Notes under the pieces: generated by a model
What the model was told of the DNA's origin: nothing
The model's database searches: none
Seen by the model: the letters and a program-made list of their open reading frames with translations, nothing else
Shown here: positions 1 through 64,000 of the stretch, piece after piece
Numbering within the stretch: position 1 is the stretch's first letter
Layout: every line of letters begins with the position of its first letter
NCBI RefSeq assembly: GCF_003691585.1
Contig: NZ_CP033169.1
Span: 1,302,001 to 1,366,000, forward strand
Direction of reading: 5' to 3'
Length of the DNA: 64,000 nt
Origin: Biomaibacter acetigenes
GTDB taxonomy: Bacteria > Bacillota > Thermosediminibacteria > Thermosediminibacterales > Tepidanaerobacteraceae
Made by a program: the position numbers and the translations under genes

Positions 1-1
1 A

Positions 2-499
2 ATCATCCTGACCAGGCCGGCGGTAGAAGCAGGAGAAAAGCTTGGTTTCCTGCCCGGCGACCTGCAGGATAAGGTGGATCCATATCTTCGGCCGCTTTAT
101 GATGCCCTTTATGACATTCTTGGAGTGGAGTCTTTCCGACGCCTTATGGAAAGAGGCCTGATTGAAGTGGCTCCTCTGGCGTATATGAGGGGAAGGACTT
201 TAGACGATTCCTTTATCATCCTGGATGAAGCTCAGAATACAACTTCCGAACAGATGAAAATGTTTCTTACCAGGTTAGGGTTTGGTTCCAAGGCGGTGGT
301 CACCGGGGATATAACCCAGATCGATTTACCAAAGGGGGTCTTCTCCGGCCTGGAAGAAGTAAAACAGGTGCTGCAAGATGTCAAGGGCGTCGAATTCATA
401 TTCCTCGATGACAAAGATGTAGTGCGCCATGAAGTGGTACAGAGAATCATAAAGGCCTACGAGAAGTTTGAAGAAAAGCGCCAGCAATGCGGGGAGTGA
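2..499 (+). CDS. phoH: PhoH family ATPase, C-terminal part
   Basis: The window opens inside this gene; the reading frame is already open at base 2 and the start lies upstream. PhoH proteins are P-loop ATPases/RNA helicase-like proteins that in many bacteria sit next to ybeY and are linked to RNA metabolism. The visible part carries the Walker B-type motif ILDEAQNTT and the downstream [12 protein letters not shown] segment typical of the family; the Walker A loop is expected before base 1. It ends just before pgpH. The order phoH-pgpH-ybeY-dgkA is the classical Firmicutes arrangement and supports the call. Confidence 0.93.
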
Positions 500-503
500 T
501 TTT

Positions 504-2594
504 GTGGCTGTCAGTAGCAACTTGCGCCAAAAGAAGGCCCACATGACATTACTTTATAATAAACTTATCAGGAAAATGGCACTAGGCCTGTTTTTCTTTT
601 TGGCATTAACGGCTCTGGTATATGCCAGCATTCTGCCTCAGAAGTACGATTTAAAAGTGGGAGATGTGGCGCAGGAGGACATCAGGGCCCGGAAAGATGC
701 CATAAACACCGTGGCCACCCGCAAGCTCCAGCAGGCTGCGGCTGATTCCGTATCCAAAAAATATATTCTCGACCACAATATTACCCGGGAATCCAAGGAT
801 GAGATAACACAAATTTTCGACAGCATAAGGCAGGTGCGCTCACGGGATTACCTCGATGAGCAGGGGAAAGCAAATGCCCTCAAGCGCATGATAGACAAAA
901 ACCTGTCTGAGGAAACTTATGTCCAGGCAGTAAAGATGGACAACTCCAGCCTGAGGGAACTGGAAACCATAACAAAGGCCATCCTGGAAAAGGTAATGGA
1001 AGGCGGGGTCAAGGAGGATTCTATTGACAGGGCCAAAGCCTATATCATCGAGGAATTCAGAAATATCAAGCTCCCCCAGGAAGTAAAAAACATGGGAGAA
1101 GATATAGCCTTTTCGGCAATCAAATACAATATGGTGTACGACAGAGAGGCCACCGAAAAAGAGCAACAGGAAGCCATGAATGCCGTGGAACCGGTAAAGA
1201 TAGCCCGGAACCAAATATTGATTGAAAAGGGGACAACCGTTACCGCCGAACAGAGAGAACTGTTAAAAGAACTCGGGCTGCTGGTTCAGGATAGGCGTGT
1301 AAATTTAAGCCTTCTTGCAGGGGCTATGCTCATGGTGGCAATACTGGAAGGAATTCTTGCCGTTGCCATATACTTTTTTCACAGGGGCCTTTATGAAAAT
1401 GAGTTGTATTTGAGCCTTCTGGCGCTCATCATTTTATCGACTCTTGTTATTTCTATTGGCATAAAGGCCATTTCAAATTTCCTTATACCCCTGGCTGCCG
1501 GTAGTATGCTCATATCCATTTTAATCAATCCCTTTATTGCCATCATTTCCAGCTTTATTATGAGCATAGCGGTGGGCATAATGCTGGGCAATGACTTTAT
1601 TTTCTCCGTGGTGGCTTTTCTGGGCGCCGTGGCGGGAGTTTTTTGCACGGTAAAGGTATCCCAGAGGGTTGACCTGACCAAATCCGGAGGAATAATAGGA
1701 CTGGTGAATTTTGCCCTCATTATGGGCATAGGGCTTTTGAACAACAATCCCCTCTGGACTACCTTAAGACAGAGTTCGTGGGGCATTATCAGCGGCATTC
1801 TATCATCGGTGCTGACCATAGGCACCCTTCCCTTTCTGGAAAGTGCCTTTGGCATAACCACTTCCATAAAACTACTGGAGCTGTCAAATCCAAACCAGGC
1901 GCTCCTGAGAAAACTGATGATAGATGCCCCCGGAACTTACCACCACTCCATCATAGTGGGCAATCTGGCGGAGGCCGCCGCAGAAGCTGTTGGGGCAGAC
2001 CCGCTCCTGGCCAGGGTGGGAGCCAATTATCATGACATCGGAAAGCTTAAAAGGCCGTACTTTTTCATCGAAAATCAGTTTACTTCCGATAATCCCCATG
2101 ACAAGCTCAACCCCACACTGAGCGCTCTGATTATAACTTCCCATGTAAAAGACGGCCTTGAAATTGCCCGGGAATACCGGCTTCCGGCAAGCATAAGGGA
2201 TTTTATAGCCCAGCACCACGGCACCACCCTGCTTTCGTTCTTTTACAATAAAGCTACCACTGGTACGGATAAAAAGCCCGATGAGGCCAGCTTCCGCTAC
2301 GAAGGGCCCAAACCCCAGACCAGGGAAGTGGCCATTGTAATGCTGGCAGATTCTGCCGAAGCCGCTGTCAGGTCCATGTCAAGCCCTACCTCCGGTAAAA
2401 TCGACGGCCTGATCCGGCAGATTATAAAGGATAAACTGGCCGATGGACAGCTGGATGAAAGCGATCTGACGCTAAAAGAACTGGATAAAATTGCCGGAGC
2501 CTTTTCCAGGGTGCTGACAGGTATATTCCATACCCGCATAGAATATCCTGATAGATTGAAAGAATTGGAGGGAAAGCAAGCTAAAAATGCCTGA
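504..2594 (+). CDS. pgpH: Membrane HD phosphohydrolase PgpH (7TMR-HDED family), cyclic-di-AMP phosphodiesterase
   Basis: About 696 residues. One N-terminal membrane helix (about residues 24-42) is followed by a roughly 230-residue extracytoplasmic domain, a block of some seven membrane helices (about residues 260-460), and a cytoplasmic HD domain. The HD domain shows TYHHS and NYHDIGKLKRP (near residue 510) and a later QHHGTTL. In the family this domain hydrolyses c-di-AMP to pApA. I chose the GTG at 504 because GGGGAG lies 8 bases upstream and the frame clears the phoH stop; an in-frame ATG at 468 inside phoH and another at 543 are alternatives. It overlaps ybeY by a few bases, so the two are probably translationally coupled. 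Confidence 0.93.
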   Translation: MAVSSNLRQKKAHMTLLYNKLIRKMALGLFFFLALTALVYASILPQKYDLKVGDVAQEDIRARKDAINTVATRKLQQAAADSVSKKYILDHNITRESKDEITQIFDSIRQVRSRDYLDEQGKANALKRMIDKNLSEETYVQAVKMDNSSLRELETITKAILEKVMEGGVKEDSIDRAKAYIIEEFRNIKLPQEVKNMGEDIAFSAIKYNMVYDREATEKEQQEAMNAVEPVKIARNQILIEKGTTVTAEQRELLKELGLLVQDRRVNLSLLAGAMLMVAILEGILAVAIYFFHRGLYENELYLSLLALIILSTLVISIGIKAISNFLIPLAAGSMLISILINPFIAIISSFIMSIAVGIMLGNDFIFSVVAFLGAVAGVFCTVKVSQRVDLTKSGGIIGLVNFALIMGIGLLNNNPLWTTLRQSSWGIISGILSSVLTIGTLPFLESAFGITTSIKLLELSNPNQALLRKLMIDAPGTYHHSIIVGNLAEAAAEAVGADPLLARVGANYHDIGKLKRPYFFIENQFTSDNPHDKLNPTLSALIITSHVKDGLEIAREYRLPASIRDFIAQHHGTTLLSFFYNKATTGTDKKPDEASFRYEGPKPQTREVAIVMLADSAEAAVRSMSSPTSGKIDGLIRQIIKDKLADGQLDESDLTLKELDKIAGAFSRVLTGIFHTRIEYPDRLKELEGKQAKNA

Positions 2595-3072
2595 AATAAT
2601 TATCAGCAGCTGGCAGGGGAAAATCGATATTAGCGCTGACTTTGAACAATTGCTTACGGATATTTTAAAATTTGCGCTGGCAAGGGAACAGGTCCCGCAG
2701 GATGCGGAAGTGAGCGTTGTATTGGTGGACGATGCCTATATCAGGGAACTGAACCGGCAATACAGGGCAAAAGACACACACACTGATGTGCTTTCCTTCG
2801 CCATGAGGGAAAGCGTTCCTGAAGAGAAGGCCATTGAAGGAGACCCCGGGGCCGAACAACTCCTTGGGGATATAGTGATTTCGGTGGAAAGGGCCAGAGA
2901 GCAGGCAGAAGAATATGGCCACTCCTTCGAGAGGGAATTGGGTTACCTGGCGGTTCACGGGGTGCTGCACCTCCTGGGATATGACCATGAAAAAGAGGAA
3001 GACAGGAAAATCATGCGACAAAAGGAAGAAGAAATTTTAAAGGCCTTTGACCTGACAAGAGGGGCAATTTGA
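2587..3072 (+). CDS. ybeY: Endoribonuclease YbeY (rRNA maturation factor)
   Basis: 161 residues, normal length for a single-domain metal-dependent RNase involved in 16S rRNA 3' end maturation and ribosome quality control. The zinc-binding signature H-x3-H-x5-H is complete in HGVLHLLGYDH (about residues 124-134). The conserved DVLSF segment is also present (TDVLSFAMRE). The ATG overlaps the end of pgpH and the stop overlaps the TTG of the next gene, so it sits in a tightly packed operon. Confidence 0.96.
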   Translation: MPEIIISSWQGKIDISADFEQLLTDILKFALAREQVPQDAEVSVVLVDDAYIRELNRQYRAKDTHTDVLSFAMRESVPEEKAIEGDPGAEQLLGDIVISVERAREQAEEYGHSFERELGYLAVHGVLHLLGYDHEKEEDRKIMRQKEEEILKAFDLTRGAI

Positions 3073-3550
3073 ACAATATGAAAAAATCAAGAACTCTTCT
3101 CGAAAGCTTCAAGTACGCAGTTTCGGGCACAATTTACTCTTTTAAAACCCAGCGGAATATAAGGATACACTTTTTGACTGCGATAACGGTGCTTCTTGTC
3201 AGCCCCTTTTTTAATTTCGGCGCCATTGAACTTTTAATAATATTCTTTACCATAGCTCTGGTAATAATAACGGAAATGATCAACACAGCCATTGAAACCA
3301 CCGTTGACCTGGTGACGGAAAAATACCACCCGCTGGCGGAAATAGCCAAAAATGTGGCGGCCGGTGCGGTATTGATATCGGCTTTGAACGCCGTTGTGGT
3401 GGGATACCTTATTTTTATAAAAGACTGTATTACTTCACCAGGTTTTTTCTTTTCAGGGTCTGGAATGCGCCGCAGCATATCTTCTTTGTGGGTTTTATAA
3501 TTGTCATAATATATGTTATACTTCTCAAGATTAAATCAAAGGAGGAATAA
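3069..3550 (+). CDS. dgkA: Diacylglycerol kinase/undecaprenol kinase (DgkA family), interrupted by a frameshift
   Basis: Small integral-membrane lipid kinase that phosphorylates undecaprenol or diacylglycerol. The first 119 residues match the family: basic N-terminus with SFKYAVSG, three membrane helices, and the catalytic ITEMINTAIETTVDLVTE segment. The original frame then runs into an unlikely tail ending at 3500. Adding one T to the run at 3450-3453 restores a further segment rich in I and V (an extra membrane helix) that ends at 3550, directly before the next gene. That is why the feature is drawn to 3550. The start is TTG 3069, 4 bases after AGAGGGG and overlapping the ybeY stop; ATG 3078 is the alternative. 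Confidence 0.85.
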
Positions 3551-3551
3551 A

Positions 3552-4619
3552 ATGCTGAGGAACCGTTGGATTGTATTTGCGCTGATTCTTTTAATATTAT
3601 TCCTGCAGTCCGGCTGCGGCAAAAAAAATGTAAACACACCCGCTCAAAATCCCACCAATGCCGGCGAAGGTCCAAAACAAACCGTTGAAAGTTCTCCGCC
3701 GGAACCACCGGAATCCCCAAAAGCCGTAAATCCCCTTACCGGGCTGGCTGATATGGATGTGAAATACATAAATCAAAGGCCTCTGGCGGTCATGGTGGAA
3801 AACGAATATCACGCAAGGCCCCAGTCAGGCCTGGATAAGGCCAGTGTAGTATATGAAATCCTGGCTGAAGGCGGTATTACCCGGTTCCTGGCACTTTTTC
3901 TCGGTGAAGATATCGATGAGATAGGGCCCATAAGGAGTGCCCGACCATATTTCATAGATTATGCCATGGAATATAACAGCATATACATCCATTACGGTGC
4001 AAGCCCCCAGGGCTATTCTGACCTGAAGGAACTAAAAATCAATGACATCGACGGCATATATGACGGGGTGACCTTCTGGAGGGACAGCTCCCGCAAAGAG
4101 CCTCACAATGCCTACAGCAGCACGGAAAAGATGCTGAGGACCTCCGAAAAACGAGGCTATTTAAAACCGGTAGACCTCAAGGTATGGGACTTTAACGAGC
4201 AGGATGCCCCGCCTCAGGGTGAAGCCCTGGAAAAATTTAAACTAACATATTTTAACAACTATAGTGTAAGCTATACATATGATGCCGCAAAAAAGACATA
4301 TGAGCGCTATATAAACGGCAAGCCCCATACAGATAGAAAAACCGGGGAGCCCATCTTCGTAAAAAATATAATTATCCAGTACGTTAATGCCAGAGTAATA
4401 GACAAGGTAGGCCGCCTGGAAATGAAGACTACGGGTTCCGGCAAAGCATATTACATAAGTGACGGATTCTGTGAAGAAATTAAGTGGAAAAAAGACTCCA
4501 GAAGCTCCAGGACAGTGTATACCCTGACAGATGGCACGGAACTCAAAATAAATCCGGGCAACACCTGGATCCAGGTTATGCCCCAGTGGGGTAAATTTGA
4601 GAAAGGAGAGGAACAATGA
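3552..4619 (+). CDS. DUF3048 (YerB-like) lipoprotein
   Basis: 355 residues. The N-terminus is a lipoprotein signal: a short basic start, a hydrophobic stretch and the lipobox LQSGC near residue 20, so it is likely anchored outside the membrane. A proline/glutamate-rich linker follows, then the two DUF3048 halves with conserved-looking stretches PLTGL and GPIRSARPYF. The molecular function of YerB-type proteins is not established. AAAGGAGG lies 6 bases before the ATG, and the stop overlaps the start of cdd. Confidence 0.86.
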   Translation: MLRNRWIVFALILLILFLQSGCGKKNVNTPAQNPTNAGEGPKQTVESSPPEPPESPKAVNPLTGLADMDVKYINQRPLAVMVENEYHARPQSGLDKASVVYEILAEGGITRFLALFLGEDIDEIGPIRSARPYFIDYAMEYNSIYIHYGASPQGYSDLKELKINDIDGIYDGVTFWRDSSRKEPHNAYSSTEKMLRTSEKRGYLKPVDLKVWDFNEQDAPPQGEALEKFKLTYFNNYSVSYTYDAAKKTYERYINGKPHTDRKTGEPIFVKNIIIQYVNARVIDKVGRLEMKTTGSGKAYYISDGFCEEIKWKKDSRSSRTVYTLTDGTELKINPGNTWIQVMPQWGKFEKGEEQ

Positions 4620-5002
4620 AAATCTCACCGGATATTCTTGTAAGAGAAGCCATGGAAGCCCGGGAGAAAGCGTATGCACCTTACTCCAACTTCAAGGTAG
4701 GGGCCGCCGTCCTGACTGAATCCGGCAGGATTTACCGGGGGTGCAATATAGAAAACGCTTCCTACGGCCTTACCATATGCGCCGAGAGAGTGGCTATTTT
4801 CAAAGCAGTTTCCGAGGGCGAAAAAATAAAGGCTATAGCGGTTACTAGCAGCGGCGGCCAGGACATAACACTGCCTTGCGGAGCCTGCAGGCAGGTAATA
4901 CAGGAACTCTGTCCCGGTGCGGACCTTTTGCTGGCAGACAGTGAGGGCAACTTCAAGACCTATAAAATCAGCGACCTCCTGCCGATGCCTTTCAAATTGT
5001 AA
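4616..5002 (+). CDS. cdd: Cytidine deaminase
   Basis: 128 residues, the standard length of the tetrameric zinc enzyme that deaminates cytidine and deoxycytidine for pyrimidine salvage. The zinc site and catalytic glutamate are visible as CAERVAIFKA (C and E) and PCGACRQV (two further Cys ligands), with substrate-binding FKVGAAVLT and GCNIENASY. Its ATG overlaps the preceding stop and a GGAGAGG lies just upstream. In many relatives era follows; here recO comes next after 75 bases. Confidence 0.96.
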   Translation: MKISPDILVREAMEAREKAYAPYSNFKVGAAVLTESGRIYRGCNIENASYGLTICAERVAIFKAVSEGEKIKAIAVTSSGGQDITLPCGACRQVIQELCPGADLLLADSEGNFKTYKISDLLPMPFKL

Positions 5003-5077
5003 AACATCTGTCGGGAGATGGTCCGGCAGGAAAGCGCCTTTTACACCAAATCATTTTTTGGATGGAGAGAAAAATCG

Positions 5078-5854
5078 ATGGGTCTTTACAGGACCGATGC
5101 CATAGTTTTGGGACACAGGAATATAGGGGAAGCGGACAGAATACTGACACTTTTTTCCCCCGTGAAGGGCAAGATTCACGCAGTGGCACGGGGGGTGCGC
5201 CGCCCGCGTAACCACTTGCTCGGTGGAACCCAGCTTTTCACCTATAGCAATTTCCTTATAATGGAAAGCCGAAACCTGGACAACATAAGCCAGTGCGAGA
5301 TAAAGGAATCCTTTCACAAAATCAGGGCGAATCTGGAGCACATGGCTTACGGGCTGTATTTTGCGGAAATGCTCAGGGCTTCCACCCCCATAGAAGATAA
5401 AAACCAGGAGTTGTTCAGATTTTTTTTGAAGACCCTGTATTTCCTGCAGGAATGGGGTGACCTGGAACTGCTGAGCCGCATATACGAGATCAAACTTATG
5501 GCGATTCAGGGTTTTGCCCCCGAGATTTTCCACTGCGTAAGCTGCGGAGAAAAATTATCGGGAAAGATGCGGTTCAGCCCGGCCCTGGGAGGTGTGCTTT
5601 GCGCCCAATGCCTTAAAAAAGATACAAAAGCTGTGGATGTCAGCCGCGAAGCTGTGGCAGCGCTTCGAATCTTCATAAAAAAACCTTACAGGGAATTAAT
5701 AAGCCTTGACTTACAGGAAAATGTAAAAAAACAGCTAAAAAACGCCTTGTACCCTTTTATACTTCACCACCTTGACCGGAAGCTCAAGACTATAGAATTC
5801 ATTGATGATATCAACTGCCTCAAAGTCCAAACGGGGATGACTGGAGGAAAATAG
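5078..5854 (+). CDS. recO: DNA repair protein RecO
   Basis: 258 residues, normal for RecO, which works with RecF/RecR to load RecA on SSB-coated DNA and anneals strands. It starts with the OB-fold segment LYRTDAIVLGHRNIGEADRILTLFS and has the central helical region and a zinc site made from CVSCGE and CAQC (about residues 155-190). I chose ATG 5078 because GGATGGAGAG lies 9 bases upstream and residues before it do not resemble the family. The spoIIM ATG abuts its stop. Confidence 0.94.
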   Translation: MGLYRTDAIVLGHRNIGEADRILTLFSPVKGKIHAVARGVRRPRNHLLGGTQLFTYSNFLIMESRNLDNISQCEIKESFHKIRANLEHMAYGLYFAEMLRASTPIEDKNQELFRFFLKTLYFLQEWGDLELLSRIYEIKLMAIQGFAPEIFHCVSCGEKLSGKMRFSPALGGVLCAQCLKKDTKAVDVSREAVAALRIFIKKPYRELISLDLQENVKKQLKNALYPFILHHLDRKLKTIEFIDDINCLKVQTGMTGGK

Positions 5855-6451
5855 ATGGAAGCTATATGGGGTTCGTTTAAAGGGAAGAATAAATATATTG
5901 TTTTTGCGGTATTTTTATTTATAACCGGCATTGTTCTGGGTTATTTAATATTCCGGTATAATCCCGAACTGGTCATGAAAAATATACAGAACCTGCTGGG
6001 CAATATTCTGAAGATAAGCAGGGCTATGGGTAAACAGAACAAACTCTACATCACCGGACTCATTTTCCAGAACAACATAAAGGCGCTGCTTTTTATGATG
6101 TTCGGTGGGGTGGTTTTCGGGCTGGTACCTCTCCTCGGCATTTTGTTCAATGGTTTTGCGGTGGGCATGGTGATGGCTATGAATTTTTACCACGGCAGGT
6201 CATTGGCCTTTTTCCTGGCGGCAATGCTCCCCCACGGCATACTGGAACTGCCGGCAATTATAATAGCCGCAGCCTTTGGCTTGAAGATGGGCGCTGAACT
6301 TATCTTTCCAGGAAACCACAGCCGCATCGAACTTTTAAAGCAGAACCTTCAAAACAGTGTACTGGCCTTAGGGATACTGGTTCCCCTGCTTTTCATAGCT
6401 GCCGCCGTTGAAGCCATCATAACACCATACCTTGCTAAAAATTTTATTTAA
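5855..6451 (+). CDS. spoIIM: Stage II sporulation protein M
   Basis: 198 residues with about five hydrophobic segments, matching SpoIIM. In Bacillus and Clostridium this protein forms the DMP complex with SpoIID and SpoIIP and drives peptidoglycan hydrolysis during engulfment of the forespore. The FNGFAVGMVMA and LPHGILELPAIIIAAAFGLKMG stretches are characteristic of the family. GGAGGAAAAT directly precedes the ATG and overlaps the end of recO, so it is transcribed with the repair gene. Its presence indicates an endospore former. Confidence 0.9.
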   Translation: MEAIWGSFKGKNKYIVFAVFLFITGIVLGYLIFRYNPELVMKNIQNLLGNILKISRAMGKQNKLYITGLIFQNNIKALLFMMFGGVVFGLVPLLGILFNGFAVGMVMAMNFYHGRSLAFFLAAMLPHGILELPAIIIAAAFGLKMGAELIFPGNHSRIELLKQNLQNSVLALGILVPLLFIAAAVEAIITPYLAKNFI

Positions 6452-6541
6452 AAAAGAGGAACTTTTTATTAAATGTAGTATATATATAAATGATTTTTTT
6501 GTATACACTGGCTGTGTACCCGGGGAAAGGAGTGAGGTTCG

Positions 6542-7174
6542 ATAGAGTTAACACCCAGACAAGCTTTAATAGTAGACATCGTTAAAAAAAACGAGCCCAT
6601 AACCAGTGAGCAAATAGCTGAAAAACTGAATTTGACAAGAGCTGCTTTGAGACCTGACCTTTCCATTTTGACCATGTCCGGTATCCTTGATGCCAGACCC
6701 AGAGTGGGATACTTTTTTTCGGGCAAGCCCGCAAGGAATATAATTTCTGAGAAAATCAACAATATTAAAGTAGATGAGATAAAAGCAGTTCCTGTAGTTA
6801 TTAAAGAAGGGTCTTCGGTTTATGATGCCATCGTAACTCTTTTTCTTGAAGACGTAGGGACACTTTTTGTGGTACAGGAAGATGGAAGCCTGGTGGGCCT
6901 GGTTTCCAGAAAGGACCTGCTCAAGATTGCCATCGGCAATGCCGACATTCACAAGATACCCGTAGGTGTCATCATGACAAGGATGCCAAACCTGATAACC
7001 GTAACACCTGAAGAAAGCGCCTATGACGCCGCTCAAAAGATTGTGGACCATCAGGTAGATGCCCTTCCGGTGGTTAAAATAGAGCAAGAAGGGGATAAAA
7101 TTAAATACAGGGTGGTGGGAAAGGTCACCAAAACCACCATAACCAAACTATTCGTGGAGCTGGGAAAGGCTTAG
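6542..7174 (+). CDS. ccpN: CcpN-like transcriptional regulator (HTH + two CBS domains)
   Basis: About 210 residues: an N-terminal winged HTH (IELTPRQALIVDIV... and LTRAALRPDLSILTMSG) followed by two CBS repeats (SSVYDAIVTL...VGLVSRKDLL and ESAYDAAQKI...VVGKVT). CcpN represses gluconeogenic genes in Bacillus, and here it lies directly upstream of ppsR and ppdK. The start is a problem. A good ribosome-binding site (AAAGGAGTGAGG, 6526-6537) is followed in the right frame only by ATA at 6542, while the GTG at 6532 is in another frame. Removing one base near 6540 would give a start resembling Bacillus CcpN, so a sequence error is likely. The first in-frame ATG (6632) would cut off half of the DNA-binding domain. 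Confidence 0.88.
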   Translation: MELTPRQALIVDIVKKNEPITSEQIAEKLNLTRAALRPDLSILTMSGILDARPRVGYFFSGKPARNIISEKINNIKVDEIKAVPVVIKEGSSVYDAIVTLFLEDVGTLFVVQEDGSLVGLVSRKDLLKIAIGNADIHKIPVGVIMTRMPNLITVTPEESAYDAAQKIVDHQVDALPVVKIEQEGDKIKYRVVGKVTKTTITKLFVELGKA

Positions 7175-7187
7175 AAGGGAGGGAACA

Positions 7188-8015
7188 ATGATAGTAGAAA
7201 AAAATACCACACCAGTAGTCTTTGCGGTTTCCGATTCCATCGGCGAAACTGCCGAGCTCGTGACCCGGGCTGCCATGATCCAATTTAATTCCGGCCATGT
7301 AGAAATCAGAAGGATTCCCTATGTAACTGACGAGGAATATGCCAGAGAAGTTATCGAAGAGGCAAAAGAAGTGGAAAACTGCGCCATAGTGTGCACTATT
7401 ATTTTGCCGGAAGTGAGGCATTACATCATAAATCTTGCCAGGGAAAACAACATACCCATAGTGGACTTAATGGGGCCAATGATGGATACCCTTTCAAAAA
7501 TAACAGACCTAAAGCCCAAGTTGGAGCCCGGATTGGTACATAAAATCGACGAAGATTATTTCAGGAAGATGGAAGCCATCGAATTTGCCGTGAAATATGA
7601 TGATGGGAAAGACCCCAGAGGCCTGTCCAGGGCTGATGTGGTTTTAATAGGCGTGTCCAGGACTTCAAAGACACCCCTTGCTCTGTATCTTGCCCACAAG
7701 AGGCTGAAGGTGGCAAATCTGCCACTGGTACCCGAAGTTACACCGCCCGATGAATTGTTCGAGCTTCCACCCCGGACGGTTATCGGTCTCACCATAACCC
7801 CCGAGAAGCTCAATGAAATCCGCCAGGAAAGGCTAAAAGCCCTTGGCTTGAGCTCAGATGCCAGCTATGCCAGTCCCGAGCGCATCCAAAAAGAGATAGA
7901 ATATGCCGAAACTATAATGAAAAAAATTGGCTGCCCAAGAATTGATGTTTCAAATAAAGCAGTGGAAGAAATAGCCACTAGAATCTTAGAAATCATAAGG
8001 AAAGGAGAATTTTAA
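7188..8015 (+). CDS. ppsR: PPDK regulatory protein (bifunctional kinase/pyrophosphorylase, DUF299)
   Basis: 275 residues. This family both phosphorylates and dephosphorylates a threonine of pyruvate,phosphate dikinase, switching it off and on. The signature P-loop-like GVSRTSKTPLALYLA is near residue 152, and the N-terminus VFAVSDSIGETAE is typical. AAGGGAGG precedes the ATG. It is followed after 2 bases by its target ppdK, and preceded by ccpN (B. subtilis ccpN-yqfL order), which argues for a single regulatory unit. Confidence 0.95.
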   Translation: MIVEKNTTPVVFAVSDSIGETAELVTRAAMIQFNSGHVEIRRIPYVTDEEYAREVIEEAKEVENCAIVCTIILPEVRHYIINLARENNIPIVDLMGPMMDTLSKITDLKPKLEPGLVHKIDEDYFRKMEAIEFAVKYDDGKDPRGLSRADVVLIGVSRTSKTPLALYLAHKRLKVANLPLVPEVTPPDELFELPPRTVIGLTITPEKLNEIRQERLKALGLSSDASYASPERIQKEIEYAETIMKKIGCPRIDVSNKAVEEIATRILEIIRKGEF

Positions 8016-8017
8016 AC

Positions 8018-10657
8018 ATGACCAAAAAATTTGTTTACAGTTTCAAAGAAGGCAAGGCCGATATGAGAAGCCTGCTTGGAGGCAAGGGGGCAAACCTGGC
8101 GGAAATGGTACATATCGGCCTTCCGGTGCCCATGGGCTTTACGGTGACCACCGAAGCCTGCCTCAATTACTATGAGGAGGGGGAAAAGATATCCGATGAA
8201 ATTCTTGAGCAGATTTTTAAAGCCCTGGATGAACTGGAAAAGGAAAATGGAAAGAAACTCGGCGACCCCCAGAACCCCCTTCTGGTGTCGGTCAGGTCCG
8301 GTGCTGCCATCTCTATGCCCGGTATGATGGATACCATTTTAAACCTTGGATTAAACGACGAGAGCGTCAAAGGCCTGGCCAGCGTCACTGCCAACGAACG
8401 ATTTGCCTATGACAGCTATAGAAGGTTTATCCAGATGTTTGGAAATGTGGTGCTTGGCATTGAACACGACAAGTTTGAGGCAAAAATCGATTCAGTCAAA
8501 GCAAAGAGAAACGTCACTCAGGATACCGAACTTACTGCCGCAGACTGGCAGGAGGTTATAAAGCTTTATAAAGAACTGGTAAAAGAGGAAACCGGAAAGG
8601 ATTTCCCACAGGACCCCAAGGAACAGCTTTTGATGGCCGTGGAGGCAGTGTTCAAATCCTGGAATAACCAGAGAGCCAAGGTTTACAGGAGGATAAACAA
8701 GATCCCCGACACCCTGGGCACCGCCGTTAATGTCCAGACCATGGTATTCGGCAATAAAGGCGACGACTCAGGCACCGGCGTGGCCTTTACCAGAAATCCA
8801 TCCACCGGAGAAAAGAAAGTCTATGGCGAGTTCCTGATGAATGCCCAGGGCGAAGATGTGGTGGCAGGTATCAGGACTCCCAAGAATATTGCAGAACTTG
8901 AAAATGTCATGCCCGAAGTATATGAGCAGTTTGCGGGCGTATGCAAGCTTCTGGAAAACCATTACAGGGATATGCAGGACATAGAGTTCACCATTGAAAA
9001 CGGAAAGCTCTTCATGCTTCAAACCAGAAATGGTAAAAGGACAGCCCAGGCCGCCGTCAAGATTGCGGTGGACATGGTGAAGGAAGGACTTATCACAAAA
9101 GAGGAAGCCATACTCCGTGTGTCTCCCGACCAGGTAGTGTCGCTGTTGCACCGCAGGATCGATCCCGCCGCAAAAGTGGAGGTTATCGCCAAGGGTCTTC
9201 CGGCCTCTCCGGGAGCAGGTTCCGGTCATGTGATATTTGACCCCGATGAAGCCGAGGAACTGGGAAATCAGGGCCAGAAGGTAATTCTGGTAAGGACCGA
9301 GACCACTCCCGATGACATCCACGGCATAGTCATGGCCCAGGGCGTTCTCACCAGCCGCGGAGGCATGACCAGCCATGCGGCAGTGGTGGCCCGCGGCATG
9401 GGTAAACCCGCCGTATGCGGATGTGATGCCATCAAGATAGATCCCGAGAAGGAAGAATTCCAGGTGGGAAATCTCACCGTCAAAAAAGGCGACATGATTT
9501 CCATTGACGGAGCCACCGGCCAGGTTATACTGGGCGATGTTCCTATGATAGACCCCGTCCTGTCGGATGAATTCAAGGAACTTCTCGGATGGGCCGATGA
9601 AGTGAGAAGACTTTCCGTCAGGGCCAATGCCGACACGCCCAACGACGCCAGGGTTGCCCGGGAATTCGGGGCTGAAGGCATAGGCCTTTGCCGGACCGAG
9701 CACATGTTCATGGCTGTGGATAGGCTGCCGGTAGTCCAGGAAATGATAATGTCCGATACAAAAGAAGAAAGGGAAAAAGCCCTGGAAAAATTGCTGCCAT
9801 TCCAGCAGGAAGACTTTGAGGGTATCCTGGAGGCCATGGAAGGTTTGCCTGTCACCATTCGCCTTCTGGATCCACCGCTCCATGAATTCCTGCCCAATGC
9901 CGAAGAGCTCATAACCGAGATAGCCGAACTAAAAGCCGCGGGAAATACGGATGAGCTTGAGAAAAAGCAAAGCATGCTCAAGAAAGTCCGCTCCCTGCAT
10001 GAATTTAACCCCATGCTGGGACTTCGCGGCTGCCGCCTGGGAATCCTTTATCCCGAAATCTACGCCATGCAGGTAAGGGCTATCTTCAAAGCGGCATGCA
10101 AGCTCACAAAGCGCGGTTTGAAGGTAGAACCCGAAGTGGAGATTCCTCTAGTAGGACATGAAAACGAGCTGAAAATCATGAGAGACCTGGTGGAAGAAAC
10201 CGCCGCGGCAGTCCTTAAAGAAGAAGGAGTAAAGCTTGACTACAAGATTGGAACCATGATAGAGATTCCGAGGGCCTGCGTCACCGCCGGAGAAATTGCA
10301 AAACATGCGGACTTCTTCTCCTTCGGCACCAACGACCTGACCCAGACCACCTTCGGTTTCAGCCGTGACGATGCCGAAGCCAAGTTCCTGCCACATTACA
10401 TCAACGAAAAGATTTTGATTGACGATCCGTTCATTGTCCTAGACAGGAACGGTGTAGGTTCACTCATGAAGATGGCGGTAAAATCCGGCCGGGAAGTCAA
10501 GAACGACCTCATGGTAGGCATCTGCGGCGAACATGGCGGAGAACCCAGTTCCGTGGAGTTCTGCCATATGATCGGGCTCAACTACGTGAGCTGCTCACCA
10601 TACAGGGTTCCCGTGGCAAGACTTGCCGCAGCTCAGGCACAGCTAAAGAATAAATAA
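8018..10657 (+). CDS. ppdK: Pyruvate, phosphate dikinase
   Basis: 879 residues, full length. It interconverts pyruvate + ATP + Pi with PEP + AMP + PPi and, in anaerobes using the PPi-linked route, can run in both directions. The nucleotide-binding N-terminal domain begins FKEGKADMRSLLGGKGANLAEM. The phosphohistidine domain shows TSRGGMTSHAAVVARGMGKP with the catalytic His and, just before it, the threonine that PpsR modifies. The C-terminal PEP/pyruvate TIM barrel includes GLCRTEHMF, GTMIEIPRA and SFGTNDLTQ. GGAGA precedes the ATG, and a strong terminator follows at 10663. Confidence 0.98.
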   Translation: MTKKFVYSFKEGKADMRSLLGGKGANLAEMVHIGLPVPMGFTVTTEACLNYYEEGEKISDEILEQIFKALDELEKENGKKLGDPQNPLLVSVRSGAAISMPGMMDTILNLGLNDESVKGLASVTANERFAYDSYRRFIQMFGNVVLGIEHDKFEAKIDSVKAKRNVTQDTELTAADWQEVIKLYKELVKEETGKDFPQDPKEQLLMAVEAVFKSWNNQRAKVYRRINKIPDTLGTAVNVQTMVFGNKGDDSGTGVAFTRNPSTGEKKVYGEFLMNAQGEDVVAGIRTPKNIAELENVMPEVYEQFAGVCKLLENHYRDMQDIEFTIENGKLFMLQTRNGKRTAQAAVKIAVDMVKEGLITKEEAILRVSPDQVVSLLHRRIDPAAKVEVIAKGLPASPGAGSGHVIFDPDEAEELGNQGQKVILVRTETTPDDIHGIVMAQGVLTSRGGMTSHAAVVARGMGKPAVCGCDAIKIDPEKEEFQVGNLTVKKGDMISIDGATGQVILGDVPMIDPVLSDEFKELLGWADEVRRLSVRANADTPNDARVAREFGAEGIGLCRTEHMFMAVDRLPVVQEMIMSDTKEEREKALEKLLPFQQEDFEGILEAMEGLPVTIRLLDPPLHEFLPNAEELITEIAELKAAGNTDELEKKQSMLKKVRSLHEFNPMLGLRGCRLGILYPEIYAMQVRAIFKAACKLTKRGLKVEPEVEIPLVGHENELKIMRDLVEETAAAVLKEEGVKLDYKIGTMIEIPRACVTAGEIAKHADFFSFGTNDLTQTTFGFSRDDAEAKFLPHYINEKILIDDPFIVLDRNGVGSLMKMAVKSGREVKNDLMVGICGEHGGEPSSVEFCHMIGLNYVSCSPYRVPVARLAAAQAQLKNK

Positions 10658-10662
10658 ATATG

Positions 10663-10690
10663 AAAAAAGGGGCGACAAGCCCCTTTTTTA
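10663..10690 (+). terminator. Intrinsic terminator after ppdK
   Basis: A perfect GC-rich stem (AAGGGGC / GCCCCTT, loop GACAA) is followed by a run of T. It closes the ccpN-ppsR-ppdK unit. Confidence 0.92.
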
Positions 10691-10769
10691 ATTTGTACGA
10701 ATCAAAAAGAGGAAAAATGAAAATTGTATAGAATAATAAAAAAAGGTACTTTTACCGGAGGAACGGTAT

Positions 10770-11783
10770 ATGAATTTCAGAGAGAGGACCGAAGAACTGG
10801 AAAAGAATATACTTTCACCCTTTGCCACTCTGAGCTGCCAGAGCAAGGGAAGAAGAGTCCCTGAAGAAAAATGCAGCGTGCGTACCGATTTTCAAAGGGA
10901 CAGGGATAGGATCCTCCACTCCAAGGCTTTCAGACGCCTGAAGCATAAAACCCAGGTTTTTATATCTCCGGAAGGTGACCATTACAGGACCAGGCTTACA
11001 CACACCCTGGAGGTGGCACAGATAGCCAGAACCATTGCCAGGGCCCTGCGCCTCAACGAAGACCTCACGGAAGCCATTGCCCTGGGACATGACCTGGGGC
11101 ATACGCCCTTCGGCCACACTGGAGAAGATGTCCTCAACAGGCTCATGAAAGCAGGTTTCCGGCATGAGGAACAGAGCCTCCGGGTGGTGGACATGCTGGA
11201 GCAGGGAAAGGGACTGAACTTAACCTGGGAGGTAAGAGACGGCATAATCAACCATACCAGCCGGGGAAGTCCCCACACGCTGGAAGGCCAGATAGTAAAG
11301 ATTTCTGACTGGATAGCATATATAAACCACGATATAGATGACGCTTTGAGGGCCGGTGTGCTAAAACCCGAGGACCTGCCGGGGGAACTGATAGACATCC
11401 TGGGAGAAAGGCATAATCAGCGGATAAATACCATGATAAAAGATGTGATTGAGGAAAGCCTGGACAAACCCTCCATCAGGATGAGCCAGAAAGTGAGTGA
11501 GGCCACTATTGGTTTAAGGCAGTTTATGTTCAAAAAAGTATATGTGGGGTCCAGCGCCAAAGCCCAGGAAAACAAAGCCAAGATAATGTTGAAGCTCTTA
11601 TTTGAGTTTTTCCTGGAAAATCCGGGGAAAATGCCCCAGGAATTCAATAAAATCGCTGAACAGGAAGGCGTGGAAAGGGGCGTATGTGACTATATAGCAG
11701 GTATGACCGACAGTTTTGCACTGGCTAAATTCAAAGAATTTTTCATGCCTTCATCCTGGCCTTTAAACCATACAAAAATTTAA
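10770..11783 (+). CDS. dgt: dGTPase-like HD-domain nucleotide triphosphohydrolase
   Basis: 337 residues. Proteins of this family hydrolyse dNTPs (classically dGTP to deoxyguanosine and tripolyphosphate) and help set dNTP pools. The N-terminal signature RTDFQRDRDRILHSKAFRRLKHKTQVF and the HD residues in RTRLTHTLEVAQIAR and ALGHDLGHTPFGHTGE are clear; a third His/Asp ligand set follows in INHTSRG and SDWIAYINHDIDD. Its place directly before dnaG-rpoD is common in clostridia. CCGGAGG precedes the ATG. Confidence 0.94.
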   Translation: MNFRERTEELEKNILSPFATLSCQSKGRRVPEEKCSVRTDFQRDRDRILHSKAFRRLKHKTQVFISPEGDHYRTRLTHTLEVAQIARTIARALRLNEDLTEAIALGHDLGHTPFGHTGEDVLNRLMKAGFRHEEQSLRVVDMLEQGKGLNLTWEVRDGIINHTSRGSPHTLEGQIVKISDWIAYINHDIDDALRAGVLKPEDLPGELIDILGERHNQRINTMIKDVIEESLDKPSIRMSQKVSEATIGLRQFMFKKVYVGSSAKAQENKAKIMLKLLFEFFLENPGKMPQEFNKIAEQEGVERGVCDYIAGMTDSFALAKFKEFFMPSSWPLNHTKI

Positions 11784-11960
11784 TGCAAAAAAGAAGGAAT
11801 AATAGACATTGACGTAGAATATTGTGTATGTAAAAAGAAGATGGGAGGAGATTTTATCCGACAATCTGTTTTATATTCTGGTTTGGCTTTAAAGCCAGCG
11901 GGAAGCTCATACTCCTCATCTTTGGTGTGGGGGAATTTTTTTTTAAAGCCGGTGGTCTGA
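11784..11960 (+). other. Intergenic region between dgt and dnaG with promoter-like elements and a possible 39-codon ORF
   Basis: 177 bases. TTGACG near 11808 could be a -35 box for the dnaG-rpoD operon, but I see no consensus -10 at the right spacing. An ATG at 11842 opens about 39 codons ending at 11961; its peptide is unremarkable and I do not recognise it. An out-of-frame reading is hydrophobic, so a frameshifted small membrane protein is possible but unsupported. Confidence 0.3.
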
Positions 11961-13784
11961 ATGGGGTTCTATTCTGAGGATATAGTTAGGGAGATACGTT
12001 CAAGAGCGGATATAGTGGAGATCATATCAGAGTATGTTTCCCTTAAAAAGCGCGGTGAGAATTATGTAGGTTTATGTCCCTTCCATTCCGAAAAAACCCC
12101 ATCGTTCAACGTAAATCCGGAAAAGCAACTGTTTTACTGCTTCGGATGCGGAGCGGGCGGAAATGTTTTCACATTTCTCATGAAGAAGGAAAACCTCAAT
12201 TTTCCCGAGGCTATCAGACTTCTGGCAGACAGGTTTCAAATAAAGCTGCCTTCAGGGAAATATGACAAAGAAATAACCCGCGATTTTCAGCAAAGACGGG
12301 AACAGCTGCGTATAAATAAATTGGCGGCAAGGTTCTACCACAATATTTTATTGAATACCAGGGAAGGCCGTAGAGGCTTAGAGTATCTTACAAAAAGAGG
12401 TATTAAACCTGAAACTATAGAAAGGTTTCAACTGGGATATGCTCTGCCCGCATGGGATGGCCTGATTAAATATTTTGGGTCCCAGGGCATTGATATAAAG
12501 GATTTACAGAAGGTAGGCCTTGTCATACCCAGGAAGGATAACCGGGGGTATTATGACAGGTTCAGGGATAGAATAATGTTTCCTATAGAGGATGTAACAA
12601 AAAACATAATAGGATTTGGCGGCCGCATTGTGGGGGTCGGAGAGCCCAAGTACTTAAATTCGCCGGAGACCCCGGTGTTTTCAAAGGGAGAAAACCTGTA
12701 TGCTCTTTCAATGATAAAAAAAGACCCCGAACTGGATGCTATTGTGGTGGAGGGTTATATGGACTGTATTTCCCTGCAGCAGAACGGCTTTACACAGGCT
12801 GTTGCATCTCTGGGCACCGCCCTCACCCAAAAGCAGGCAAGACTATTAAAAAAGTACACCAACGGTGTGATACTGGCCTATGATGCCGACTCCGCAGGAC
12901 AGACCGCTACCCTGAGAGGCATGGAAATACTGGCCAAAGAAGGCTTGAATGTAAAAGTCTTGAGCCTGCCCGCCGGAAAAGATCCCGATGAGTTCATCCG
13001 GAGAAAAGGCAGAGACGCCTTCAGGGAGCAGCTCACAGGGGCGCTGGACCTGGTGAGTTACAAACTCAATCTGGCAAAAAAAGGTCTGGATATACAGAAC
13101 TCCGATGGGAAACTTAGATTTATAAAAAGGGCTGTCGAGGTATTATCCGAAATTGAGAATGAGGTGGAAAAGGAAATATATGTTCAAAAAACCGCAACGG
13201 AATTGAACATCCCGGTGCAGGTTCTCAAAGATGAAATCAAAAAGAGGCAATTTCCAAACAATGGATTTAAGTATAAAAATAGCCAAACAAGGGATAATAA
13301 TAAGGAATTTAGCAAAATATCGCCTATAACGGGGGCTTATAAAGCCGAAAGAATGATAATAAAACTTTTAATAGAAGATGAAGCCATCAGGGAAAAGGTC
13401 ATAAAAGACCTTACCCCCTCGAATTTTATAAATGAAAGGACGAGCAAAATAGCCGGGGTTCTTTTCGAAATGGTGCAGAGAGGAGAATCCATTACCCCAG
13501 ACGGCATATTTAATTTATTGGACCAGGATGCTTCTTCGGAACTGTCAGGCATACTCATGACAAATCCGGAATTTCAGGATGATGATATGGTAGATTCGCT
13601 TGTAAAAAAAATTAAAGAGAACTATCTCAAACATGCCATAAAACAGGTGAGAGAGCAAATAAAAAAGGCTGAAGCCATTGGAGAAAGAGAGGAGTCCATC
13701 AATCTTTTGAACACGTATCAAAAATTAAAAATCCAAATGGATGAATTGAAGGCGAACCTTACTTCGGAGAAGGGGGGAGTATAA
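11961..13784 (+). CDS. dnaG: DNA primase
   Basis: 607 residues. The enzyme makes RNA primers for replication. The CHC2 zinc finger is complete ([11 protein letters not shown]...[10 protein letters not shown], residues 40-68). The primase core RYFGSQG/DRIMFPI and the Toprim domain follow, with EGYMDCISL (Glu) and YDADSAGQ (DxD-type acidic residues), and then a helical C-terminal domain that binds the replicative helicase. The stop overlaps the ATG of rpoD by one base, giving the conserved dnaG-rpoD arrangement. Confidence 0.97.
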
Positions 13785-14899
13785 TGGCAAAAGCAGGTAA
13801 AGAAAATATGAAAAAATCCCGTGAGGATAAAATGAAAGCAGTAAAGGATTTGATTGAAAAGGGCAAAAAAAATGGCATGTTGTCATACAAGGAAATTCTT
13901 GATACCCTGGAAGACATGGAAGACCTGGATGCCGAACAGATCGACAAAATCTATGAATCCCTGGAAGAAATGGGTATCGAGATCATCAACGATACTGAAG
14001 ATGTACCCGCAGAAGCAGTGCTGGAGGAGATTCCTGAAGAGGAGATAGACCTTTCAATACCCGAGGGCGTCGCTATTGACGACCCGGTAAGGATGTATTT
14101 GAAGGAAATAGGTAAGGTGCCATTGCTCTCCGCCGAAGAGGAAATCGATCTTTCCAAGCGCATTGAAAAGGGAGACAAGGAGGCTAAAAGGCGTCTGGCC
14201 GAAGCCAACCTGAGACTGGTGGTCAGCATTGCCAAAAAATACGTGGGAAGAGGAATGCTCTTTCTGGACCTAATCCAGGAGGGGAACCTGGGCCTTATGA
14301 AAGCCGTAGAAAAATTCGATTACCGAAAGGGATATAAGTTCAGCACTTATGCCACATGGTGGATAAGACAGGCCATCACCAGAGCTATCGCCGACCAGGC
14401 CAGGACCATACGAATACCTGTCCATATGGTGGAGACCATCAACAAGCTCATCAGGATTCAGAGACAGCTTCTTCAGGAACTGGGCCGCGATCCGCTCCCG
14501 GAAGAGATAGCCGAGGAAATGGAGATGCCAGTAGAGAAGGTGAGGGAGATAATGAAGATTTCTCAGGAACCGGTTTCTCTGGAAACTCCCATCGGCGAAG
14601 AGGAAGACAGTCATCTGGGAGACTTCATCCCCGACGAGGATGCCCAGGCCCCTGCTGACGCAGCCGCTTATCTGCTTTTGAAAGAGCAACTGGAAGATGT
14701 ACTGGAGACCCTTACACCGAGAGAGGAAAAAGTTTTGAGGCTCCGTTTTGGACTGGATGACGGCAAACCCAGGACCCTGGAGGAAGTGGGCCAGGTGTTT
14801 GGCGTTACCAGGGAAAGAATCCGCCAGATAGAGGCTAAAGCTTTGAGGAAGCTCCGCCATCCCAGCAGGAGTAAAAAATTAAAGGATTTCCTTGAGTGA
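13784..14899 (+). CDS. rpoD: Primary RNA polymerase sigma factor (sigma 70/SigA)
   Basis: 371 residues, typical for clostridial SigA. Region 1.1 is acidic. Region 1.2 begins [12 protein letters not shown], region 2 holds [41 protein letters not shown] (recorded here as positions 14268-14390; core binding and -10 recognition). Region 3 follows, and region 4.2 carries [22 protein letters not shown], the -35-reading helix-turn-helix. It is co-transcribed with dnaG. Confidence 0.98.
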
Positions 14900-15053
14900 T
14901 TTTATAATGCGTAGGAAAGCAAAAATATTCCTTAATATAGGGCTTTCCGTAACGCATTTCAAAAAAGCTACTGCTGTTTAATTGCTTATAAATAAAGGCT
15001 TTTTTAAAATAGTGGGGCAGTGTCTCCACTTTTTTTGCAATCGAGGGTAAAAG
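14900..15053 (+). other. rpoD-trmK intergenic region with a hairpin
   Basis: The segment 14909-14956 can form an imperfect stem from GCGTAGGAAAGC and GCTTTCCGTAACGC with a loop of about 18 bases. No T run follows it, so it is not a standard terminator; an attenuator or mRNA-processing site is possible. No gene seen. Confidence 0.4.
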
Positions 15054-15744
15054 ATGAAAGTCAATCTCACTAACAGATTGTTGTTGATTGCGAACATGAT
15101 TCCCGGAGGGCATGTGGTGGCCGATATCGGCACGGACCATGCGTATCTTCCCATATATCTGATAAAAGAGGGGATTTCCACCAGAGTGATAGCCACCGAG
15201 ATAACACAGGGCCCCTTCAAAAGAGCTCTTGAAAATGTGAAAAAAGCCGGCCTGGAGGATTTTATCGAACTGCGACACGGCCCGGGATTAAAACCGCTGG
15301 CGCCAGGAGAAGTCCAGACTGCGGTGATAGCCGGCATGGGTGGTGAAACCATAGCCGGAATCATAAGAGATTCTAGGCCGGTGGCCGGATCCATGAAGCT
15401 TATGCTGCTTCAGCCCATGAGAAACCAGCCCGAGCTCAGGAGGCAACTATTTTCCATGGGATTTAAAATAATTGACGAGGATATAGCTGTCGAGGATTCT
15501 AGATTCTATGAAATAATAGCGGCGCGCCGGCAGTCCCCCGGACCTTTTGACGATATCGATATCGCCGTGGGCCCTGTGCTTCGCAAAAAAAAGGACACCG
15601 ATAGTTTACGAATATATACAACACAAAATAGAAATCCTTGAAAGTTTGATTAATCCGTTGAAAACCATAAATACTGCTTCGGGGCAAAAGGCTCTGGCGC
15701 AATATCAAAGAGAGCTCGAAATATGGAAGGAGGTCTTGCAATGA
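15054..15744 (+). CDS. trmK: tRNA (adenine(22)-N1)-methyltransferase TrmK, frameshifted near the 3' end
   Basis: Class I SAM-dependent methyltransferase that makes m1A22 in tRNA. The SAM motif is VVADIGTDHAYLPI (residues 22-35), followed by VIATEITQGPFKRA and an AGMGGETI segment. The frame breaks in an A8 run at 15585-15592. With seven As the protein continues RTPIVYEYIQHKIEILE... to a stop at 15744 that overlaps the nif3 ATG, giving about 229 residues, the normal family length. Without correction it ends at 15641. Confidence 0.88.
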
Positions 15745-16852
15745 TTTCCTGTCAAACCGTAATAAACATCATGGAAAAACTGGCACCGAGAAAGCTTGCC
15801 ATGGAATGGGATAACCCGGGCCTTGCGGTGGGGGACTTCGCCGGAAAAATTAGTAAAATCCTTGTGGCGCTGACCGTCACTCCGGAAGTGGTGCAACACG
15901 CTGCGCAAAACGGCTTTGACATGATTATTTCCCATCATCCCATGATTTTTAAACCCATAAAAGCTTTAAGAAAAGACCTACCCCTGGGTAAAATGGTGTA
16001 TGAAGCTGTGAAACACGATATAACCATCTATTCCGCCCATACTAATCTGGATATAGCGCAAGAAGGAGTAAGCGACGTGCTGGCCAGGGTTCTGGAACTG
16101 GAAGATGTCAGGGTATTGAAGCAAACCACCGAAGAGCCACTAAAGAAAATAGTGGTGTTTGTGCCACGGGGATATGAGGATGTTGTGAGGAATGCTATGG
16201 GTGAAGCCGGAGCAGGTTTTATAGGAAACTACAGCCACTGCAGCTTCAATATCGAAGGCAAGGGGACCTTTAAACCCGAAAGGGCGCAAAGCCCTTTATC
16301 GGTGAAGAAGGCAAGCTTGAAAAGGTGGACGAGGTAAGAATAGAGACCATAGCTCCCGAAAGCCTTGTCAGAAAAGTTATAAACGCCATGCTTAAGGTAC
16401 ACCCTTATGAAGAAGTGGCCTATGACATATATCCCCTGGAAAATACCGGGAATATTTTCGGCCTGGGCAGGGTAGGAAATCTTAAAAAGAGCGTTTCCCT
16501 TAAAAGTTTATGTGAAACCGTAAAGCTGAAACTTTCTGCAGCCTATGTAAGGGTTACGGGAGAACTGGATAAAGAAATTTCAAAGGTGGCAGTTTGCGGC
16601 GGGGCAGGAGGAGACCTGATTTCTGCTGCTTCCTTTGCCGGAGCCGATGTGCTCATTACGGGAGATGTCAAATATCACGATGCTGTGGACGCTAAGGCTT
16701 TCGACCTTGCCATCATAGATGCCGGGCATTTTTCCACGGAAAACCTCGTGCTGCCGGCGCTGGCCCATTATCTGGAAAGGGAAATCCAGCTTCTGGGTGA
16801 AAAAGTGGATATCGAAGTTTATAAAGATGAAGAGCCTTTTAAAATTATATGA
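15741..16852 (+). CDS. Nif3-like dinuclear metal protein (YqfO/DUF34), frameshifted in the middle
   Basis: About 370 residues after repair. The family forms toroidal hexamers with a dinuclear metal centre; its substrate is unsettled, although it has been linked to GTP cyclohydrolase-like folds. Visible are the N-terminal LEKLAPRKLAMEWDNPGL, the metal ligands ISHHPMIF and YSAHTNLDIA, the inserted PII-like domain, and the C-terminal GDVKYHDAVDAKAFDLAIIDAGHFSTE. The two halves lie in different frames. One missing A in GAAAG at 16278-16282 restores KPEKGAKPFIGEEGKLEKVDE and joins them. The gene pairs with trmK as in most Firmicutes. Confidence 0.9.
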
Positions 16853-16909
16853 GAATAGGAAGCAAATCCTATTCTCTTTTATTTTTAAATTTACGAAGGA
16901 GGAATTGAA

Positions 16910-17617
16910 ATGCTGGGTGAGCAGCTGCAAAAGCTTTATAACTTTCAGGAACTGGAAAAACAATCGGAAAAAATGGAATCTGCTCTAAAAAACCATCCGG
17001 GCAAAAAAGAGCTTCTAACCTTGAGAAAAACCATAGAACAGGCCGAAACATCTTACAGTCAAAGATGCGAGAAAATGGAGGCCATAAAAAAAGAACTGGC
17101 CAGAGCTGAACTCAAGTCAAAAGAACTGGATGGCGAAATGAAACTGCTGGAAAAAAGATTTACGGCGGAGAAATAAAAACCATGAAAGAATTGAGCAAGC
17201 TCCAGGAAAAACAAAATGCGGTGCGAAAAAGTAACGAGGGAAAACGACGACAGGGCCTTGAAACTTATGGAAGAACTGGAGGATTTAAAAAAAACCCTTT
17301 CTGCAGAAAAACAAGAAATTGTAATAATGAAAAGAGAATACAATCAAAAAAGATTGAAAACCTTAGAAGAAATTGATAAAATAAATCTTGAGCTGGAAAG
17401 GGTCAATGAGGAAAAGAAGCAGCTTAAGAATAATATCTCTTCAGAGCTATTAGACAAATACGAAAAGGTCAAAAAACAAAAAAAAGAACCTGTTGCCTTC
17501 ATTTTAAACGGTAAATGCAGCGGATGCAGAATGGATGTATCGGTCATGGTGATACGGGAGGTGAACCGTCACGAAAGTCTAGTTTATTGCGAAAGTTGCG
17601 GAAGAATTCTCATTTAA
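16910..17617 (+). CDS. C4-type zinc-ribbon coiled-coil protein (COG1579), two frameshifts
   Basis: About 235 residues after repair. A long charged coiled coil (rich in K, E, L; residues about 10-180) is followed by a C-terminal four-cysteine ribbon, CSGCRMDVS...VYCESCGRIL. Proteins of this family resemble nucleic-acid-binding factors, and their function is not firmly known. The frame is lost at 17159-17161 (TTT, one T short) and shifted again at 17238-17240 (one G extra); both repairs give a continuous heptad pattern. The position between nif3 and rnpB/rnhA is conserved in clostridia. GAAGGAGG precedes the ATG. Confidence 0.85.
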
Positions 17618-17633
17618 ATTTTCGGGAGGTAGT

Positions 17634-18059
17634 ATGAGAAAGATCACAGTTTTTACCGATGGAGCTTCCCGGGGCAATCCCGGCGATGCGGGAATCGGCA
17701 TTGTTTTTATCGATGAAAGTGGGGGCGTAGTTAAAGAAATAAGCGACTACATCGGTCAGACCACAAACAACATAGCAGAATACACTGCCCTGATCAGAGC
17801 GCTCAATGAAGCCATTGAGATGAATTGTGACGAGATAGACATCATCACCGACAGCGAGCTCATGGTAAAGCAGATAAAAGGCGAATACCAGGTTAAAAAT
17901 GAAGGTATAAAAAATTTATATAAACAGGTTCAGGATCTTCTGAAAGAATTCAAGTCATATTCCATTACCCATGTCCGGCGCGAACAGAACAAGAGAGCTG
18001 ACGAACTGGCCAACCGGGGAATCGATGAAGCCCTGGACGAGGAAGAAATAGAACTGTAA
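17634..18059 (+). CDS. rnhA: Ribonuclease HI family protein
   Basis: 141 residues, the compact RNase H fold that cleaves RNA in RNA-DNA hybrids. The catalytic acidic residues are visible in FTDGASRGNPGDAG (D), NIAEYTALIRAL (E), IITDSELMVKQIKG (D), and the C-terminal VRREQNKRADELANRGID supplies the last acidic position. The basic hybrid-binding handle of E. coli RNase HI is missing, as in the YpdQ/YpeP-like clostridial type. GGGAGG precedes the ATG. Confidence 0.92.
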   Translation: MRKITVFTDGASRGNPGDAGIGIVFIDESGGVVKEISDYIGQTTNNIAEYTALIRALNEAIEMNCDEIDIITDSELMVKQIKGEYQVKNEGIKNLYKQVQDLLKEFKSYSITHVRREQNKRADELANRGIDEALDEEEIEL

Positions 18060-18066
18060 TATGTTA

Positions 18067-18213
18067 GTCGCATCACAGTCAACCTTGTTAAAAATACCAG
18101 TATACTAAAATAAAAGACTGTGATTAGACGACTGCAGCTCCAAGGGAGCTGCACAAAGTCGCATCACAGTCAACCTTGTTAAAATTACCAGTATACTAAA
18201 ATAAAAGACTGTG
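18067..18213 (+). repeat. Two near-identical ~57-bp direct repeats with inverted ends, upstream of rnpB
   Basis: Copy 1 is 18067-18124 and copy 2 is about 18158-18213; they differ at about one base. Each copy begins with ATCACAGTC and ends with its complement GACTGTGAT, so each is itself a large inverted repeat enclosing an AT-rich core with TATACTAAAATAAAA. The 33-bp spacer holds a second perfect hairpin (GCAGCTCC/GGAGCTGC). Copy 2 runs straight into TATAATATAAT, a plausible -10 box for rnpB; copy 1 does not. It could be a duplicated promoter/operator or a small mobile-element footprint. Confidence 0.75.
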
Positions 18214-18252
18214 ATATAATATAATTCCTCCAAAAAACAAAGTATAATAATG

Positions 18253-18640
18253 AGCAGGTTAGATGGTCGCGAGCTTCGGCTCGAGGAAAGTCCGAGCTCC
18301 ACAGGGCAGGGTGCTGGGTAATACCCAGTGAGGGTGACCTCAAGGACAGTGCAACAGAGATATACCGCCCCGGTGGGAAGTGCGAGGTGTGAGGCAAGAG
18401 GTGGGAACACCAAAAACTTCGACACCCAACATCCCCGGGGTAAGGGTGGAAAGGTGAGGTAAGAGCTCACCAGCGGAATGGCGACTTTCCGGCTATGTAA
18501 ACCCCACCCGGAGCAAGACCAAATAGAGGAGCAATTGCGGTGGCCCGCCGTGCTCCCGGGTAAGGTCGCTAGAGATGTCAGGCAACTGGCATCCGAGATA
18601 GATGACCATCCACGACAGAACTCGGCTTACAGACCTGCTC
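18253..18640 (+). ncRNA. rnpB: RNase P RNA (M1-like, type A)
   Basis: About 388 nt. The catalytic RNA removes 5' leaders from pre-tRNA. The P1 helix pairs GAGCAGGT at the 5' end with ACCTGCTC at the 3' end. Conserved core elements are present: GAGGAAAGTCCGAGCTCC near the start, ACAGTGCAACAGAGA-type CR sequence, GGTAAGGGTGGAAAGGTG in the middle, and GACAGAACTCGGCTTACAG near the end. The presence of P-type A features rather than the Bacillus B type is an inference from the core layout. It is followed by a terminator. Confidence 0.95.
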
Positions 18641-18652
18641 GTTAAAAACGAT

Positions 18653-18678
18653 AAAAACGCCTTAAAGGGCGTTTTTTT
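18653..18678 (+). terminator. Intrinsic terminator of rnpB
   Basis: AACGCC and GGCGTT form a short stem followed by seven Ts, 13 bases after the end of the RNA. Confidence 0.9.
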
Positions 18679-18679
18679 A

Positions 18680-19468
18680 TGTTAAATTAAATTAGAAAGC
18701 ACAAAAAAGTAGGATTTTCCTTTGAGATATATAAAATATAATAAGGGATAATAAGTCGATAACGGATGGTAGACTTGAAAAATCACCCTGAGAAATGAGA
18801 TATCATCGTGAAGACCATTGAAATTAAAACCACATCAAGAAATGAAAAGTATTTTTACTATCTGTTGATAATTTTTCCAACATACCCTTATTCTGGGTAT
18901 GTTTTGTTTTATAATAAAATAATAAGGATGAGTCAGTTAAAAAAGGTCTCAATAAAAATACAATAAGCAGGAGTCTGGATTTTTATGGAGAATTTTACCA
19001 GAAAAAAGACTATATAATCAGAGAAATAGTCTTTTAGAAAGGTAAAAGCGGTAAAAATAGTGAGATTTTTGTGAGGGTTAATGACCCAGCTAAACTACGA
19101 AGATTATCTCAGTCAGATTATAGTAACGGCATTCTTGCCGATATTGAGCGCAAGAGAAATAGATCACAAAAAGTTTTAATGGAATTTATGAAGAAAAAAT
19201 GACTGATAAAGAAAGATGGAATATAATTGAAGACTATTTTTAGGAAGAGATGAAAAAATATCAGCGTTTTTAGGTATTAGCTGAATTACAAGTATTTTGT
19301 GGAGTATAAATTACCCTTTTTGGCTTATTTACCCAAAATATTATTTTAAAATAGGCCCGTATTCTATCGATATGAAATTTGATAAATTTGTAAAACCGTG
19401 ATATATTAAAACATAATAAACAAATTTTTATTTCTATAACCCTTATTCAATCAAATCAATAGACTATG
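18680..19468 (+). other. 790-bp region without an intact gene; terminator-like hairpin, AGCAGGA motif and ORF debris
   Basis: AT-rich. A hairpin AACATACCC/GGGTATGTT followed by TTGTTTT (18879-18912) looks like a terminator, but no gene precedes it. At 18963 there is a copy of a recurrent AAGCAGGA...GGAGAATTTTA motif (see findings). A GTG at 19071 opens a 43-codon ORF (VRVNDPAKLRRLSQ..., ending 19202) with in-frame debris on both sides; it looks like the remains of a protein I cannot identify. Confidence 0.5.
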
Positions 19469-19469
19469 T

Positions 19470-19559
19470 CCACTAGGGGAGCGGATAGCTGAGAAAGCAA
19501 GGGTAAGCCCTTGCTGACCCTTTAAACCTGATCTAGGTAATGCTAGCGCAGGGAAGTGG
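19470..19559 (+). promoter_or_regulatory. TPP riboswitch (THI element)
   Basis: The conserved aptamer is clear: GGGGAGC, GCTGAGA, ACCCTTTAAACCTGATCT, then GGTAATGCTAGCGCAGGGAAGTGG split across the helices. Thiamin pyrophosphate binding normally turns expression off. Outer P1 strands CCACTA and AGTGG close the element. A terminator starts 8 bases downstream and thiT follows, so transcriptional attenuation is the likely mechanism. Confidence 0.96.
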
Positions 19560-19566
19560 CTTGAGA

Positions 19567-19597
19567 AAAAGCCGTGACTTTGCGTTACGGCTTTTTT
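19567..19597 (+). terminator. Riboswitch-controlled terminator before thiT
   Basis: AAAAGCCGTGAC and GTTACGGCTTTT form a stem with a 5-base loop and end in a T run. It sits between the TPP aptamer and the thiT ribosome-binding site, as expected of the expression platform. I did not work out the antiterminator pairing. Confidence 0.88.
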
Positions 19598-19651
19598 ATC
19601 TACTCTCCGGACATAGCCAATTCGCTATGGGATGGAGAGGAGGTGATTTAT

Positions 19652-20314
19652 GTGAACTATCTTGTCAGTGTATTTCAGGACCTGACCGAGCTTACCCCCC
19701 TTACCCTTTCATTGCTGGCAGCAATTGTGTTGACGGCGGTGCTGCTTATGATATTAGGGCCAAGGGCAAATTTCAATTCCAGGGCCATCGTATATGGAGG
19801 ACTGTGCACGGCCATAGCCTTTGTGCTGTCCTATGTAAGATTGTATCACTGGCCTCAGGGCGGGTCGATAACCCCTGCCAGCATGCTGCCCATGTTTGTC
19901 TATGCCAGTATATTCGGGCCCGCCGCTGGAATAGCTGCAGGGGCTGTTTACGGCATCCTGCAACTTATACAGGATCCTTTTATTGTTCACCCGGTCCAGG
20001 TGCTTTTGGATTATGTTATAGCCTTTGCCGCTCTGGGCCTTGCGGGTTTCTGCAGAAAGAATATAAGTGCAGGCGTATTGCTGGGAGGATTTGGCCGCTT
20101 TTTCTCCAGCTTTCTTTCCGGCGTCATATTTTTTGCATCCTATGCGCCGGAGAATATGAGCCCCGTAGTCTACTCCATACTGGTGAACGGCATGATTATC
20201 GGGACCGATACCCTTATTTGCTTTGTTGTATCGCTCCTGCCGCAGGTCCGGACTCTGGTGGAAAGATTAAAAAAGAACGTAGCAACCCAGGCGGGTCAAC
20301 AGGTCCAAAATTAA
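19652..20314 (+). CDS. thiT: Thiamin ECF transporter substrate-binding subunit ThiT
   Basis: About 220 residues with six membrane segments. ThiT binds thiamin with high affinity and passes it to the shared ECF energising module (encoded elsewhere). The family features are an acidic/aromatic stretch around LYHWPQGGSITPASMLPM and IFGPAAGIAAGAVYGILQLIQDP. The upstream TPP riboswitch independently supports thiamin as substrate. The start is GTG 19652, 6 bases after GGAGGTG; longer readings from 19540 or 19574 run through the terminator and are rejected. Confidence 0.94.
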   Translation: MNYLVSVFQDLTELTPLTLSLLAAIVLTAVLLMILGPRANFNSRAIVYGGLCTAIAFVLSYVRLYHWPQGGSITPASMLPMFVYASIFGPAAGIAAGAVYGILQLIQDPFIVHPVQVLLDYVIAFAALGLAGFCRKNISAGVLLGGFGRFFSSFLSGVIFFASYAPENMSPVVYSILVNGMIIGTDTLICFVVSLLPQVRTLVERLKKNVATQAGQQVQN

Positions 20315-20587
20315 TGCTTAAAGATGCTGTTCAAAGCAGTGTAGAAGCTGGAAAATAGAAAGATAGGAGCTTAAAAGTGCAAGTATAAAAAGGCAAGAAA
20401 TGTAAGGGAAGGGGTCTTAATGCCTCTTCTCTTTTTAATTGCGCTGCGTGCCTTTCAAATCCGTATTTTGCCGGATTGTAAAAGTCCGGTGCCGGTAGCT
20501 TGACATTGATTTGTTAACCCATTGAGTAAAGTGCCGTTTTTATGGTAAATTATTGATATCGAACACCAAAAAATGGGGGTCTTCAAA

Positions 20588-21415
20588 ATGTCCTTCAAAA
20601 AATTTTTACCGATAATAGCTATTTTGACAGTTTTCTTCAGCTTTTCAATAGGTTTTCCCGGCCAGGCGGCTTCCCAGGAAAATATTAAAATCTACATAGG
20701 CGGCGAGGAAAAATTGTTTGATGTGCCGCCTCAAGTTTTCAACGGTTACACCTTTTTACCCATACGCGGCATCTTTGAAAGCCTTGGTGCACAGGTTTTC
20801 TGGGATAACGCCCAAAGACGAGTCACCGCCGTCCGCAAAGCTGTTAAAATATCGCTGAAAGTTGGTGAAACCTCCGCTACTGTCAATGGCAAGTCCGTTA
20901 AATTGGATAAAGCTCCTCTGGTCTATAAAGGTACCACTATGGTTCCGGTGAGATTTGTCAGCGAAGCCCTGGGAGAAGCGGTGGAGTGGGACCAAAACGC
21001 CCGCTCGGTGTACATTGGCGGCAGAGCTCACTTCTCTCCAGAATTTGAACCTGCCAGCACCGATAAGTCCTTCTGGCAAAAGGCCGCCGGAGCTCTGGGA
21101 GTCGGCCCCAGGCTCATTACCGATGGAAAAATCACTGTAGATCCCATAAGTGAAGGGTTTTCCAGCGAAAAAATATTGAGTTATTCTATGGCAAGAAGCG
21201 CCATCGGGGTTACGGCAAACAATATGCTTCTTATGGTGACAGTAAACAGGGCAACCATACGAGAACTGGTATCCATCATGCATTCTCTGGGAGCCTACAA
21301 TGCCATGAACCTGGATGGCGGAGCCTCCAGTGGACTTTATTATGGCGGCAGGTACCTTACTGCTCCGGGCCGGGACCTGAGCAATGCATTGATAATATAT
21401 AAAAAGAATGATTGA
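20588..21415 (+). CDS. Secreted protein: copper-amine-oxidase-like stalk domain fused to phosphodiester glycosidase (NAGPA) domain
   Basis: 275 residues. A signal peptide (residues 1-27, ending QAA) is followed by the repeat-like 'copper amine oxidase N-terminal' domain, a wall-surface module common in thermophilic clostridia (NGYTFLPIRGIFESLGA and GTTMVPVRFVSEALGE are its two half-repeats). The C-terminal part has ITDGKI, RSAIGVT and AYNAMNLDGGASSGLYY, matching the DUF2233/NAGPA phosphodiester glycosidase fold. The glycosidase part, about 105 residues, is shorter than usual, so activity is uncertain. The start is ATG 20588 with GGGGGT 7 bases upstream. Confidence 0.85.
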   Translation: MSFKKFLPIIAILTVFFSFSIGFPGQAASQENIKIYIGGEEKLFDVPPQVFNGYTFLPIRGIFESLGAQVFWDNAQRRVTAVRKAVKISLKVGETSATVNGKSVKLDKAPLVYKGTTMVPVRFVSEALGEAVEWDQNARSVYIGGRAHFSPEFEPASTDKSFWQKAAGALGVGPRLITDGKITVDPISEGFSSEKILSYSMARSAIGVTANNMLLMVTVNRATIRELVSIMHSLGAYNAMNLDGGASSGLYYGGRYLTAPGRDLSNALIIYKKND

Positions 21416-21449
21416 TTATAAAAATACTCAAAGGTGTGGCGCACCAATG

Positions 21450-21602
21450 AGTCATAGAGAAAAGAAAATCCAAGAAAGAAAAACAAGAGAGGCCAAGATT
21501 AAAGAGCAAATCAAGAATGGCACCATAACATGGCTAACAGAGGCAATTTATACTTCATTTGATAATGGATGCGGACTTATGGTGGAATTTCAACCTTTAT
21601 AG
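21450..21602 (+). CDS. Small charged hypothetical protein, possibly a gene remnant
   Basis: 50 codons from ATG 21450 (the frame is open from 21408). The peptide is very basic at the start (SHREKKIQERKTREAKIKEQI) and ends with an aromatic segment. I do not recognise it. Just before it, at 21436, lies GGCGCACCAAT, which is the inverted copy of the group II intron 5' end found at about 21822. It may be exon or mobile-element debris. Confidence 0.35.
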   Translation, partial: SHREKKIQERKTREAKIKEQIKNGTITWLTEAIYTSFDNGCGLMVEFQPL

Positions 21603-21639
21603 TCTAAAAAAAATGAACTTTTTAGGGTAGAATTCATGA

Positions 21640-21890
21640 AAAAATAATTTTCGTATAATCTAACGAGGCTCTATTACTTCACGCTTTCTCATTACGGTTC
21701 GCATGGTTTCCTGCCTATGCTTAAACCTCACCTCACAGCTTTAGCTCCAAGGTTTGAATAATGGCGGCCGGTTAGGCCTTGCCGTGCCGGCTTCCCGCCG
21801 TCTATATTCACAACGCCTAATTGGTGCGCCACCCTGGATAGTTATGCCGTGAATAAGGGAATTATTCAAGCCTGACCCCTCTTTTATAGT
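21640..21890 (-). mobile_element. Group II intron fragment A1 (5' domain I only)
   Basis: Read on the minus strand, 21885 to about 21680 closely matches the 5' part of the intron fragment at 23035-23220 over roughly 200 bases. Shared blocks are GGCGCACCA/GGTGCACCA, GTGAATATAG, GGCGGGAAGCCGGCACGG, TAAGGCC, GTGAGGTGAGGTTTAAGC and GGCAGGAAACC. These are the domain I stems of a bacterial group II intron. No reverse transcriptase or domain V follows; downstream is AT-rich sequence of unknown origin. It directly abuts fragment B. Confidence 0.72.
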
Positions 21891-22144
21891 TTGTTTCTCT
21901 CTCTCTTTATTTCTTCATTATGTGTAAAACTCCTCCCTAAGCGGTCAGGATTTTTGAGCAAGAGGGAGACAAAAAGAGTGGGAGGTAACACTATCCCTTC
22001 AGTTTGCAATTTCGGCCTACTACCTTGCTGTCTACGCTTAACGCCACAGGTTACCTGTGCCGCCCAAGACTTGCTATGAGTGATTTGCTAGATCTTTCTC
22101 AGCGGGCTTCCCGCCTGCTATATGATACGCCCTTTGTGGCGCAC
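21890..22144 (-). mobile_element. Group II intron fragment B (5' end and domain I)
   Basis: On the minus strand this starts with GTGCGCC at 22144, the group II 5' consensus, and continues through GGCGGGAAGCCCGC, CATAGCAAGTCTTGGG, GTTAAGCGTAGACAGCAAGG and a ribosome-binding site GGGAGGAG before ATGAAGAAATAA at about 21913, where the intron-encoded protein should begin but stops at once. It differs in sequence from fragment A1, so it is a second intron lineage, cut off just after the start of its ORF by fragment A1. Confidence 0.68.
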
Positions 22145-22210
22145 ACTCCGTCCCCTTGGTATCTTTGTCATTTACTTCGATTTTGTTAACTCTATACCAT
22201 AGTAATTAAC

Positions 22211-22552
22211 TTATCTCTTAATTTTTTTCTTTATACAATTTATTACTATTAAACTTATAATTAAAACGCAGAATGCAACAGTATATGTATGTAAAGTTCT
22301 TCCTATTCCATAGATATATGCAATAGCTGTAATACTTATTATACCAACAAATATGGTTAAAAATAGTTTTATTCCCCAATTTATATTATTATTTCTAAGC
22401 CAATACGGTACCAAAAGAAAACTTAAAAAATATACAAACACATAAACAAAAAAACCAATCCTTAAATCAAAATCAGAAAACATAGACACTAAAAGACTTA
22501 TAATGAAGGATATTAATAATAATTTAATTGATTCTTTTACTGTACTTTCCAT
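22211..22552 (-). CDS. Small membrane protein of unknown function
   Basis: 113 residues from the ATG at 22552. There are four hydrophobic segments (LLLISFIISLLVSMF, IGFFVYVFVYFLSFLLV, IKLFLTIFVGIISITAIAYIY, VAFCVLIISLIVINCI) and a KKKIKR tail. I do not recognise the family. The frame is open further upstream to 22642, but that part is the 3' end of a group II intron, so the ATG at 22552 is preferred. No good ribosome-binding site precedes it; the intron has probably replaced the promoter, which may silence it. Confidence 0.5.
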   Translation of the reverse strand: MESTVKESIKLLLISFIISLLVSMFSDFDLRIGFFVYVFVYFLSFLLVPYWLRNNNINWGIKLFLTIFVGIISITAIAYIYGIGRTLHTYTVAFCVLIISLIVINCIKKKIKR

Positions 22553-23220
22553 ATAAATGTCGAGTAGACGCTCGACTTCCACCTCACTTTTCAATGATGT
22601 GTTGAATATGAGAAGGCCGTCCACACCCCTCACAGAACCCAACGTGCCCTATTAAGGCATTGGGCTCATCATATAAGCCTTACACAGCTTGCCAGATGTT
22701 CACATATATTCTCGGTTCCGCTATCGGGTGCTTCTCAAGGAGCATCCTATATCGCTTCCATGTCAGATATGCCCTTTGGCTGCGTTTCGTCAACGTCTTA
22801 TAGAGTGCGACCATGATGAAGCGATAGAATTTCAGGAGTCCTTTGTAATTCCCTGAGATGCCATAGTACTTGTAGTGCCCTACCACTTTCTTGTTCAGCA
22901 GTTCTATTATATCGGACGGCTTTCTTTGGATGTTCTCTTTAAGCAAGCCATTCCTTCATGTTCTGCTTCTTGGCTTTAAGCTTCTTCTTGCTGGTGTGGT
23001 GTAGTATCGTGTATTTCCCCGTCAGCGTTTCTCCGTTGGCTCGCACGGTTTCCTGCCTACGCTTAAACCTCACCTCACGGCTTTGGCTCCAAGGCTGGAT
23101 AACGGCGGCTGGCTGGGCCTTACCGTGCCGGCTTCCCGCTGGCTATATTCACAGCGCCGAACTGGTGCACCCCCCTGGGTAATTATGCCATGAGTAAGGA
23201 AATTATTCAAGCCTGACCCC
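22545..23220 (-). mobile_element. Internally deleted group II intron (domain I joined to maturase C-terminus and domains V/VI)
   Basis: On the minus strand, domain I sequence (23215 to about 23035) runs directly into the C-terminal part of a reverse transcriptase/maturase. First comes KYTILHHTSKKKLKAKKQNMKEWL, here split as residues before a frame change at about 22955. Then follows the 88-residue ORF 22946-22680 with VGHYKYYGISGNYKGLLKFYR and LTKRSQRAYLTWKRY, the maturase/HNH-like tail. Domain V is unmistakable at 22667-22635 (GAGCCCAATGCC, CACGTTGGGTTC), followed by a GTCGAG/CTCGAC hairpin at the 3' end. About 1.5 kb encoding the polymerase is missing, so it cannot move itself. Confidence 0.85.
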
Positions 23221-23369
23221 TTTAATTCTGACTGTCATTCTTGATTTATTTATCCATTATGTTAATATATTATTATAAAATACATCGTAAGTATAAACTA
23301 ATGATAGTGATTTTGAAGAGGTTGTAAAATAATTATAATCATTTTTGCAGGAGGGAGGATAAGATTTAA

Positions 23370-23855
23370 ATGGTTATTCGCAAGCTTTTGATTATTTTAT
23401 TAATGGTTCTGTTTTTAACCGGATGCAGTCAAAATTCCTCTAATCTTATTTACAATAAAGAAAAAATTGATATGATAGATATCCAAGGAGTTAATGAATC
23501 AAACTCTGCAGTTGACTATCCATCAATACAAGATTTATCCACAATAAAAAAGATATTAAGTTTAATAGATAATATCAAAGTTAGAAAATTATCACCAAGT
23601 GAAGAAAACAAGATTTTAGATAACGGTAAAAAAATGCAGCAAAAAGGCAACTACTTTATTTCATTTCTTGATAATACAAAAGAAACCAGTCCTGCAAAAT
23701 CTCTTTGCGGGCTTCTCATTATTTTAAAAGAAGGTAAATTAATTTTCTCGGATATAAAGACAATGACAGGCAAACAGAGAACCGTTTCGTACATCCCGGT
23801 TGATGATGTTTCGGATACAGTCGATGAGCTATTAAAAATAATTGAAAATCGTTAA
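23370..23855 (+). CDS. Putative lipoprotein of unknown function
   Basis: 161 residues. The N-terminus is a lipoprotein signal: VIRKLLIILLMVLFLTGC with the lipobox cysteine near residue 19. The mature part is charged with no family I recognise. GGAGGGAGG lies 9 bases before the ATG. Its promoter region (23231-23280) is nearly the same as the one before the HTH-TPR regulator at 25750, so the two are probably controlled together. A hairpin terminator follows and also serves the convergent gene. Confidence 0.6.
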   Translation: MVIRKLLIILLMVLFLTGCSQNSSNLIYNKEKIDMIDIQGVNESNSAVDYPSIQDLSTIKKILSLIDNIKVRKLSPSEENKILDNGKKMQQKGNYFISFLDNTKETSPAKSLCGLLIILKEGKLIFSDIKTMTGKQRTVSYIPVDDVSDTVDELLKIIENR

Positions 23856-23862
23856 ATCGAAT

Positions 23863-23904
23863 AAAGGATGTATGATGAATCTCTTTTCACCATACATCCT
23901 TTTT
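23863..23904. terminator. Bidirectional hairpin terminator
   Basis: AAAGGATGTATG and CATACATCCTTT form a 12-bp perfect stem, with an 18-base loop, between the convergent genes ending at 23855 and 23919. Confidence 0.85.
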
Positions 23905-23918
23905 ATGAGTTGTCAAAT

Positions 23919-24653
23919 TTATTGCTTTATTAAGTTATCTTTTTTAAAGCCGTTTAATTTTTCTTTAAATCCTTCTTTTATTTCTACCTCAGCTTTTGAC
24001 ATTAGATTGTTTTTATAATCTCTCAGATATTTTGTATACTGTTTTGAAATATCTTTATCAAGCTTTTCCGTTTTCTTAGGGAGTTTCCCTTCTGAAACGG
24101 CTCTATCAATTATATACTTTTCTAATTTGCCGATAGTCACTATATCTTTTGCTATATTGTATTCATACTGATTCCAATATTCTTCCATAGACATTCCGGC
24201 ATTTTCACAGAATAATTCTACAGCATTTCTAAATTCGTCTGACTGTTTCATAGCATTTTGTTCTTTAGATATAAATTCTTGAACTTCTTGTTCAGTTGCT
24301 ACAATATTTTCTTTTTTTGCAAATGCAAGGAGTACCTTTTTTCTTGCCAAAGCATTAAAGTTATCTAATAGTGTATTATTTTGCTGCCCGATAGCTGAAG
24401 CAAATCCCTGTCTATAAAGCAACTCATTTTTATAGATAGGAACCTCATTTACGGTAGCTACAATTTCCCCCATATTGGTAAGTAAATCTTCATTGTTCTT
24501 TACATACTTGCCTGCTTCTATAAAAGCATCGTCAAGATTTGTTTTGGTGTCTTTGTCAGCATTTAAAAATTCCCAACCATATGCTATGCTAAAACCTACG
24601 TTCAATACTAAACAACAGAGTAGCAATAAAGATATGATTTTTTTGTTTCTCAT
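23919..24653 (-). CDS. Exported SurA_N-like chaperone/foldase
   Basis: 244 residues. A signal peptide (MRNKKIISLLLLCCLVLNVGFSIAYG, longer than shown by a few residues on either side of the cleavage) is followed by a helical region resembling the SurA/PrsA N-terminal chaperone domain (VATVNEVPIYKNELLYRQ...FNALARKKVLLAFAKKENI). There is no rotamase (PPIase) domain, so this is a chaperone-only version. It probably helps fold an exported neighbour, most simply the secreted protein at 24675-25202 encoded just upstream on the same strand. Confidence 0.7.
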   Translation of the reverse strand: MRNKKIISLLLLCCLVLNVGFSIAYGWEFLNADKDTKTNLDDAFIEAGKYVKNNEDLLTNMGEIVATVNEVPIYKNELLYRQGFASAIGQQNNTLLDNFNALARKKVLLAFAKKENIVATEQEVQEFISKEQNAMKQSDEFRNAVELFCENAGMSMEEYWNQYEYNIAKDIVTIGKLEKYIIDRAVSEGKLPKKTEKLDKDISKQYTKYLRDYKNNLMSKAEVEIKEGFKEKLNGFKKDNLIKQ

Positions 24654-24674
24654 TTAAATCACCCTTTCAAGTTT

Positions 24675-25202
24675 TTAAAAACTAAAAGAAACGTAAACAG
24701 ATTTATTTCCTGGTACCCATGTATCATTTAAGAAAAAGTAGCAGGCATGAGTTGCTTGAGCGGATGTACCAGAATTTATCGACGCCATGGTATCATTTGA
24801 TTCATAGTTATAATAAACAATTGTGTCCGGGTCCCAAATACCATCGGCTGTGTCAAATGCAGAAGGTCCAAGACTGTCGATTTCATCTCCATCAACTGTC
24901 TCATATACTTCCACAAAATAAGCATCACCATTTCCTATTTCATCTGGGTATATCACACAATCTTCCGTTTTATATGCTGAAACTAAATTGTAGTCGATCC
25001 ATTTGTACTGTGATCCAACAGTAGTGTTTGCCCCATAATCTACATAGAAGTTAAAACTTAATGCGCCCCAATCGGCACTGATTGCCCTATGTTGAACAAA
25101 TTTCGTTGCATATTCATCCAAGGCAAGAGCTGATGAGCATGTCCAAATCAAAAACAAAAGCAACATGAGTAAAATTACATTTATTTTCTTTCGAATAGAC
25201 AT
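24675..25202 (-). CDS. Secreted protein of unknown function
   Basis: 175 residues. A clear signal peptide (residues 1-27, ending SALA) is followed by an acidic, aromatic, tyrosine-rich mature part with several YxxxDY-like patches and a C-terminal VYVSFSF strand, which suggests a beta-sandwich. I do not recognise the family. It lies 21 bases upstream of the SurA-like gene in the same direction, and downstream of the small exported peptide gene. Confidence 0.6.
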   Translation of the reverse strand: MSIRKKINVILLMLLLFLIWTCSSALALDEYATKFVQHRAISADWGALSFNFYVDYGANTTVGSQYKWIDYNLVSAYKTEDCVIYPDEIGNGDAYFVEVYETVDGDEIDSLGPSAFDTADGIWDPDTIVYYNYESNDTMASINSGTSAQATHACYFFLNDTWVPGNKSVYVSFSF

Positions 25203-25330
25203 TTTGATTCCTCCTAATAAAATTTTTAATTATTCCAATTTTCCATCCGATTTAGCTGAGTTCAAATTATGAAGTTAGGAGCTCTAATTTTATCATTAGA
25301 TAGTCCTTCCCTTCTATACAATTTTTCCTC

Positions 25331-25474
25331 TTATGGCCATTCCGCATCATCTAAAGTTATTACTTCAATTATTTTTTCTTCGAATTGATTAGGCCAGGTT
25401 TTATTGTTTACATTTACACTTAATACGTTGAAGAATACAGCACACGAAAGTATCAGAAGTAATATCCTCTTCAT
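25331..25474 (-). CDS. 47-residue exported peptide, candidate signalling peptide precursor
   Basis: This gene is too short for a standard ORF scan. An AGAGGTG ribosome-binding site sits 6 bases before an ATG at 25474. The peptide has a basic-hydrophobic signal (MKRILLLILSCAVFF), a short linker and an acidic C-terminus ending ITLDDAEWP. Size and layout resemble Phr/NprX/PapR-type pheromone precursors, and it is encoded about 275 bases away from, and divergent to, an HTH-TPR regulator of the type that binds such peptides. Function is inference. Confidence 0.55.
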   Translation of the reverse strand: MKRILLLILSCAVFFNVLSVNVNNKTWPNQFEEKIIEVITLDDAEWP

Positions 25475-25684
25475 TTATATCACCTCTTTTTGCTTAATAT
25501 GGAATCTTATGACTCAATTATAGTTAATTTTATATTAATTGTCAATAGACTGTCTTAAAAAATATTCTGTCATATCATTTAAAATTTACTACTATGCAGT
25601 TAAAATAGATTATCATTCGTTCGCAAGCGCCATAAATTGGCATATCTGTCTAATCCATTCTTGATTTATCGGGCTGTCTGCTGT

Positions 25685-25743
25685 TTTTTCTTGACTTATT
25701 TATTCATCATGTTAATATATTGTTATAAATATTTGCGGAGGTA
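25685..25743 (+). promoter_or_regulatory. Promoter region of the HTH-TPR regulator, duplicated at 23231-23280
   Basis: TTGACT at 25691 with TAATAT 16 bases later is a plausible sigma-A promoter, followed by GCGGAGG. The 40 bases from 25691 match those from 23241 at about 35 positions, including the palindrome-like GTTAATATATT. Confidence 0.6.
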
Positions 25744-25749
25744 ATCTTG

Positions 25750-27114
25750 ATGGGCGGTTTTTTAGGTGAAAAAATTAAGAAGCGCAGAAAAGAGTTGTTC
25801 CTCAAGCAAAAGGATCTGGCCGGGGAGGATTTTACCACCAGCTTTATAAGCCAGATCGAGAAAGGAAAGCTGAATCCGTCTTTAAAAACCCTTGAGATAC
25901 TCGCAAGAAGGCTGGAAGTTCCGGTGGCTTATCTGCTGGAAGAGGAAAGAGAGTCGGTGGTGACGGTGGATAGCGACACGGTCAATCATCTCATAGGCCT
26001 TTTTGCAAAATTTGAGGGGGATGTCAGTTCTTCCGACTACGCTGGGGCTCTTGAAGTTATAGGCAAGTTAAAATCAAAAATGCAGGAACTGGGCATTGAT
26101 ACTTATTGCTTTTTGTGTGATTATTATGCGGCCAGGGTCTATTTTGGCATCAGCAAGTATGAAGAATGTGCAAATGCCTGCCGAGAAATCCTGCAGAAGT
26201 TAATTAATTATGAAATGTATGATAAGCTGGCCGTGTGTCTGTATATGATGGGCATTTGTTTTGAAAAGCTGTCGGAGTATGAACAGGCCAAGGAACATCT
26301 GTCCAGGTGCCTTGAAACAATAGAAGAGAATGATTTGAGTTTATATGAGATCAAAGCGGAATGTCTGATAAAGCTGGGGTCCATACACGGCAGGCAGGGA
26401 GCATATGTTAAGGCAATGGAGTTTTACCGACAGGCTTTTGAGATATCAAAAAGGGAGAATTGCCATCGATATATAGGAGATTGTTATACCGGCATGGGGC
26501 TATGCTGCTATTATCTGAAGGATTACCGGGAAAGTTTGAAACATCTTGGCAGGGCTCTTTCGCTTTACAGGCTCATCGAATACGATTATGGCGTTGCTAT
26601 GGCTCAAAACAATATGGGTATGGTCTATATCAAGCAGAATAACCAAGATGAGGCTTTGAAGTGTTTTACAGATAGTGTAAGGCTCTACAGGAAATTAAGC
26701 AGGCCTCTTAGCGAAGCCAGAAGTCTGAATGAGTTAGCCAATATTTATATTCAAAGGAAGGAATATAAGGAATGCCTGAAATACTGCAGGAGGGTTCGCA
26801 ATATTTTGCGTATGAACCATGATGAGATAATAATGGCACATAATCTTGAGATCCTGGGAAAGGTTTTGTATGGAATAGGCAAGAAGAAATGGGCTTTGAA
26901 GGCCCTGAAAAAGGCCGCAGGCATATTTGAAAAACATGACGTCATGGATTCGAACCTGGCTGATACCTACTCGGTCATGGCGAATGTATATATGGAAATA
27001 GGCGAAAATGAGGCTGCCAAGGCCATGTTCAACAGATCAATCAAGATTCTATCGAAAAGCAGTGAAAAGCCGTTGGAAACTGAAAGAGGCGATATCCTTG
27101 AGCATAAAATATGA
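25750..27114 (+). CDS. HTH-TPR transcriptional regulator, RRNPP-like
   Basis: 454 residues. An N-terminal XRE-type helix-turn-helix (residues 5-62: LGEKIKKRRKELFLKQKDLA...SFISQIEKGKLNPSLKTLEIL) is followed by about eight tetratricopeptide repeats (residues 90-440). Recognisable units include YTGMGLCCYYLKDYRESLKHLGRAL and AQNNMGMVYIKQNNQDEALKCF. This is the build of NprR, PlcR and Rap-like receptors, which bind short secreted peptides and control sporulation, competence or mobile elements. ATG 25750 is preferred over the TTG at 25747 (GGAGG spacing). A small exported peptide is encoded divergently. Confidence 0.85.
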   Translation: MGGFLGEKIKKRRKELFLKQKDLAGEDFTTSFISQIEKGKLNPSLKTLEILARRLEVPVAYLLEEERESVVTVDSDTVNHLIGLFAKFEGDVSSSDYAGALEVIGKLKSKMQELGIDTYCFLCDYYAARVYFGISKYEECANACREILQKLINYEMYDKLAVCLYMMGICFEKLSEYEQAKEHLSRCLETIEENDLSLYEIKAECLIKLGSIHGRQGAYVKAMEFYRQAFEISKRENCHRYIGDCYTGMGLCCYYLKDYRESLKHLGRALSLYRLIEYDYGVAMAQNNMGMVYIKQNNQDEALKCFTDSVRLYRKLSRPLSEARSLNELANIYIQRKEYKECLKYCRRVRNILRMNHDEIIMAHNLEILGKVLYGIGKKKWALKALKKAAGIFEKHDVMDSNLADTYSVMANVYMEIGENEAAKAMFNRSIKILSKSSEKPLETERGDILEHKI

Positions 27115-27202
27115 TATATACATTACCTTTCCTTCCATTCATGATGTGCTTGCCATGGAAAAGGCACTCAAAGATATTAGCGAGGCCGGGATATTGGCAT
27201 GA
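27100..27202 (+). pseudogene. Fragment resembling a DUF3343 protein N-terminus
   Basis: In a frame overlapping the end of the regulator, codons read KYDIYITFPSIHDVLAMEKALKDISEAGILA and then stop. The ITFPS-H-AL-EK pattern is like the start of DUF3343 proteins (small, possibly sulfur/selenium-carrier-like), but the rest is missing. Evidence is limited to this one segment. Confidence 0.35.
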
Positions 27203-27204
27203 TT

Positions 27205-27227
27205 AAAGCCCCTAACGGGGCTTTTTT
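27205..27227. terminator. Intrinsic terminator
   Basis: AAAGCCCC-TAAC-GGGGCTTTTTT. It can serve the regulator on the plus strand and abuts the stop codon of the livF relic on the minus strand. Confidence 0.85.
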
Positions 27228-27440
27228 CACATTCCCATATATGCCTTTTTCACCATGTCGCTCTCCAGGAGTTCTTTTCCGGTGCCTTCGGCCACTATGC
27301 GGCCGGTCTGGAGCGCGTATCCCCTGCCGGCCATCTCCAGTGCCTCCTGGACCTTCTGTTCCACTAGTAGCACCGTCTAACCATGCCTGCTGATTTCTTT
27401 CAATATCTCCATAACCATGTCCACCATGGTGGGCATGTTA
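27227..27440 (-). pseudogene. livF: Relic of a branched-chain amino acid ABC transporter ATPase (LivF C-terminus)
   Basis: Minus-strand translation from about 27437 gives NMPTMVDMVMEILKEISRHG, a stop, then TVLLVEQKVQEALEMAGRGYALQTGRIVAEGTGKELL (27229-27376 region) ending AYMGM. This is the D-loop/H-loop end of LivF. The N-terminal two thirds, with Walker A and signature motif, are gone, and an in-frame TAG interrupts what is left. The 5' side ends where the Rpn-like gene begins on the opposite strand, marking a recombination junction. Confidence 0.8.
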
Positions 27441-28408
27441 AAAAGAACTTCAAAGAAGACGCGAAAATAGAACAATTAAACCGGGAATACATAAGACTGG
27501 ACAAAACCACCGCCATAGCCGACACCGTCTTGAGCATAGAAATAAACGAACAAAAAACAAAATACCACATAGAATTCCAGACCATCAACGACAGGACATT
27601 AATAATCCGCATGATAGATTACGGATTTAGAATAGCCATAGACAACCTGGACTACAGCAAAATAAAACCAGATGAAGAAATAACCGTAGAATTCCCATCT
27701 CAAATCATCATATTTCTAAAACACAACGAATCCATACCTGACGAACTAAACCTCACAATAAAAATGCCGTATACAGAACAGAAAATAAAATACATAGTGC
27801 CTACCTTCAAAATCTGGAAACACGATCCGGACTATTATAAAAGGCAAAAGCTCTACATCATGCTCCCGCTGCGGATAATAAACTTAAGCGAAGAACTCGA
27901 AAACCTGAAGAAAAGAAAATTTCAGGAAGAAGAAAGAACAAAACTTCAAAACGAATACCGCAGGAAAATAACAGAAGTAATAGAGAGCATAATCGAAGAA
28001 TTAAAAGATGCCCTTAAAACAAACGACCTTATCATCGAAGAATGCAACAAAATACTTCTGGAACTTAGCACCCTGGCCGGGGAACTATTCAGCGAAGAGT
28101 TAAAAGACATTGAGCAGGAGGTGAATGAAATGGCAAAAATGATAATCGACCCTGAGATATACAGAAGAGGGTTTGAAGAAGGCTTGGAAAAAAGACTGGA
28201 AAAAGGCATTGAAAAAGGCATTGAAAGAGGTGTAGGGAAAGGTATGGCTGAGACCATAATCAGGCAACTGTGCAAAAAACTTGGAGAGCTACCCTCTGAG
28301 TATAAAGAAAGAATCCTGTGTCAGGATAGGCCGACTCTTGAATTGATTGCGGAAAATATTTTTGACATTGAGTCTCTGAGCGAGCTCGACAGATTCTTGA
28401 AGCAGTGA
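27383..28408 (+). CDS. Rpn/YhgA-like PD-(D/E)XK nuclease-transposase family protein, N-terminus rearranged
   Basis: 341 codons. Rpn proteins are recombination-promoting DNA nucleases of the PD-(D/E)XK fold, often scattered as mobile-like copies. The catalytic pieces are present: AIADTVLSIEI (Asp) and YHIEFQT (E-x-Q). The C-terminus has the usual repeated tail (RRGFEEGLEKRLEKGIEKG...) and a PSEYKERI segment. The first 20 or so residues are translated from the antisense strand of the livF relic, so the native start is lost, and the first in-frame ATG of native sequence lies after the catalytic core begins. It may therefore be expressed as a chimera or not at all. Confidence 0.72.
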   Translation: MPADFFQYLHNHVHHGGHVKKNFKEDAKIEQLNREYIRLDKTTAIADTVLSIEINEQKTKYHIEFQTINDRTLIIRMIDYGFRIAIDNLDYSKIKPDEEITVEFPSQIIIFLKHNESIPDELNLTIKMPYTEQKIKYIVPTFKIWKHDPDYYKRQKLYIMLPLRIINLSEELENLKKRKFQEEERTKLQNEYRRKITEVIESIIEELKDALKTNDLIIEECNKILLELSTLAGELFSEELKDIEQEVNEMAKMIIDPEIYRRGFEEGLEKRLEKGIEKGIERGVGKGMAETIIRQLCKKLGELPSEYKERILCQDRPTLELIAENIFDIESLSELDRFLKQ

Positions 28409-28428
28409 AAAATATAAAGTCAAGAATT

Positions 28429-28459
28429 AACCTGCCTCTATAAAGGGCAGGTTTATTCT
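28429..28459 (+). terminator. Terminator after the Rpn-like gene
   Basis: AACCTGCC and GGGCAGGTT pair around an 8-base loop, followed by TATTCTT. The T tract is weak. Confidence 0.7.
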
Positions 28460-28532
28460 TAACTGTGCTTGACGTTTCATGAGTGGTTATGCCCGAATCT
28501 GTCGCTTGACTTTTTTGCCTTTGTTACCGCAT

Positions 28533-28575
28533 AAAAAGCAGGATTTTGGCGATTTCTGGAGAATTCTTATTAAAT
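28533..28575 (+). repeat. Copy of a recurrent AGCAGGA motif upstream of the BREX operon
   Basis: AAAAGCAGGATTTT at 28533 is followed after 11 bases by TGGAGAATTCTTATTAAA. A similar two-block motif occurs at 18963 (AAGCAGGA...GGAGAATTTTA) and the first block recurs at 52075 and 53692. All copies are on the plus strand in front of, or near, plus-strand genes. Confidence 0.6.
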
Positions 28576-28644
28576 CAAAGGATTTTTGATTATTGGCATA
28601 GTTTCAAAGCAATATAAATTGATTAAGAACGGCCGGGTGAAAAA

Positions 28645-29115
28645 ATGTTGAAGGCACTTGACATACAAAATGCCATAAAAATATTGCCCCATAAATATTA
28701 CAAGCTCATTCTGGTTGTGGGGCCGAAAGAGCGGCAAATTTCCGGCATATTGAAGAAAATGTCTTTAGAATTCGGCTATGACTACATCAATTTAAATCTG
28801 AAGCTTTCCGAAAAGCTCATTCGCATTCCCTTTGATGAGCGCTGTTTTTATGTAGAGGATTATGTGAACGAGATTGTTGAGTCAAATCACGGCAGCCTGT
28901 TGATATTGGATAACATCGAAATTCTTTTCGAAAAGCATCTTAAGATAGACCCTTTGCTTTTGCTGAAGAACTTGAGCCGCTATAAAGCCTGTATAGCCCA
29001 CTGGAACGGCAAAGTGGAGGACGGGCACCTTATATATGCGGTTCCCCAGCATCCTGATTTTGTAAAATACAGAATGGATGGACATGATTACATTGTGATC
29101 GATACAGCGCAGTAA
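28645..29115 (+). CDS. brxF: BREX type 3 protein BrxF
   Basis: 156 residues, small ATPase-like protein that opens type 3 BREX operons. It shows a degenerate P-loop region (LILVVGPKERQISGIL, lacking a clean GKT) and a Walker B-like strand LLILDNIEILFE (near residue 92). BREX systems block phage DNA replication and methylate host DNA. The call rests on size, position immediately upstream of a DUF6079/BrxC gene, and my recollection of the family. ATG 28645 has only a weak ribosome-binding site. Confidence 0.82.
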   Translation: MLKALDIQNAIKILPHKYYKLILVVGPKERQISGILKKMSLEFGYDYINLNLKLSEKLIRIPFDERCFYVEDYVNEIVESNHGSLLILDNIEILFEKHLKIDPLLLLKNLSRYKACIAHWNGKVEDGHLIYAVPQHPDFVKYRMDGHDYIVIDTAQ

Positions 29116-29304
29116 AAACAAGGTAACATCGATTGAGAAATTTAAAGAAGTCATTTAAGAGCAATAATCGAGCGTATCCCAGCCGGCAGCAGGGCATGTG
29201 CTTAAAATACTGAAAGAGCAGGTGCCAGGCCGTCTCCGACAGGAAGCTGCTTTTTTACCTGGAATCATCTTTAATAATACCAGCCGAAGAAAAGGGGGAT
29301 AACT
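29116..29304 (+). other. brxF-brxC spacer
   Basis: 189 bases, unusually long for this operon. No ORF above 57 codons with a plausible start, and no clear promoter or terminator seen. GAAAAGGGGG directly precedes the brxC GTG. Confidence 0.4.
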
Positions 29305-32300
29305 GTGAAATACAAAGACCTGGTAAATTTTGATCCGGTGGAAAGCATCATAAAGCTTACCGATACCAACAAAAAGCAGGATGCGGAAAGGTTTGTCAGA
29401 ACTTACGTCATGTCCGACAGTATGGCGGATGCCCTCATAAACATTGTCTTACCTCAGCTTCAATTTGAAAATACTGTAGACAACAAGGGCATTTTCATAG
29501 TCGGAAATTACGGCACCGGCAAATCCCATCTGATGTCAGTCATTTCCGCCATAGCTGAAAATAAAGACATGCTGGATTTGATGAAAAACGAGCGGTTTAA
29601 AAAAGAAGCGGAGTGTATTGCCGGAAAATTTGAGGTGTTGAGGTTTGAGATAGGCGCTTCCAAGATGGATCTTAGAGATATAGTGACCAGGGAAATAGAA
29701 AAGGACCTTTACAAAAGAGAAATAGAATATAAATTTCCATCCATGGAGGAGGTATCCAATACCACCGATTCCCTGGTGGAGATGATGAATTTATTTCAGG
29801 AAAAGTATCCCGACAAAGGATACCTTATCGTGGTCGACGAGCTTCTAGATTATTTGAGGCATTTGTCGGAACAGAAGATGGTCCTGGCGCTCACCTTTCT
29901 GAGAGAAATGGGCGAAGTCAGCAAGGTCACCCGCATACGCTTTATGGCGGGCCTGCAGGAATCCCTGTTTGAAAGCGGGCAGTTTTCTTTCGTGGCGGAT
30001 TCTTTAAACAGGGTGAAAGCCCGATTTGAACAGATCATGATAAAAAAGCAGGACATATCCTATGTAGTATCAGAAAGGATCCTCAAGAAAAACGAAAGGC
30101 AGAAGGCATGGATAAGGGAGCATCTGGTGAAGTTCGGCCCCCTCTATAAAAATCTTGCTGATAGGCTGGAGGAATATGTTAACCTGTTTCCCATTCATCC
30201 TTCGTACATAGAAACTTTTGAGAAGGTTTACATAGCCGAAAAAAGGGAAGTGTTGAAGACCATATCTATCACCATAAAAAATCTGCTGGAAAAAGAGGTG
30301 CCCGAAGACGATACCGGCATCATTTCCTACGATTCATACTGGGATTTCATAAAAGATAATCCCGGCATGAAATCCGATGCGGATATAAGGGAAGTCATAG
30401 AAAAAAGCGGCGTGCTGGAAAGCCTTATAGAACATTCGTATACCAGACCTCAGTATAAACCCATGGCAAAGAGGATAATCTACGCCCTGAGCGTAAAAAG
30501 ACTTACCACGGGAGACATCCATGCTCCTCTGGGGCTTACGGTAGACAATATGAAGGACGACCTTTTTCTCTATACCCCGATGCCCGAGATGGAAGAAAGC
30601 TTTTTAAAGACCACCATTGAAACGGTGATGAAAGAAATATTGAAGACCGTCAGCGGCCAGTTTATAACATATAACCGGGACAATGAGCAGTATTATCTGG
30701 ACCTGAAAAAAGACATAGACTATGATGCAAAGATTCAGGCCAGGGCCGACTTTATTGAAGATGAGGACATCAATAAATACTATTACAGCATCATATTAAA
30801 GGCCATGGAATGGGAGAGGCCCGAGTATGTGGGAGGCCGCAGAATATACCAGTATGAGCTGATATGGGAAGAAAGAAACGTGGAGAGGCGGGGATATCTT
30901 TTCATGGGGCTGCCCAATGAAAGGACCACCGCCCAGCCGCCCAGGGATTTTTATATATATTTCCTGCCGCCTTACGGGAATAACAGGCATGACGGCATGA
31001 CACAGCCGGATGAGGTTTACTTCGAATTTGTAAACAGGGATGAAAAAGTTGATGAATATATTAGGATGTACGCCGCCACCATGTCCATGTACGACATGTC
31101 TTCGGGCAGCAGTAAATCCGTATACTACGATAAAGCCATGGCGTATCAGAAAAAAGCCGTAGAATGGATACTGGAGCACATAAAAGAGTGCTTTGAGGTG
31201 CGGTATGACGGCGAATGCAGGACCATCCTCTACTGGCTGAAAAGCAGGGCAGCCGTGGAGGTCACCATCAAGGATTATATAGACATGACCGCATCCACCT
31301 GCCTTTCTCCGTATTTTGCCGAAAAATACCCCGACTACCCCAGATTCTCCGTCTTAGTGACGCAGAAAAATACGCGGGAGTTGTTCAAATCCGCCATAAA
31401 TTATATAGCCGGTAAAAAGACTGATATGGGGGCTAAAGTCCTGGATTCACTGGGGCTTCTGGATGAAGATAAAAACATATCTCCCGAACATTCCAAATAT
31501 GCAAAGCATTTTATAAACCTCATAAATAAATTGCCGGAACAACAGGTACTGAACCGGGACGACATCTTTGAGTGGGTAAATACGGATGAAGAACTCGACA
31601 AAAAGTTTAAGCTGGAGCCCTGGTGGGTTGTTGTGATAATGGCTTCCTTAATCTATAGCGGAGATATAACTTTGACCACCTCCGCAAAAAAATACGACGC
31701 CACCATGCTGGAAGAGATGGCGGCAGATAATACTGCCGACCTTCTACAATTTAAACACTGCCAGCGCCCGATGGATATCCCCATCGAGGCATTAAAGTGC
31801 CTTTTTAAATATCTGGAGCTACCTCCGGGACAGATTACAAATCCCAACACCAGGGCCGCTGCCGTTGAAATGATGCTGAAAAGAATAGATGATATCATAG
31901 GTAAAATTATTGATGCCCAGAAATTCATGTATGGGGAGATAAATATATGGGGCAAACCTGTTATAAATGAGAGTAAAAAACAAAATTACAAAGAAGCTTT
32001 ATTAAGATTCAGAGATTTTCTCGATTCCTTGAAAAAATACAACACCCCGGCAAAACTTAAAAATTTCAAACCCACATCCGGAGAAATAGAAGATTACTTT
32101 AAAGCCTTGGAAATCATAAAAGAATTAAACATTCTAAAATCCTTCAAGCAGGAGATTGACCCGTATGCCTCTTATCTTGCCAGTGCCGAACTGGTGCTCA
32201 AAGATGAAGCCTGGGGCAAAAAGGTCGCATATATAAAGCAGGAAATCGAAAGTATCTTAAAAGAACCCGGCGGCATAGATGATGATATTTCCCGAAGGCT

Positions 32301-32976
32301 TACCAGCAGGTTGAGACAGATAAAGGATGAGTATATACAAAAATACATGGAGCTCCACAAAAAGCATAGACTGGACCTTTCAGGCGATGAGCGCAAAAAA
32401 AAGATATTAAACGGCAATATAAAGCAAAACCTTGAAAAGCTCACAGGCATAAAAGATATAATCCCGCAGGGAAAATTTAAGGAACAGATAGATAGATTAT
32501 CATCGCTGAAAGTCTGCTTTGCCCTCATCGAAGACAATATGAAAAATACGGCGGCATGCCCCTACTGCAACTTTAATCCTGCGGACGGCGAAAGAGCTGT
32601 GTTTGGGGAGCTGGATTCAATAGAGGATGCCCTGGATAAACTCTATGAGGAATGGAAAAATATCCTGGTAAATTTCATAGACGACCCCAGAGTCAGCGAG
32701 AACATAAGCTTTTTAAGGGAAGAACAGCAAAAGGCATTAAAACCATTAATCAACAGCAGGACTCTTCCCGAAAAAGTCGATGCCGTGTTTGTTTCAGCCA
32801 TAAATGACCTTTCCAGAGGCCTGGAAAAAATTGAAGTGTCGGCCAGGGACATAGAAAGCAAGGTGTTCGGAAGCGGTCCTTCCACCCTGGAGGATTTAAA
32901 AAAGAGGTTTATGGATTTTTTAGATGAAATATCAAGAGGCAGGGATGCCGGCAAGATAAGAATAATACTGAAATGA
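29305..32976 (+). CDS. brxC: BREX type 3 ATPase BrxC (DUF6079)
   Basis: 1223 residues, full length for the family. The AAA+-type ATP site is intact: Walker A GNYGTGKSH (about residues 68-76) and Walker B YLIVVDELLDYL (about 173-184). A long helical remainder and a lone CPYC pair near residue 1086 follow. BrxC is essential for BREX defence and is thought to be the central motor/ATPase of the complex. Start is GTG 29305. It is followed after 13 bases by the methyltransferase. Codon and base use look similar to the rest of the operon. Confidence 0.9.
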   Translation: MKYKDLVNFDPVESIIKLTDTNKKQDAERFVRTYVMSDSMADALINIVLPQLQFENTVDNKGIFIVGNYGTGKSHLMSVISAIAENKDMLDLMKNERFKKEAECIAGKFEVLRFEIGASKMDLRDIVTREIEKDLYKREIEYKFPSMEEVSNTTDSLVEMMNLFQEKYPDKGYLIVVDELLDYLRHLSEQKMVLALTFLREMGEVSKVTRIRFMAGLQESLFESGQFSFVADSLNRVKARFEQIMIKKQDISYVVSERILKKNERQKAWIREHLVKFGPLYKNLADRLEEYVNLFPIHPSYIETFEKVYIAEKREVLKTISITIKNLLEKEVPEDDTGIISYDSYWDFIKDNPGMKSDADIREVIEKSGVLESLIEHSYTRPQYKPMAKRIIYALSVKRLTTGDIHAPLGLTVDNMKDDLFLYTPMPEMEESFLKTTIETVMKEILKTVSGQFITYNRDNEQYYLDLKKDIDYDAKIQARADFIEDEDINKYYYSIILKAMEWERPEYVGGRRIYQYELIWEERNVERRGYLFMGLPNERTTAQPPRDFYIYFLPPYGNNRHDGMTQPDEVYFEFVNRDEKVDEYIRMYAATMSMYDMSSGSSKSVYYDKAMAYQKKAVEWILEHIKECFEVRYDGECRTILYWLKSRAAVEVTIKDYIDMTASTCLSPYFAEKYPDYPRFSVLVTQKNTRELFKSAINYIAGKKTDMGAKVLDSLGLLDEDKNISPEHSKYAKHFINLINKLPEQQVLNRDDIFEWVNTDEELDKKFKLEPWWVVVIMASLIYSGDITLTTSAKKYDATMLEEMAADNTADLLQFKHCQRPMDIPIEALKCLFKYLELPPGQITNPNTRAAAVEMMLKRIDDIIGKIIDAQKFMYGEINIWGKPVINESKKQNYKEALLRFRDFLDSLKKYNTPAKLKNFKPTSGEIEDYFKALEIIKELNILKSFKQEIDPYASYLASAELVLKDEAWGKKVAYIKQEIESILKEPGGIDDDISRRLTSRLRQIKDEYIQKYMELHKKHRLDLSGDERKKKILNGNIKQNLEKLTGIKDIIPQGKFKEQIDRLSSLKVCFALIEDNMKNTAACPYCNFNPADGERAVFGELDSIEDALDKLYEEWKNILVNFIDDPRVSENISFLREEQQKALKPLINSRTLPEKVDAVFVSAINDLSRGLEKIEVSARDIESKVFGSGPSTLEDLKKRFMDFLDEISRGRDAGKIRIILK

Positions 32977-32989
32977 TGGAGGCAGCACG

Positions 32990-35571
32990 ATGAAGCTCAC
33001 GAAAGAAATACTGGACAGCGTAAGACATATGGAGGGATTCCCGAAAGGCGCGGATGAGGATATAATAGCCCTCTCCGACCCTCCCCATTATACAGCGTGC
33101 CCCAATCCTTTTATAAATGATTTTATAGAAAAATACGGGACTCCTTATGATGAGGAAAAGGACGATTACCACTGTGAACCCTATACCGCCGATGTATCGG
33201 AAGGCAAAAATGACCCCATATACAACGCCCATTCCTATCATACAAAGGTCCCCCATAAGGCGATAATGAGGTATATCCTCCACTACACCAAGCCCGGAGA
33301 CATAGTGTTCGACGGCTTTTGCGGCACCGGCATGACCGGAGTGGCGGCTAGCATGTGCGGCAACCCCGATAAGGATTTCAAATTGAAAATTGAAGAAGAA
33401 GCCAGAAAGGAAGGCAAAAAGGTGGAGTGGGGGGCCAGAAGGGCCATCCTGTGCGACCTTTCCCCTGCCGCCACCTTCATAGCATACAACTACAACACCC
33501 CGGTGGATGTGGAACAATTTGAAAAAGAGGCAAGGCGCATCCTGGAGGAAGTGGAAAAAGAGTGCGGCTGGATGTATGAAACCATCCACACCATAGACGG
33601 CGTGCCCCAGACCGATATCCATGGAAAGCCCGTAAAGGGCAGGATAAATTATACCGTCTGGTCCGATGTTTTCATCTGCCCCAACTGCAGCGGGGAAATC
33701 ATCTTCTGGGATGCCGCGGTGGACAAAGAATCCGGCAAAGTGCTGGACGACTTTAACTGCCCCCACTGCAATGCAAAGGTGAACAAGAAAAACCTGGAAA
33801 AAGCCTGGGTAACAAAATATGATAAAGCCATAAATGAGACCATAAGGCAGGTAAAACAGGTGCCCGTCCTCATAAACTATTCCGTGGGCAGGTCAAGATA
33901 CGAAAAGACCCCCGATGAATTTGACATAAAATTGATTGAAAAGATAGAGGACATGGATATTCCATACTGGTATCCGACGGACAGGATGCCAGAAGGATAT
34001 AATACGGAACAACCGAAAAAGTCTCATGGTGTAACACATGTGCATCATTTTATACGAAGAGGAATATTTCAGTTTTATCATGGTTATTTAATAAAATATC
34101 AAAAATTAATAATAAAATTGTTCAGAAAAAAATATTATTTGCATTAAATAATGTACAACAAAGACATTGTAAATTAAATGCTTTTAGATTTAATGTATCA
34201 TTTCCTTCAAATATTACCTCTGGGACACTGTATATGCCTTCATTGATAAAGGAAAATAATATTTTTAGCCAATTAGAAAATAAAATTTTACGTAGACTTA
34301 AACCTATATTCATTTCTATTAAAAGAGAAAGAGAAACAACATTAGTTTCTACAAATGATGCTGGAAATTTGTTATTAAAGAATAACTTCATAGACTATAT
34401 TTTTACCGATCCCCCTTTTGGTGACAACCTTATGTATTCAGAGCTGAATTTTCTCTGGGAAGCATGGCTTAAAGTCTTTACCAACAATAAATCTGAAGCT
34501 GTTGTAAATAATGTTCAGCATAAAGGCTTGCCCGAGTATAAAGAATTAATGGAAAAGTGTTTTTGCGAGATGTACCGCATTTTAAAACCAGGAAGATGGA
34601 TGACGGTGGAATTTCACAACTCCCGGAATAGTATTTTTAATATTTTACAAGAATCTATCCTTAAGGCCGGATTCATAATTGTTAATGTAAAAACCTTAGA
34701 TAAAAAACAAGGTAGTTTTAAGCAGGTTACAACTACTACTGCAGTAAAACAGGACTTAGTCATTTCCGCATATAAACCCAAAGATTCCTTTATCCAGGGC
34801 TTCCTTAAAAAAGCCGGTACCGAGGAAGGCGCCTGGGATTATATCCGTCAGCATTTGGAAAAACTTCCGATTACAGTGGAAAACAAAGGTCAGTTGGAGG
34901 TCATCCCGGAAAGACAGGCATATCTTCTATATGATAGCATGATCACCTTTCATATCCAGAAGGGCGCATCCATACCCATGGGAGCTGCGGATTTTTATGC
35001 GGGATTGGAGCAGAGATTTCCAAAGCGAGACGGTATGTATTTTTTGCTCAGTCAAGTAAATATATACGATCAAAAGAGGATGGAACTGGAGCTAAATGAC
35101 CAGATTTCCTTATTAATTCTTGATGAAAAGAGTGCCATTCAGTGGCTCAGAAAAGAGCTGGGGAAAAAACCCCAGACCTATCAGGAAATCCAACCGAAAT
35201 TTCTTCAGAAACTTCATCAGATAAAATACGAAAAACTGCCTGAGCTTATGGATCTTCTGGAGGAAAATTTCCTGCAGGATGAGCAGGGAAGATGGTACGT
35301 GCCGGATATAAGCAAGCAGTCGGACCTGGAAAAACTAAGGGAAAAGAATCTTCTCAAGGAATTTGAGGAATATAAAAACAGCACCGGAAGGCTGAAGGTC
35401 TTCCGGACCGAGGCTGTAAGGGCGGGGTTTAAAAAGTGCTGGAAGGATAAAGATTACGCCACCATAGTGAAAATAGGCGACAGGCTTCCGGAAAGCATCC
35501 TTCAGGAAGACAGCAGTATATTGATGTATTATGACAACGCCCTGACCAGGATGGGTGAGGGGCATGTTTGA
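32990..35571 (+). CDS. pglX: BREX DNA methyltransferase PglX type (pglXI), single frameshift
   Basis: About 860 residues after repair. The SAM-binding motif I is FDGFCGTGMTGVAA (near residue 106). A zinc ribbon (CPNCSGEI...CPHCNAKV) lies between residues 225 and 265. The catalytic motif IV DPPF is at about 34408, and a C-terminal domain with QAYLLYDSM... follows. In BREX this enzyme marks host DNA, usually as N6-methyladenine in an asymmetric site, and is needed for defence. The first frame breaks at 34048-34051 (four Ts where five keep the frame: HHFYTKRN); the second frame then runs open from there to 35571. Without repair motif I and motif IV lie on separate proteins. Confidence 0.9.
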
Positions 35572-35589
35572 TGCGGGATGGAGTAGCAA

Positions 35590-37521
35590 ATGATTGAAGA
35601 TGTGATTGTCCAGAGGTTGCCTTTAAATCAGAATAATTTCATATTGCTCTATGACCCTGATGATATGGTGGCCGGGGAAAAGATTGTATCCCGGATAAGT
35701 AGCTGCGGTTACACTCTCATTAATTATGAAGACCCGGATATGTTCAGGTTTTATTTCGAACAAATTTTAAATAAAGGTACAGACATCGATGAAGCAGGCG
35801 GGGATAAGATTGTACTGAGGCTTACACGAAATACGTATGTACCTTACGATATTCAGTCCATATTTCAGGAAATAAGGATAACCATAAAAGACATCTTTCC
35901 CGGGCTGAGCTACACTGTTTTAAAGGAAATGGGCAGCGGTATTCTGGGTGATATATACGATGCTTATAAAAATTACCCGGGTCTGAATCTGGGCGACGGT
36001 GAAACCATGGATTTCATACTTGAAAACGTCTACGGCATATTTCCGGATACCATACACACATACGAAGATTTGATAAAAACATTGATAAAAATATTTTACT
36101 GCGGGAAAGAATTGCCTGAAATCATCCTGAATTACCTTTCAAAGAGATTCGAGACACATCCGGATTTTATAAACTTCCCCGTTAAAAAAATTTTATCCGG
36201 AAAAGAATCCTTCTTTTATTATCTACAGCAGCAATGGGAACTTTATATAAAATCTTTTTTTGAAAATAATATCAGATCCGATGTGAATTTTGGCCATGCG
36301 GATATCAGGGTGTATATGGACAACCTTTTTTCAGAAGGGTATTTGACCCCCGTCCATTGCCATGAAATCCAGAGGATTCCAGTCTGGGCCCGGGATGGGG
36401 TAATCTATCAAGAGATTCTCGATAAAAAGAAAAACTATGAAGAATTGATGGAAAAGGTCAGGGCGTCCTTGGAAAAGGTGGAATCTTTTAAAGACTGGTG
36501 GGGCATAGCTTCCCGGTGGGCTGAATTATTGGTGATATTCAGTGACAGCAATATGAAAAAGGAGCTGGATGTTAAGGAATTTGAAAAAACTTCTTTACAT
36601 CTGGAAAGGACTTTTAAGGAGTGGCTTCTGGAAAATTACGGTTTGCTTTCGTCTTTATCGTATACAAGTTTTCCGGTGATGGTTCATCATATTCCCTGGC
36701 ACATCCATTACAGGATGCAAAAAGAAAACTTTAAAAAAGTGGCCCTCATAGTTTTTGACGGCATGTCTCTGGATAACTGGATAATAATAAAAAGGCATCT
36801 GAATCAGAGTAAAACATGGATACTGGAGGAAAACCTATCTTTTGCATGGATCCCCACCATGACCTATATATCGCGCCAGGCCATCTTTTCGGGGCAGGTG
36901 CCGGCGTACTTTGCCGATACGTTTTTTTCTACGGATAATGATGAAACTCACTGGAAGAGGTTTTGGATGGATAAGGGCTTTCGGGCCGATGCCATATATT
37001 ACATGAGAAATATTAAGCATTTTGACGAAAACGGCCTTGAAGAACTGGTCAAAAACCAGAAAGCCAGGATACTGGGCCTTGTGGTAAACATGATAGATGA
37101 CATGGTGCACGGCGGACAGCTGCTGCTTTCGGGGATGCATCAGGATATAAAACTCTGGCTCAGAGAAGGAGGGCTGGAGCGCTTTTTGCTGAAGCTTTCC
37201 GCCAGCGGATATGAAATATATATAACCTCGGACCATGGAAACGTCAGCGCCGTAGGCCAGGGCAGGATTCAGGAAGGTCTCGGTGTGGATCAGGCGGAAA
37301 GCAGGGTCAGAATATACGAAAAATCCAAAAGCCATGAAAATGCCGTTCAAACATTCAGGGCCTTTAAATGGAAAGCTTACGGCTTACCGCGGGATTATAA
37401 TTATATCATCTGCGATGATAACTTTGCTTACGGTAAAATTAACGAAAAAATGATATGTCATGGCGGAACATCCGTTGAGGAAGTCATTGTTCCATTCGTC
37501 CATGTAAGAAAAGGAGCATAA
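35590..37521 (+). CDS. pglZ: BREX phosphatase-like protein PglZ
   Basis: 643 residues. PglZ is the hallmark BREX protein with an alkaline-phosphatase fold. Metal-binding motifs of that fold are visible: LIVFDGMSLDNW (near residue 386), NMIDDMVHGG, ITSDHGNVSA (near residue 551), and the C-terminal HGGTSVEEVIVPFVHV. The N-terminal half is the family-specific region. It starts 18 bases after the methyltransferase stop; in other type 3 systems a large helicase gene (brxHII) lies in between, and here there is no room for one. Confidence 0.93.
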   Translation: MIEDVIVQRLPLNQNNFILLYDPDDMVAGEKIVSRISSCGYTLINYEDPDMFRFYFEQILNKGTDIDEAGGDKIVLRLTRNTYVPYDIQSIFQEIRITIKDIFPGLSYTVLKEMGSGILGDIYDAYKNYPGLNLGDGETMDFILENVYGIFPDTIHTYEDLIKTLIKIFYCGKELPEIILNYLSKRFETHPDFINFPVKKILSGKESFFYYLQQQWELYIKSFFENNIRSDVNFGHADIRVYMDNLFSEGYLTPVHCHEIQRIPVWARDGVIYQEILDKKKNYEELMEKVRASLEKVESFKDWWGIASRWAELLVIFSDSNMKKELDVKEFEKTSLHLERTFKEWLLENYGLLSSLSYTSFPVMVHHIPWHIHYRMQKENFKKVALIVFDGMSLDNWIIIKRHLNQSKTWILEENLSFAWIPTMTYISRQAIFSGQVPAYFADTFFSTDNDETHWKRFWMDKGFRADAIYYMRNIKHFDENGLEELVKNQKARILGLVVNMIDDMVHGGQLLLSGMHQDIKLWLREGGLERFLLKLSASGYEIYITSDHGNVSAVGQGRIQEGLGVDQAESRVRIYEKSKSHENAVQTFRAFKWKAYGLPRDYNYIICDDNFAYGKINEKMICHGGTSVEEVIVPFVHVRKGA

Positions 37522-37522
37522 C

Positions 37523-38233
37523 ATGATGCAGACAGTGGGATTTAATCGATTTATAAAAAGAGAATGGCTGAATTTCACGGCTTTTCTCGCAGGCCGGGAA
37601 AAGGATGAAAAAATCATAAGAAAAAATCTAAATGAATATCTTGAAAAGGAAACAAAGGCCGAAATCACCCGCCAAAAAACCCTGGTGGAGCTTTTAAGGA
37701 TCTGGGTAAACGTGCCCGCATCTCATGAGGATCTGAAGGAAAAGGCTCTGGATTTGTTTGAGAAAGTGCCGGAAGATGAGAAAATGTTATTTCACTGGTC
37801 CATGATAATGCTGGCCTTCCCCATATTTATCGATGTGGCATCATCATTGGGAAAGATTTTCAGCCTTCAGGACCGGGTGTCTTTAAAAATCCTGGAAAAG
37901 CGCATATTTGAAAAGTGGGGAGAAAGGAGCACCGTAAAATACGCGCTTCCAAAGATAGTAGGCTCCATGGTCGAATGGGGCGTCATCACCAGGGCAAAGG
38001 TGGGAGAATACACTAAAGCCCAGACAATAGAGATTAAAAATAAGGATTGTAAGCTCTTTTTCATAAACTGCTATATGCAAGCTTTGGAGAAAGATTATCT
38101 AAGATTCATTGAAGCAAACAATCTCTCCGCCGCCTTTCCTTTTAAATTAAACCTGGGGCTCGATGACTTTAATAATTCAAATACCCTATCATTGAGCAGG
38201 ATGGGAAGTGATGTGGTGATTATTAAAAGATAA
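37523..38233 (+). CDS. BREX operon protein in the brxA position (BrxA-like, DUF1819?)
   Basis: 236 residues, soluble, mostly helical. A winged-helix-like segment (KWGERSTVKYALPKIVGSMVEWGVI, about positions 37912-37985) could bind DNA, which would fit BrxA, a DNA-binding BREX protein of about 200 residues that closes type 3 operons. I rely on position and general build; no diagnostic motif is visible. The ATG is 2 bases from the pglZ stop with AAAAGGAG upstream, so it is surely part of the operon. Confidence 0.6.
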   Translation: MMQTVGFNRFIKREWLNFTAFLAGREKDEKIIRKNLNEYLEKETKAEITRQKTLVELLRIWVNVPASHEDLKEKALDLFEKVPEDEKMLFHWSMIMLAFPIFIDVASSLGKIFSLQDRVSLKILEKRIFEKWGERSTVKYALPKIVGSMVEWGVITRAKVGEYTKAQTIEIKNKDCKLFFINCYMQALEKDYLRFIEANNLSAAFPFKLNLGLDDFNNSNTLSLSRMGSDVVIIKR

Positions 38234-38295
38234 CAAAAAATTCCATAAAAAATTTTAAATTTTTGAATTAAAATCATTTACTAGGGGAGAGAAAG

Positions 38296-39363
38296 ATGCT
38301 AAATATCCAGCCTCACGTTATTGAACAAATTCGTAAAAAAGTAAATCGACCGGAGGGAAGCGTTGAACTTATAAGCAATGTTGGGGAATTATTCAACCCT
38401 AACGTTGGTGAAGGTATTATATTGGAGATTTCTTCTGGAGCGCAATATTTTCTGGTTAAAAGGGATAGCGAAATGCAAATGATTTATTATTATTCTTCTC
38501 CTGGTTCTGGTACTTGGGTAGCAAAAATTGATCTAAAGAAAGTTCAGCGATGTGATAAAGCTTATTGGGGATTTACATGGTCTCCACAAGAAACGAAGTT
38601 ATTTATTGGTCCATGGATTAAAGGAGGCAAATTAGTGATTTCTAAAGGTGTACCCTCTGAAAAGCAATTTAGAGTTGGAAGGGATGGAAGTATAATACAA
38701 ATAGGTGATGAAGGAGCAGAAGTTACAGGAGTAAGAATGTTTTTTGACGGTAAACCTGTCCTTGAACCAACTGCTATTGAAACATGGCAGAACACTATTC
38801 AAGGAGTTAGGTTATTACAAAAAGGAAAATCAGATGAAGGTTATATTTTTGAAGTATTAATTTGCAATTTGGTAATAGCAACACTTGTTACGGGCTTTGA
38901 GACATATTGCAAGACAAGATTTATTGAACTTGAGAAGGAAGGTATTAAACCAAATCTAGAAAACTTGATAAGTATGGTATTTTCACAAAGAGAGCTAGAC
39001 ATCGGAGTATTAGAAATTTTAAAAAAAAGAAGCCGTATCAGAACAAAAGACTTTTTAGAAAAAATCGCTATTAATAAGATTAACTTTCAAAATTACGATG
39101 AATGTAAAAAGGCATTCAATAAAACATATGGTCTAAAATTTAGCGAAATTGGTCTTAACTCAAATGAATTATCATTTCTCCGACGACTTATACAATATAG
39201 GCATCGCATTATCCATGTTTCACCATTAATTATAATGTTGAATCAAGGCCAAGTTCCTCCTGAAGAACCTGTTTTTGCTGGTAATGATTTAGCCGAAAAA
39301 GCAGTTAATTGTTTTGATAAATTCGTAAGCAATTTCCACGAAAGTACGCTGAAACTTAGATAA
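38296..39363 (+). CDS. HEPN-motif protein following the BREX operon, unknown family
   Basis: 355 residues. The N-terminal 170 residues are beta-rich with no family I know (GTWVAKIDLKKVQ...GDEGAEVTGVRMFFDGKP). The C-terminal half is helical and contains YRHRIIHVSP (near residue 301), matching the R-x4-H signature of HEPN ribonucleases such as RiboL-PSP, preceded by a helix with TGFETYCKTRF. HEPN nucleases are frequent effectors in defence islands. AGGGGAGAG lies 5 bases before the ATG. It has a 62-base gap to the BREX operon and may be co-transcribed or separate. Confidence 0.6.
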   Translation: MLNIQPHVIEQIRKKVNRPEGSVELISNVGELFNPNVGEGIILEISSGAQYFLVKRDSEMQMIYYYSSPGSGTWVAKIDLKKVQRCDKAYWGFTWSPQETKLFIGPWIKGGKLVISKGVPSEKQFRVGRDGSIIQIGDEGAEVTGVRMFFDGKPVLEPTAIETWQNTIQGVRLLQKGKSDEGYIFEVLICNLVIATLVTGFETYCKTRFIELEKEGIKPNLENLISMVFSQRELDIGVLEILKKRSRIRTKDFLEKIAINKINFQNYDECKKAFNKTYGLKFSEIGLNSNELSFLRRLIQYRHRIIHVSPLIIMLNQGQVPPEEPVFAGNDLAEKAVNCFDKFVSNFHESTLKLR

Positions 39364-39505
39364 GCTGATTAAAATACATGCAATATGGCATCAATAGATG
39401 GAAGGTTCATTAGTGTGACACCTATTAAATTTTGGTAAAATATTTTAGTATTGTTTTATACATAATTTGGTTGCAGATAATGAAATCAAAAAGGAGTGAA
39501 GCCCT

Positions 39506-40420
39506 TTGCCTATTCCTGATTATGAAACCATAATGCTGCCTTTGTTAAAATTTGCTGAAGATAATAAAGAGCATTCGTTGAGGGAAGCAATAGAATACCT
39601 GGCAAAGTATTTTAATCTTACTGATGAAGAAAGAAAAGAGCTACTGCCCAGCGGCAGACAATTTATTTTTGACAACAGGGTAAGCTGGGCATGTACATAC
39701 TTGAAAAAAGCAGTTCTTCTGGAGTCGGTAAAAAGAGGTTGTTTTAAAATAACTGAGCGTGGGATTGATGTATTAAAACGCGATATAAAGAAAATAACAC
39801 CCGCCTTTTTAGAGGAATTCCAGGAATTCAGAGATTTCAAAGCAGTTTCTCGATCACAAGTCTATAACAAACGAAATGATAACAAACAGATTGATGGAGA
39901 TGAGACTCCCGAAGAGAAACTTGAAAATGCATATCAAATAATAAGAAAAAATCTTGCGCAGGAACTGATCCAAAAGGTAATGAAATGTTCGCCTTCGTTT
40001 TTTGAAACACTTGTCATTGATTTATTAGTTAGCATGGGATATGGAGGCTCCCGTATTGATGCGGGGAAAGCCATCGGTAAAAGTGGAGATGAAGGAATAG
40101 ACGGCATTATAAAGGAAGATAGATTGGGATTAGACACAATATATATTCAGGCCAAGCGATGGGAAAACCAGGTAGGTCGTCCGGAAATTCAGAAATTTGC
40201 CGGAGCTTTACTCGGTCAGAAAGCCAAAAAAGGTATTTTTATCACAACCTCGAGCTTTACAAAAGAAGCGATAAATTATGCCGAAAGCATAGAAAATAAG
40301 ATTGTTCTCATTGATGGGGAGCAACTGGCAAATTTCATGATAGATTATAATATAGGAGTTTCGAGGGTGGGGGTCTATGAAGTAAAAAAAATCGATAGTG
40401 ACTATTTTGCAGATGAGTGA
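39506..40420 (+). CDS. mrr: Mrr-type restriction endonuclease (type IV, modification-dependent)
   Basis: 304 residues. An N-terminal winged-helix Mrr_N domain (PLLKFAEDNKEHSLREAIEYLA..., residues 8-90) is followed by a linker and the Mrr catalytic domain (residues 150-275). The PD-(D/E)XK core is intact: GYGGSRIDAGKAIGKSGDEGIDGII (Asp) and YIQAKRW (Q-x-K). Such enzymes cut DNA carrying foreign methylation or hydroxymethylation, complementing BREX, which acts on unmodified DNA. The start is TTG 39506 with AAGGAGTGAAG upstream. It lies in the same direction as the BREX genes. Confidence 0.92.
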   Translation: MPIPDYETIMLPLLKFAEDNKEHSLREAIEYLAKYFNLTDEERKELLPSGRQFIFDNRVSWACTYLKKAVLLESVKRGCFKITERGIDVLKRDIKKITPAFLEEFQEFRDFKAVSRSQVYNKRNDNKQIDGDETPEEKLENAYQIIRKNLAQELIQKVMKCSPSFFETLVIDLLVSMGYGGSRIDAGKAIGKSGDEGIDGIIKEDRLGLDTIYIQAKRWENQVGRPEIQKFAGALLGQKAKKGIFITTSSFTKEAINYAESIENKIVLIDGEQLANFMIDYNIGVSRVGVYEVKKIDSDYFADE

Positions 40421-40507
40421 TGAAAAAATAACCAGTAAGAAATGAAAAATAATCTAAATTTGGAGATAGAAAAGGAAACTATAAAGTTATCATATGGAGG
40501 GTTTCAT

Positions 40508-40690
40508 ATGGACAAATATAGGAAAGGTTATTTAATACATGAAACTTCGGATGACCATTACTGCCTTTGTAAAATTCTAAATGAGTACAACAGCGAAGAA
40601 GAAGCAGAAAAAGATTTGATTGATCTTCTTACACATCATAAAACAGAAAAACAAATATTGAAAGAATATAGTAAAAAAGAAGTGTATTAA
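40508..40690 (+). CDS. Small hypothetical protein
   Basis: 60 residues from ATG 40508, chosen because GGAGGG lies 6 bases before it. The sequence (DKYRKGYLIHETSDDHYCLCKI...SEEEAEKDLIDLLTHH) is charged and soluble with no family I recognise. It follows mrr by 88 bases. Confidence 0.5.
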   Translation: MDKYRKGYLIHETSDDHYCLCKILNEYNSEEEAEKDLIDLLTHHKTEKQILKEYSKKEVY

Positions 40691-40719
40691 TATTTATCAC
40701 ATGCCCTCGATGGAGTAGT

Positions 40720-41007
40720 TTGGTGAGCCTGAGGGCCCAATTTTTTATCCCAATTGTGGGTTCCCAGAAGGAAAATGTATATAAGATTTTGAATGGCGAG
40801 GATGTTAATATAGAGGACCCTCTGGCGGATATTGATGTCGGTATAGTTTTCTCATATGACATCAATGATGTTGACGGCAGATATAGATTGTATGGTGATA
40901 TTTATAATGACCTTGTAGAAATATTTCCGAGATTGGATTTGGTTTTTTTGCAGGAGAAACATTCGGTATTTCAGACAGAGGCTATTTTAGGCATGTATAT
41001 ACGCTGA
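40720..41007 (+). pseudogene. Nucleotidyltransferase-like (MNT antitoxin type) remnant
   Basis: About 95 codons. DPLADIDVGIVF and [24 protein letters not shown] resemble the MNT nucleotidyltransferase antitoxins that pair with HEPN toxins, including the D-x-D metal pair. The expected GSxARG loop is damaged (IVGSQKENVY) and the protein stops early. No HEPN toxin partner follows. Likely decayed. Confidence 0.5.
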
Positions 41008-41065
41008 ATCTGGATATGGGAATTGGCATTTAATAAATAAAATATTATTCTGGAGGAGATTAAAA

Positions 41066-41385
41066 ATGATATTGACGACAACCCCTGGTGTTGAAGGAAA
41101 GAAAATCGTGGAGTATAAGGGGATAGTTTTCGGAGAGGTGATCTCAGGAGTGAACTTTATTAAGATTTTGCCGCAGGTCTTTCAAACATTTTTGGCGGCC
41201 GGTCAAAGTCCTATGAGGGAGAGCTGCTCGAAGCCAGAGAAGCGGCATTGAAAGAAATGGAGGCCAGAGCGGCATCTCTCGGAGCCAATGCTGTAATCGG
41301 CGTGGATGTTGACTATGAGGTGCTGGGGCAAAATGGCAACATGCTCATGGTGACTGCATCCGGCACGGCGGTGGTAATTGAGTAA
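41066..41385 (+). pseudogene. YbjQ (DUF74) family protein, frameshifted
   Basis: The 107-residue YbjQ protein forms pentameric rings and is a putative metal-binding protein. The N-terminal [27 protein letters not shown] is normal. One missing G at about 41164 (AAGATTTT for AAGGATTTT) shifts the frame; restored, the protein continues [21 protein letters not shown]... and ends at 41385 with [10 protein letters not shown], exactly the family length. GGAGGAG precedes the ATG. It could be intact if this is a sequencing error. Confidence 0.85.
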
Positions 41386-41547
41386 ATTAATGCAGTATGA
41401 GGGGAAATGAAAATATCAATATAAAGTTTAAGTTTAACGAGAGTTGTTGATGAACAGTTTTTGAAAAGATATAATGTAAGTGTAGGTGATTAACGTTTAT
41501 TTGAGAATCAAAAGTGATAATAAAGCTTAATATGCGAGGTGGTAAAA

Positions 41548-41778
41548 GTGATAAATTCTCAGATAAAGGAAAATATACTCAGAGATTTAAATAAATTACC
41601 AATCGAACTACAAAAAAAGGTTTATGATTTTATCAACGCATTATTATTAACATTACCCAAGGGTAATTCTCCAAAAAACGTGTTATCGTTTTCGGGAATT
41701 ATGAACAAGCAGGATGCAAAAGAGATCAGCACAATAATTGAGGAAGGTTGCGAAAAAATAGATGAAGATGAATGGTAG
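41548..41778 (+). CDS. Antitoxin of a VapBC-like pair (DUF2281-like)
   Basis: 76 residues from GTG 41548 (GAGGTGG 6 bases upstream; the GTG at 41539 overlaps that site). NKLPIELQKKVYDFINALLL is the pattern of DUF2281 antitoxins that neutralise adjacent PIN-domain toxins. The stop overlaps the start of the PIN gene by several codons, the usual coupling. Confidence 0.7.
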   Translation: MINSQIKENILRDLNKLPIELQKKVYDFINALLLTLPKGNSPKNVLSFSGIMNKQDAKEISTIIEEGCEKIDEDEW

Positions 41779-42156
41779 GATATTGCTTGATACTAATATT
41801 GTAATTGCAGTTTTTTCTGGAGAAGAAAGCATTCAGCGTTACATTGAAAAAGCTAATGAAATTTTTATTCCTGTTATTGTGATAGGTGAACTTTATTTTG
41901 GCGCCTATAATTCAATGAATATGGAACGCAATATCGAAAAAATTGACGCTTTGTTGCTAACTCAACTATTCTTAGTTGTGATGCTTATACAGCAAAAATA
42001 TATGGTAAAATAAAAGGCGATTTGAAGAAAAAAGGTAAACCTATACCAGAAAATGATATATGGATAGCTGCTTTGGCTGATCAGTATGGTCTATTATTAG
42101 TAACTAAAGACTCGCATTTTAAAAATATTGATGATTTTTCTGTAGAACTATTGTAA
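41762..42156 (+). pseudogene. PIN-domain toxin (VapC), frameshifted
   Basis: RNase toxin of a type II pair. The first acidic residue is in ILLDTNIVIAVFSG; a second conserved block follows in VIGELYFGA. A one-base slip near 41957-41960 breaks the frame. In the other frame SCDAYTAKIYGKIKGDLKKKGKPIPENDIWIAALADQYGLLLVTKDSHF carries the remaining catalytic acids (NDIWIAA, TKD). Total length after repair is about 132 residues, normal for VapC. Confidence 0.78.
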
Positions 42157-42346
42157 AGATTTTATGAAGGAAATATATTGTAGCCCATTCCCAAGCAATG
42201 CCAATGCACGTAATTATAATGAAAGAGCAAATAATGCTATAAGATTAATAAGGAAAGTTATGGGAAACAGCCTGGAGTAATATTTCTCTGACTAGAAAAG
42301 ATAAAAAATTACCTGGGGAATTTGAAATATAAATTGCAATTTTTCT

Positions 42347-42730
42347 TATAAGAAAGCGGAAATTACTGACGATACCCAGATGACTTTATTCACTGCCGAG
42401 GGTTTGCTTCGGGCTGAAAGCGGAGGCAGGAAAAAAGGCATTTGTCATATCCCCTCTGTTGTCTATAACGCATATATTAGGTGGTTGCATACTCAGGGTT
42501 ATCCTAAAAACAAGGATCACGACCCGATTTATGATGGATGGCTTATAGGGGAAAAAGAACTTTATGCCCGAAGAGGGCCGGGGAATACATGCCTATCGGC
42601 TTTATTAAGCGGCAAGATGGGAACGATGGAACGGCCGATAAACAACAGCAAGGGCTGCGGTGGGGTCATGAGGGTAGCACCGGTGGGATTGTTATACGGC
42701 AAAGATGAAGCCTTTGTAATCTCGATCTAG
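42347..42730 (+). pseudogene. ADP-ribosylglycohydrolase family fragment
   Basis: The frame reads [22 protein letters not shown] then [14 protein letters not shown] and [26 protein letters not shown] and SKGCGGVMR are the metal/ADP-ribose-binding blocks of DraG-like hydrolases, which remove ADP-ribose from proteins or other substrates. The N-terminus and about half of the C-terminal part are missing, so this is a truncated relic. Confidence 0.75.
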
Positions 42731-42947
42731 TCGTACTGTTAGGCGAGAAGTCCCTTAAAGTTCTTGAGTTTGAAGAAAGATACACCGACGTTGGAGGTTC
42801 GACGATATTGAATAAGAATGGAAGGAATTGCGGAGCAAAACTAAAATAAATTTTAATTAGGCGTACATTTCAACATATTACAAACGATTGTAATATTATC
42901 CTGTAAAAGCAAACATGATATCGTATAATTTATTTGGAGGGGTTGAT

Positions 42948-43204
42948 ATGGCGATAAATAAACTGATACAAACCACTGTCAGTCATAGGCATCAGACCGT
43001 TGTTCCTACATCTATAAGAAAAAATATAATATTGAAGAGGGTTCAAAGATTATCTGGGTGGATAAAGGAGAAAAAATAGAAATTATTCCGTTAAAATCAT
43101 CTCTAAAGGAACCTTTCCGTGGAGCGGGCCGCGGTACCGGATTGTTGGAAGAACTTTTAGTTTATAGAGCAATTGAGAGAGAGCATGAACGGAAAAATGA
43201 ATGA
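42948..43204 (+). pseudogene. AbrB/MazE-type antitoxin, frameshifted
   Basis: GGAGGGG precedes the ATG. LIQTTVSHRHQTVVPTSIRKK is the swapped-hairpin AbrB DNA-binding fold. The A6 run at 43019-43024 needs seven As to continue YNIEEGSKIIWVDKGEKIEIIPL and end at 43204. Restored length is 85 residues. The stop overlaps the next PIN gene, forming a toxin-antitoxin pair. Confidence 0.78.
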
Positions 43205-43636
43205 AGATGATAAAGATGTACAAAAATTTGTTTTTGATACAAGTGCCATACTCACATATTATCAAGACGAGGAAGGTTCGGACGTAATAGAAGAATTATT
43301 GGAAAAATCAAAAAGAGGCGAAGCAAAAATATATATATCTTCAATGTCTATCTTTGAACTGGCTTATATAACTATGGCAAAAAAAGCGAAGATAGAGCTA
43401 TTAAACTAATATCTGAGGTAAGGCAGCTTGAGCTTGAAGAGGTATGGCTGGAGGAAAATATTTTGTTTAAAGCCGCAGAAATAAAATCTAAATGTAATGT
43501 GAGCGTGATTAGATTCTTTTATAGCAGCTCTTGCAAGCACTATGAACGCGACTTTGGTAGACAAAGACCCGGAGTTTGAAAAACTTTCTCCTGAAATAAA
43601 TCGCATTCCTCTTAAGTATAAAGAGAGAAAAAGTAA
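43197..43636 (+). pseudogene. PIN-domain toxin, two frameshifts
   Basis: Start ATG 43197 overlaps the antitoxin stop. FVFDTSAILTYYQDEEGSDVIEELL holds the first catalytic Asp, and SSMSIFELAYI the conserved Glu. The frame breaks in an A7 run at 43379-43385 (eight expected) and again near 43510 (one extra base), after which SFIAALASTMNATLVDKDPEFEKL gives the remaining acidic residues. The end at about 43636 assumes a third small correction in an A run. Confidence 0.7.
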
Positions 43637-43772
43637 TTTTTATATTACCGTTACTTTGGTTATTATGCTTGCTGGGATATGGCGGTTGAAGGATGTATAT
43701 GGGGTTGACTTAAATGGATGCAGGACATAAAATATACAGTATACAGAACATCTGCTAGAAAGGTTGAGAACT

Positions 43773-45200
43773 ATGCGTTCGTTTAAGTCAGAGGTAGCAT
43801 TGATAAAGCATGAGGTGCTCAAACAAATTGCGCGTCTTTTATTTGACGATAAGCTTGAAGATGAAGTAAACAGATTACCCAGGGTTCTGACGAGGGCGGG
43901 ATTGACTCATTACCGGTGCTGTGTATACAAAGAAAGGGCGGTGCTTGCAGAAAGGATAAAGTTTGCCCTGGGTTTTTCTCCGAAAGAAGTAGATGAGGAA
44001 GAACGGTTAGGCCAGATAGTGAGGGAAAGGTTAAAAGGCCATAAAGTAAAGCTACCGATCATCGATATCATCGAAATCGCCTGTGACAGGTGTCCCATAG
44101 ATAGGTATCTGGTGACCGATGCTTGCAGGGGATGCGTTGCCCATTACTGTGTTAATGCTTGTCCTAAAAAGGCTATAACTGTAGTTGGAAGGAGGGCTTA
44201 TATCGACCAGGAGCAATGCGTGGAGTGCGGCAGGTGCAGCAAGGCATGTAAATTTCACGCCATCGTGGAGGTAAGCAGGCCTTGTGAGCGCTCGTGCCCG
44301 GCAGAAGCCATAAAGCCCGGACCTTCAAGAAACTCTATCATAGATAAGGACATTTGTACATCCTGCGGCACATGCAGTACCGCGTGCCCTTTTGGCGCTA
44401 TAACCGACAAATCTGAAATCTGTGAGGTTATAGATTGGCTTAAAAGCGGCACAAAGGTTATAGCGGCGGTGGCTCCGGCCATCGCTGGCCAATTCGGGCC
44501 CAAAGTTAAAATTGGGCAGGTATTTTCGGCACTGATTCAATTGGGTTTTGCAAAGGTCGCGGAGGTGGCCCTGGGAGCCGATGAAGTGGCAAAGCTTGAG
44601 GCAGAAGAATTCAGACATCTAATAGAAGATAAAAATTGGCTGGTAAGTTCCTGTTGCCCGGCTTTTGTAAGCATGATCAAAAAACATTTTCCGGATCTTG
44701 TAGGCCACATTGCCCCGACACCTTCACCTATGGTGGTTTTAGGGCGTAAGCTTAAAGCCGAACTTCCCGACCACAAGGTGGTATTCATAGGGCCGTGTAT
44801 TGCTAAAAAAGAGGAAGCAATGGTACAAGATAGCGGCATCGATGCGGTACTTACTTTCGAAGAACTGGATGCATTATTTGATGCAAAAAATATAAACCCG
44901 GCCGATCTAAACGAAATGCCACCCTCATTTGCGCCTGCTACCTCAAAAGGAAGAGGTTTTGCGGTAAGCGGCGGAGTAGCTGATGCGGTAAGCCGGGTTC
45001 TTGATGACGATGGTTTAAGTGGCATATTAAAGCCCGTCAGGGCGAGTGGCCTGGAGGAATGCAAGAAGATGCTTTCCCTTGCCCGGGCGGGAAAACTTGA
45101 AGGTAATTTCCTCGAGGGGATGGCATGTGAAGGCGGTTGTGTGGGCGGCCCGGCAGCTTTAGTAGAGGCAAACAAAGGCGCAAGAGCTGTAGAAAGTTAA
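43773..45200 (+). CDS. [FeFe]-hydrogenase-like protein, group B type
   Basis: 475 residues. The N-terminal half carries several Fe-S motifs (CRGCVAHYCVNACPKKAI, CVECGRCSKACKF, CTSCGTCSTACPFGAI). The C-terminal H-cluster domain has the three cysteine motifs in the group-B form: SSCCPAFVS (L1), FIGPCIAKKEE (L2), MACEGGCVGGP (L3). Such enzymes are monomeric or partner with ferredoxin; direction of H2 turnover is not known for most. ATG 43773 is chosen over TTG 43764. A terminator follows. The H-cluster maturases HydEFG are not in this window. Confidence 0.9.
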   Translation: MRSFKSEVALIKHEVLKQIARLLFDDKLEDEVNRLPRVLTRAGLTHYRCCVYKERAVLAERIKFALGFSPKEVDEEERLGQIVRERLKGHKVKLPIIDIIEIACDRCPIDRYLVTDACRGCVAHYCVNACPKKAITVVGRRAYIDQEQCVECGRCSKACKFHAIVEVSRPCERSCPAEAIKPGPSRNSIIDKDICTSCGTCSTACPFGAITDKSEICEVIDWLKSGTKVIAAVAPAIAGQFGPKVKIGQVFSALIQLGFAKVAEVALGADEVAKLEAEEFRHLIEDKNWLVSSCCPAFVSMIKKHFPDLVGHIAPTPSPMVVLGRKLKAELPDHKVVFIGPCIAKKEEAMVQDSGIDAVLTFEELDALFDAKNINPADLNEMPPSFAPATSKGRGFAVSGGVADAVSRVLDDDGLSGILKPVRASGLEECKKMLSLARAGKLEGNFLEGMACEGGCVGGPAALVEANKGARAVES

Positions 45201-45231
45201 AATTAAAAGATTTTTGATATAACTGGAAGAT

Positions 45232-45268
45232 AAAGAGGGAACGGTATATGTCGTATCCCTCTTTTTTA
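45232..45268 (+). terminator. Terminator after the hydrogenase gene
   Basis: AAAGAGGGA pairs with TCCCTCTTT across a 14-base loop, followed by a T run. Confidence 0.85.
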
Positions 45269-45428
45269 TTTTACATTCCTCCACCCCATCCAGACATCTG
45301 TCCCTGAAAAGGAGACGTGTCTCTTAATCTATTATATCCATTATATTGGTACAAAGAGTAATAAAATAGTATTATAAAATTATAAAAGAGAGGCAGGATA
45401 TTTTAGACCGTTATAGAAAATAAATTAA

Positions 45429-48400
45429 ATGATAAAGGCGCTCTCTGCAGCTTTTAGTGCAGTGAAAGGAATGGTCGTCATGATGCTGGAAAGATGCATA
45501 GATGTCTTGAAAAAGGGAAAGAGAGTCATATACATAGCTCCTTCTCGAGAGCTGGCGGAATACATAAGGCAGGAATTTATGACAGGATTCGGCGGGCTCA
45601 TAAACACCGATGTCATAGTCATTGATGAGCTGGAGCAAAATTGTGCCAGGGAATTTCTGGGGACGAGGAGAATCTTGCCGGAAGATACCGGTATTATGGT
45701 ATTAAAGGAAGTGATGAGGAACCTTGACCTAGAGGGGAAGCTTCATTTTTATAGGAAGGTTTATGCAAGATACGGTCTTTTGCAAGGCCTGCTTTCAACC
45801 ATAAAAAAAATAAAAAGGCAGGCCCTTTCCCCCAAGGAGTTATTAATAAAAGCTCAGGATACTGGTGATAATATCCTGATAAAAAAAGCAGAAAATCTTA
45901 CAGCCGTATTTGAAGCATATGACCGAAAACTTGAGGAACTCGGTTTTGTTGATATGGAAGATATGGCCCGTATAGCCATAGAAAATTCCGCAAGTTGTAC
46001 ATATCTTGAGGATGTGGAACTCATAGCGGTGGACGGCTATATCAATCTTGACAGGATAGATGTTAAGCTTCTAGAAAGCATTGTACAAAATAGATATATA
46101 AAGGTGATAGGTCATGTCCCTATGAACACGCCTTTTATCGACAGTTTCATAGAGGGTGAGATATATAAAGATTTTGCGAAAATAGGAGCGGAAATAGTAA
46201 AATATGACTTTTCCCGGGAAGGTTACTTTAAAAAGCTGGCAGCTTGCCTTTTTACCGGTGAAAGGCTAAAGGAGCCGCCTTCCGGTATCAGAGTCTTAAA
46301 CGCTCCGTGCGTTTCGGATGAAATAAGGCAGGCAGCAAAAATCATCAAGTCTCTTTTATATGAGAAAAAAACTACTTTAGAAAATATAGCGGTGATTACC
46401 GGGGATGTCCAGGGTTATCGGGATTATATAGCACAAATCTTTGAAGAGATGAACCTTCCCATGAGCATGGGAAAATATGTAAAACTTGCAGCCGTACCTT
46501 TGATAAGGGATCTTTTTCTCTTTTTTTCCAAAGGAGCGGAAGCGGTAAAAGACGGCATTACATTTGAAACACCTTACATGTCGGTGGATGCCTGCAGCGC
46601 TGATTCAGTCGGCATAGCACAAATACATGGGAGGATAAATATTACAGATAAGATCACATACTATGTTGAAGAATTGATAAATATAATCGATGGGCTGAGG
46701 ATCAAACAAAAGCTGAATGAATTGTACAGAAGCGGCAGGATCTCTTCAGATATATATGTAAGGGACTTAAAGGCATATATTTCACTGGTAGATATATTGA
46801 TTAAGATAAGGCAGGAATATGCGAATTTTGACATTCAAGTCAACTCTGAAGATTTCCTGGAACTTTTCAAGAGACATATACAGGAGGCCACCATCTCCTT
46901 GAAAGGAGGGAATCCTGCGGGCATAAAGATTTTAGACCCCGACCTTTTAAAAGGGACCTGTTATGATTACATTTTTTTCCTGGGTCTAAATGAAGGGGTC
47001 TTTCCAAAGGCTCCAATAAAGGCAGGAGTGTTTACTTCCAGGGAAAAACAACTTCTTGCAAAGCTTGGAGTAAATCTGGAAAGTCCGGGTTGGGAACATG
47101 CCAGAGAAAAGATAAGGTTTATCTTGAGTGTAGCATCGGCTAAAAAAAGCCTTTTTTTAAGTTACAGGACCGCCGATGAGGACGGAAGTTACATTATAAA
47201 ATCTCCCTTTCTGGAGGAGCTCATTTTTACTGCCGGTATTGATAAAGATTCCTCTGCTATAATGGACAAAAGGAGCATGAGGCAAAGGTTTTCCCCCGAT
47301 ATCGGTGATGCCTGGAGCCTGAATGAGGCCGCTGAAAAATTGATATTGGGAAGATTTGGGCAAATCACCGATACATCAGATAAAACAAGAGCAGAAACGT
47401 CAAAGGATAATATTGATAAAGCAGTTTCCAGGATATCGGGAGAGTCCTTTGACAATGCAGCGGCCCAACTTTCTGAAGAAACTCTGCCACCGATTACCGG
47501 CCTTTTTGAAAGTCTGAAAGAAAGAGCAGGGTGGCTTCGGTGGTAAAGCGGGCGCATGACATAGAAGAACAAAGGAATTCTCGAAGGTTTACAAATTACG
47601 ACGGCAGGATCGGCCCCGAAGGGGCCCGTAGGTTCGACGAAGACTATTGTTTTAGCCCCTCCCGGCTCAACAGTTTCATTTATTGCCCCTTCAAGTTTTT
47701 TGTGGAGCAGGTGCTCCAGGTCCGGGTAGAAGATGACGAAGATGTGGTGCGCGCAAGAGACAGGGGCAACCTTTACCATGCCATACTGAAAAGATATTAT
47801 GAAGGCTGCAAAGATGTGCATATCTTCGATGAGGAGAGGTTAAGGGAAAAGGCTGAAGGAGCCTTTAATGAGGCAGGGCTGACCGACGACGACATTGCGA
47901 CCTTCATGTATAAAGATGAGATACTGGAAGTCTTAAAGAGATTTTTGATAAAGGATGCCGCATATCTTTCAGGTTACAGTGAAGTTACAGGGAAGATGCT
48001 GCAGCCACATTTCCTGGAAAAGTCCTTTTTTGATGATGAGATATTTGACGGTTTAAAATTTTACGCCCGGGTGGACAGAGTGGACCTGGAATATGACGGT
48101 AACCGCCCCACCGGCAGGTTTATCATTTACGACTATAAGACAAAAAACAGCAAGAACCTGCGAAGATGCCTAGAAGATAGAGATCTTCAGCTCATCATTT
48201 ATTACCATCTGGTAAAAAAGGCCTTAATAAAGGATTTGGGTTTACCGGACCCCGAGTGCATAGCTCTTTTGTATTATAGTATTGAAGACGCCGGATTTGA
48301 GGGCATCATAGTGGATGAAGAAAGAAAAGCCTTGAGCAAGAACAGGGGAAATATGGATACTGTTTCCCGGAGCAATTTCGAGTTTGTGATGGACTATTTC

Positions 48401-48553
48401 AAAAATCTGGCAGTGCATGTGATTCGGGATATTAAAAAAGGTGATTTCGTGCTGCCTAAAAAGTGCTTTTCATATAACTCCTTTTCGGGGTATAAATGCA
48501 AGTATCAAAACGTATGTAGATTTGACGCTACAAGGGTATTGCAAATGAGGTGA
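45429..48553 (+). CDS. addB: ATP-dependent helicase/nuclease subunit AddB, one frameshift
   Basis: About 1040 residues after repair. AddAB resects double-strand breaks up to Chi and loads RecA. The first frame covers the helicase-like part (IAPSRELAEYIRQEF..., SAKKSLFLSYRTADEDG); the second has the RecB-type nuclease (RVDRVDLEYDG...FIIYDYKTKN) and Fe-S cysteines (FIYCPFKFF, YKCKYQNVC). The GGG at 47529-47531 needs one more G to join the frames. Two oddities: no Walker A loop is visible at the N-terminus, where the family normally has GRxGxGK before the MLERC segment, and the last Cys cluster has C-x5-C without the first cysteine of the usual CxxC. Confidence 0.9.
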
Positions 48554-48558
48554 TTTAT

Positions 48559-51500
48559 GTGGATATAGATAAAACCATGCGGGAATATGATGTAAATGAG
48601 GAACAGGCAAAAGCATTGGATGTAGAAAAAAACATAGCCCTTCATGCTGGAGCGGGTTCCGGCAAAACCAGGGTGCTTTCCCGAAGATTTTTAAGGCTGA
48701 TGCTGGAAAAGGATGCGGATGTGGACAGTATCGTTGCCATCACTTTTACCAACAGGGCAGCTATGGAGATGAAGGAGAGGGTAAGGATATTAGTAAATGA
48801 AAAGATTTTAAAAGAAAAGGACCCGCAGCGACTTTGCAGGTTAAACGCTATAAAAGAAGAATTGCAGGCTGCAAACATAAGCACATTTCACAGCTTTTGC
48901 GATAAGATTCTAAGGGAGAACTGTTCAATGGCGGGTCTGGATCCCATGTACCGAATCATCGAGGATGTGGATAGGGAAACCTTACTGACAAAAATCATAA
49001 GACAACAAATTAATGAAATGATGGCCGACCGAAGTTTCGATGAAGATTTTAAAAAGCTTTTCGGATTGTATGGAACGGACTATTACTACAAAGAAGGCTT
49101 ACTAAAAGATATAAAATATCTTTACAATAAAATGCGGGAAAAAGCCATGAGTGCGGATGAAGTAAAAGATAGCACCCTGGTCAATATCTCAAGGTTTTAT
49201 AAGGAAAATGGAGAAGAATGTTTTGAAGAAGTCGACCTGCTGGAAAAGATAGAGATGTTTATCGTTACCATTTTAAAAAAGGTTGATGAAGTTTTTTCAA
49301 AATATAAAATGGAAAATAATCTGGTGGATTTTAATGATCTGGAGATATTTACCATAAGGCTGCTGGAAGACGAGAGTCTTCGGGAACACTATCGCCGGCG
49401 CTTTAAATATTTTCTGGTGGATGAGTTCCAGGATACCAACTGGGTACAGAGGAAGATACTGTATGCTCTGGTAATGGAAAAAGACGGCGCCATACCTCCC
49501 GGCTCCCTGTTTATCGTGGGTGATGTGAAACAGTCTATCTACGGTTTCAGGGGAGCGGATTATGAGGTTTTTAGTTCTGTAACGCAAAAGATAAGTGAAA
49601 ATGGGGAAAAGCTGGAACTTTCCACGTGTTACAGGAGCCATCCGGATATTGTAAAGACAGTAAACAGCATATTTAAAAACCTGTTTACAAACTTTGTGCC
49701 CCTAAAGAATGTTGAAGGCTATCAGGGCCACGCCAGGGTGGAGTATGCCCTGGTAGAAAAGCAAAAAAAGGATAATGATTTGTGGAAAAAGGGTAAGGGC
49801 ATCCTGAAAAAGGGAAGTCAGGAAGAAGTGAAAGATTTTTTGGATGAGTTTCTGGCTGATGGCAATGATGTACCGGAAGATAATAACCTTAAACAAGAGG
49901 CAAAAGATCTTGCTTTAAATATAAAGGCCCTTAGAAACAGCGGATTTGAATATAAGGATATGGCCATTTTGTTCAGAAGCAGGACAAATCTTTCAGGTTT
50001 TGAAGAAACTTTAAGGAAGAACGGTATCCCCTACTGTGTGATAGGAGGTATCGGCTTTTTCGAAAAACAGGAAATAGTAGATATGATGAATATCTTAAAA
50101 TGCGTATATGACCCCGATGACAAAGCGGCCCTGCTGGGGGTTTTAAGGTCGCCTTATATAGGTGTTTCCGACGACTTGCTGCTGGAGATATTTGATAAAT
50201 TGGATGACGGGGATAAATTAAAGAAAGTATTAGAAAAAAAGGCTTCAGGGGGATTAACCATACAGGAAAGAGGAGAACTTCCGGGATGTTTTGCAAAAAC
50301 TGAAAGTGAAATTGTAATAAACGCATTAGAACTTTTAAACGAAATGAGGCAGAGGGCGTGTTACTATAATATATCGGATTTTGTCCTTCTTATCATTGAA
50401 AAGTTTCATGTAAAAGAGATTCTGTTATCTCTTAGAAACGGTGCCGCCATGTACAGGAATATAGAAAAGTTCATTAATATCGCCCGGGACTTTGACAGCA
50501 AAGATATATACTCGCCTAAAGATTTTCTTGACTATGTCCAAAACCTTCAGGAGGTTTCGAACAAAGAAGCCGAAGCCGTATTGGATACTGAAGACAGTAA
50601 TGCAGTAAAAATAATGACCATCCATGCGGCCAAGGGATTGGAGTTTGAAGCCGTATTTATCCCGGAGATAGGAAGGGCCCTTTTATATAATGCAAAGCGC
50701 CATAAACCTTACTTTCAATTTTCCGGTGAATACGGTATCATAGCAAGATTCGATGATAAAATCACCGGAAAAAAGGGTACTGAAAATAAACTATATGATT
50801 TTGTTAGAGAAGAAGCCCTTGAAAGAGAGCTGGAGGAATCAAAAAGAATGCTCTATGTGGCCGCCACCAGGGCCAAAAGGTACCTTTGCTTTGTAGGGGA
50901 AGATGTGGAGCTAAAAGATGACGATAAACTCGATAGCTTCGTGAAGATGCTGAAGTCGGCGTTAAAAGGTGAAGAAACGATAGTGACCATGAGCGCAGGA
51001 TTTAGCGAATCAGAAAAGGACAATGACGGTATTGACGGAATCATCGGAAACGCAGACAATTATGTAGATACTTGTATATATGCGGATACTAGAGCTGATG
51101 AGGGCAAAGATGTAATTCTTAATGTTGATAGCAGCGCCTATAAATATGTTCGTCCTGATGATGACATTGTAAAGGATATTTTAGAGAAAATCGAGTTTTC
51201 CCCGCATTATACCATCAAATCTTCCTTCAGCATCAGCAGATATTTCACTTTTAGAGATTGCCAAAGGAAATTTTTCTACATATACAAAGCCGGTCTTGAT
51301 AGTTCGCGTTTTGAAAAGGATGTGGAAATGCTCGCTGGTGCCGACGGTCAAGCGTTTATTTCTGCATCGAGCGTTTTTCAGGGGGCGGTAAAGGGAAAGT
51401 TGATTCACTCGATCCTTGAGAGAATAAAGGAAAACGGCGGTGATATGAATGAAATAATAAAGCAATATGCAGGTTTGAATGCAGCAGATGAAATTGAGGA

Positions 51501-52020
51501 AATAAAGAGGTTAATAAAAAACTACAAAATCGCCGAAGCCAAATATGAAAAAATAAACCCTTATAGCAGGATAAAGACTGAAAGAGAAATCCCTTTTGCA
51601 GTGCCGCTCTATGAAGGAAAAGCAAAAACCGTTTATGGTGTGATTGATAGACTGGATATATTTGATAATAACGGTTCTCTGGAAGGGTGCCTGATAGACT
51701 ACAAGACCAATAGGATAAATAGCCCGCAGGATATGGAAAGACTCATAGCCCATTATAGGCCCCAGTTTATTCTATACCATCTTGGGTTTGAAAGGCTATA
51801 TCCAAGAATCCACGCTGGAATAAAGCTCAAAGGCATGTATATATTTTTCCTTGATGTGGGTGAGGTGGCCCAGGTAAGTTTCAATGCAAAGGAGAGGGAA
51901 GAATTTTTATCCAAGCTTGATTCCACCATGGAATTCATCGAAAGCCATGACAGTATGGAAGATTACTGGTGCAGGCCATCCTGTAATCATAAGTGTGAGT
52001 TTGCACTATTGTGCGAATAA
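48559..52020 (+). CDS. addA: ATP-dependent helicase/nuclease subunit AddA
   Basis: 1153 residues. UvrD/Rep-type helicase motifs are complete: Walker A LHAGAGSGKTRVL (near residue 28), AITFTNRAAMEMKERV, FLVDEFQDTNWVQ (motif II), VGDVKQSIYGFRGAD, IMTIHAAKGLEFEAVFI and LYVAATRAKRYL. The C-terminal RecB nuclease domain has CLIDYKTNR with catalytic Asp and Lys. GTG 48559 with GAGGTG 6 bases upstream is preferred to GTG 48550. It directly follows addB and so forms the normal addBA operon. Confidence 0.95.
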   Translation: MDIDKTMREYDVNEEQAKALDVEKNIALHAGAGSGKTRVLSRRFLRLMLEKDADVDSIVAITFTNRAAMEMKERVRILVNEKILKEKDPQRLCRLNAIKEELQAANISTFHSFCDKILRENCSMAGLDPMYRIIEDVDRETLLTKIIRQQINEMMADRSFDEDFKKLFGLYGTDYYYKEGLLKDIKYLYNKMREKAMSADEVKDSTLVNISRFYKENGEECFEEVDLLEKIEMFIVTILKKVDEVFSKYKMENNLVDFNDLEIFTIRLLEDESLREHYRRRFKYFLVDEFQDTNWVQRKILYALVMEKDGAIPPGSLFIVGDVKQSIYGFRGADYEVFSSVTQKISENGEKLELSTCYRSHPDIVKTVNSIFKNLFTNFVPLKNVEGYQGHARVEYALVEKQKKDNDLWKKGKGILKKGSQEEVKDFLDEFLADGNDVPEDNNLKQEAKDLALNIKALRNSGFEYKDMAILFRSRTNLSGFEETLRKNGIPYCVIGGIGFFEKQEIVDMMNILKCVYDPDDKAALLGVLRSPYIGVSDDLLLEIFDKLDDGDKLKKVLEKKASGGLTIQERGELPGCFAKTESEIVINALELLNEMRQRACYYNISDFVLLIIEKFHVKEILLSLRNGAAMYRNIEKFINIARDFDSKDIYSPKDFLDYVQNLQEVSNKEAEAVLDTEDSNAVKIMTIHAAKGLEFEAVFIPEIGRALLYNAKRHKPYFQFSGEYGIIARFDDKITGKKGTENKLYDFVREEALERELEESKRMLYVAATRAKRYLCFVGEDVELKDDDKLDSFVKMLKSALKGEETIVTMSAGFSESEKDNDGIDGIIGNADNYVDTCIYADTRADEGKDVILNVDSSAYKYVRPDDDIVKDILEKIEFSPHYTIKSSFSISRYFTFRDCQRKFFYIYKAGLDSSRFEKDVEMLAGADGQAFISASSVFQGAVKGKLIHSILERIKENGGDMNEIIKQYAGLNAADEIEEIKRLIKNYKIAEAKYEKINPYSRIKTEREIPFAVPLYEGKAKTVYGVIDRLDIFDNNGSLEGCLIDYKTNRINSPQDMERLIAHYRPQFILYHLGFERLYPRIHAGIKLKGMYIFFLDVGEVAQVSFNAKEREEFLSKLDSTMEFIESHDSMEDYWCRPSCNHKCEFALLCE

Positions 52021-52074
52021 ATTTAAGTAAGCTTTCTATAACAAAAAGGTTTTTATACTAAAAAGGAATATAAA

Positions 52075-52110
52075 ACAAGCAGGATTTTTAAAAATAGCAT
52101 AGAAAAATAC
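52075..52110 (+). repeat. Copy of the AGCAGGA motif upstream of the AEC transporter
   Basis: ACAAGCAGGATTTTT at 52077 followed by AAAATAGCATAGAAAAAT. Only the first block is strongly like the other copies. Confidence 0.5.
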
Positions 52111-52203
52111 ATATGAAGTAAACATATATATTGCGTTGATGTATCTGTTTGGGTCTTAAAAGGAATTGAACATGAAAAGAACCTGGAAAACGAGGAGGAT
52201 AAA

Positions 52204-53160
52204 ATGGACTTTGTTATGGACCTTTCGTTGCTGTCGAAAATACTTCCGGTAATATTCCTGTTTATCATAGGCCACTGGTTTAACCGCACTGGATTTATAA
52301 CCCAGAACTCAGTAGGTGAGCTTAAAAAACTGGTTGTAAACGTATTTTTGCCATCGCTTCTTTTTATATCCTTTTCGAAAAGCAACTTCGAGGCCCGGTA
52401 TCTCATAATAGTTGTCACGGTTTTCATCGCCTGCACCGCCCTGCTCGGCATGGGAATAGTTATTAAGAAGATGTTAAAAATCCAATCTCCGTATTTTCCA
52501 ACGCTGTTGACGGGATTCGAAGCGGGGATGCTAGGATATTCGCTTTATGCCGGAGTTTTTGGAGCGGAAAATGTGTTTAAATTTGCGGTAATAGATTTGG
52601 GTCAGGTGACATTTGTATTTTTCGTACTTGTAAGTCTTCTGGTACAATATAAAGAAGGCAGAAAAAGCGGATTTTCCAGTATGTTTTCTTCATTTGCAAA
52701 GAATCCGGTCATTATAGCCATTTTTCTGGGCATTATTATGCAAAAAACCAGATTAATGGGCATACTTCAAAGTATACCGTTTACACAGGCCTTGCTTCAG
52801 ACTTTAAGCATGCTTTCCAGTCTTACGGTACCTTTGATTTGTCTTGTAATTGGCTACGAAATCAAATTCGAAAAAGGCAGCGTGCAAAAATCAATTCAGG
52901 CTATAGGTTTAAGGTATGTTTTGCTGCTCCCGCTGGCAATCTTTATAAATTCTTTCATTATATCGAGTTTATTGGGACTTGATAGGGCTTTTTCCGCGGC
53001 GCTTATGACCATGTTTACCTTGCCTCCACCTTTCATCATCCCGCTGTATATTTCAGATGAAAACCTGGAAGAAAAACAGTTTGTGTTCAATACCATATCG
53101 CTCAGTACCATCGTGAGTATAATAATGTTCTTAATAGTGATAGGCACCAATACTGGATAG
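52204..53160 (+). CDS. AEC (auxin efflux carrier) family transporter
   Basis: 318 residues with about ten membrane helices in two five-helix halves, the build of the AEC family, which in bacteria carries malate, other carboxylates or unknown solutes. Characteristic segments are FLFIIGHWFNRTGFI near the start, VNVFLPSLLF and FEAGMLGYSLYAGVFG. GGAGGATAAAATG gives a clear start. The substrate cannot be read from sequence. Confidence 0.85.
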   Translation: MDFVMDLSLLSKILPVIFLFIIGHWFNRTGFITQNSVGELKKLVVNVFLPSLLFISFSKSNFEARYLIIVVTVFIACTALLGMGIVIKKMLKIQSPYFPTLLTGFEAGMLGYSLYAGVFGAENVFKFAVIDLGQVTFVFFVLVSLLVQYKEGRKSGFSSMFSSFAKNPVIIAIFLGIIMQKTRLMGILQSIPFTQALLQTLSMLSSLTVPLICLVIGYEIKFEKGSVQKSIQAIGLRYVLLLPLAIFINSFIISSLLGLDRAFSAALMTMFTLPPPFIIPLYISDENLEEKQFVFNTISLSTIVSIIMFLIVIGTNTG

Positions 53161-53224
53161 GCAGCCGCCTTATAGAGATGAAAAACCGCCAATCACATAA
53201 CCGTAAATGGAGGAGATGACAGGA

Positions 53225-53620
53225 ATGAAAACCATTACAATTGAAACTGCTGCAAGAACCGAAATGGTGAATATCACCAGGGAAATAGAAAAAGCGGTTA
53301 AGGAATCCGGAGTGCAGGATGGATTATGCTATATTTTTGTGCCACATACCACGGCGGGCATCACTATCAATGAAAATGCCGATGAGGATGTAAAGACCGA
53401 TATTATTAAAGAGCTCAATAAAATTATCCCATACATGGATGATTACAGACATATCGAAGGCAACTCCGATGCCCATATAAAGGCTTCATTGATGGGAAGT
53501 TCGGTGACGGTAGCCGTAGAGAGAGGCCATCTGGTACTCGGCACATGGCAGGGCATATATTTTTGTGAATTTGATGGGCCGAGGAAAAGAAGAGTTTACA
53601 TAAAAACGTTATGCTCATAG
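53225..53620 (+). CDS. yjbQ: YjbQ family protein (UPF0047)
   Basis: 131 residues. The family signature is clear: FVPHTTAGITINENADEDVKTDI with the conserved His, DDYRHIEGNSDAHIKASLMGSS, and GTWQGIYFCEFDGPR. YjbQ-type proteins have secondary thiamin-phosphate-synthase activity in vitro, but the physiological role is unsettled. ATG 53225 is chosen because GGAGGAGATGACAGG precedes it; an upstream in-frame ATG at 53207 overlaps that site. Confidence 0.93.
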   Translation: MKTITIETAARTEMVNITREIEKAVKESGVQDGLCYIFVPHTTAGITINENADEDVKTDIIKELNKIIPYMDDYRHIEGNSDAHIKASLMGSSVTVAVERGHLVLGTWQGIYFCEFDGPRKRRVYIKTLCS

Positions 53621-53691
53621 CAGCTTCAGCAGTAAAAAGTGCGATGAGAGAGTTTGTTTTAAAACAATTCGGGCAAAATATTCTAAATTTA

Positions 53692-53728
53692 CTAGCAGGA
53701 TTTTTGCAAAATTTGTCTAATTTATACG
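53692..53728 (+). repeat. Copy of the AGCAGGA motif upstream of the chemoreceptor
   Basis: CTAGCAGGATTTTTGCAAAA at 53692, then TTTGTCTAATTTATACG and the chemoreceptor ribosome-binding site. Confidence 0.5.
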
Positions 53729-53740
53729 AAAAGGAGGGGA

Positions 53741-55060
53741 ATGATTTTGAAAAATATTCTAATAAAATTCAGAATTAATACTTTACTTATTATTTTATTT
53801 TCTTTTGCAGCTTTTTTTGCAGGGAAAGTTTCAGGATTACCGGGGTATGTTTTTGAAGTTGTTATATGCCTGGGACTTGGGTCAGCGCTGTTTTTACTGT
53901 ATTTACTGACAGGGTGTATTGTGCAGTTCGATTCATACATAAGGAAATCAATGGCATCTGCTTCCGAAGATGGTGCAACAGGTAAGAGAGGTTTGTTTAT
54001 ATTTGAAGAACTGGCTCAAACCATAAAAGAATTCATAGACAGGGTTAAAGGGATTAAGCGCGAATTGAAAATAGTGTCCGAGGAGGCTGTATACTTATCC
54101 GAACAACTTTCCCGAAGTGTAAAGGATGCGGACAGCTCATACAACCAGATAGTGGAATCCATACAGAATGTGGCTGGAGGGGCAGAGCATCAGGCAACGC
54201 TTTCCGTAGAGTCAAAAGAGCGGCTATCGGATTTGCTGGACAAATCCAACAGTACTCTTGCCAGAGCCCAGAGAACTGGTAAGGGATTCAAGGCTTTGCT
54301 GGATGTTTTGAATAATTCTTCCGATACGGTAAAACTTCTTATGGAAAACATCACAGCAAGCAGCAGGCAAAGTGAAGCCTTTGCCAGGGATATGGGTGAA
54401 CTTACGGAAAAGAGCAGGAAGATAAGTGATATAACAGTCTCTGTGGAGAATGTGGCAGAACAGACTAATTTGCTGGCTTTAAACGCCGCCATTGAAGCGG
54501 CCCGGGCGGGAGAACACGGCCGGGGGTTTGCGGTGGTGGCGCAGGAAATAAGAAAACTGGCGGAAGAATCCAAGGTCCTGGCAAAAAACATCGGGGAAAT
54601 TCTCGGGGAAATGGTGGATGGAGTAAATAAAAACCTTGAAAATACCGAGAAAAATTTAGAACGGTCGAAGAAAGATGTAGCCCAGGCCCAGCAGACCAGG
54701 GTTGCCCTTGAAAATGTTTTTAATACTGCCTATGAACTGGAAAAGGAAATAGCAGAAATAGAGAAAAATGCATCCGGACAGGCTCAAGAAGTAACAAAGA
54801 TTGTGGATTCCTTCAATGATATTGTTAGAGTGACCGAGGAAACCTCGGCAGCCTCCCAGGAAGTTGCGGCAGCCAGCGAGCAGCAGAAAGCCACTCTGGA
54901 AGAACTTTCGCGCATGGCAGCATATCTCAAAGACACCCAGGCCAGATTGAACGAAATAATCAGGAGTTTCGGAAACGATATGGTCCTGGCGGAAGACAAG
55001 CAAAAAGCGGTAGAAAACCTTCTGGATGTTTTACGGAAAACGGCAGCGTCAAAGAAATAA
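53741..55060 (+). CDS. Methyl-accepting chemotaxis protein without an N-terminal sensor domain
   Basis: 439 residues. Two adjacent hydrophobic segments (about residues 11-31 and 35-60) with almost no loop between them anchor it, so there is no periplasmic ligand domain in the usual place. The cytoplasmic coiled coil has the universal hairpin tip [41 protein letters not shown] (around 54440-54570), which contacts CheW and CheA. The frame ends KTAASKK, where the next ORF begins in another frame; a one-base change near 55047 would continue into the PDC/Cache domain. AAGGAGG precedes the ATG. Confidence 0.9.
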
Positions 55061-55062
55061 GG

Positions 55063-55365
55063 ATAATGGACAGGAATGAACACAGGAAGGCATTTGAGCA
55101 TCTTCAGGCGGACCATCCTGAGTTTCAGATCCTTTATTCTGCTGCCAAAGGCAAGTTGTTTTATATAACCCGGCAGGTGGATATTGAGGATATTTCATTC
55201 AGGCCGTGGTATAGCGAAGCCATTAAAGGCAAATGTTATATTTCGGAGCCATATATACCGGTGGGGACCGATGATACCTGTATTACCCTTTCGGTTCCCA
55301 TATTAAACGAGAACAAGGAAACGATAGGAGTTTTGGCTTCGGATATAAAAGTAAGAGACATTTAA
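55063..55365 (+). CDS. PDC/Cache sensor domain, probable C-terminal part of the preceding chemoreceptor
   Basis: 99 codons from ATG 55066; the frame is open upstream into the receptor. FYITRQVDIEDISFRPWYSEAIKGKCYISEPYIPVGTDDTCITLSVPILNENKETIGVLASDIKV (recorded by key residues W/Y/D) is a PDC (Cache-like) small-molecule-binding fold, as in the YkuI C-terminal domain. No start signal or ribosome-binding site fits an independent protein, so it is most likely fused to the receptor and lies in the cytoplasm. It ends just before a terminator. Confidence 0.7.
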   Translation: MMDRNEHRKAFEHLQADHPEFQILYSAAKGKLFYITRQVDIEDISFRPWYSEAIKGKCYISEPYIPVGTDDTCITLSVPILNENKETIGVLASDIKVRDI

Positions 55366-55372
55366 ATTATGT

Positions 55373-55399
55373 AAAAAGGCGCAAAATGCGCCTTTTTTT
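55373..55399. terminator. Hairpin terminator between the chemoreceptor and fmdB-like gene
   Basis: AAAAAGGCGCA-AAA-TGCGCCTTTTTTT. It serves both convergent genes. An almost identical hairpin lies at 56074-56101. Confidence 0.88.
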
Positions 55400-55682
55400 A
55401 TCCTGCTTTCTTTTCGGTCTTCGTATCGGCTGAAGTGCTTGAACTTTCGGCCTTTCCGGCTTTTTCACCGATGTTTTCCACTGTTGAATGTTTTTTCTCA
55501 TCTTTGTGGACATAATCCGTGATATGGAATCCCGAGCCTTTGAAGACCAGGCCCACATTGGGGCTGATAAGCCTCCTTACAGGGCTACCGCAGGTAGGAC
55601 ATTTTTGTAAGGGGGCATCTTTTATGGATTGTTCTTTTTCAAAGTCACCGCATTTTTCGCATCTGTATTCATAAGTCGGCAT
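55398..55682 (-). CDS. FmdB family zinc-ribbon protein
   Basis: 94 residues from the ATG at 55682, which follows GGAGGG. PTYEYRCEKCGDFEKEQSI and PLQKCPTCGSPVRRLIS form the four-cysteine ribbon of the FmdB family, small proteins thought to be regulators or RNA-binding factors. The C-terminal 40 residues are a low-complexity K/E/S/T/A tail. Confidence 0.9.
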   Translation of the reverse strand: MPTYEYRCEKCGDFEKEQSIKDAPLQKCPTCGSPVRRLISPNVGLVFKGSGFHITDYVHKDEKKHSTVENIGEKAGKAESSSTSADTKTEKKAG

Positions 55683-55813
55683 GATCATCCCTCCGTTTTC
55701 CATGATGTTACAAAATGAATTACAAAATTTTATACAACTTTTTATATACAACTTTTTCCCCTTTTTGTCAAGGACTTGACCGGGTGCCCCGATACCTGGA
55801 TTTAATTATTTAA

Positions 55814-56074
55814 AAAATTTTTATATACAAAAGATATAGACTGGACCATTCCCTCAAAAGGAACCTGCCCCTGGCCATCGGCAGCATTTTTACTATTATC
55901 CCCGTGCTGGGATGGGCTCTGGAAGGACTAGTGGGAGCAGTGATAGGCATTATCGAGTGTGTCTTAGTAATCATCTATAAAGACGGCAGGAGGATGGGAG
56001 ACCGCTGGGCGAACACTCAGGTAATAAGTTCCGAAGCAAAGGAAGTAGGTAAAAAACCGGAACTCCTGGAATAA
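55814..56074 (+). pseudogene. RDD-family membrane protein C-terminal fragment
   Basis: The frame is open from 55814 without an ATG, GTG or TTG near the start. It encodes a basic segment (YKRYRLDHSLKRN), two membrane helices and KDGRRMGDRWANTQVI, the C-terminal motif of RDD proteins. The first RDD-bearing half is missing. Either a truncated relic or a protein starting at a non-standard codon (CTG 55841). Confidence 0.5.
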
Positions 56075-56101
56075 AAAAGGCGCAAGATGCGCCTTTTTTT
56101 A
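56074..56101 (+). terminator. Intrinsic terminator after the RDD-like fragment
   Basis: AAAAGGCGCA-AGA-TGCGCCTTTTTTT, a near copy of the hairpin at 55373. Confidence 0.88.
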
Positions 56102-56256
56102 GTAGAACTTTTTCATTTATCTAGGAAGCTGCTGAGATCCTGGCCTTGAGCGAACACCAGGCCGTCTTCTCTTCAAACTGCTTGTCGAGTAGTATATTTA
56201 TAAATAGTGACATTTATGATAAAATAGTTCTAGCGTTAATATGGGAGAGGGTAATT

Positions 56257-57651
56257 TTGACAGGACAGATACATAAGTTTAAAGTTTTTGACAAAAACAT
56301 TGTTTTGGATGTCAACAGCGGGTCGGTATTAGAAGTAGATGACCTGGTCTACGATGTTTTGGACTATTATGAAAAACTTGGCGCAGATGATATTATAAAA
56401 CAACTTGAAGGTAAGTATGAAAAGGCCGAAATTCTTGAAGCACTGTCGGAAATAGAAGAAATCAAGGGCGGACATATGATATATACCGAAGCGGACTTTT
56501 TTTCTGCCATAAAACAGATTAAAGGCAGACAGTATGTCAAGGCACTGTGTCTAAACGTAGCCCACGACTGCAATCTCCGGTGCAAGTACTGTTTTGCGGC
56601 CAAGGGGGATTATCACGGCAGGAGAGAGTTGATGTCAAAAGATGTGGGCAGGAATGCTGTGGATTTCCTGGTGGAGCATTCGGGAAATATCAATAACCTG
56701 GAGATAGATTTTTTTGGCGGGGAACCGCTAATGGCGCTGGATACGGTAAAAGAAGTGGTTTCATATGCCAGAAATATTGAAGAAAAATCCGGTAAAAAAT
56801 TTCATTTTACCATTACCACCAACGCCGTTCTTTTAAATGACGAAACGATAGATTATCTTCACGAAAATATGGACAATATTGTACTCAGCCTCGACGGACG
56901 AAAAGAGGTCAACGATCGTATAAGAGTCAGGGCCGATGGCTCTGGGTCTTACGATAAGATTGCTGCCAATATTAAAAAAATGGTGACATTGAGAGAGAAA
57001 GAGCATAAAGATTACTATGTGAGGGGCACTTTTACCAACAAAAACCTGGATTTTGCCGAAGATGTATTTCACATGGCAGATTTGGGCTTCAGGGAAATCT
57101 CCGTGGAGCCGGTGGTGGGCAAGGAAGGAGATTTGCTGCTGGCTGACGGTGATGAACAGGTTATATACCATCAGTATGAAAAAATTGCACGCGAATATTT
57201 GCGGAGGAGAAATTCCGGCAAAAATCCATTCAGATTCTATCACTTCAATGTGAACATATATCACGGTCCTTGCATATATAAGAGACTTGCGGCCTGCGGC
57301 GCCGGCAGGGAATACCTGGCGGTAACTCCGAGCGGAGACATATATCCATGCCATCAATTTGTGGGCCTTGATGAGTTTGTCATGGGAAATGTGTTTGAAA
57401 AAAAATTAAATGAAAATATAATAAAACGTTTTAAAGAAACTCATGTGTTTTCGAAACCTGAATGCTCCGGGTGCTGGGCCAGGTTCTACTGCAGCGGAGG
57501 GTGCAATGCCAACAATTATCAGATAAACGGAGATATGAACATACCCTATGACATGACATGCAAGCTGCAGAAAAAGAGGATAGAAATCGCAATTTATCTT
57601 GGTATAGCAGGCACTAAAAGAGATATGAAACAGGTCAATACCCTTTGCTAA
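56257..57651 (+). CDS. scfB: SCIFF peptide radical SAM/SPASM thioether maturase
   Basis: 464 residues. An N-terminal PqqD-like peptide-recognition domain (IHKFKVFDKNIVLDVNSG...VLDYYEK) is followed by the radical SAM CxxxCxxC motif CNLRCKYCFAAKG (about residue 102) and the GGEPL motif. The C-terminal SPASM/twitch cysteines for two more Fe-S clusters are GPCIYKRLAACGAG, YPCHQFVG, CSGCWARFYCSGGCNAN. The enzyme crosslinks Cys side chains to the alpha carbon of Thr in the six-cysteine SCIFF peptide. TTG 56257 (GGGAGAGGG upstream) is the natural start. The substrate gene scfA, usually immediately upstream, is not visible. Confidence 0.93.
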   Translation: MTGQIHKFKVFDKNIVLDVNSGSVLEVDDLVYDVLDYYEKLGADDIIKQLEGKYEKAEILEALSEIEEIKGGHMIYTEADFFSAIKQIKGRQYVKALCLNVAHDCNLRCKYCFAAKGDYHGRRELMSKDVGRNAVDFLVEHSGNINNLEIDFFGGEPLMALDTVKEVVSYARNIEEKSGKKFHFTITTNAVLLNDETIDYLHENMDNIVLSLDGRKEVNDRIRVRADGSGSYDKIAANIKKMVTLREKEHKDYYVRGTFTNKNLDFAEDVFHMADLGFREISVEPVVGKEGDLLLADGDEQVIYHQYEKIAREYLRRRNSGKNPFRFYHFNVNIYHGPCIYKRLAACGAGREYLAVTPSGDIYPCHQFVGLDEFVMGNVFEKKLNENIIKRFKETHVFSKPECSGCWARFYCSGGCNANNYQINGDMNIPYDMTCKLQKKRIEIAIYLGIAGTKRDMKQVNTLC

Positions 57652-57762
57652 AAAAAGGCGGATTTTATCACTGCCATTGGAGAATCGGCGGGCTCTTGTT
57701 GTAATTTAATGGGCATGATGTTATGCTTTATATGACTCGAACATATTATGTGTGGAGGAAAT

Positions 57763-58950
57763 ATGAATAATTTTATATTACCGCTTGTTTTGATTTCACT
57801 GGGCCATTTTTTTATTGATTTTTATGGGAATATTTTACCCGGTTTGATGCCTGCCATAACAAAAAACCTGGGTTTATCCATGACTTTATCGGGACTGCTG
57901 TTTACTATGCTTTCCATCACTTCTTCCTGGTTACAGCCATTCTTCGGATACCTGGGGGGCAGATTTAGAGCCCCGTTGGTTCTGGCGATTTCGGTAATGA
58001 TTTCCGCTGTTTTCATGGCCATGGTTGGGGTGGCAAACAGCTATATATTCCTGCTGGTGATGGTAACACTCGCAGGTATTGGCTCTTCACTATATCATCC
58101 CATAGGTTCTGTTTCCATTGCTACCCTGTCTACAAAAAACCAGGGTTTCATCATGGCTTTATATATTACAGCCGGCACTGTGGGTATGACCCTGGCTCCC
58201 ATTTCAGCTACCCTTTCCAAGAACGCGTTTGGGTTTAAAGGACTTCTTCTTCTTGGATTGCCTGGTATAACTGCGGGCATAATAATGTTGATTTATAAAA
58301 ATCAATTGAGCAGTCCCGGCAGTCTAAAGATAAGTCCCGATCGGCGCTCAAGCTTATTCCACACCCATTTTAAATATCTGGTACTGATGGTAATAGTGGT
58401 AGGGTTCAGGACGTGGGTATTAAGCACTTTTACCATATATACTACCATGTTCTATGTTTCGAGAGGGCTCTCAGAAGCGGCAAGCTCGGGGATCCTTTCG
58501 CTTTTTCTATTATTTCAGAGCATAGGTGGTATAGCCGGAGGCTTTGTTTCCGACCGGATTGGAGTTAAAAAGACCCTTATATATTCAGCGCTTGTTTCCA
58601 TTATATGTCTGGTAGTATTCTTCAATATCCAGGGTCCGGTTTCCATCGCCTGTTTACTATTGAGCGGAGCTTTGATTCAATCGGCATTTCCAGGGTCGGT
58701 GGTCCTTGCCCAGAGGTTGTACCCGCAAAATCCGAGCATTGCCACAGGTTTTATGCAGGGCTTTACCTTTGGCATGGGAGGACTCGGGGGACTATTCACG
58801 GGAGTTCTTTCCGATGCCCTGGGCGGGAATCTGTTTATTGCCATGATGAGTACCATTGCCTTTCTGGGGGTTTCCCTGGCGGGCAGCCTGATGGTTCCGA
58901 TGACCGGTGAAAATCAAACAAAAGGTATTGAAGAAATTGGTGTAAATTAA
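57763..58950 (+). CDS. MFS transporter, fosmidomycin-resistance (Fsr) type
   Basis: 395 residues, twelve hydrophobic segments. The N-terminus (LVLISLGHFFIDFYGNILPGLMPAI) and PFFGYLGGRFRAP loop match the Fsr-like exporter branch of the major facilitator superfamily; the central loop KNQLSSPGSLKISPDRRS divides two six-helix halves. Start ATG 57763 follows GTGGAGG. The substrate in this organism is unknown. Confidence 0.88.
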   Translation: MNNFILPLVLISLGHFFIDFYGNILPGLMPAITKNLGLSMTLSGLLFTMLSITSSWLQPFFGYLGGRFRAPLVLAISVMISAVFMAMVGVANSYIFLLVMVTLAGIGSSLYHPIGSVSIATLSTKNQGFIMALYITAGTVGMTLAPISATLSKNAFGFKGLLLLGLPGITAGIIMLIYKNQLSSPGSLKISPDRRSSLFHTHFKYLVLMVIVVGFRTWVLSTFTIYTTMFYVSRGLSEAASSGILSLFLLFQSIGGIAGGFVSDRIGVKKTLIYSALVSIICLVVFFNIQGPVSIACLLLSGALIQSAFPGSVVLAQRLYPQNPSIATGFMQGFTFGMGGLGGLFTGVLSDALGGNLFIAMMSTIAFLGVSLAGSLMVPMTGENQTKGIEEIGVN

Positions 58951-58970
58951 TTTTATCAAGGGGTGTTTAC

Positions 58971-59300
58971 ATGAGCGGTGTTAAGTCTTTGGGTTTATTA
59001 AGGGAAGCTTGGGTTGCTTTGAAGTATATGCTAGACCCTGCGATACCCTTAAATCAGAAAATATGGGTTATTGTTTCACTGCTTTATCTCGTTTCTCCGG
59101 TGGATTTTATGCCCGACCCCATTTTTGGAATAGGGATTATAGATGACATAGTAGTTATATTGTTGATGCTTTCTTTCATGGCCGGCAGGCTAAAGAAATA
59201 TGATGAAAACAAAAACGATTCCCGTCGTGGGCAAAAACAAAGGGAGGCCCAGGACGCCATCGACGTGGAGTATGAAGTGATTGATGATGATAAAAAATAA
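58971..59300 (+). CDS. YkvA family DUF1232 protein
   Basis: 109 residues. The DUF1232 signature is PLNQKIWVIVSLLYLVSPVDFMPDPIFGIGIIDDIVVILL: a membrane helix, the SPVDFxPD motif and a second helix. A charged cytoplasmic tail follows. Function is unknown. AAGGGG lies 8 bases before the ATG. Confidence 0.92.
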   Translation: MSGVKSLGLLREAWVALKYMLDPAIPLNQKIWVIVSLLYLVSPVDFMPDPIFGIGIIDDIVVILLMLSFMAGRLKKYDENKNDSRRGQKQREAQDAIDVEYEVIDDDKK

Positions 59301-59302
59301 AA

Positions 59303-59346
59303 TCGAGGCTGCGCAAATCAAAGTTTTGCGAAGCCGCCTCTTTTTT
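59303..59346. terminator. Bidirectional terminator between ykvA-like gene and iadA
   Basis: GAGGCTGCGCAAA pairs with TTTTGCGAAGCCGCCTC, flanked by A and T tracts. The stop codon of iadA lies in the loop. Confidence 0.85.
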
Positions 59347-60517
59347 CAAAAGTCCCGAAAACCTTCGGGACTTTATTTTCCACCATTATCCTTCCTTTAC
59401 ATATAACGGTATGAATATCAAGGTCTTGCGTTAGCAGCACCATATCCGCATCCAGGCCTTCCTTTATTTCACCTTTATGGTCCGATAACTTTAAAGCACC
59501 GGCTACATTGCGGGTGATGGGACATAGGGCCTTTTCCAGGTCAAGCCCTTCCTGTTTTACAAGGTCCATGGTTTCCTGCCACAAAGTTTTTACAGAACCT
59601 ATTCCCAGTCCGACTAATTTACCGTTTTGGTTAAATATGGGTGAACTGCCGTTACCGTCAGAGCTCAGGGTTATCTGTGAAAGGGGGACACCTTCATCCA
59701 GGAGGGTTTTTATGGCTTTGCTGGGCTTTATAGGATTTTTATCCTGTTCATAAGGGAATATCCCACTGGTTATATCTATGAACCCCCCCATTTTACCAAA
59801 TTTTATTGCATCTTCAAAAAGATACGGATTGCGGTTGAGATGTGTGGGTATCACTTGAGTGATAGGGATTTCGATGGTTTTGAACAGATTGAATAAAGGC
59901 TCCATTTTTGTGCGGTCGTCGCCGAAGTGTACATGCACCACACCTGCCTTGCCGCTGATAATTCCACCTACCCGGGCTTCAGAAATGAGCCTCGCTAATT
60001 CCCGCTCACTGGGATGGGAAGAACGGTGGTCTGATACGGCAATTTCCCCCACACCAATGATTTTATCGATTAAAACGATATCTGATCTGGCACTACCGGT
60101 TATGGTCCTGGTAGGGACTTCATAAGCTCCTGTATAGATCAGGGCAGAAATCCCTTCGGCCTCCAGACCTCTGGCTTTTGCCAGTAGCTCGGGGATGGAA
60201 CGTGTAGTGCCGTCGGTACCCAGTAAACCTATGACACAGGTTATACCCGCCGTGGTAAGGTGGCTTAGTTGAATTTCAGGGGTTCTATTTTGAAAGCCTC
60301 CCTCACCGCCACCGCCTGTGATATGGACATGGCCGTCGATAAAACCCGGCGCACAAATTGAACCGTCGGCATCTATTATCGTGACATCGCCGAAATCTCC
60401 GGGGATATGGATTTCCCCGGCAATCTTTAAAATTTTGCCACCGCCAATAAAAATATCTTTTTTGCCCAGGTGTTCGGGGCTGTAAACATCCGCCTGCCTT
60501 ATCAGTGTCATCATCAT
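59318..60517 (-). CDS. iadA: Beta-aspartyl (isoaspartyl) dipeptidase
   Basis: 399 residues, amidohydrolase superfamily, normal length. It cleaves isoAsp dipeptides arising from protein damage. Metal ligands and active-site residues are visible as CAPGFIDGHVHITGGGGEGG (H-x-H), SDHRSSHPSERE, VVHVHFGDD, and SSDGNGSSP (Asp). AAAGGATG precedes the ATG at 60517; the upstream ATG 60523 overlaps this site. Confidence 0.95.
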   Translation of the reverse strand: MMMTLIRQADVYSPEHLGKKDIFIGGGKILKIAGEIHIPGDFGDVTIIDADGSICAPGFIDGHVHITGGGGEGGFQNRTPEIQLSHLTTAGITCVIGLLGTDGTTRSIPELLAKARGLEAEGISALIYTGAYEVPTRTITGSARSDIVLIDKIIGVGEIAVSDHRSSHPSERELARLISEARVGGIISGKAGVVHVHFGDDRTKMEPLFNLFKTIEIPITQVIPTHLNRNPYLFEDAIKFGKMGGFIDITSGIFPYEQDKNPIKPSKAIKTLLDEGVPLSQITLSSDGNGSSPIFNQNGKLVGLGIGSVKTLWQETMDLVKQEGLDLEKALCPITRNVAGALKLSDHKGEIKEGLDADMVLLTQDLDIHTVICKGRIMVENKVPKVFGTFEKRGGFAKL

Positions 60518-60559
60518 GCTCATCCTTTTGCCGTATTTTTGATATGAAGGTAAAATTTG

Positions 60560-60588
60560 TTGATTTTAACCAGGTTAAAGGCTATAAT
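60560..60588 (+). promoter_or_regulatory. Sigma-A promoter before the ECF subunit gene
   Basis: TTGATT, a 17-base spacer and TATAAT, 42 bases upstream of the TTG/ATG region at 60630. Confidence 0.7.
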
Positions 60589-60629
60589 TATATATAGCAT
60601 ATATAGCTTAAATCATAGGGGGTATAAAA

Positions 60630-61148
60630 TTGAGCGGTAAGATTAAGTTTATTACCAGAACCGCCATACTATTAGCATTGACCGTGGCCTTTCAGAGCCT
60701 GAAACTCGGCCAGTTCTTTACGGGACCGCTAGTAAATGCGGTCCTATTTATCTCAGCATGCGCCGTGGGATGGCCGGCCGGTGTTGTCATCGGTGCCGTC
60801 ACACCGTGGATCGCGCTTCTTGTTGGCATTTTAAAACCTGTACTGGCACCGGCAGTACCATTTATAATGCTCGGAAACGCCGTGCTGGTAGTAGTATTTT
60901 CATTTTTAAAACCTTTTAATTCATATGTGGCAGTTCTGGCATCATCTATTTCCAAATTTGGAGTTTTATACCTGGCTACAAGGTTCCTGCTTGATTTAAA
61001 TCCCAGGATTTCTTCTGCACTGCAGTTTCCACAGCTTATAACGGCATTTGCAGGCGGTGTTCTGGCTCTAATTGTGATTTCCGCCCTGAATTCTTTTGGC
61101 GTTGCCCCAAAACTTGGTAAGATAACTAGAAAAATACAAAAACTGTAA
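60630..61148 (+). CDS. ECF transporter S component (substrate unknown)
   Basis: 172 residues with five to six membrane helices, resembling the vitamin-binding S subunits of energy-coupling factor transporters: IKFITRTAILLALTVAFQSLKLGQFFTGPLVNAVLF at the N-terminus and the glycine-rich AVGWPAGVVIGAVTPWIALL. No riboswitch was found upstream that would reveal the substrate. GGGGGT lies 8 bases before the start, which is TTG. Confidence 0.8.
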   Translation: MSGKIKFITRTAILLALTVAFQSLKLGQFFTGPLVNAVLFISACAVGWPAGVVIGAVTPWIALLVGILKPVLAPAVPFIMLGNAVLVVVFSFLKPFNSYVAVLASSISKFGVLYLATRFLLDLNPRISSALQFPQLITAFAGGVLALIVISALNSFGVAPKLGKITRKIQKL

Positions 61149-61359
61149 AATGAATGACAGACTATGACAGAATATGACAATTTTTTCAAAAAATGTTTAA
61201 TAATAGATATATAATGAGAAATTTCAGCGGAAAATACAGGACAATGGAATTTTATGGCTATAATGGGATAAACCGGTCGTGAGTTAATTTGAATATACTT
61301 ATTTACTGTGATAGAATCACTTCGTGTTGTTAATTTATGAATTAGGAGAGATGACCCAT

Positions 61360-61551
61360 ATGACACGAAGTTTATCCCATGAGATTAATAAGCTGAAGAT
61401 AGAGCTTTATGAAACTCTAGACCTTGAAAAGACCCTTAACGGCCATAGAGCATATCTTTTGAGCCTCAAACTGGACAAACTCATATATGAATATTATACT
61501 GGTTTGAGTAAAAGAGTACAGAAAAATGTAGAAGCAAATATGAATTATTAA
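61360..61551 (+). CDS. Spo0E-like sporulation regulatory protein
   Basis: 63 residues from ATG 61360 (GGAGAG about 8 bases upstream). Spo0E-type aspartyl phosphatases dephosphorylate Spo0A~P and hold back sporulation. The helical hairpin with INKLKIELYETLD...LLSLKLDKLIYEYY contains the conserved SxxLDxLI-like motif. Together with SpoIIM it supports a spore former. Confidence 0.82.
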   Translation: MTRSLSHEINKLKIELYETLDLEKTLNGHRAYLLSLKLDKLIYEYYTGLSKRVQKNVEANMNY

Positions 61552-61602
61552 CCCTCTCTTTTGGAAAACTAAACAGAGCATTTTAATTTGGAGGGTTTTA
61601 AA

Positions 61603-61773
61603 ATGGCATATGTAATAAACAATGAATGTATAGCCTGTGGTTCCTGCGAGCCCGAATGTCCAACCGATGCTATTAGTGAGGGCAAGATTTACAAGATAGA
61701 TCCTGAAAAATGTATAGAGTGCGGCGCTTGTGCCGATGTATGTCCGGTAACTGCCATTTCGCCTGAAGAATAA
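61603..61773 (+). CDS. 2[4Fe-4S] ferredoxin
   Basis: 56 residues, classical clostridial ferredoxin. Two cluster motifs are complete: CIACGSCEPECPTDAI and CIECGACADVCPVTAI. It is a low-potential electron carrier for hydrogenase, pyruvate oxidation and radical SAM enzymes. GGAGG lies 9 bases before ATG 61603. A terminator overlaps the stop, so it is transcribed alone. Confidence 0.97.
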   Translation: MAYVINNECIACGSCEPECPTDAISEGKIYKIDPEKCIECGACADVCPVTAISPEE

Positions 61774-61800
61774 AATCCTTGTAAAAACAAGGATTTTTTA
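61773..61800 (+). terminator. Terminator of the ferredoxin gene
   Basis: AAATCCTTG-TAAAAA-CAAGGATTTTTTA. Confidence 0.9.
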
Positions 61801-61873
61801 ATTTAAAACATTTTTGACAGGCAATGTTAACTCATATATAATTTTTATTAGAAAAATAAGAGGGGTGTCTTGG

Positions 61874-63253
61874 ATGCTTTATCAAATCGATGATGTGGAA
61901 AAACTTTCCCGCAGTGAAATAAGGAAATTATATTCGGAATATGTCAACCCGGGGCTTGCTTCCATGCTCAGCCTTTTAAATTTTGACAAAAATTTTGTCA
62001 GGGCTGAAGGCTGTTATGTATGGGACAGCGATGGCAATAAGTACATAGATTTTCTGGGGGCATACGGCGCTTTGAACCTTGGCCACAACCCGCCCGAGAT
62101 TCGTGAGGCGCTGTCTAAAGTCAGCTCCAGGCCAAATTTGCTTCAGGCTTCCCTGAGTACATATGCTGCCGTTCTGGGTCATAACCTTTCTGAAGTAGCT
62201 CCTTCAGGCTTAAAAAATAGCTTTTTTTGCAACAGCGGCACTGAAGCCGTGGAGGGTGCGTTGAAAACAGCCCGGGCAGCTACCGGGAAGTTTAAAATCA
62301 TATCCTGCGAAGGTTCCTTTCATGGAAAGACCATGGGGGCCCTTTCTGCTACCGGCAGGAAGAAATATCAGATACCCTTTTCACCCCTTGTTCCGGGATT
62401 TGAAACGGTGGAGTATGGCTGCCTCGATACTCTGGAGGAAAAATTAAAAGCAAAAGATGTGGCGGCATTCATAGTGGAACCCATCCAGGGGGAAGGTGGG
62501 ATAATCGTACCACCGGAAGGCTACTTAAAAGGTGCCCGGAAACTCTGCAGTCAATATGGAGCCCTGCTTATAGTGGATGAAATCCAGACCGGTCTTGGCC
62601 GCACTGGCAGGATGTTTGCCTGTGAAGAGGAAGGGGTAACTCCTGATATAATGTGCGTGGCCAAGTCTATTGGCGGTGGGATCATGCCCATAGGGGCCTT
62701 TATAACCACTTCGGAAGTATGGGAAAAAGCCTTCGGCGGCATGGAAAAATGCCTTCTGCATACTTCCACCTTTGGCGGCAACACCATGGCATGCGCCGCA
62801 GGTATAGCCTCGATAAATGCCATTGTGGAAAACAAACTGCCCGAACGCGCTCGGGAAATGGGAGAATATATGCTAAATGGCCTGAAAGCTTTAAAAGATC
62901 GCTACAACATGATAAAAGATGTCCGGGGCCGGGGCCTCATGGTAGGAATTGAATTCGAGACAGAGGAAAGAGGTTTGTTAAATAGGATTACGGGTGGTGC
63001 TGTGAACAAATTTTATCAGGAGTTCGCAGGAGCCATGGTGGCTGGAGAACTTCTAAACGGCCACCGGATTATTACTGCTTATACCCTGAATAACCCCAAT
63101 GTAATAAGGATGGAACCGCCCCTTATTATCACGAAACAGGATATTGACCAGATGTTGAATGCGCTGGAGGATATATTTACCAAAAACCGAGGTCTTTTAA
63201 AACTTACCTTCAGCACCGTTAAAACAGCAGCAGGTTCACTTTTTTCAAGATAG
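61874..63253 (+). CDS. Class III aminotransferase (putrescine/acetylornithine aminotransferase-like)
   Basis: 459 residues. PLP-binding features are complete: FCNSGTEAVEGALKTAR (phosphate cup), FHGKTMGALSATG, LLIVDEIQTGLGRTGRMFA (Asp), and CVAKSIGGGIMPIGA with the Schiff-base Lys. Length and the N-terminal extension (EIRKLYSEYVNPGLASML) are closest to putrescine aminotransferase (PatA/YgjG type). The substrate is inferred and could be another omega-amine. ATG 61874 follows GAGGGGTG. Confidence 0.88.
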   Translation: MLYQIDDVEKLSRSEIRKLYSEYVNPGLASMLSLLNFDKNFVRAEGCYVWDSDGNKYIDFLGAYGALNLGHNPPEIREALSKVSSRPNLLQASLSTYAAVLGHNLSEVAPSGLKNSFFCNSGTEAVEGALKTARAATGKFKIISCEGSFHGKTMGALSATGRKKYQIPFSPLVPGFETVEYGCLDTLEEKLKAKDVAAFIVEPIQGEGGIIVPPEGYLKGARKLCSQYGALLIVDEIQTGLGRTGRMFACEEEGVTPDIMCVAKSIGGGIMPIGAFITTSEVWEKAFGGMEKCLLHTSTFGGNTMACAAGIASINAIVENKLPERAREMGEYMLNGLKALKDRYNMIKDVRGRGLMVGIEFETEERGLLNRITGGAVNKFYQEFAGAMVAGELLNGHRIITAYTLNNPNVIRMEPPLIITKQDIDQMLNALEDIFTKNRGLLKLTFSTVKTAAGSLFSR

Positions 63254-63262
63254 GTGAAAAGT

Positions 63263-64000
63263 ATGTCATTTTATACGCGGTATAGAAATATTCGACGGGC
63301 TCGGGAAATTGCCAATGTTTTCATCAAGCATGGGCTTGGCTATTTGATAGATCATGTCGGGCTTTTCGAATATCTACCGCTTAAAAAAAGAGGAAAGGCA
63401 GTAGACTCCAGTAAAATTCCCGCTCCAGTAAGAATAAGGCAGGTGCTGGAAGAATTGGGACCTACCTTTATAAAACTGGGGCAAATGCTGAGCACTCGCA
63501 AGGATATAATTCCCGGAGATATTTTAAGAGAATTGGAAAAATTGCAGGATGAAGTAAAGCCTTTCAGCAGTCAGGAAGCCAGGAGCATTGTGTCAGAAGA
63601 ACTATCAAGTCCTGTGGAGGAGGTTTTCAGCAATTTTTCCGCAGAACCTATAGCTTCAGCGTCCATAGGGCAGGTCTATAAAGCCAGGCTCACCACCGGC
63701 GAAGATGTGATAGTAAAGGTAAAAAGGCCTAATATAGAAAGGGTCGTGTCCGAAGACCTGGAGATACTTTTTGATCTGGCGGGATTTCTTGAGCATCGCT
63801 TCGAGTGGGCAAGGATGTATGGTCTTGTAGATTTAGTTGAAGAATTTTCCGATTCCTTGAAAAAGGAAATGGATTTTGCTCGGGAAGGCAGAAATGCCGA
63901 ACGTTTCAAGAAAAATTTTGAGAGTTCCGTAGAGGTATACATACCTGAAGTTTTTTGGAAATTTACTACCTCCCGGGTACTGACTCAGGAGTATCTTGAA
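63263..64000 (+). CDS. AarF/UbiB (ABC1) family atypical kinase, N-terminal part
   Basis: 246 codons are visible, and the gene continues beyond the window. The UbiB signature KxGQ motif (LGPTFIKLGQMLSTRKDIIP, near residue 70) and the glycine-poor loop ASASIGQVYKARL followed by VIVKVKRPNI (Lys of the ATP site) are typical. The family supports isoprenoid-lipid or quinone metabolism in many bacteria; its role in an anaerobe is not known. The ATG lies 7 bases after AGGTGAAA, 9 bases beyond the aminotransferase stop. Confidence 0.93.
   Translation, partial: MSFYTRYRNIRRAREIANVFIKHGLGYLIDHVGLFEYLPLKKRGKAVDSSKIPAPVRIRQVLEELGPTFIKLGQMLSTRKDIIPGDILRELEKLQDEVKPFSSQEARSIVSEELSSPVEEVFSNFSAEPIASASIGQVYKARLTTGEDVIVKVKRPNIERVVSEDLEILFDLAGFLEHRFEWARMYGLVDLVEEFSDSLKKEMDFAREGRNAERFKKNFESSVEVYIPEVFWKFTTSRVLTQEYLE

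Follow-up and report, generated by a model that had tools for sequence, protein, structure and literature searches.

Whether a BREX type 3 system can persist without its helicase, and what it would then do, is the question raised by a locus in Biomaibacter acetigenes. The mechanism by which BREX blocks phages is unsettled, and in type 3 systems the helicase BrxHII is the presumed unwinding step. The locus occupies positions 28,645 to 38,233 of a 64,000-nucleotide stretch of contig NZ_CP033169.1 (hereafter the window), in which pglX and pglZ almost adjoin at the site where brxHII usually lies. In the following, G numbers denote sampled genomes and L numbers individual loci.

Gene content of the operon

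All genes of the operon lie on the forward strand and match type 3 family models. The first, brxF (28,645–29,115), encodes a 156-aa BREX-3 P-loop-like (iSTAND) protein (NF033453 BREX_3_BrxF, 162 bits at a cut-off of 50; PADLOC BrxF, 2.2e-58), and brxC (29,305–32,976) a DUF6079 ATPase of 1223 aa (PADLOC BrxC, 1722 bits; PF19557, 1411 bits over residues 1–1223) in which motif reading found the Walker A sequence GNYGTGKSH and Walker B both intact. The gene for the PglXI methyltransferase follows in two parts that both match PDLC02541: part 1 (32,990–34,147) carries the motif FDGFCGTGMTG and scores 634 bits against PADLOC PglXI (profile positions 38–385 of 919), and part 2 (34,234–35,571), in another frame, carries DPPF and scores 702 bits, with its best stretch at profile positions 443–792. 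Beyond an intergenic gap (35,572–35,589) are type 3 pglZ (35,590–37,521; 643 aa, active-site residues kept; NF033449 BREX_PglZ_3, 746 bits, cut-off 250) and brxA (37,523–38,233; 236 aa; PADLOC BrxA, PDLC02437, 2.1e-88). The first-pass annotation had recognised the order brxF-brxC-pglX-pglZ-brxA-like as BREX type 3, which the strong PADLOC and NCBIfam matches bear out, and had pointed to a missing brxHII; the gap indeed measures only 18 bases and has no similarity to brxHII.

BrxF, a BrxC of the DUF6079 kind, PglXI (its gene split), type 3 PglZ and BrxA are all present, and BrxHII was found neither in the operon nor in the genome. Judged by its gene content, the locus at 28,645–38,233 is a helicase-less BREX type 3 variant, not a canonical type 3 system. 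A DUF499-centred BREX-related (BR/Hma) identity was ruled out because the ATPase is DUF6079, with neither DUF499 nor a helicase, and so was DISARM: the operon holds no Drm helicases, and the broken DrmD-like gene that lies at 902 kb of the genome is part of a type III restriction-modification operon.

The complete genome (3,398,311 bases) was searched with the BrxHII profile PDLC02500, and no BrxHII was found; the best score was 121 bits, as against 914–1200 bits for true BrxHII proteins of G006, G017, G037 and G043 in the same profile search. The best match, at 902–904 kb, was rejected as BrxHII, being that same DrmD-like SNF2 gene. The operon that it heads with a broken frame (L067 7,167–14,302; genome 902–909 kb) continues with a type III methyltransferase and a restriction gene. 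A brxHII homologue elsewhere in the genome, which would have spoken against a reduced system, is therefore not what the profile search shows. Neither the 18-base gap of the window nor the longer ones of G004 and G001 yielded any brxHII remnant. Among the neighbouring genes scanned, the only clear helicase is an AddA-like UvrD/PDDEXK protein (48,550–52,020), as had been noted at first pass.

Flanking genes

Directly downstream of brxA lies a gene for a 355-aa HEPN-like protein (38,296–39,363, forward strand) with a conserved RHR(I/V)(I/V)H motif in the alignment. Its homologue in L052 matches PF18735 RiboL-PSP-HEPN at E 2.7e-4, which is under that model's cut-off. In the 398-genome sample described below, homologues stand directly 3' of brxA in G123, which is helicase-less, and in G060, whose contig ends in pglZ, and outside BREX in G245 and G395; none was found on plasmids. 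The structure model of the protein (mean pLDDT 68.7), which includes an N-terminal beta domain, had no match in the PDB at E 0.001. The next gene (39,506–40,420, forward strand) encodes a 304-aa Mrr-type restriction endonuclease (PF04471 and PF14338 above cut-off), and the same mrr gene follows brxA in G001. HEPN and PD-(D/E)XK nucleases adjoining BREX are described as backup effectors in a recent survey (PMC12839542), and the HEPN-like gene is a possible accessory effector.

Several short or apparently broken genes follow mrr (40,420–43,760), with an 83-aa PIN-domain (VapC-like) frame, a partial ADP-ribosylglycohydrolase and more fragments by eye. An AddB-like protein (45,429–48,553) is encoded as two overlapping frames of 705 aa (ADDB_N) and 340 aa (PDDEXK_1), either a natural split or a frame break. 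Upstream of brxF, an Rpn-like DUF4351 gene (27,383–28,408) has an orthologue in G001 and is shrunk to 80 aa in G004.

Helicase state across relatives

Loci were collected by BrxC searches of 60 relatives and type 3 PglZ searches of 398 genomes sampled from the phylum, and were read for gene order. One genome of the same family that BrxC matched, a MAG, bears the name Tepidanaerobacteraceae, which appears to be the family of the window. BrxHII lies between pglX and pglZ in 35 of the 49 scorable type 3 loci (L025, L028, L029 and L033 show brxHII occupying this junction) and is absent from 14: the window, G004, G006 (contig 98), G010, G012, G001, whose entry is a decayed locus, G123, G134 (contig 81), G070, G103, G143, G288, G335 and G106.

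The helicase-less genomes that were searched further differ in their BrxHII matches. In G006 and G134, a second BREX-3 locus bears BrxHII; a broken 149-bit BrxHII match was found in G335; and in G123, G288 and G106 no BrxHII match was found anywhere at E 1e-20. The matches in G000, G004, G010 and G012 are to generic SNF2 proteins only, at most 121 bits. In G010 and G006, brxA is followed by a gene of BrxHII size (917 aa), which was rejected as a helicase candidate, since it encodes a sigma-54-activator/PRD regulator. Replacement of the helicase does occur in a different clade, where G070, G103 and G143 carry a DrmD-like SNF2 gene 3' of brxA (PADLOC DrmD, 1058 bits in G070 and 1245 bits in G103). 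The suggestion at first pass that another protein might take over the helicase's role found no support for the window, whose BrxC is no longer or shorter than that of helicase-bearing loci.

Loci with a DrmD-like SNF2 after brxA in place of BrxHII (L070 12,348–14,717; L072 12,623–15,826; L073 662–3,865) come from three families and point to an apparent helicase exchange in BREX-3. In the helicase-bearing loci L025 (7,650–8,222), L048, L054, L064, L082 and L084, extra genes stand between pglX and brxHII, and this junction therefore seems to be a frequent site of insertion and deletion.

A tblastn search of BrxC against 72,556 plasmid records gave 7 matches. The conjugative plasmids NZ_CP091103.1 and CP063640.1 of Enterococcus faecium carry brxF-brxC-pglX-pglZ-brxA without a helicase; pglX and pglZ of NZ_CP091103.1 are 11 bases apart, and pglZ of CP063640.1 is interrupted by an IS256-family transposase gene. 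The helicase is present on the plasmids of Leisingera, Roseomonas and Roseicitreum. By BrxC, the E. faecium plasmids fall with the helicase-less G070/G103 clade. In the phylum sample, a short PglZ seemed to be linked to presence of the helicase; this association was discarded, as the E. faecium plasmids combine a short PglZ with no helicase.

History of helicase loss

A PglZ tree of 47 rows and a BrxC tree of 28 rows were built by quick searches, and the direction of change cannot be read from them alone. In both, the window, G004, G006, G010 and G012 form one clade within the same family, all helicase-less, with starred support of 100 (BrxC) and 96 (PglZ), and this five-locus clade is nested among helicase-bearing loci. 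The helicase state changes 7 times on the PglZ tree and 6 times on the BrxC tree, and on each of them at least 5 changes cannot be avoided given the starred branches. A private deletion in the window strain was rejected, as the other four members lack the helicase likewise. Close relatives that all carry brxHII, which would have marked the absence as a recent deletion, were thus not what was found; the helicase-less order is common to a same-family clade, in keeping with the reduced variant proposed at first pass.

Direction comes from deletion scars. In the pglX–pglZ gap of G123, the initial and final bases of brxHII survive together with 21 bases from its interior; they match the sisters G278 and G265, which retain brxHII and whose flanks are about 90–93% identical. 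G335 keeps a scar of the 3' end of brxHII. No scar was seen in the window clade. Because of the scars in G123 and G335, the direction is taken to be loss and not ancestral absence. On the combined evidence of trees and scars, helicase loss is old in the window's family and has been repeated several times elsewhere, and BrxHII therefore looks like a detachable part.

Maintenance and decay of the remaining genes

All genes in the window clade are under purifying selection, with dN/dS of 0.12–0.30 across genes between the window and G004 and of 0.0–0.37 across genes among pairs of G006, G010 and G012. All five genes are intact in G004, G006, G010 and G012, which belong to other genera of the family, and three of these four are separated from the window by about 0.7 changes per BrxC site. 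The residue-column check found the BrxC Walker motifs conserved, and the aligned helicase-less loci retain the PglZ residues PT.T, DG(M/L), SDHG, D..H and HGG (HGS in G143). Residues matching the catalytic Thr and His of PglZ are present in every helicase-less locus aligned, the window clade included; the kept residues should include the equivalents of T538 and H741 of E. fergusonii.

PglX is mostly 85–100% identical between close relatives outside its variable stretches, while identity falls from about 0.95 to 0.2–0.7 in a hypervariable centre (34,009–34,399, forward strand), the putative target-recognition domain. A second, shorter variable stretch near 34,580–34,760 appears in some pairs only. 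We read this variability as exchange of the target-recognition domain, a likely sign of a specificity subunit in use.

The copy in the window itself is probably off. Its pglX was recognised at first pass, and that identity stands, but a one-base frame break had been overlooked: the gene consists of two open frames of 385 and 445 codons, shifted at a run of T near 34,048 that reads T4 in the window and T5 or CT4 in relatives. Compared with the intact pglX of G004 (852 aa), the window is one base shorter in this run. The shift falls where the divergent centre of the protein begins; downstream of it, the other frame is by eye open into the second part, and the disruption looks like a single lesion. 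A comparison of the window with G001 over 17.6 kb found only occasional isolated single-base indels in genes. The break may be real or a sequencing error, and only in the latter case would the BREX copy of this genome be expected to work. If it is real, the system of this strain would be expected neither to methylate nor to restrict, judging from what deletion of pglX does in type I BREX (PMC12205998).

Decay also occurs in the window's genus: G001 has lost about 5.95 kb from inside brxF to inside pglX, and its pglZ is split. Two decayed BREX-3 remnants are found in G001 (L066 and L083), one of them at the orthologous site.

Discussion

We consider it most likely, with a probability of about 0.55, that the window lineage lost BrxHII long ago and has since maintained a five-gene form of BREX type 3 that still restricts phage. 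BrxF, BrxC, PglX, PglZ and BrxA would together form a modification and surveillance complex, in which the variable central domain of PglX would determine the target where PglX marks host DNA. Phage DNA that bears no such mark would trigger the PglZ nuclease and so be nicked without a dedicated helicase. Where other type 3 systems do have BrxHII, it would act as an enhancing module, not a required one.

The serious rival to retained restriction is that the five genes make up a methylation complex, that restriction went with the helicase and that what remains serves for epigenetic control or self-marking. In the type I BREX of Acinetobacter, methylation needs BrxA, BrxB, BrxC, PglZ and PglX, and BrxL is needed only for restriction (PMC9122589). 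BrxA, BrxF (a BrxB homologue), BrxC, PglX and PglZ would be the type 3 counterpart of these five, variable target recognition by PglX fits a modification system too, and the type I need for BrxL would by analogy predict that helicase-less loci have lost restriction, contrary to our preferred explanation. In the type I BREX of E. fergusonii, however, mutations in the PglZ nuclease spare methylation but cost about three logs of defence (PMC12205998). Residues that methylation does not need are nevertheless kept in all helicase-less lineages aligned, which, on the assumption that type I results can be applied to type 3, argues for retained restriction, since the nuclease serves defence and not methylation. 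We accordingly hold a pure modification system to be possible and restriction to be likelier, while counting against the latter that the active-site residues could persist for a reason other than restriction, that the window pglX is broken and that about 6 kb of the locus is gone from G001.

These last two lesions would also suit a decaying remnant, in which helicase loss was one step of degradation, followed by the break in pglX here and by the large deletion, split pglZ and second remnant locus of G001. Four relatives in other genera with five intact genes and low dN/dS make this improbable for the lineage, and it fits the window strain better. It is less probable still that another host SF2 or SF1 helicase acts in trans: the DrmD-like SNF2 genes after brxA in G070, G103 and G143 and the separate BrxHII-bearing loci of G006 and G134 offer precedents, but G000, G004, G010 and G012 have nothing beyond their generic SNF2 matches and G123, G288 and G106 no BrxHII match. 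That a downstream HEPN-like or Mrr gene took over the helicase's effector role, a stand-in of the kind proposed at first pass, is hardly credible. A HEPN-like gene does sit directly 3' of brxA in the window, in G123 and in G060, and such nucleases have been put forward as backup effectors (PMC12839542). Yet neither protein is a helicase, neither gene is beside BREX in the intact and helicase-less G004, G006, G010 and G012, the contig of G060 stops in pglZ, short of the helicase site, and 2 of 5 HEPN-like homologues lie outside BREX. With so few cases and absence from close relatives, the HEPN-like gene was rejected as a helicase substitute.

Beyond the window lineage, retained restriction would open a broader reading, which we put forward tentatively and at somewhat less than even odds: helicase-less type 3 BREX may be a separate functional class, long-stable and mobile on conjugative plasmids, whose five-gene complex excludes phage with PglZ alone. 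On this view, the helicase would be an add-on open to exchange, which can be lost or swapped for a DrmD-like helicase while the system persists. The repeated natural losses, with their scars and the kept PglZ active site, offer a ready comparison, which can show whether the helicase is required for restriction or merely improves it and whether nicking by PglZ alone suffices.

A helicase-less variant is partly anticipated by the 2026 survey, since it gives BrxHII in only 702 taxa (77%) of type 3 systems; in the parts of it consulted, we found no account of repeated loss, deletion scars or a stable helicase-less clade (PMC12839542). With canonical BREX type 3 (brxF-brxC-pglXI-brxHII-pglZ-brxA), the window shares all five components other than the helicase, arranged in the same order and matching the same family models, and differs in having no BrxHII at the junction or elsewhere in the genome. 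Type I BREX without BrxL resembles it as a core modification set minus a helicase-like component, but is an experimental deletion in a different type, in which methylation was kept and restriction lost (PMC9122589). The BREX-3 loci of G070, G103 and G143 likewise have no BrxHII between pglX and pglZ and, unlike the window, carry their DrmD-like SNF2 after brxA. The E. faecium plasmid form has the same five genes in the same order and a pglX–pglZ gap of only a few bases, whereas its BrxC is about 38% identical to that of the window and its PglZ is shorter (487 aa).
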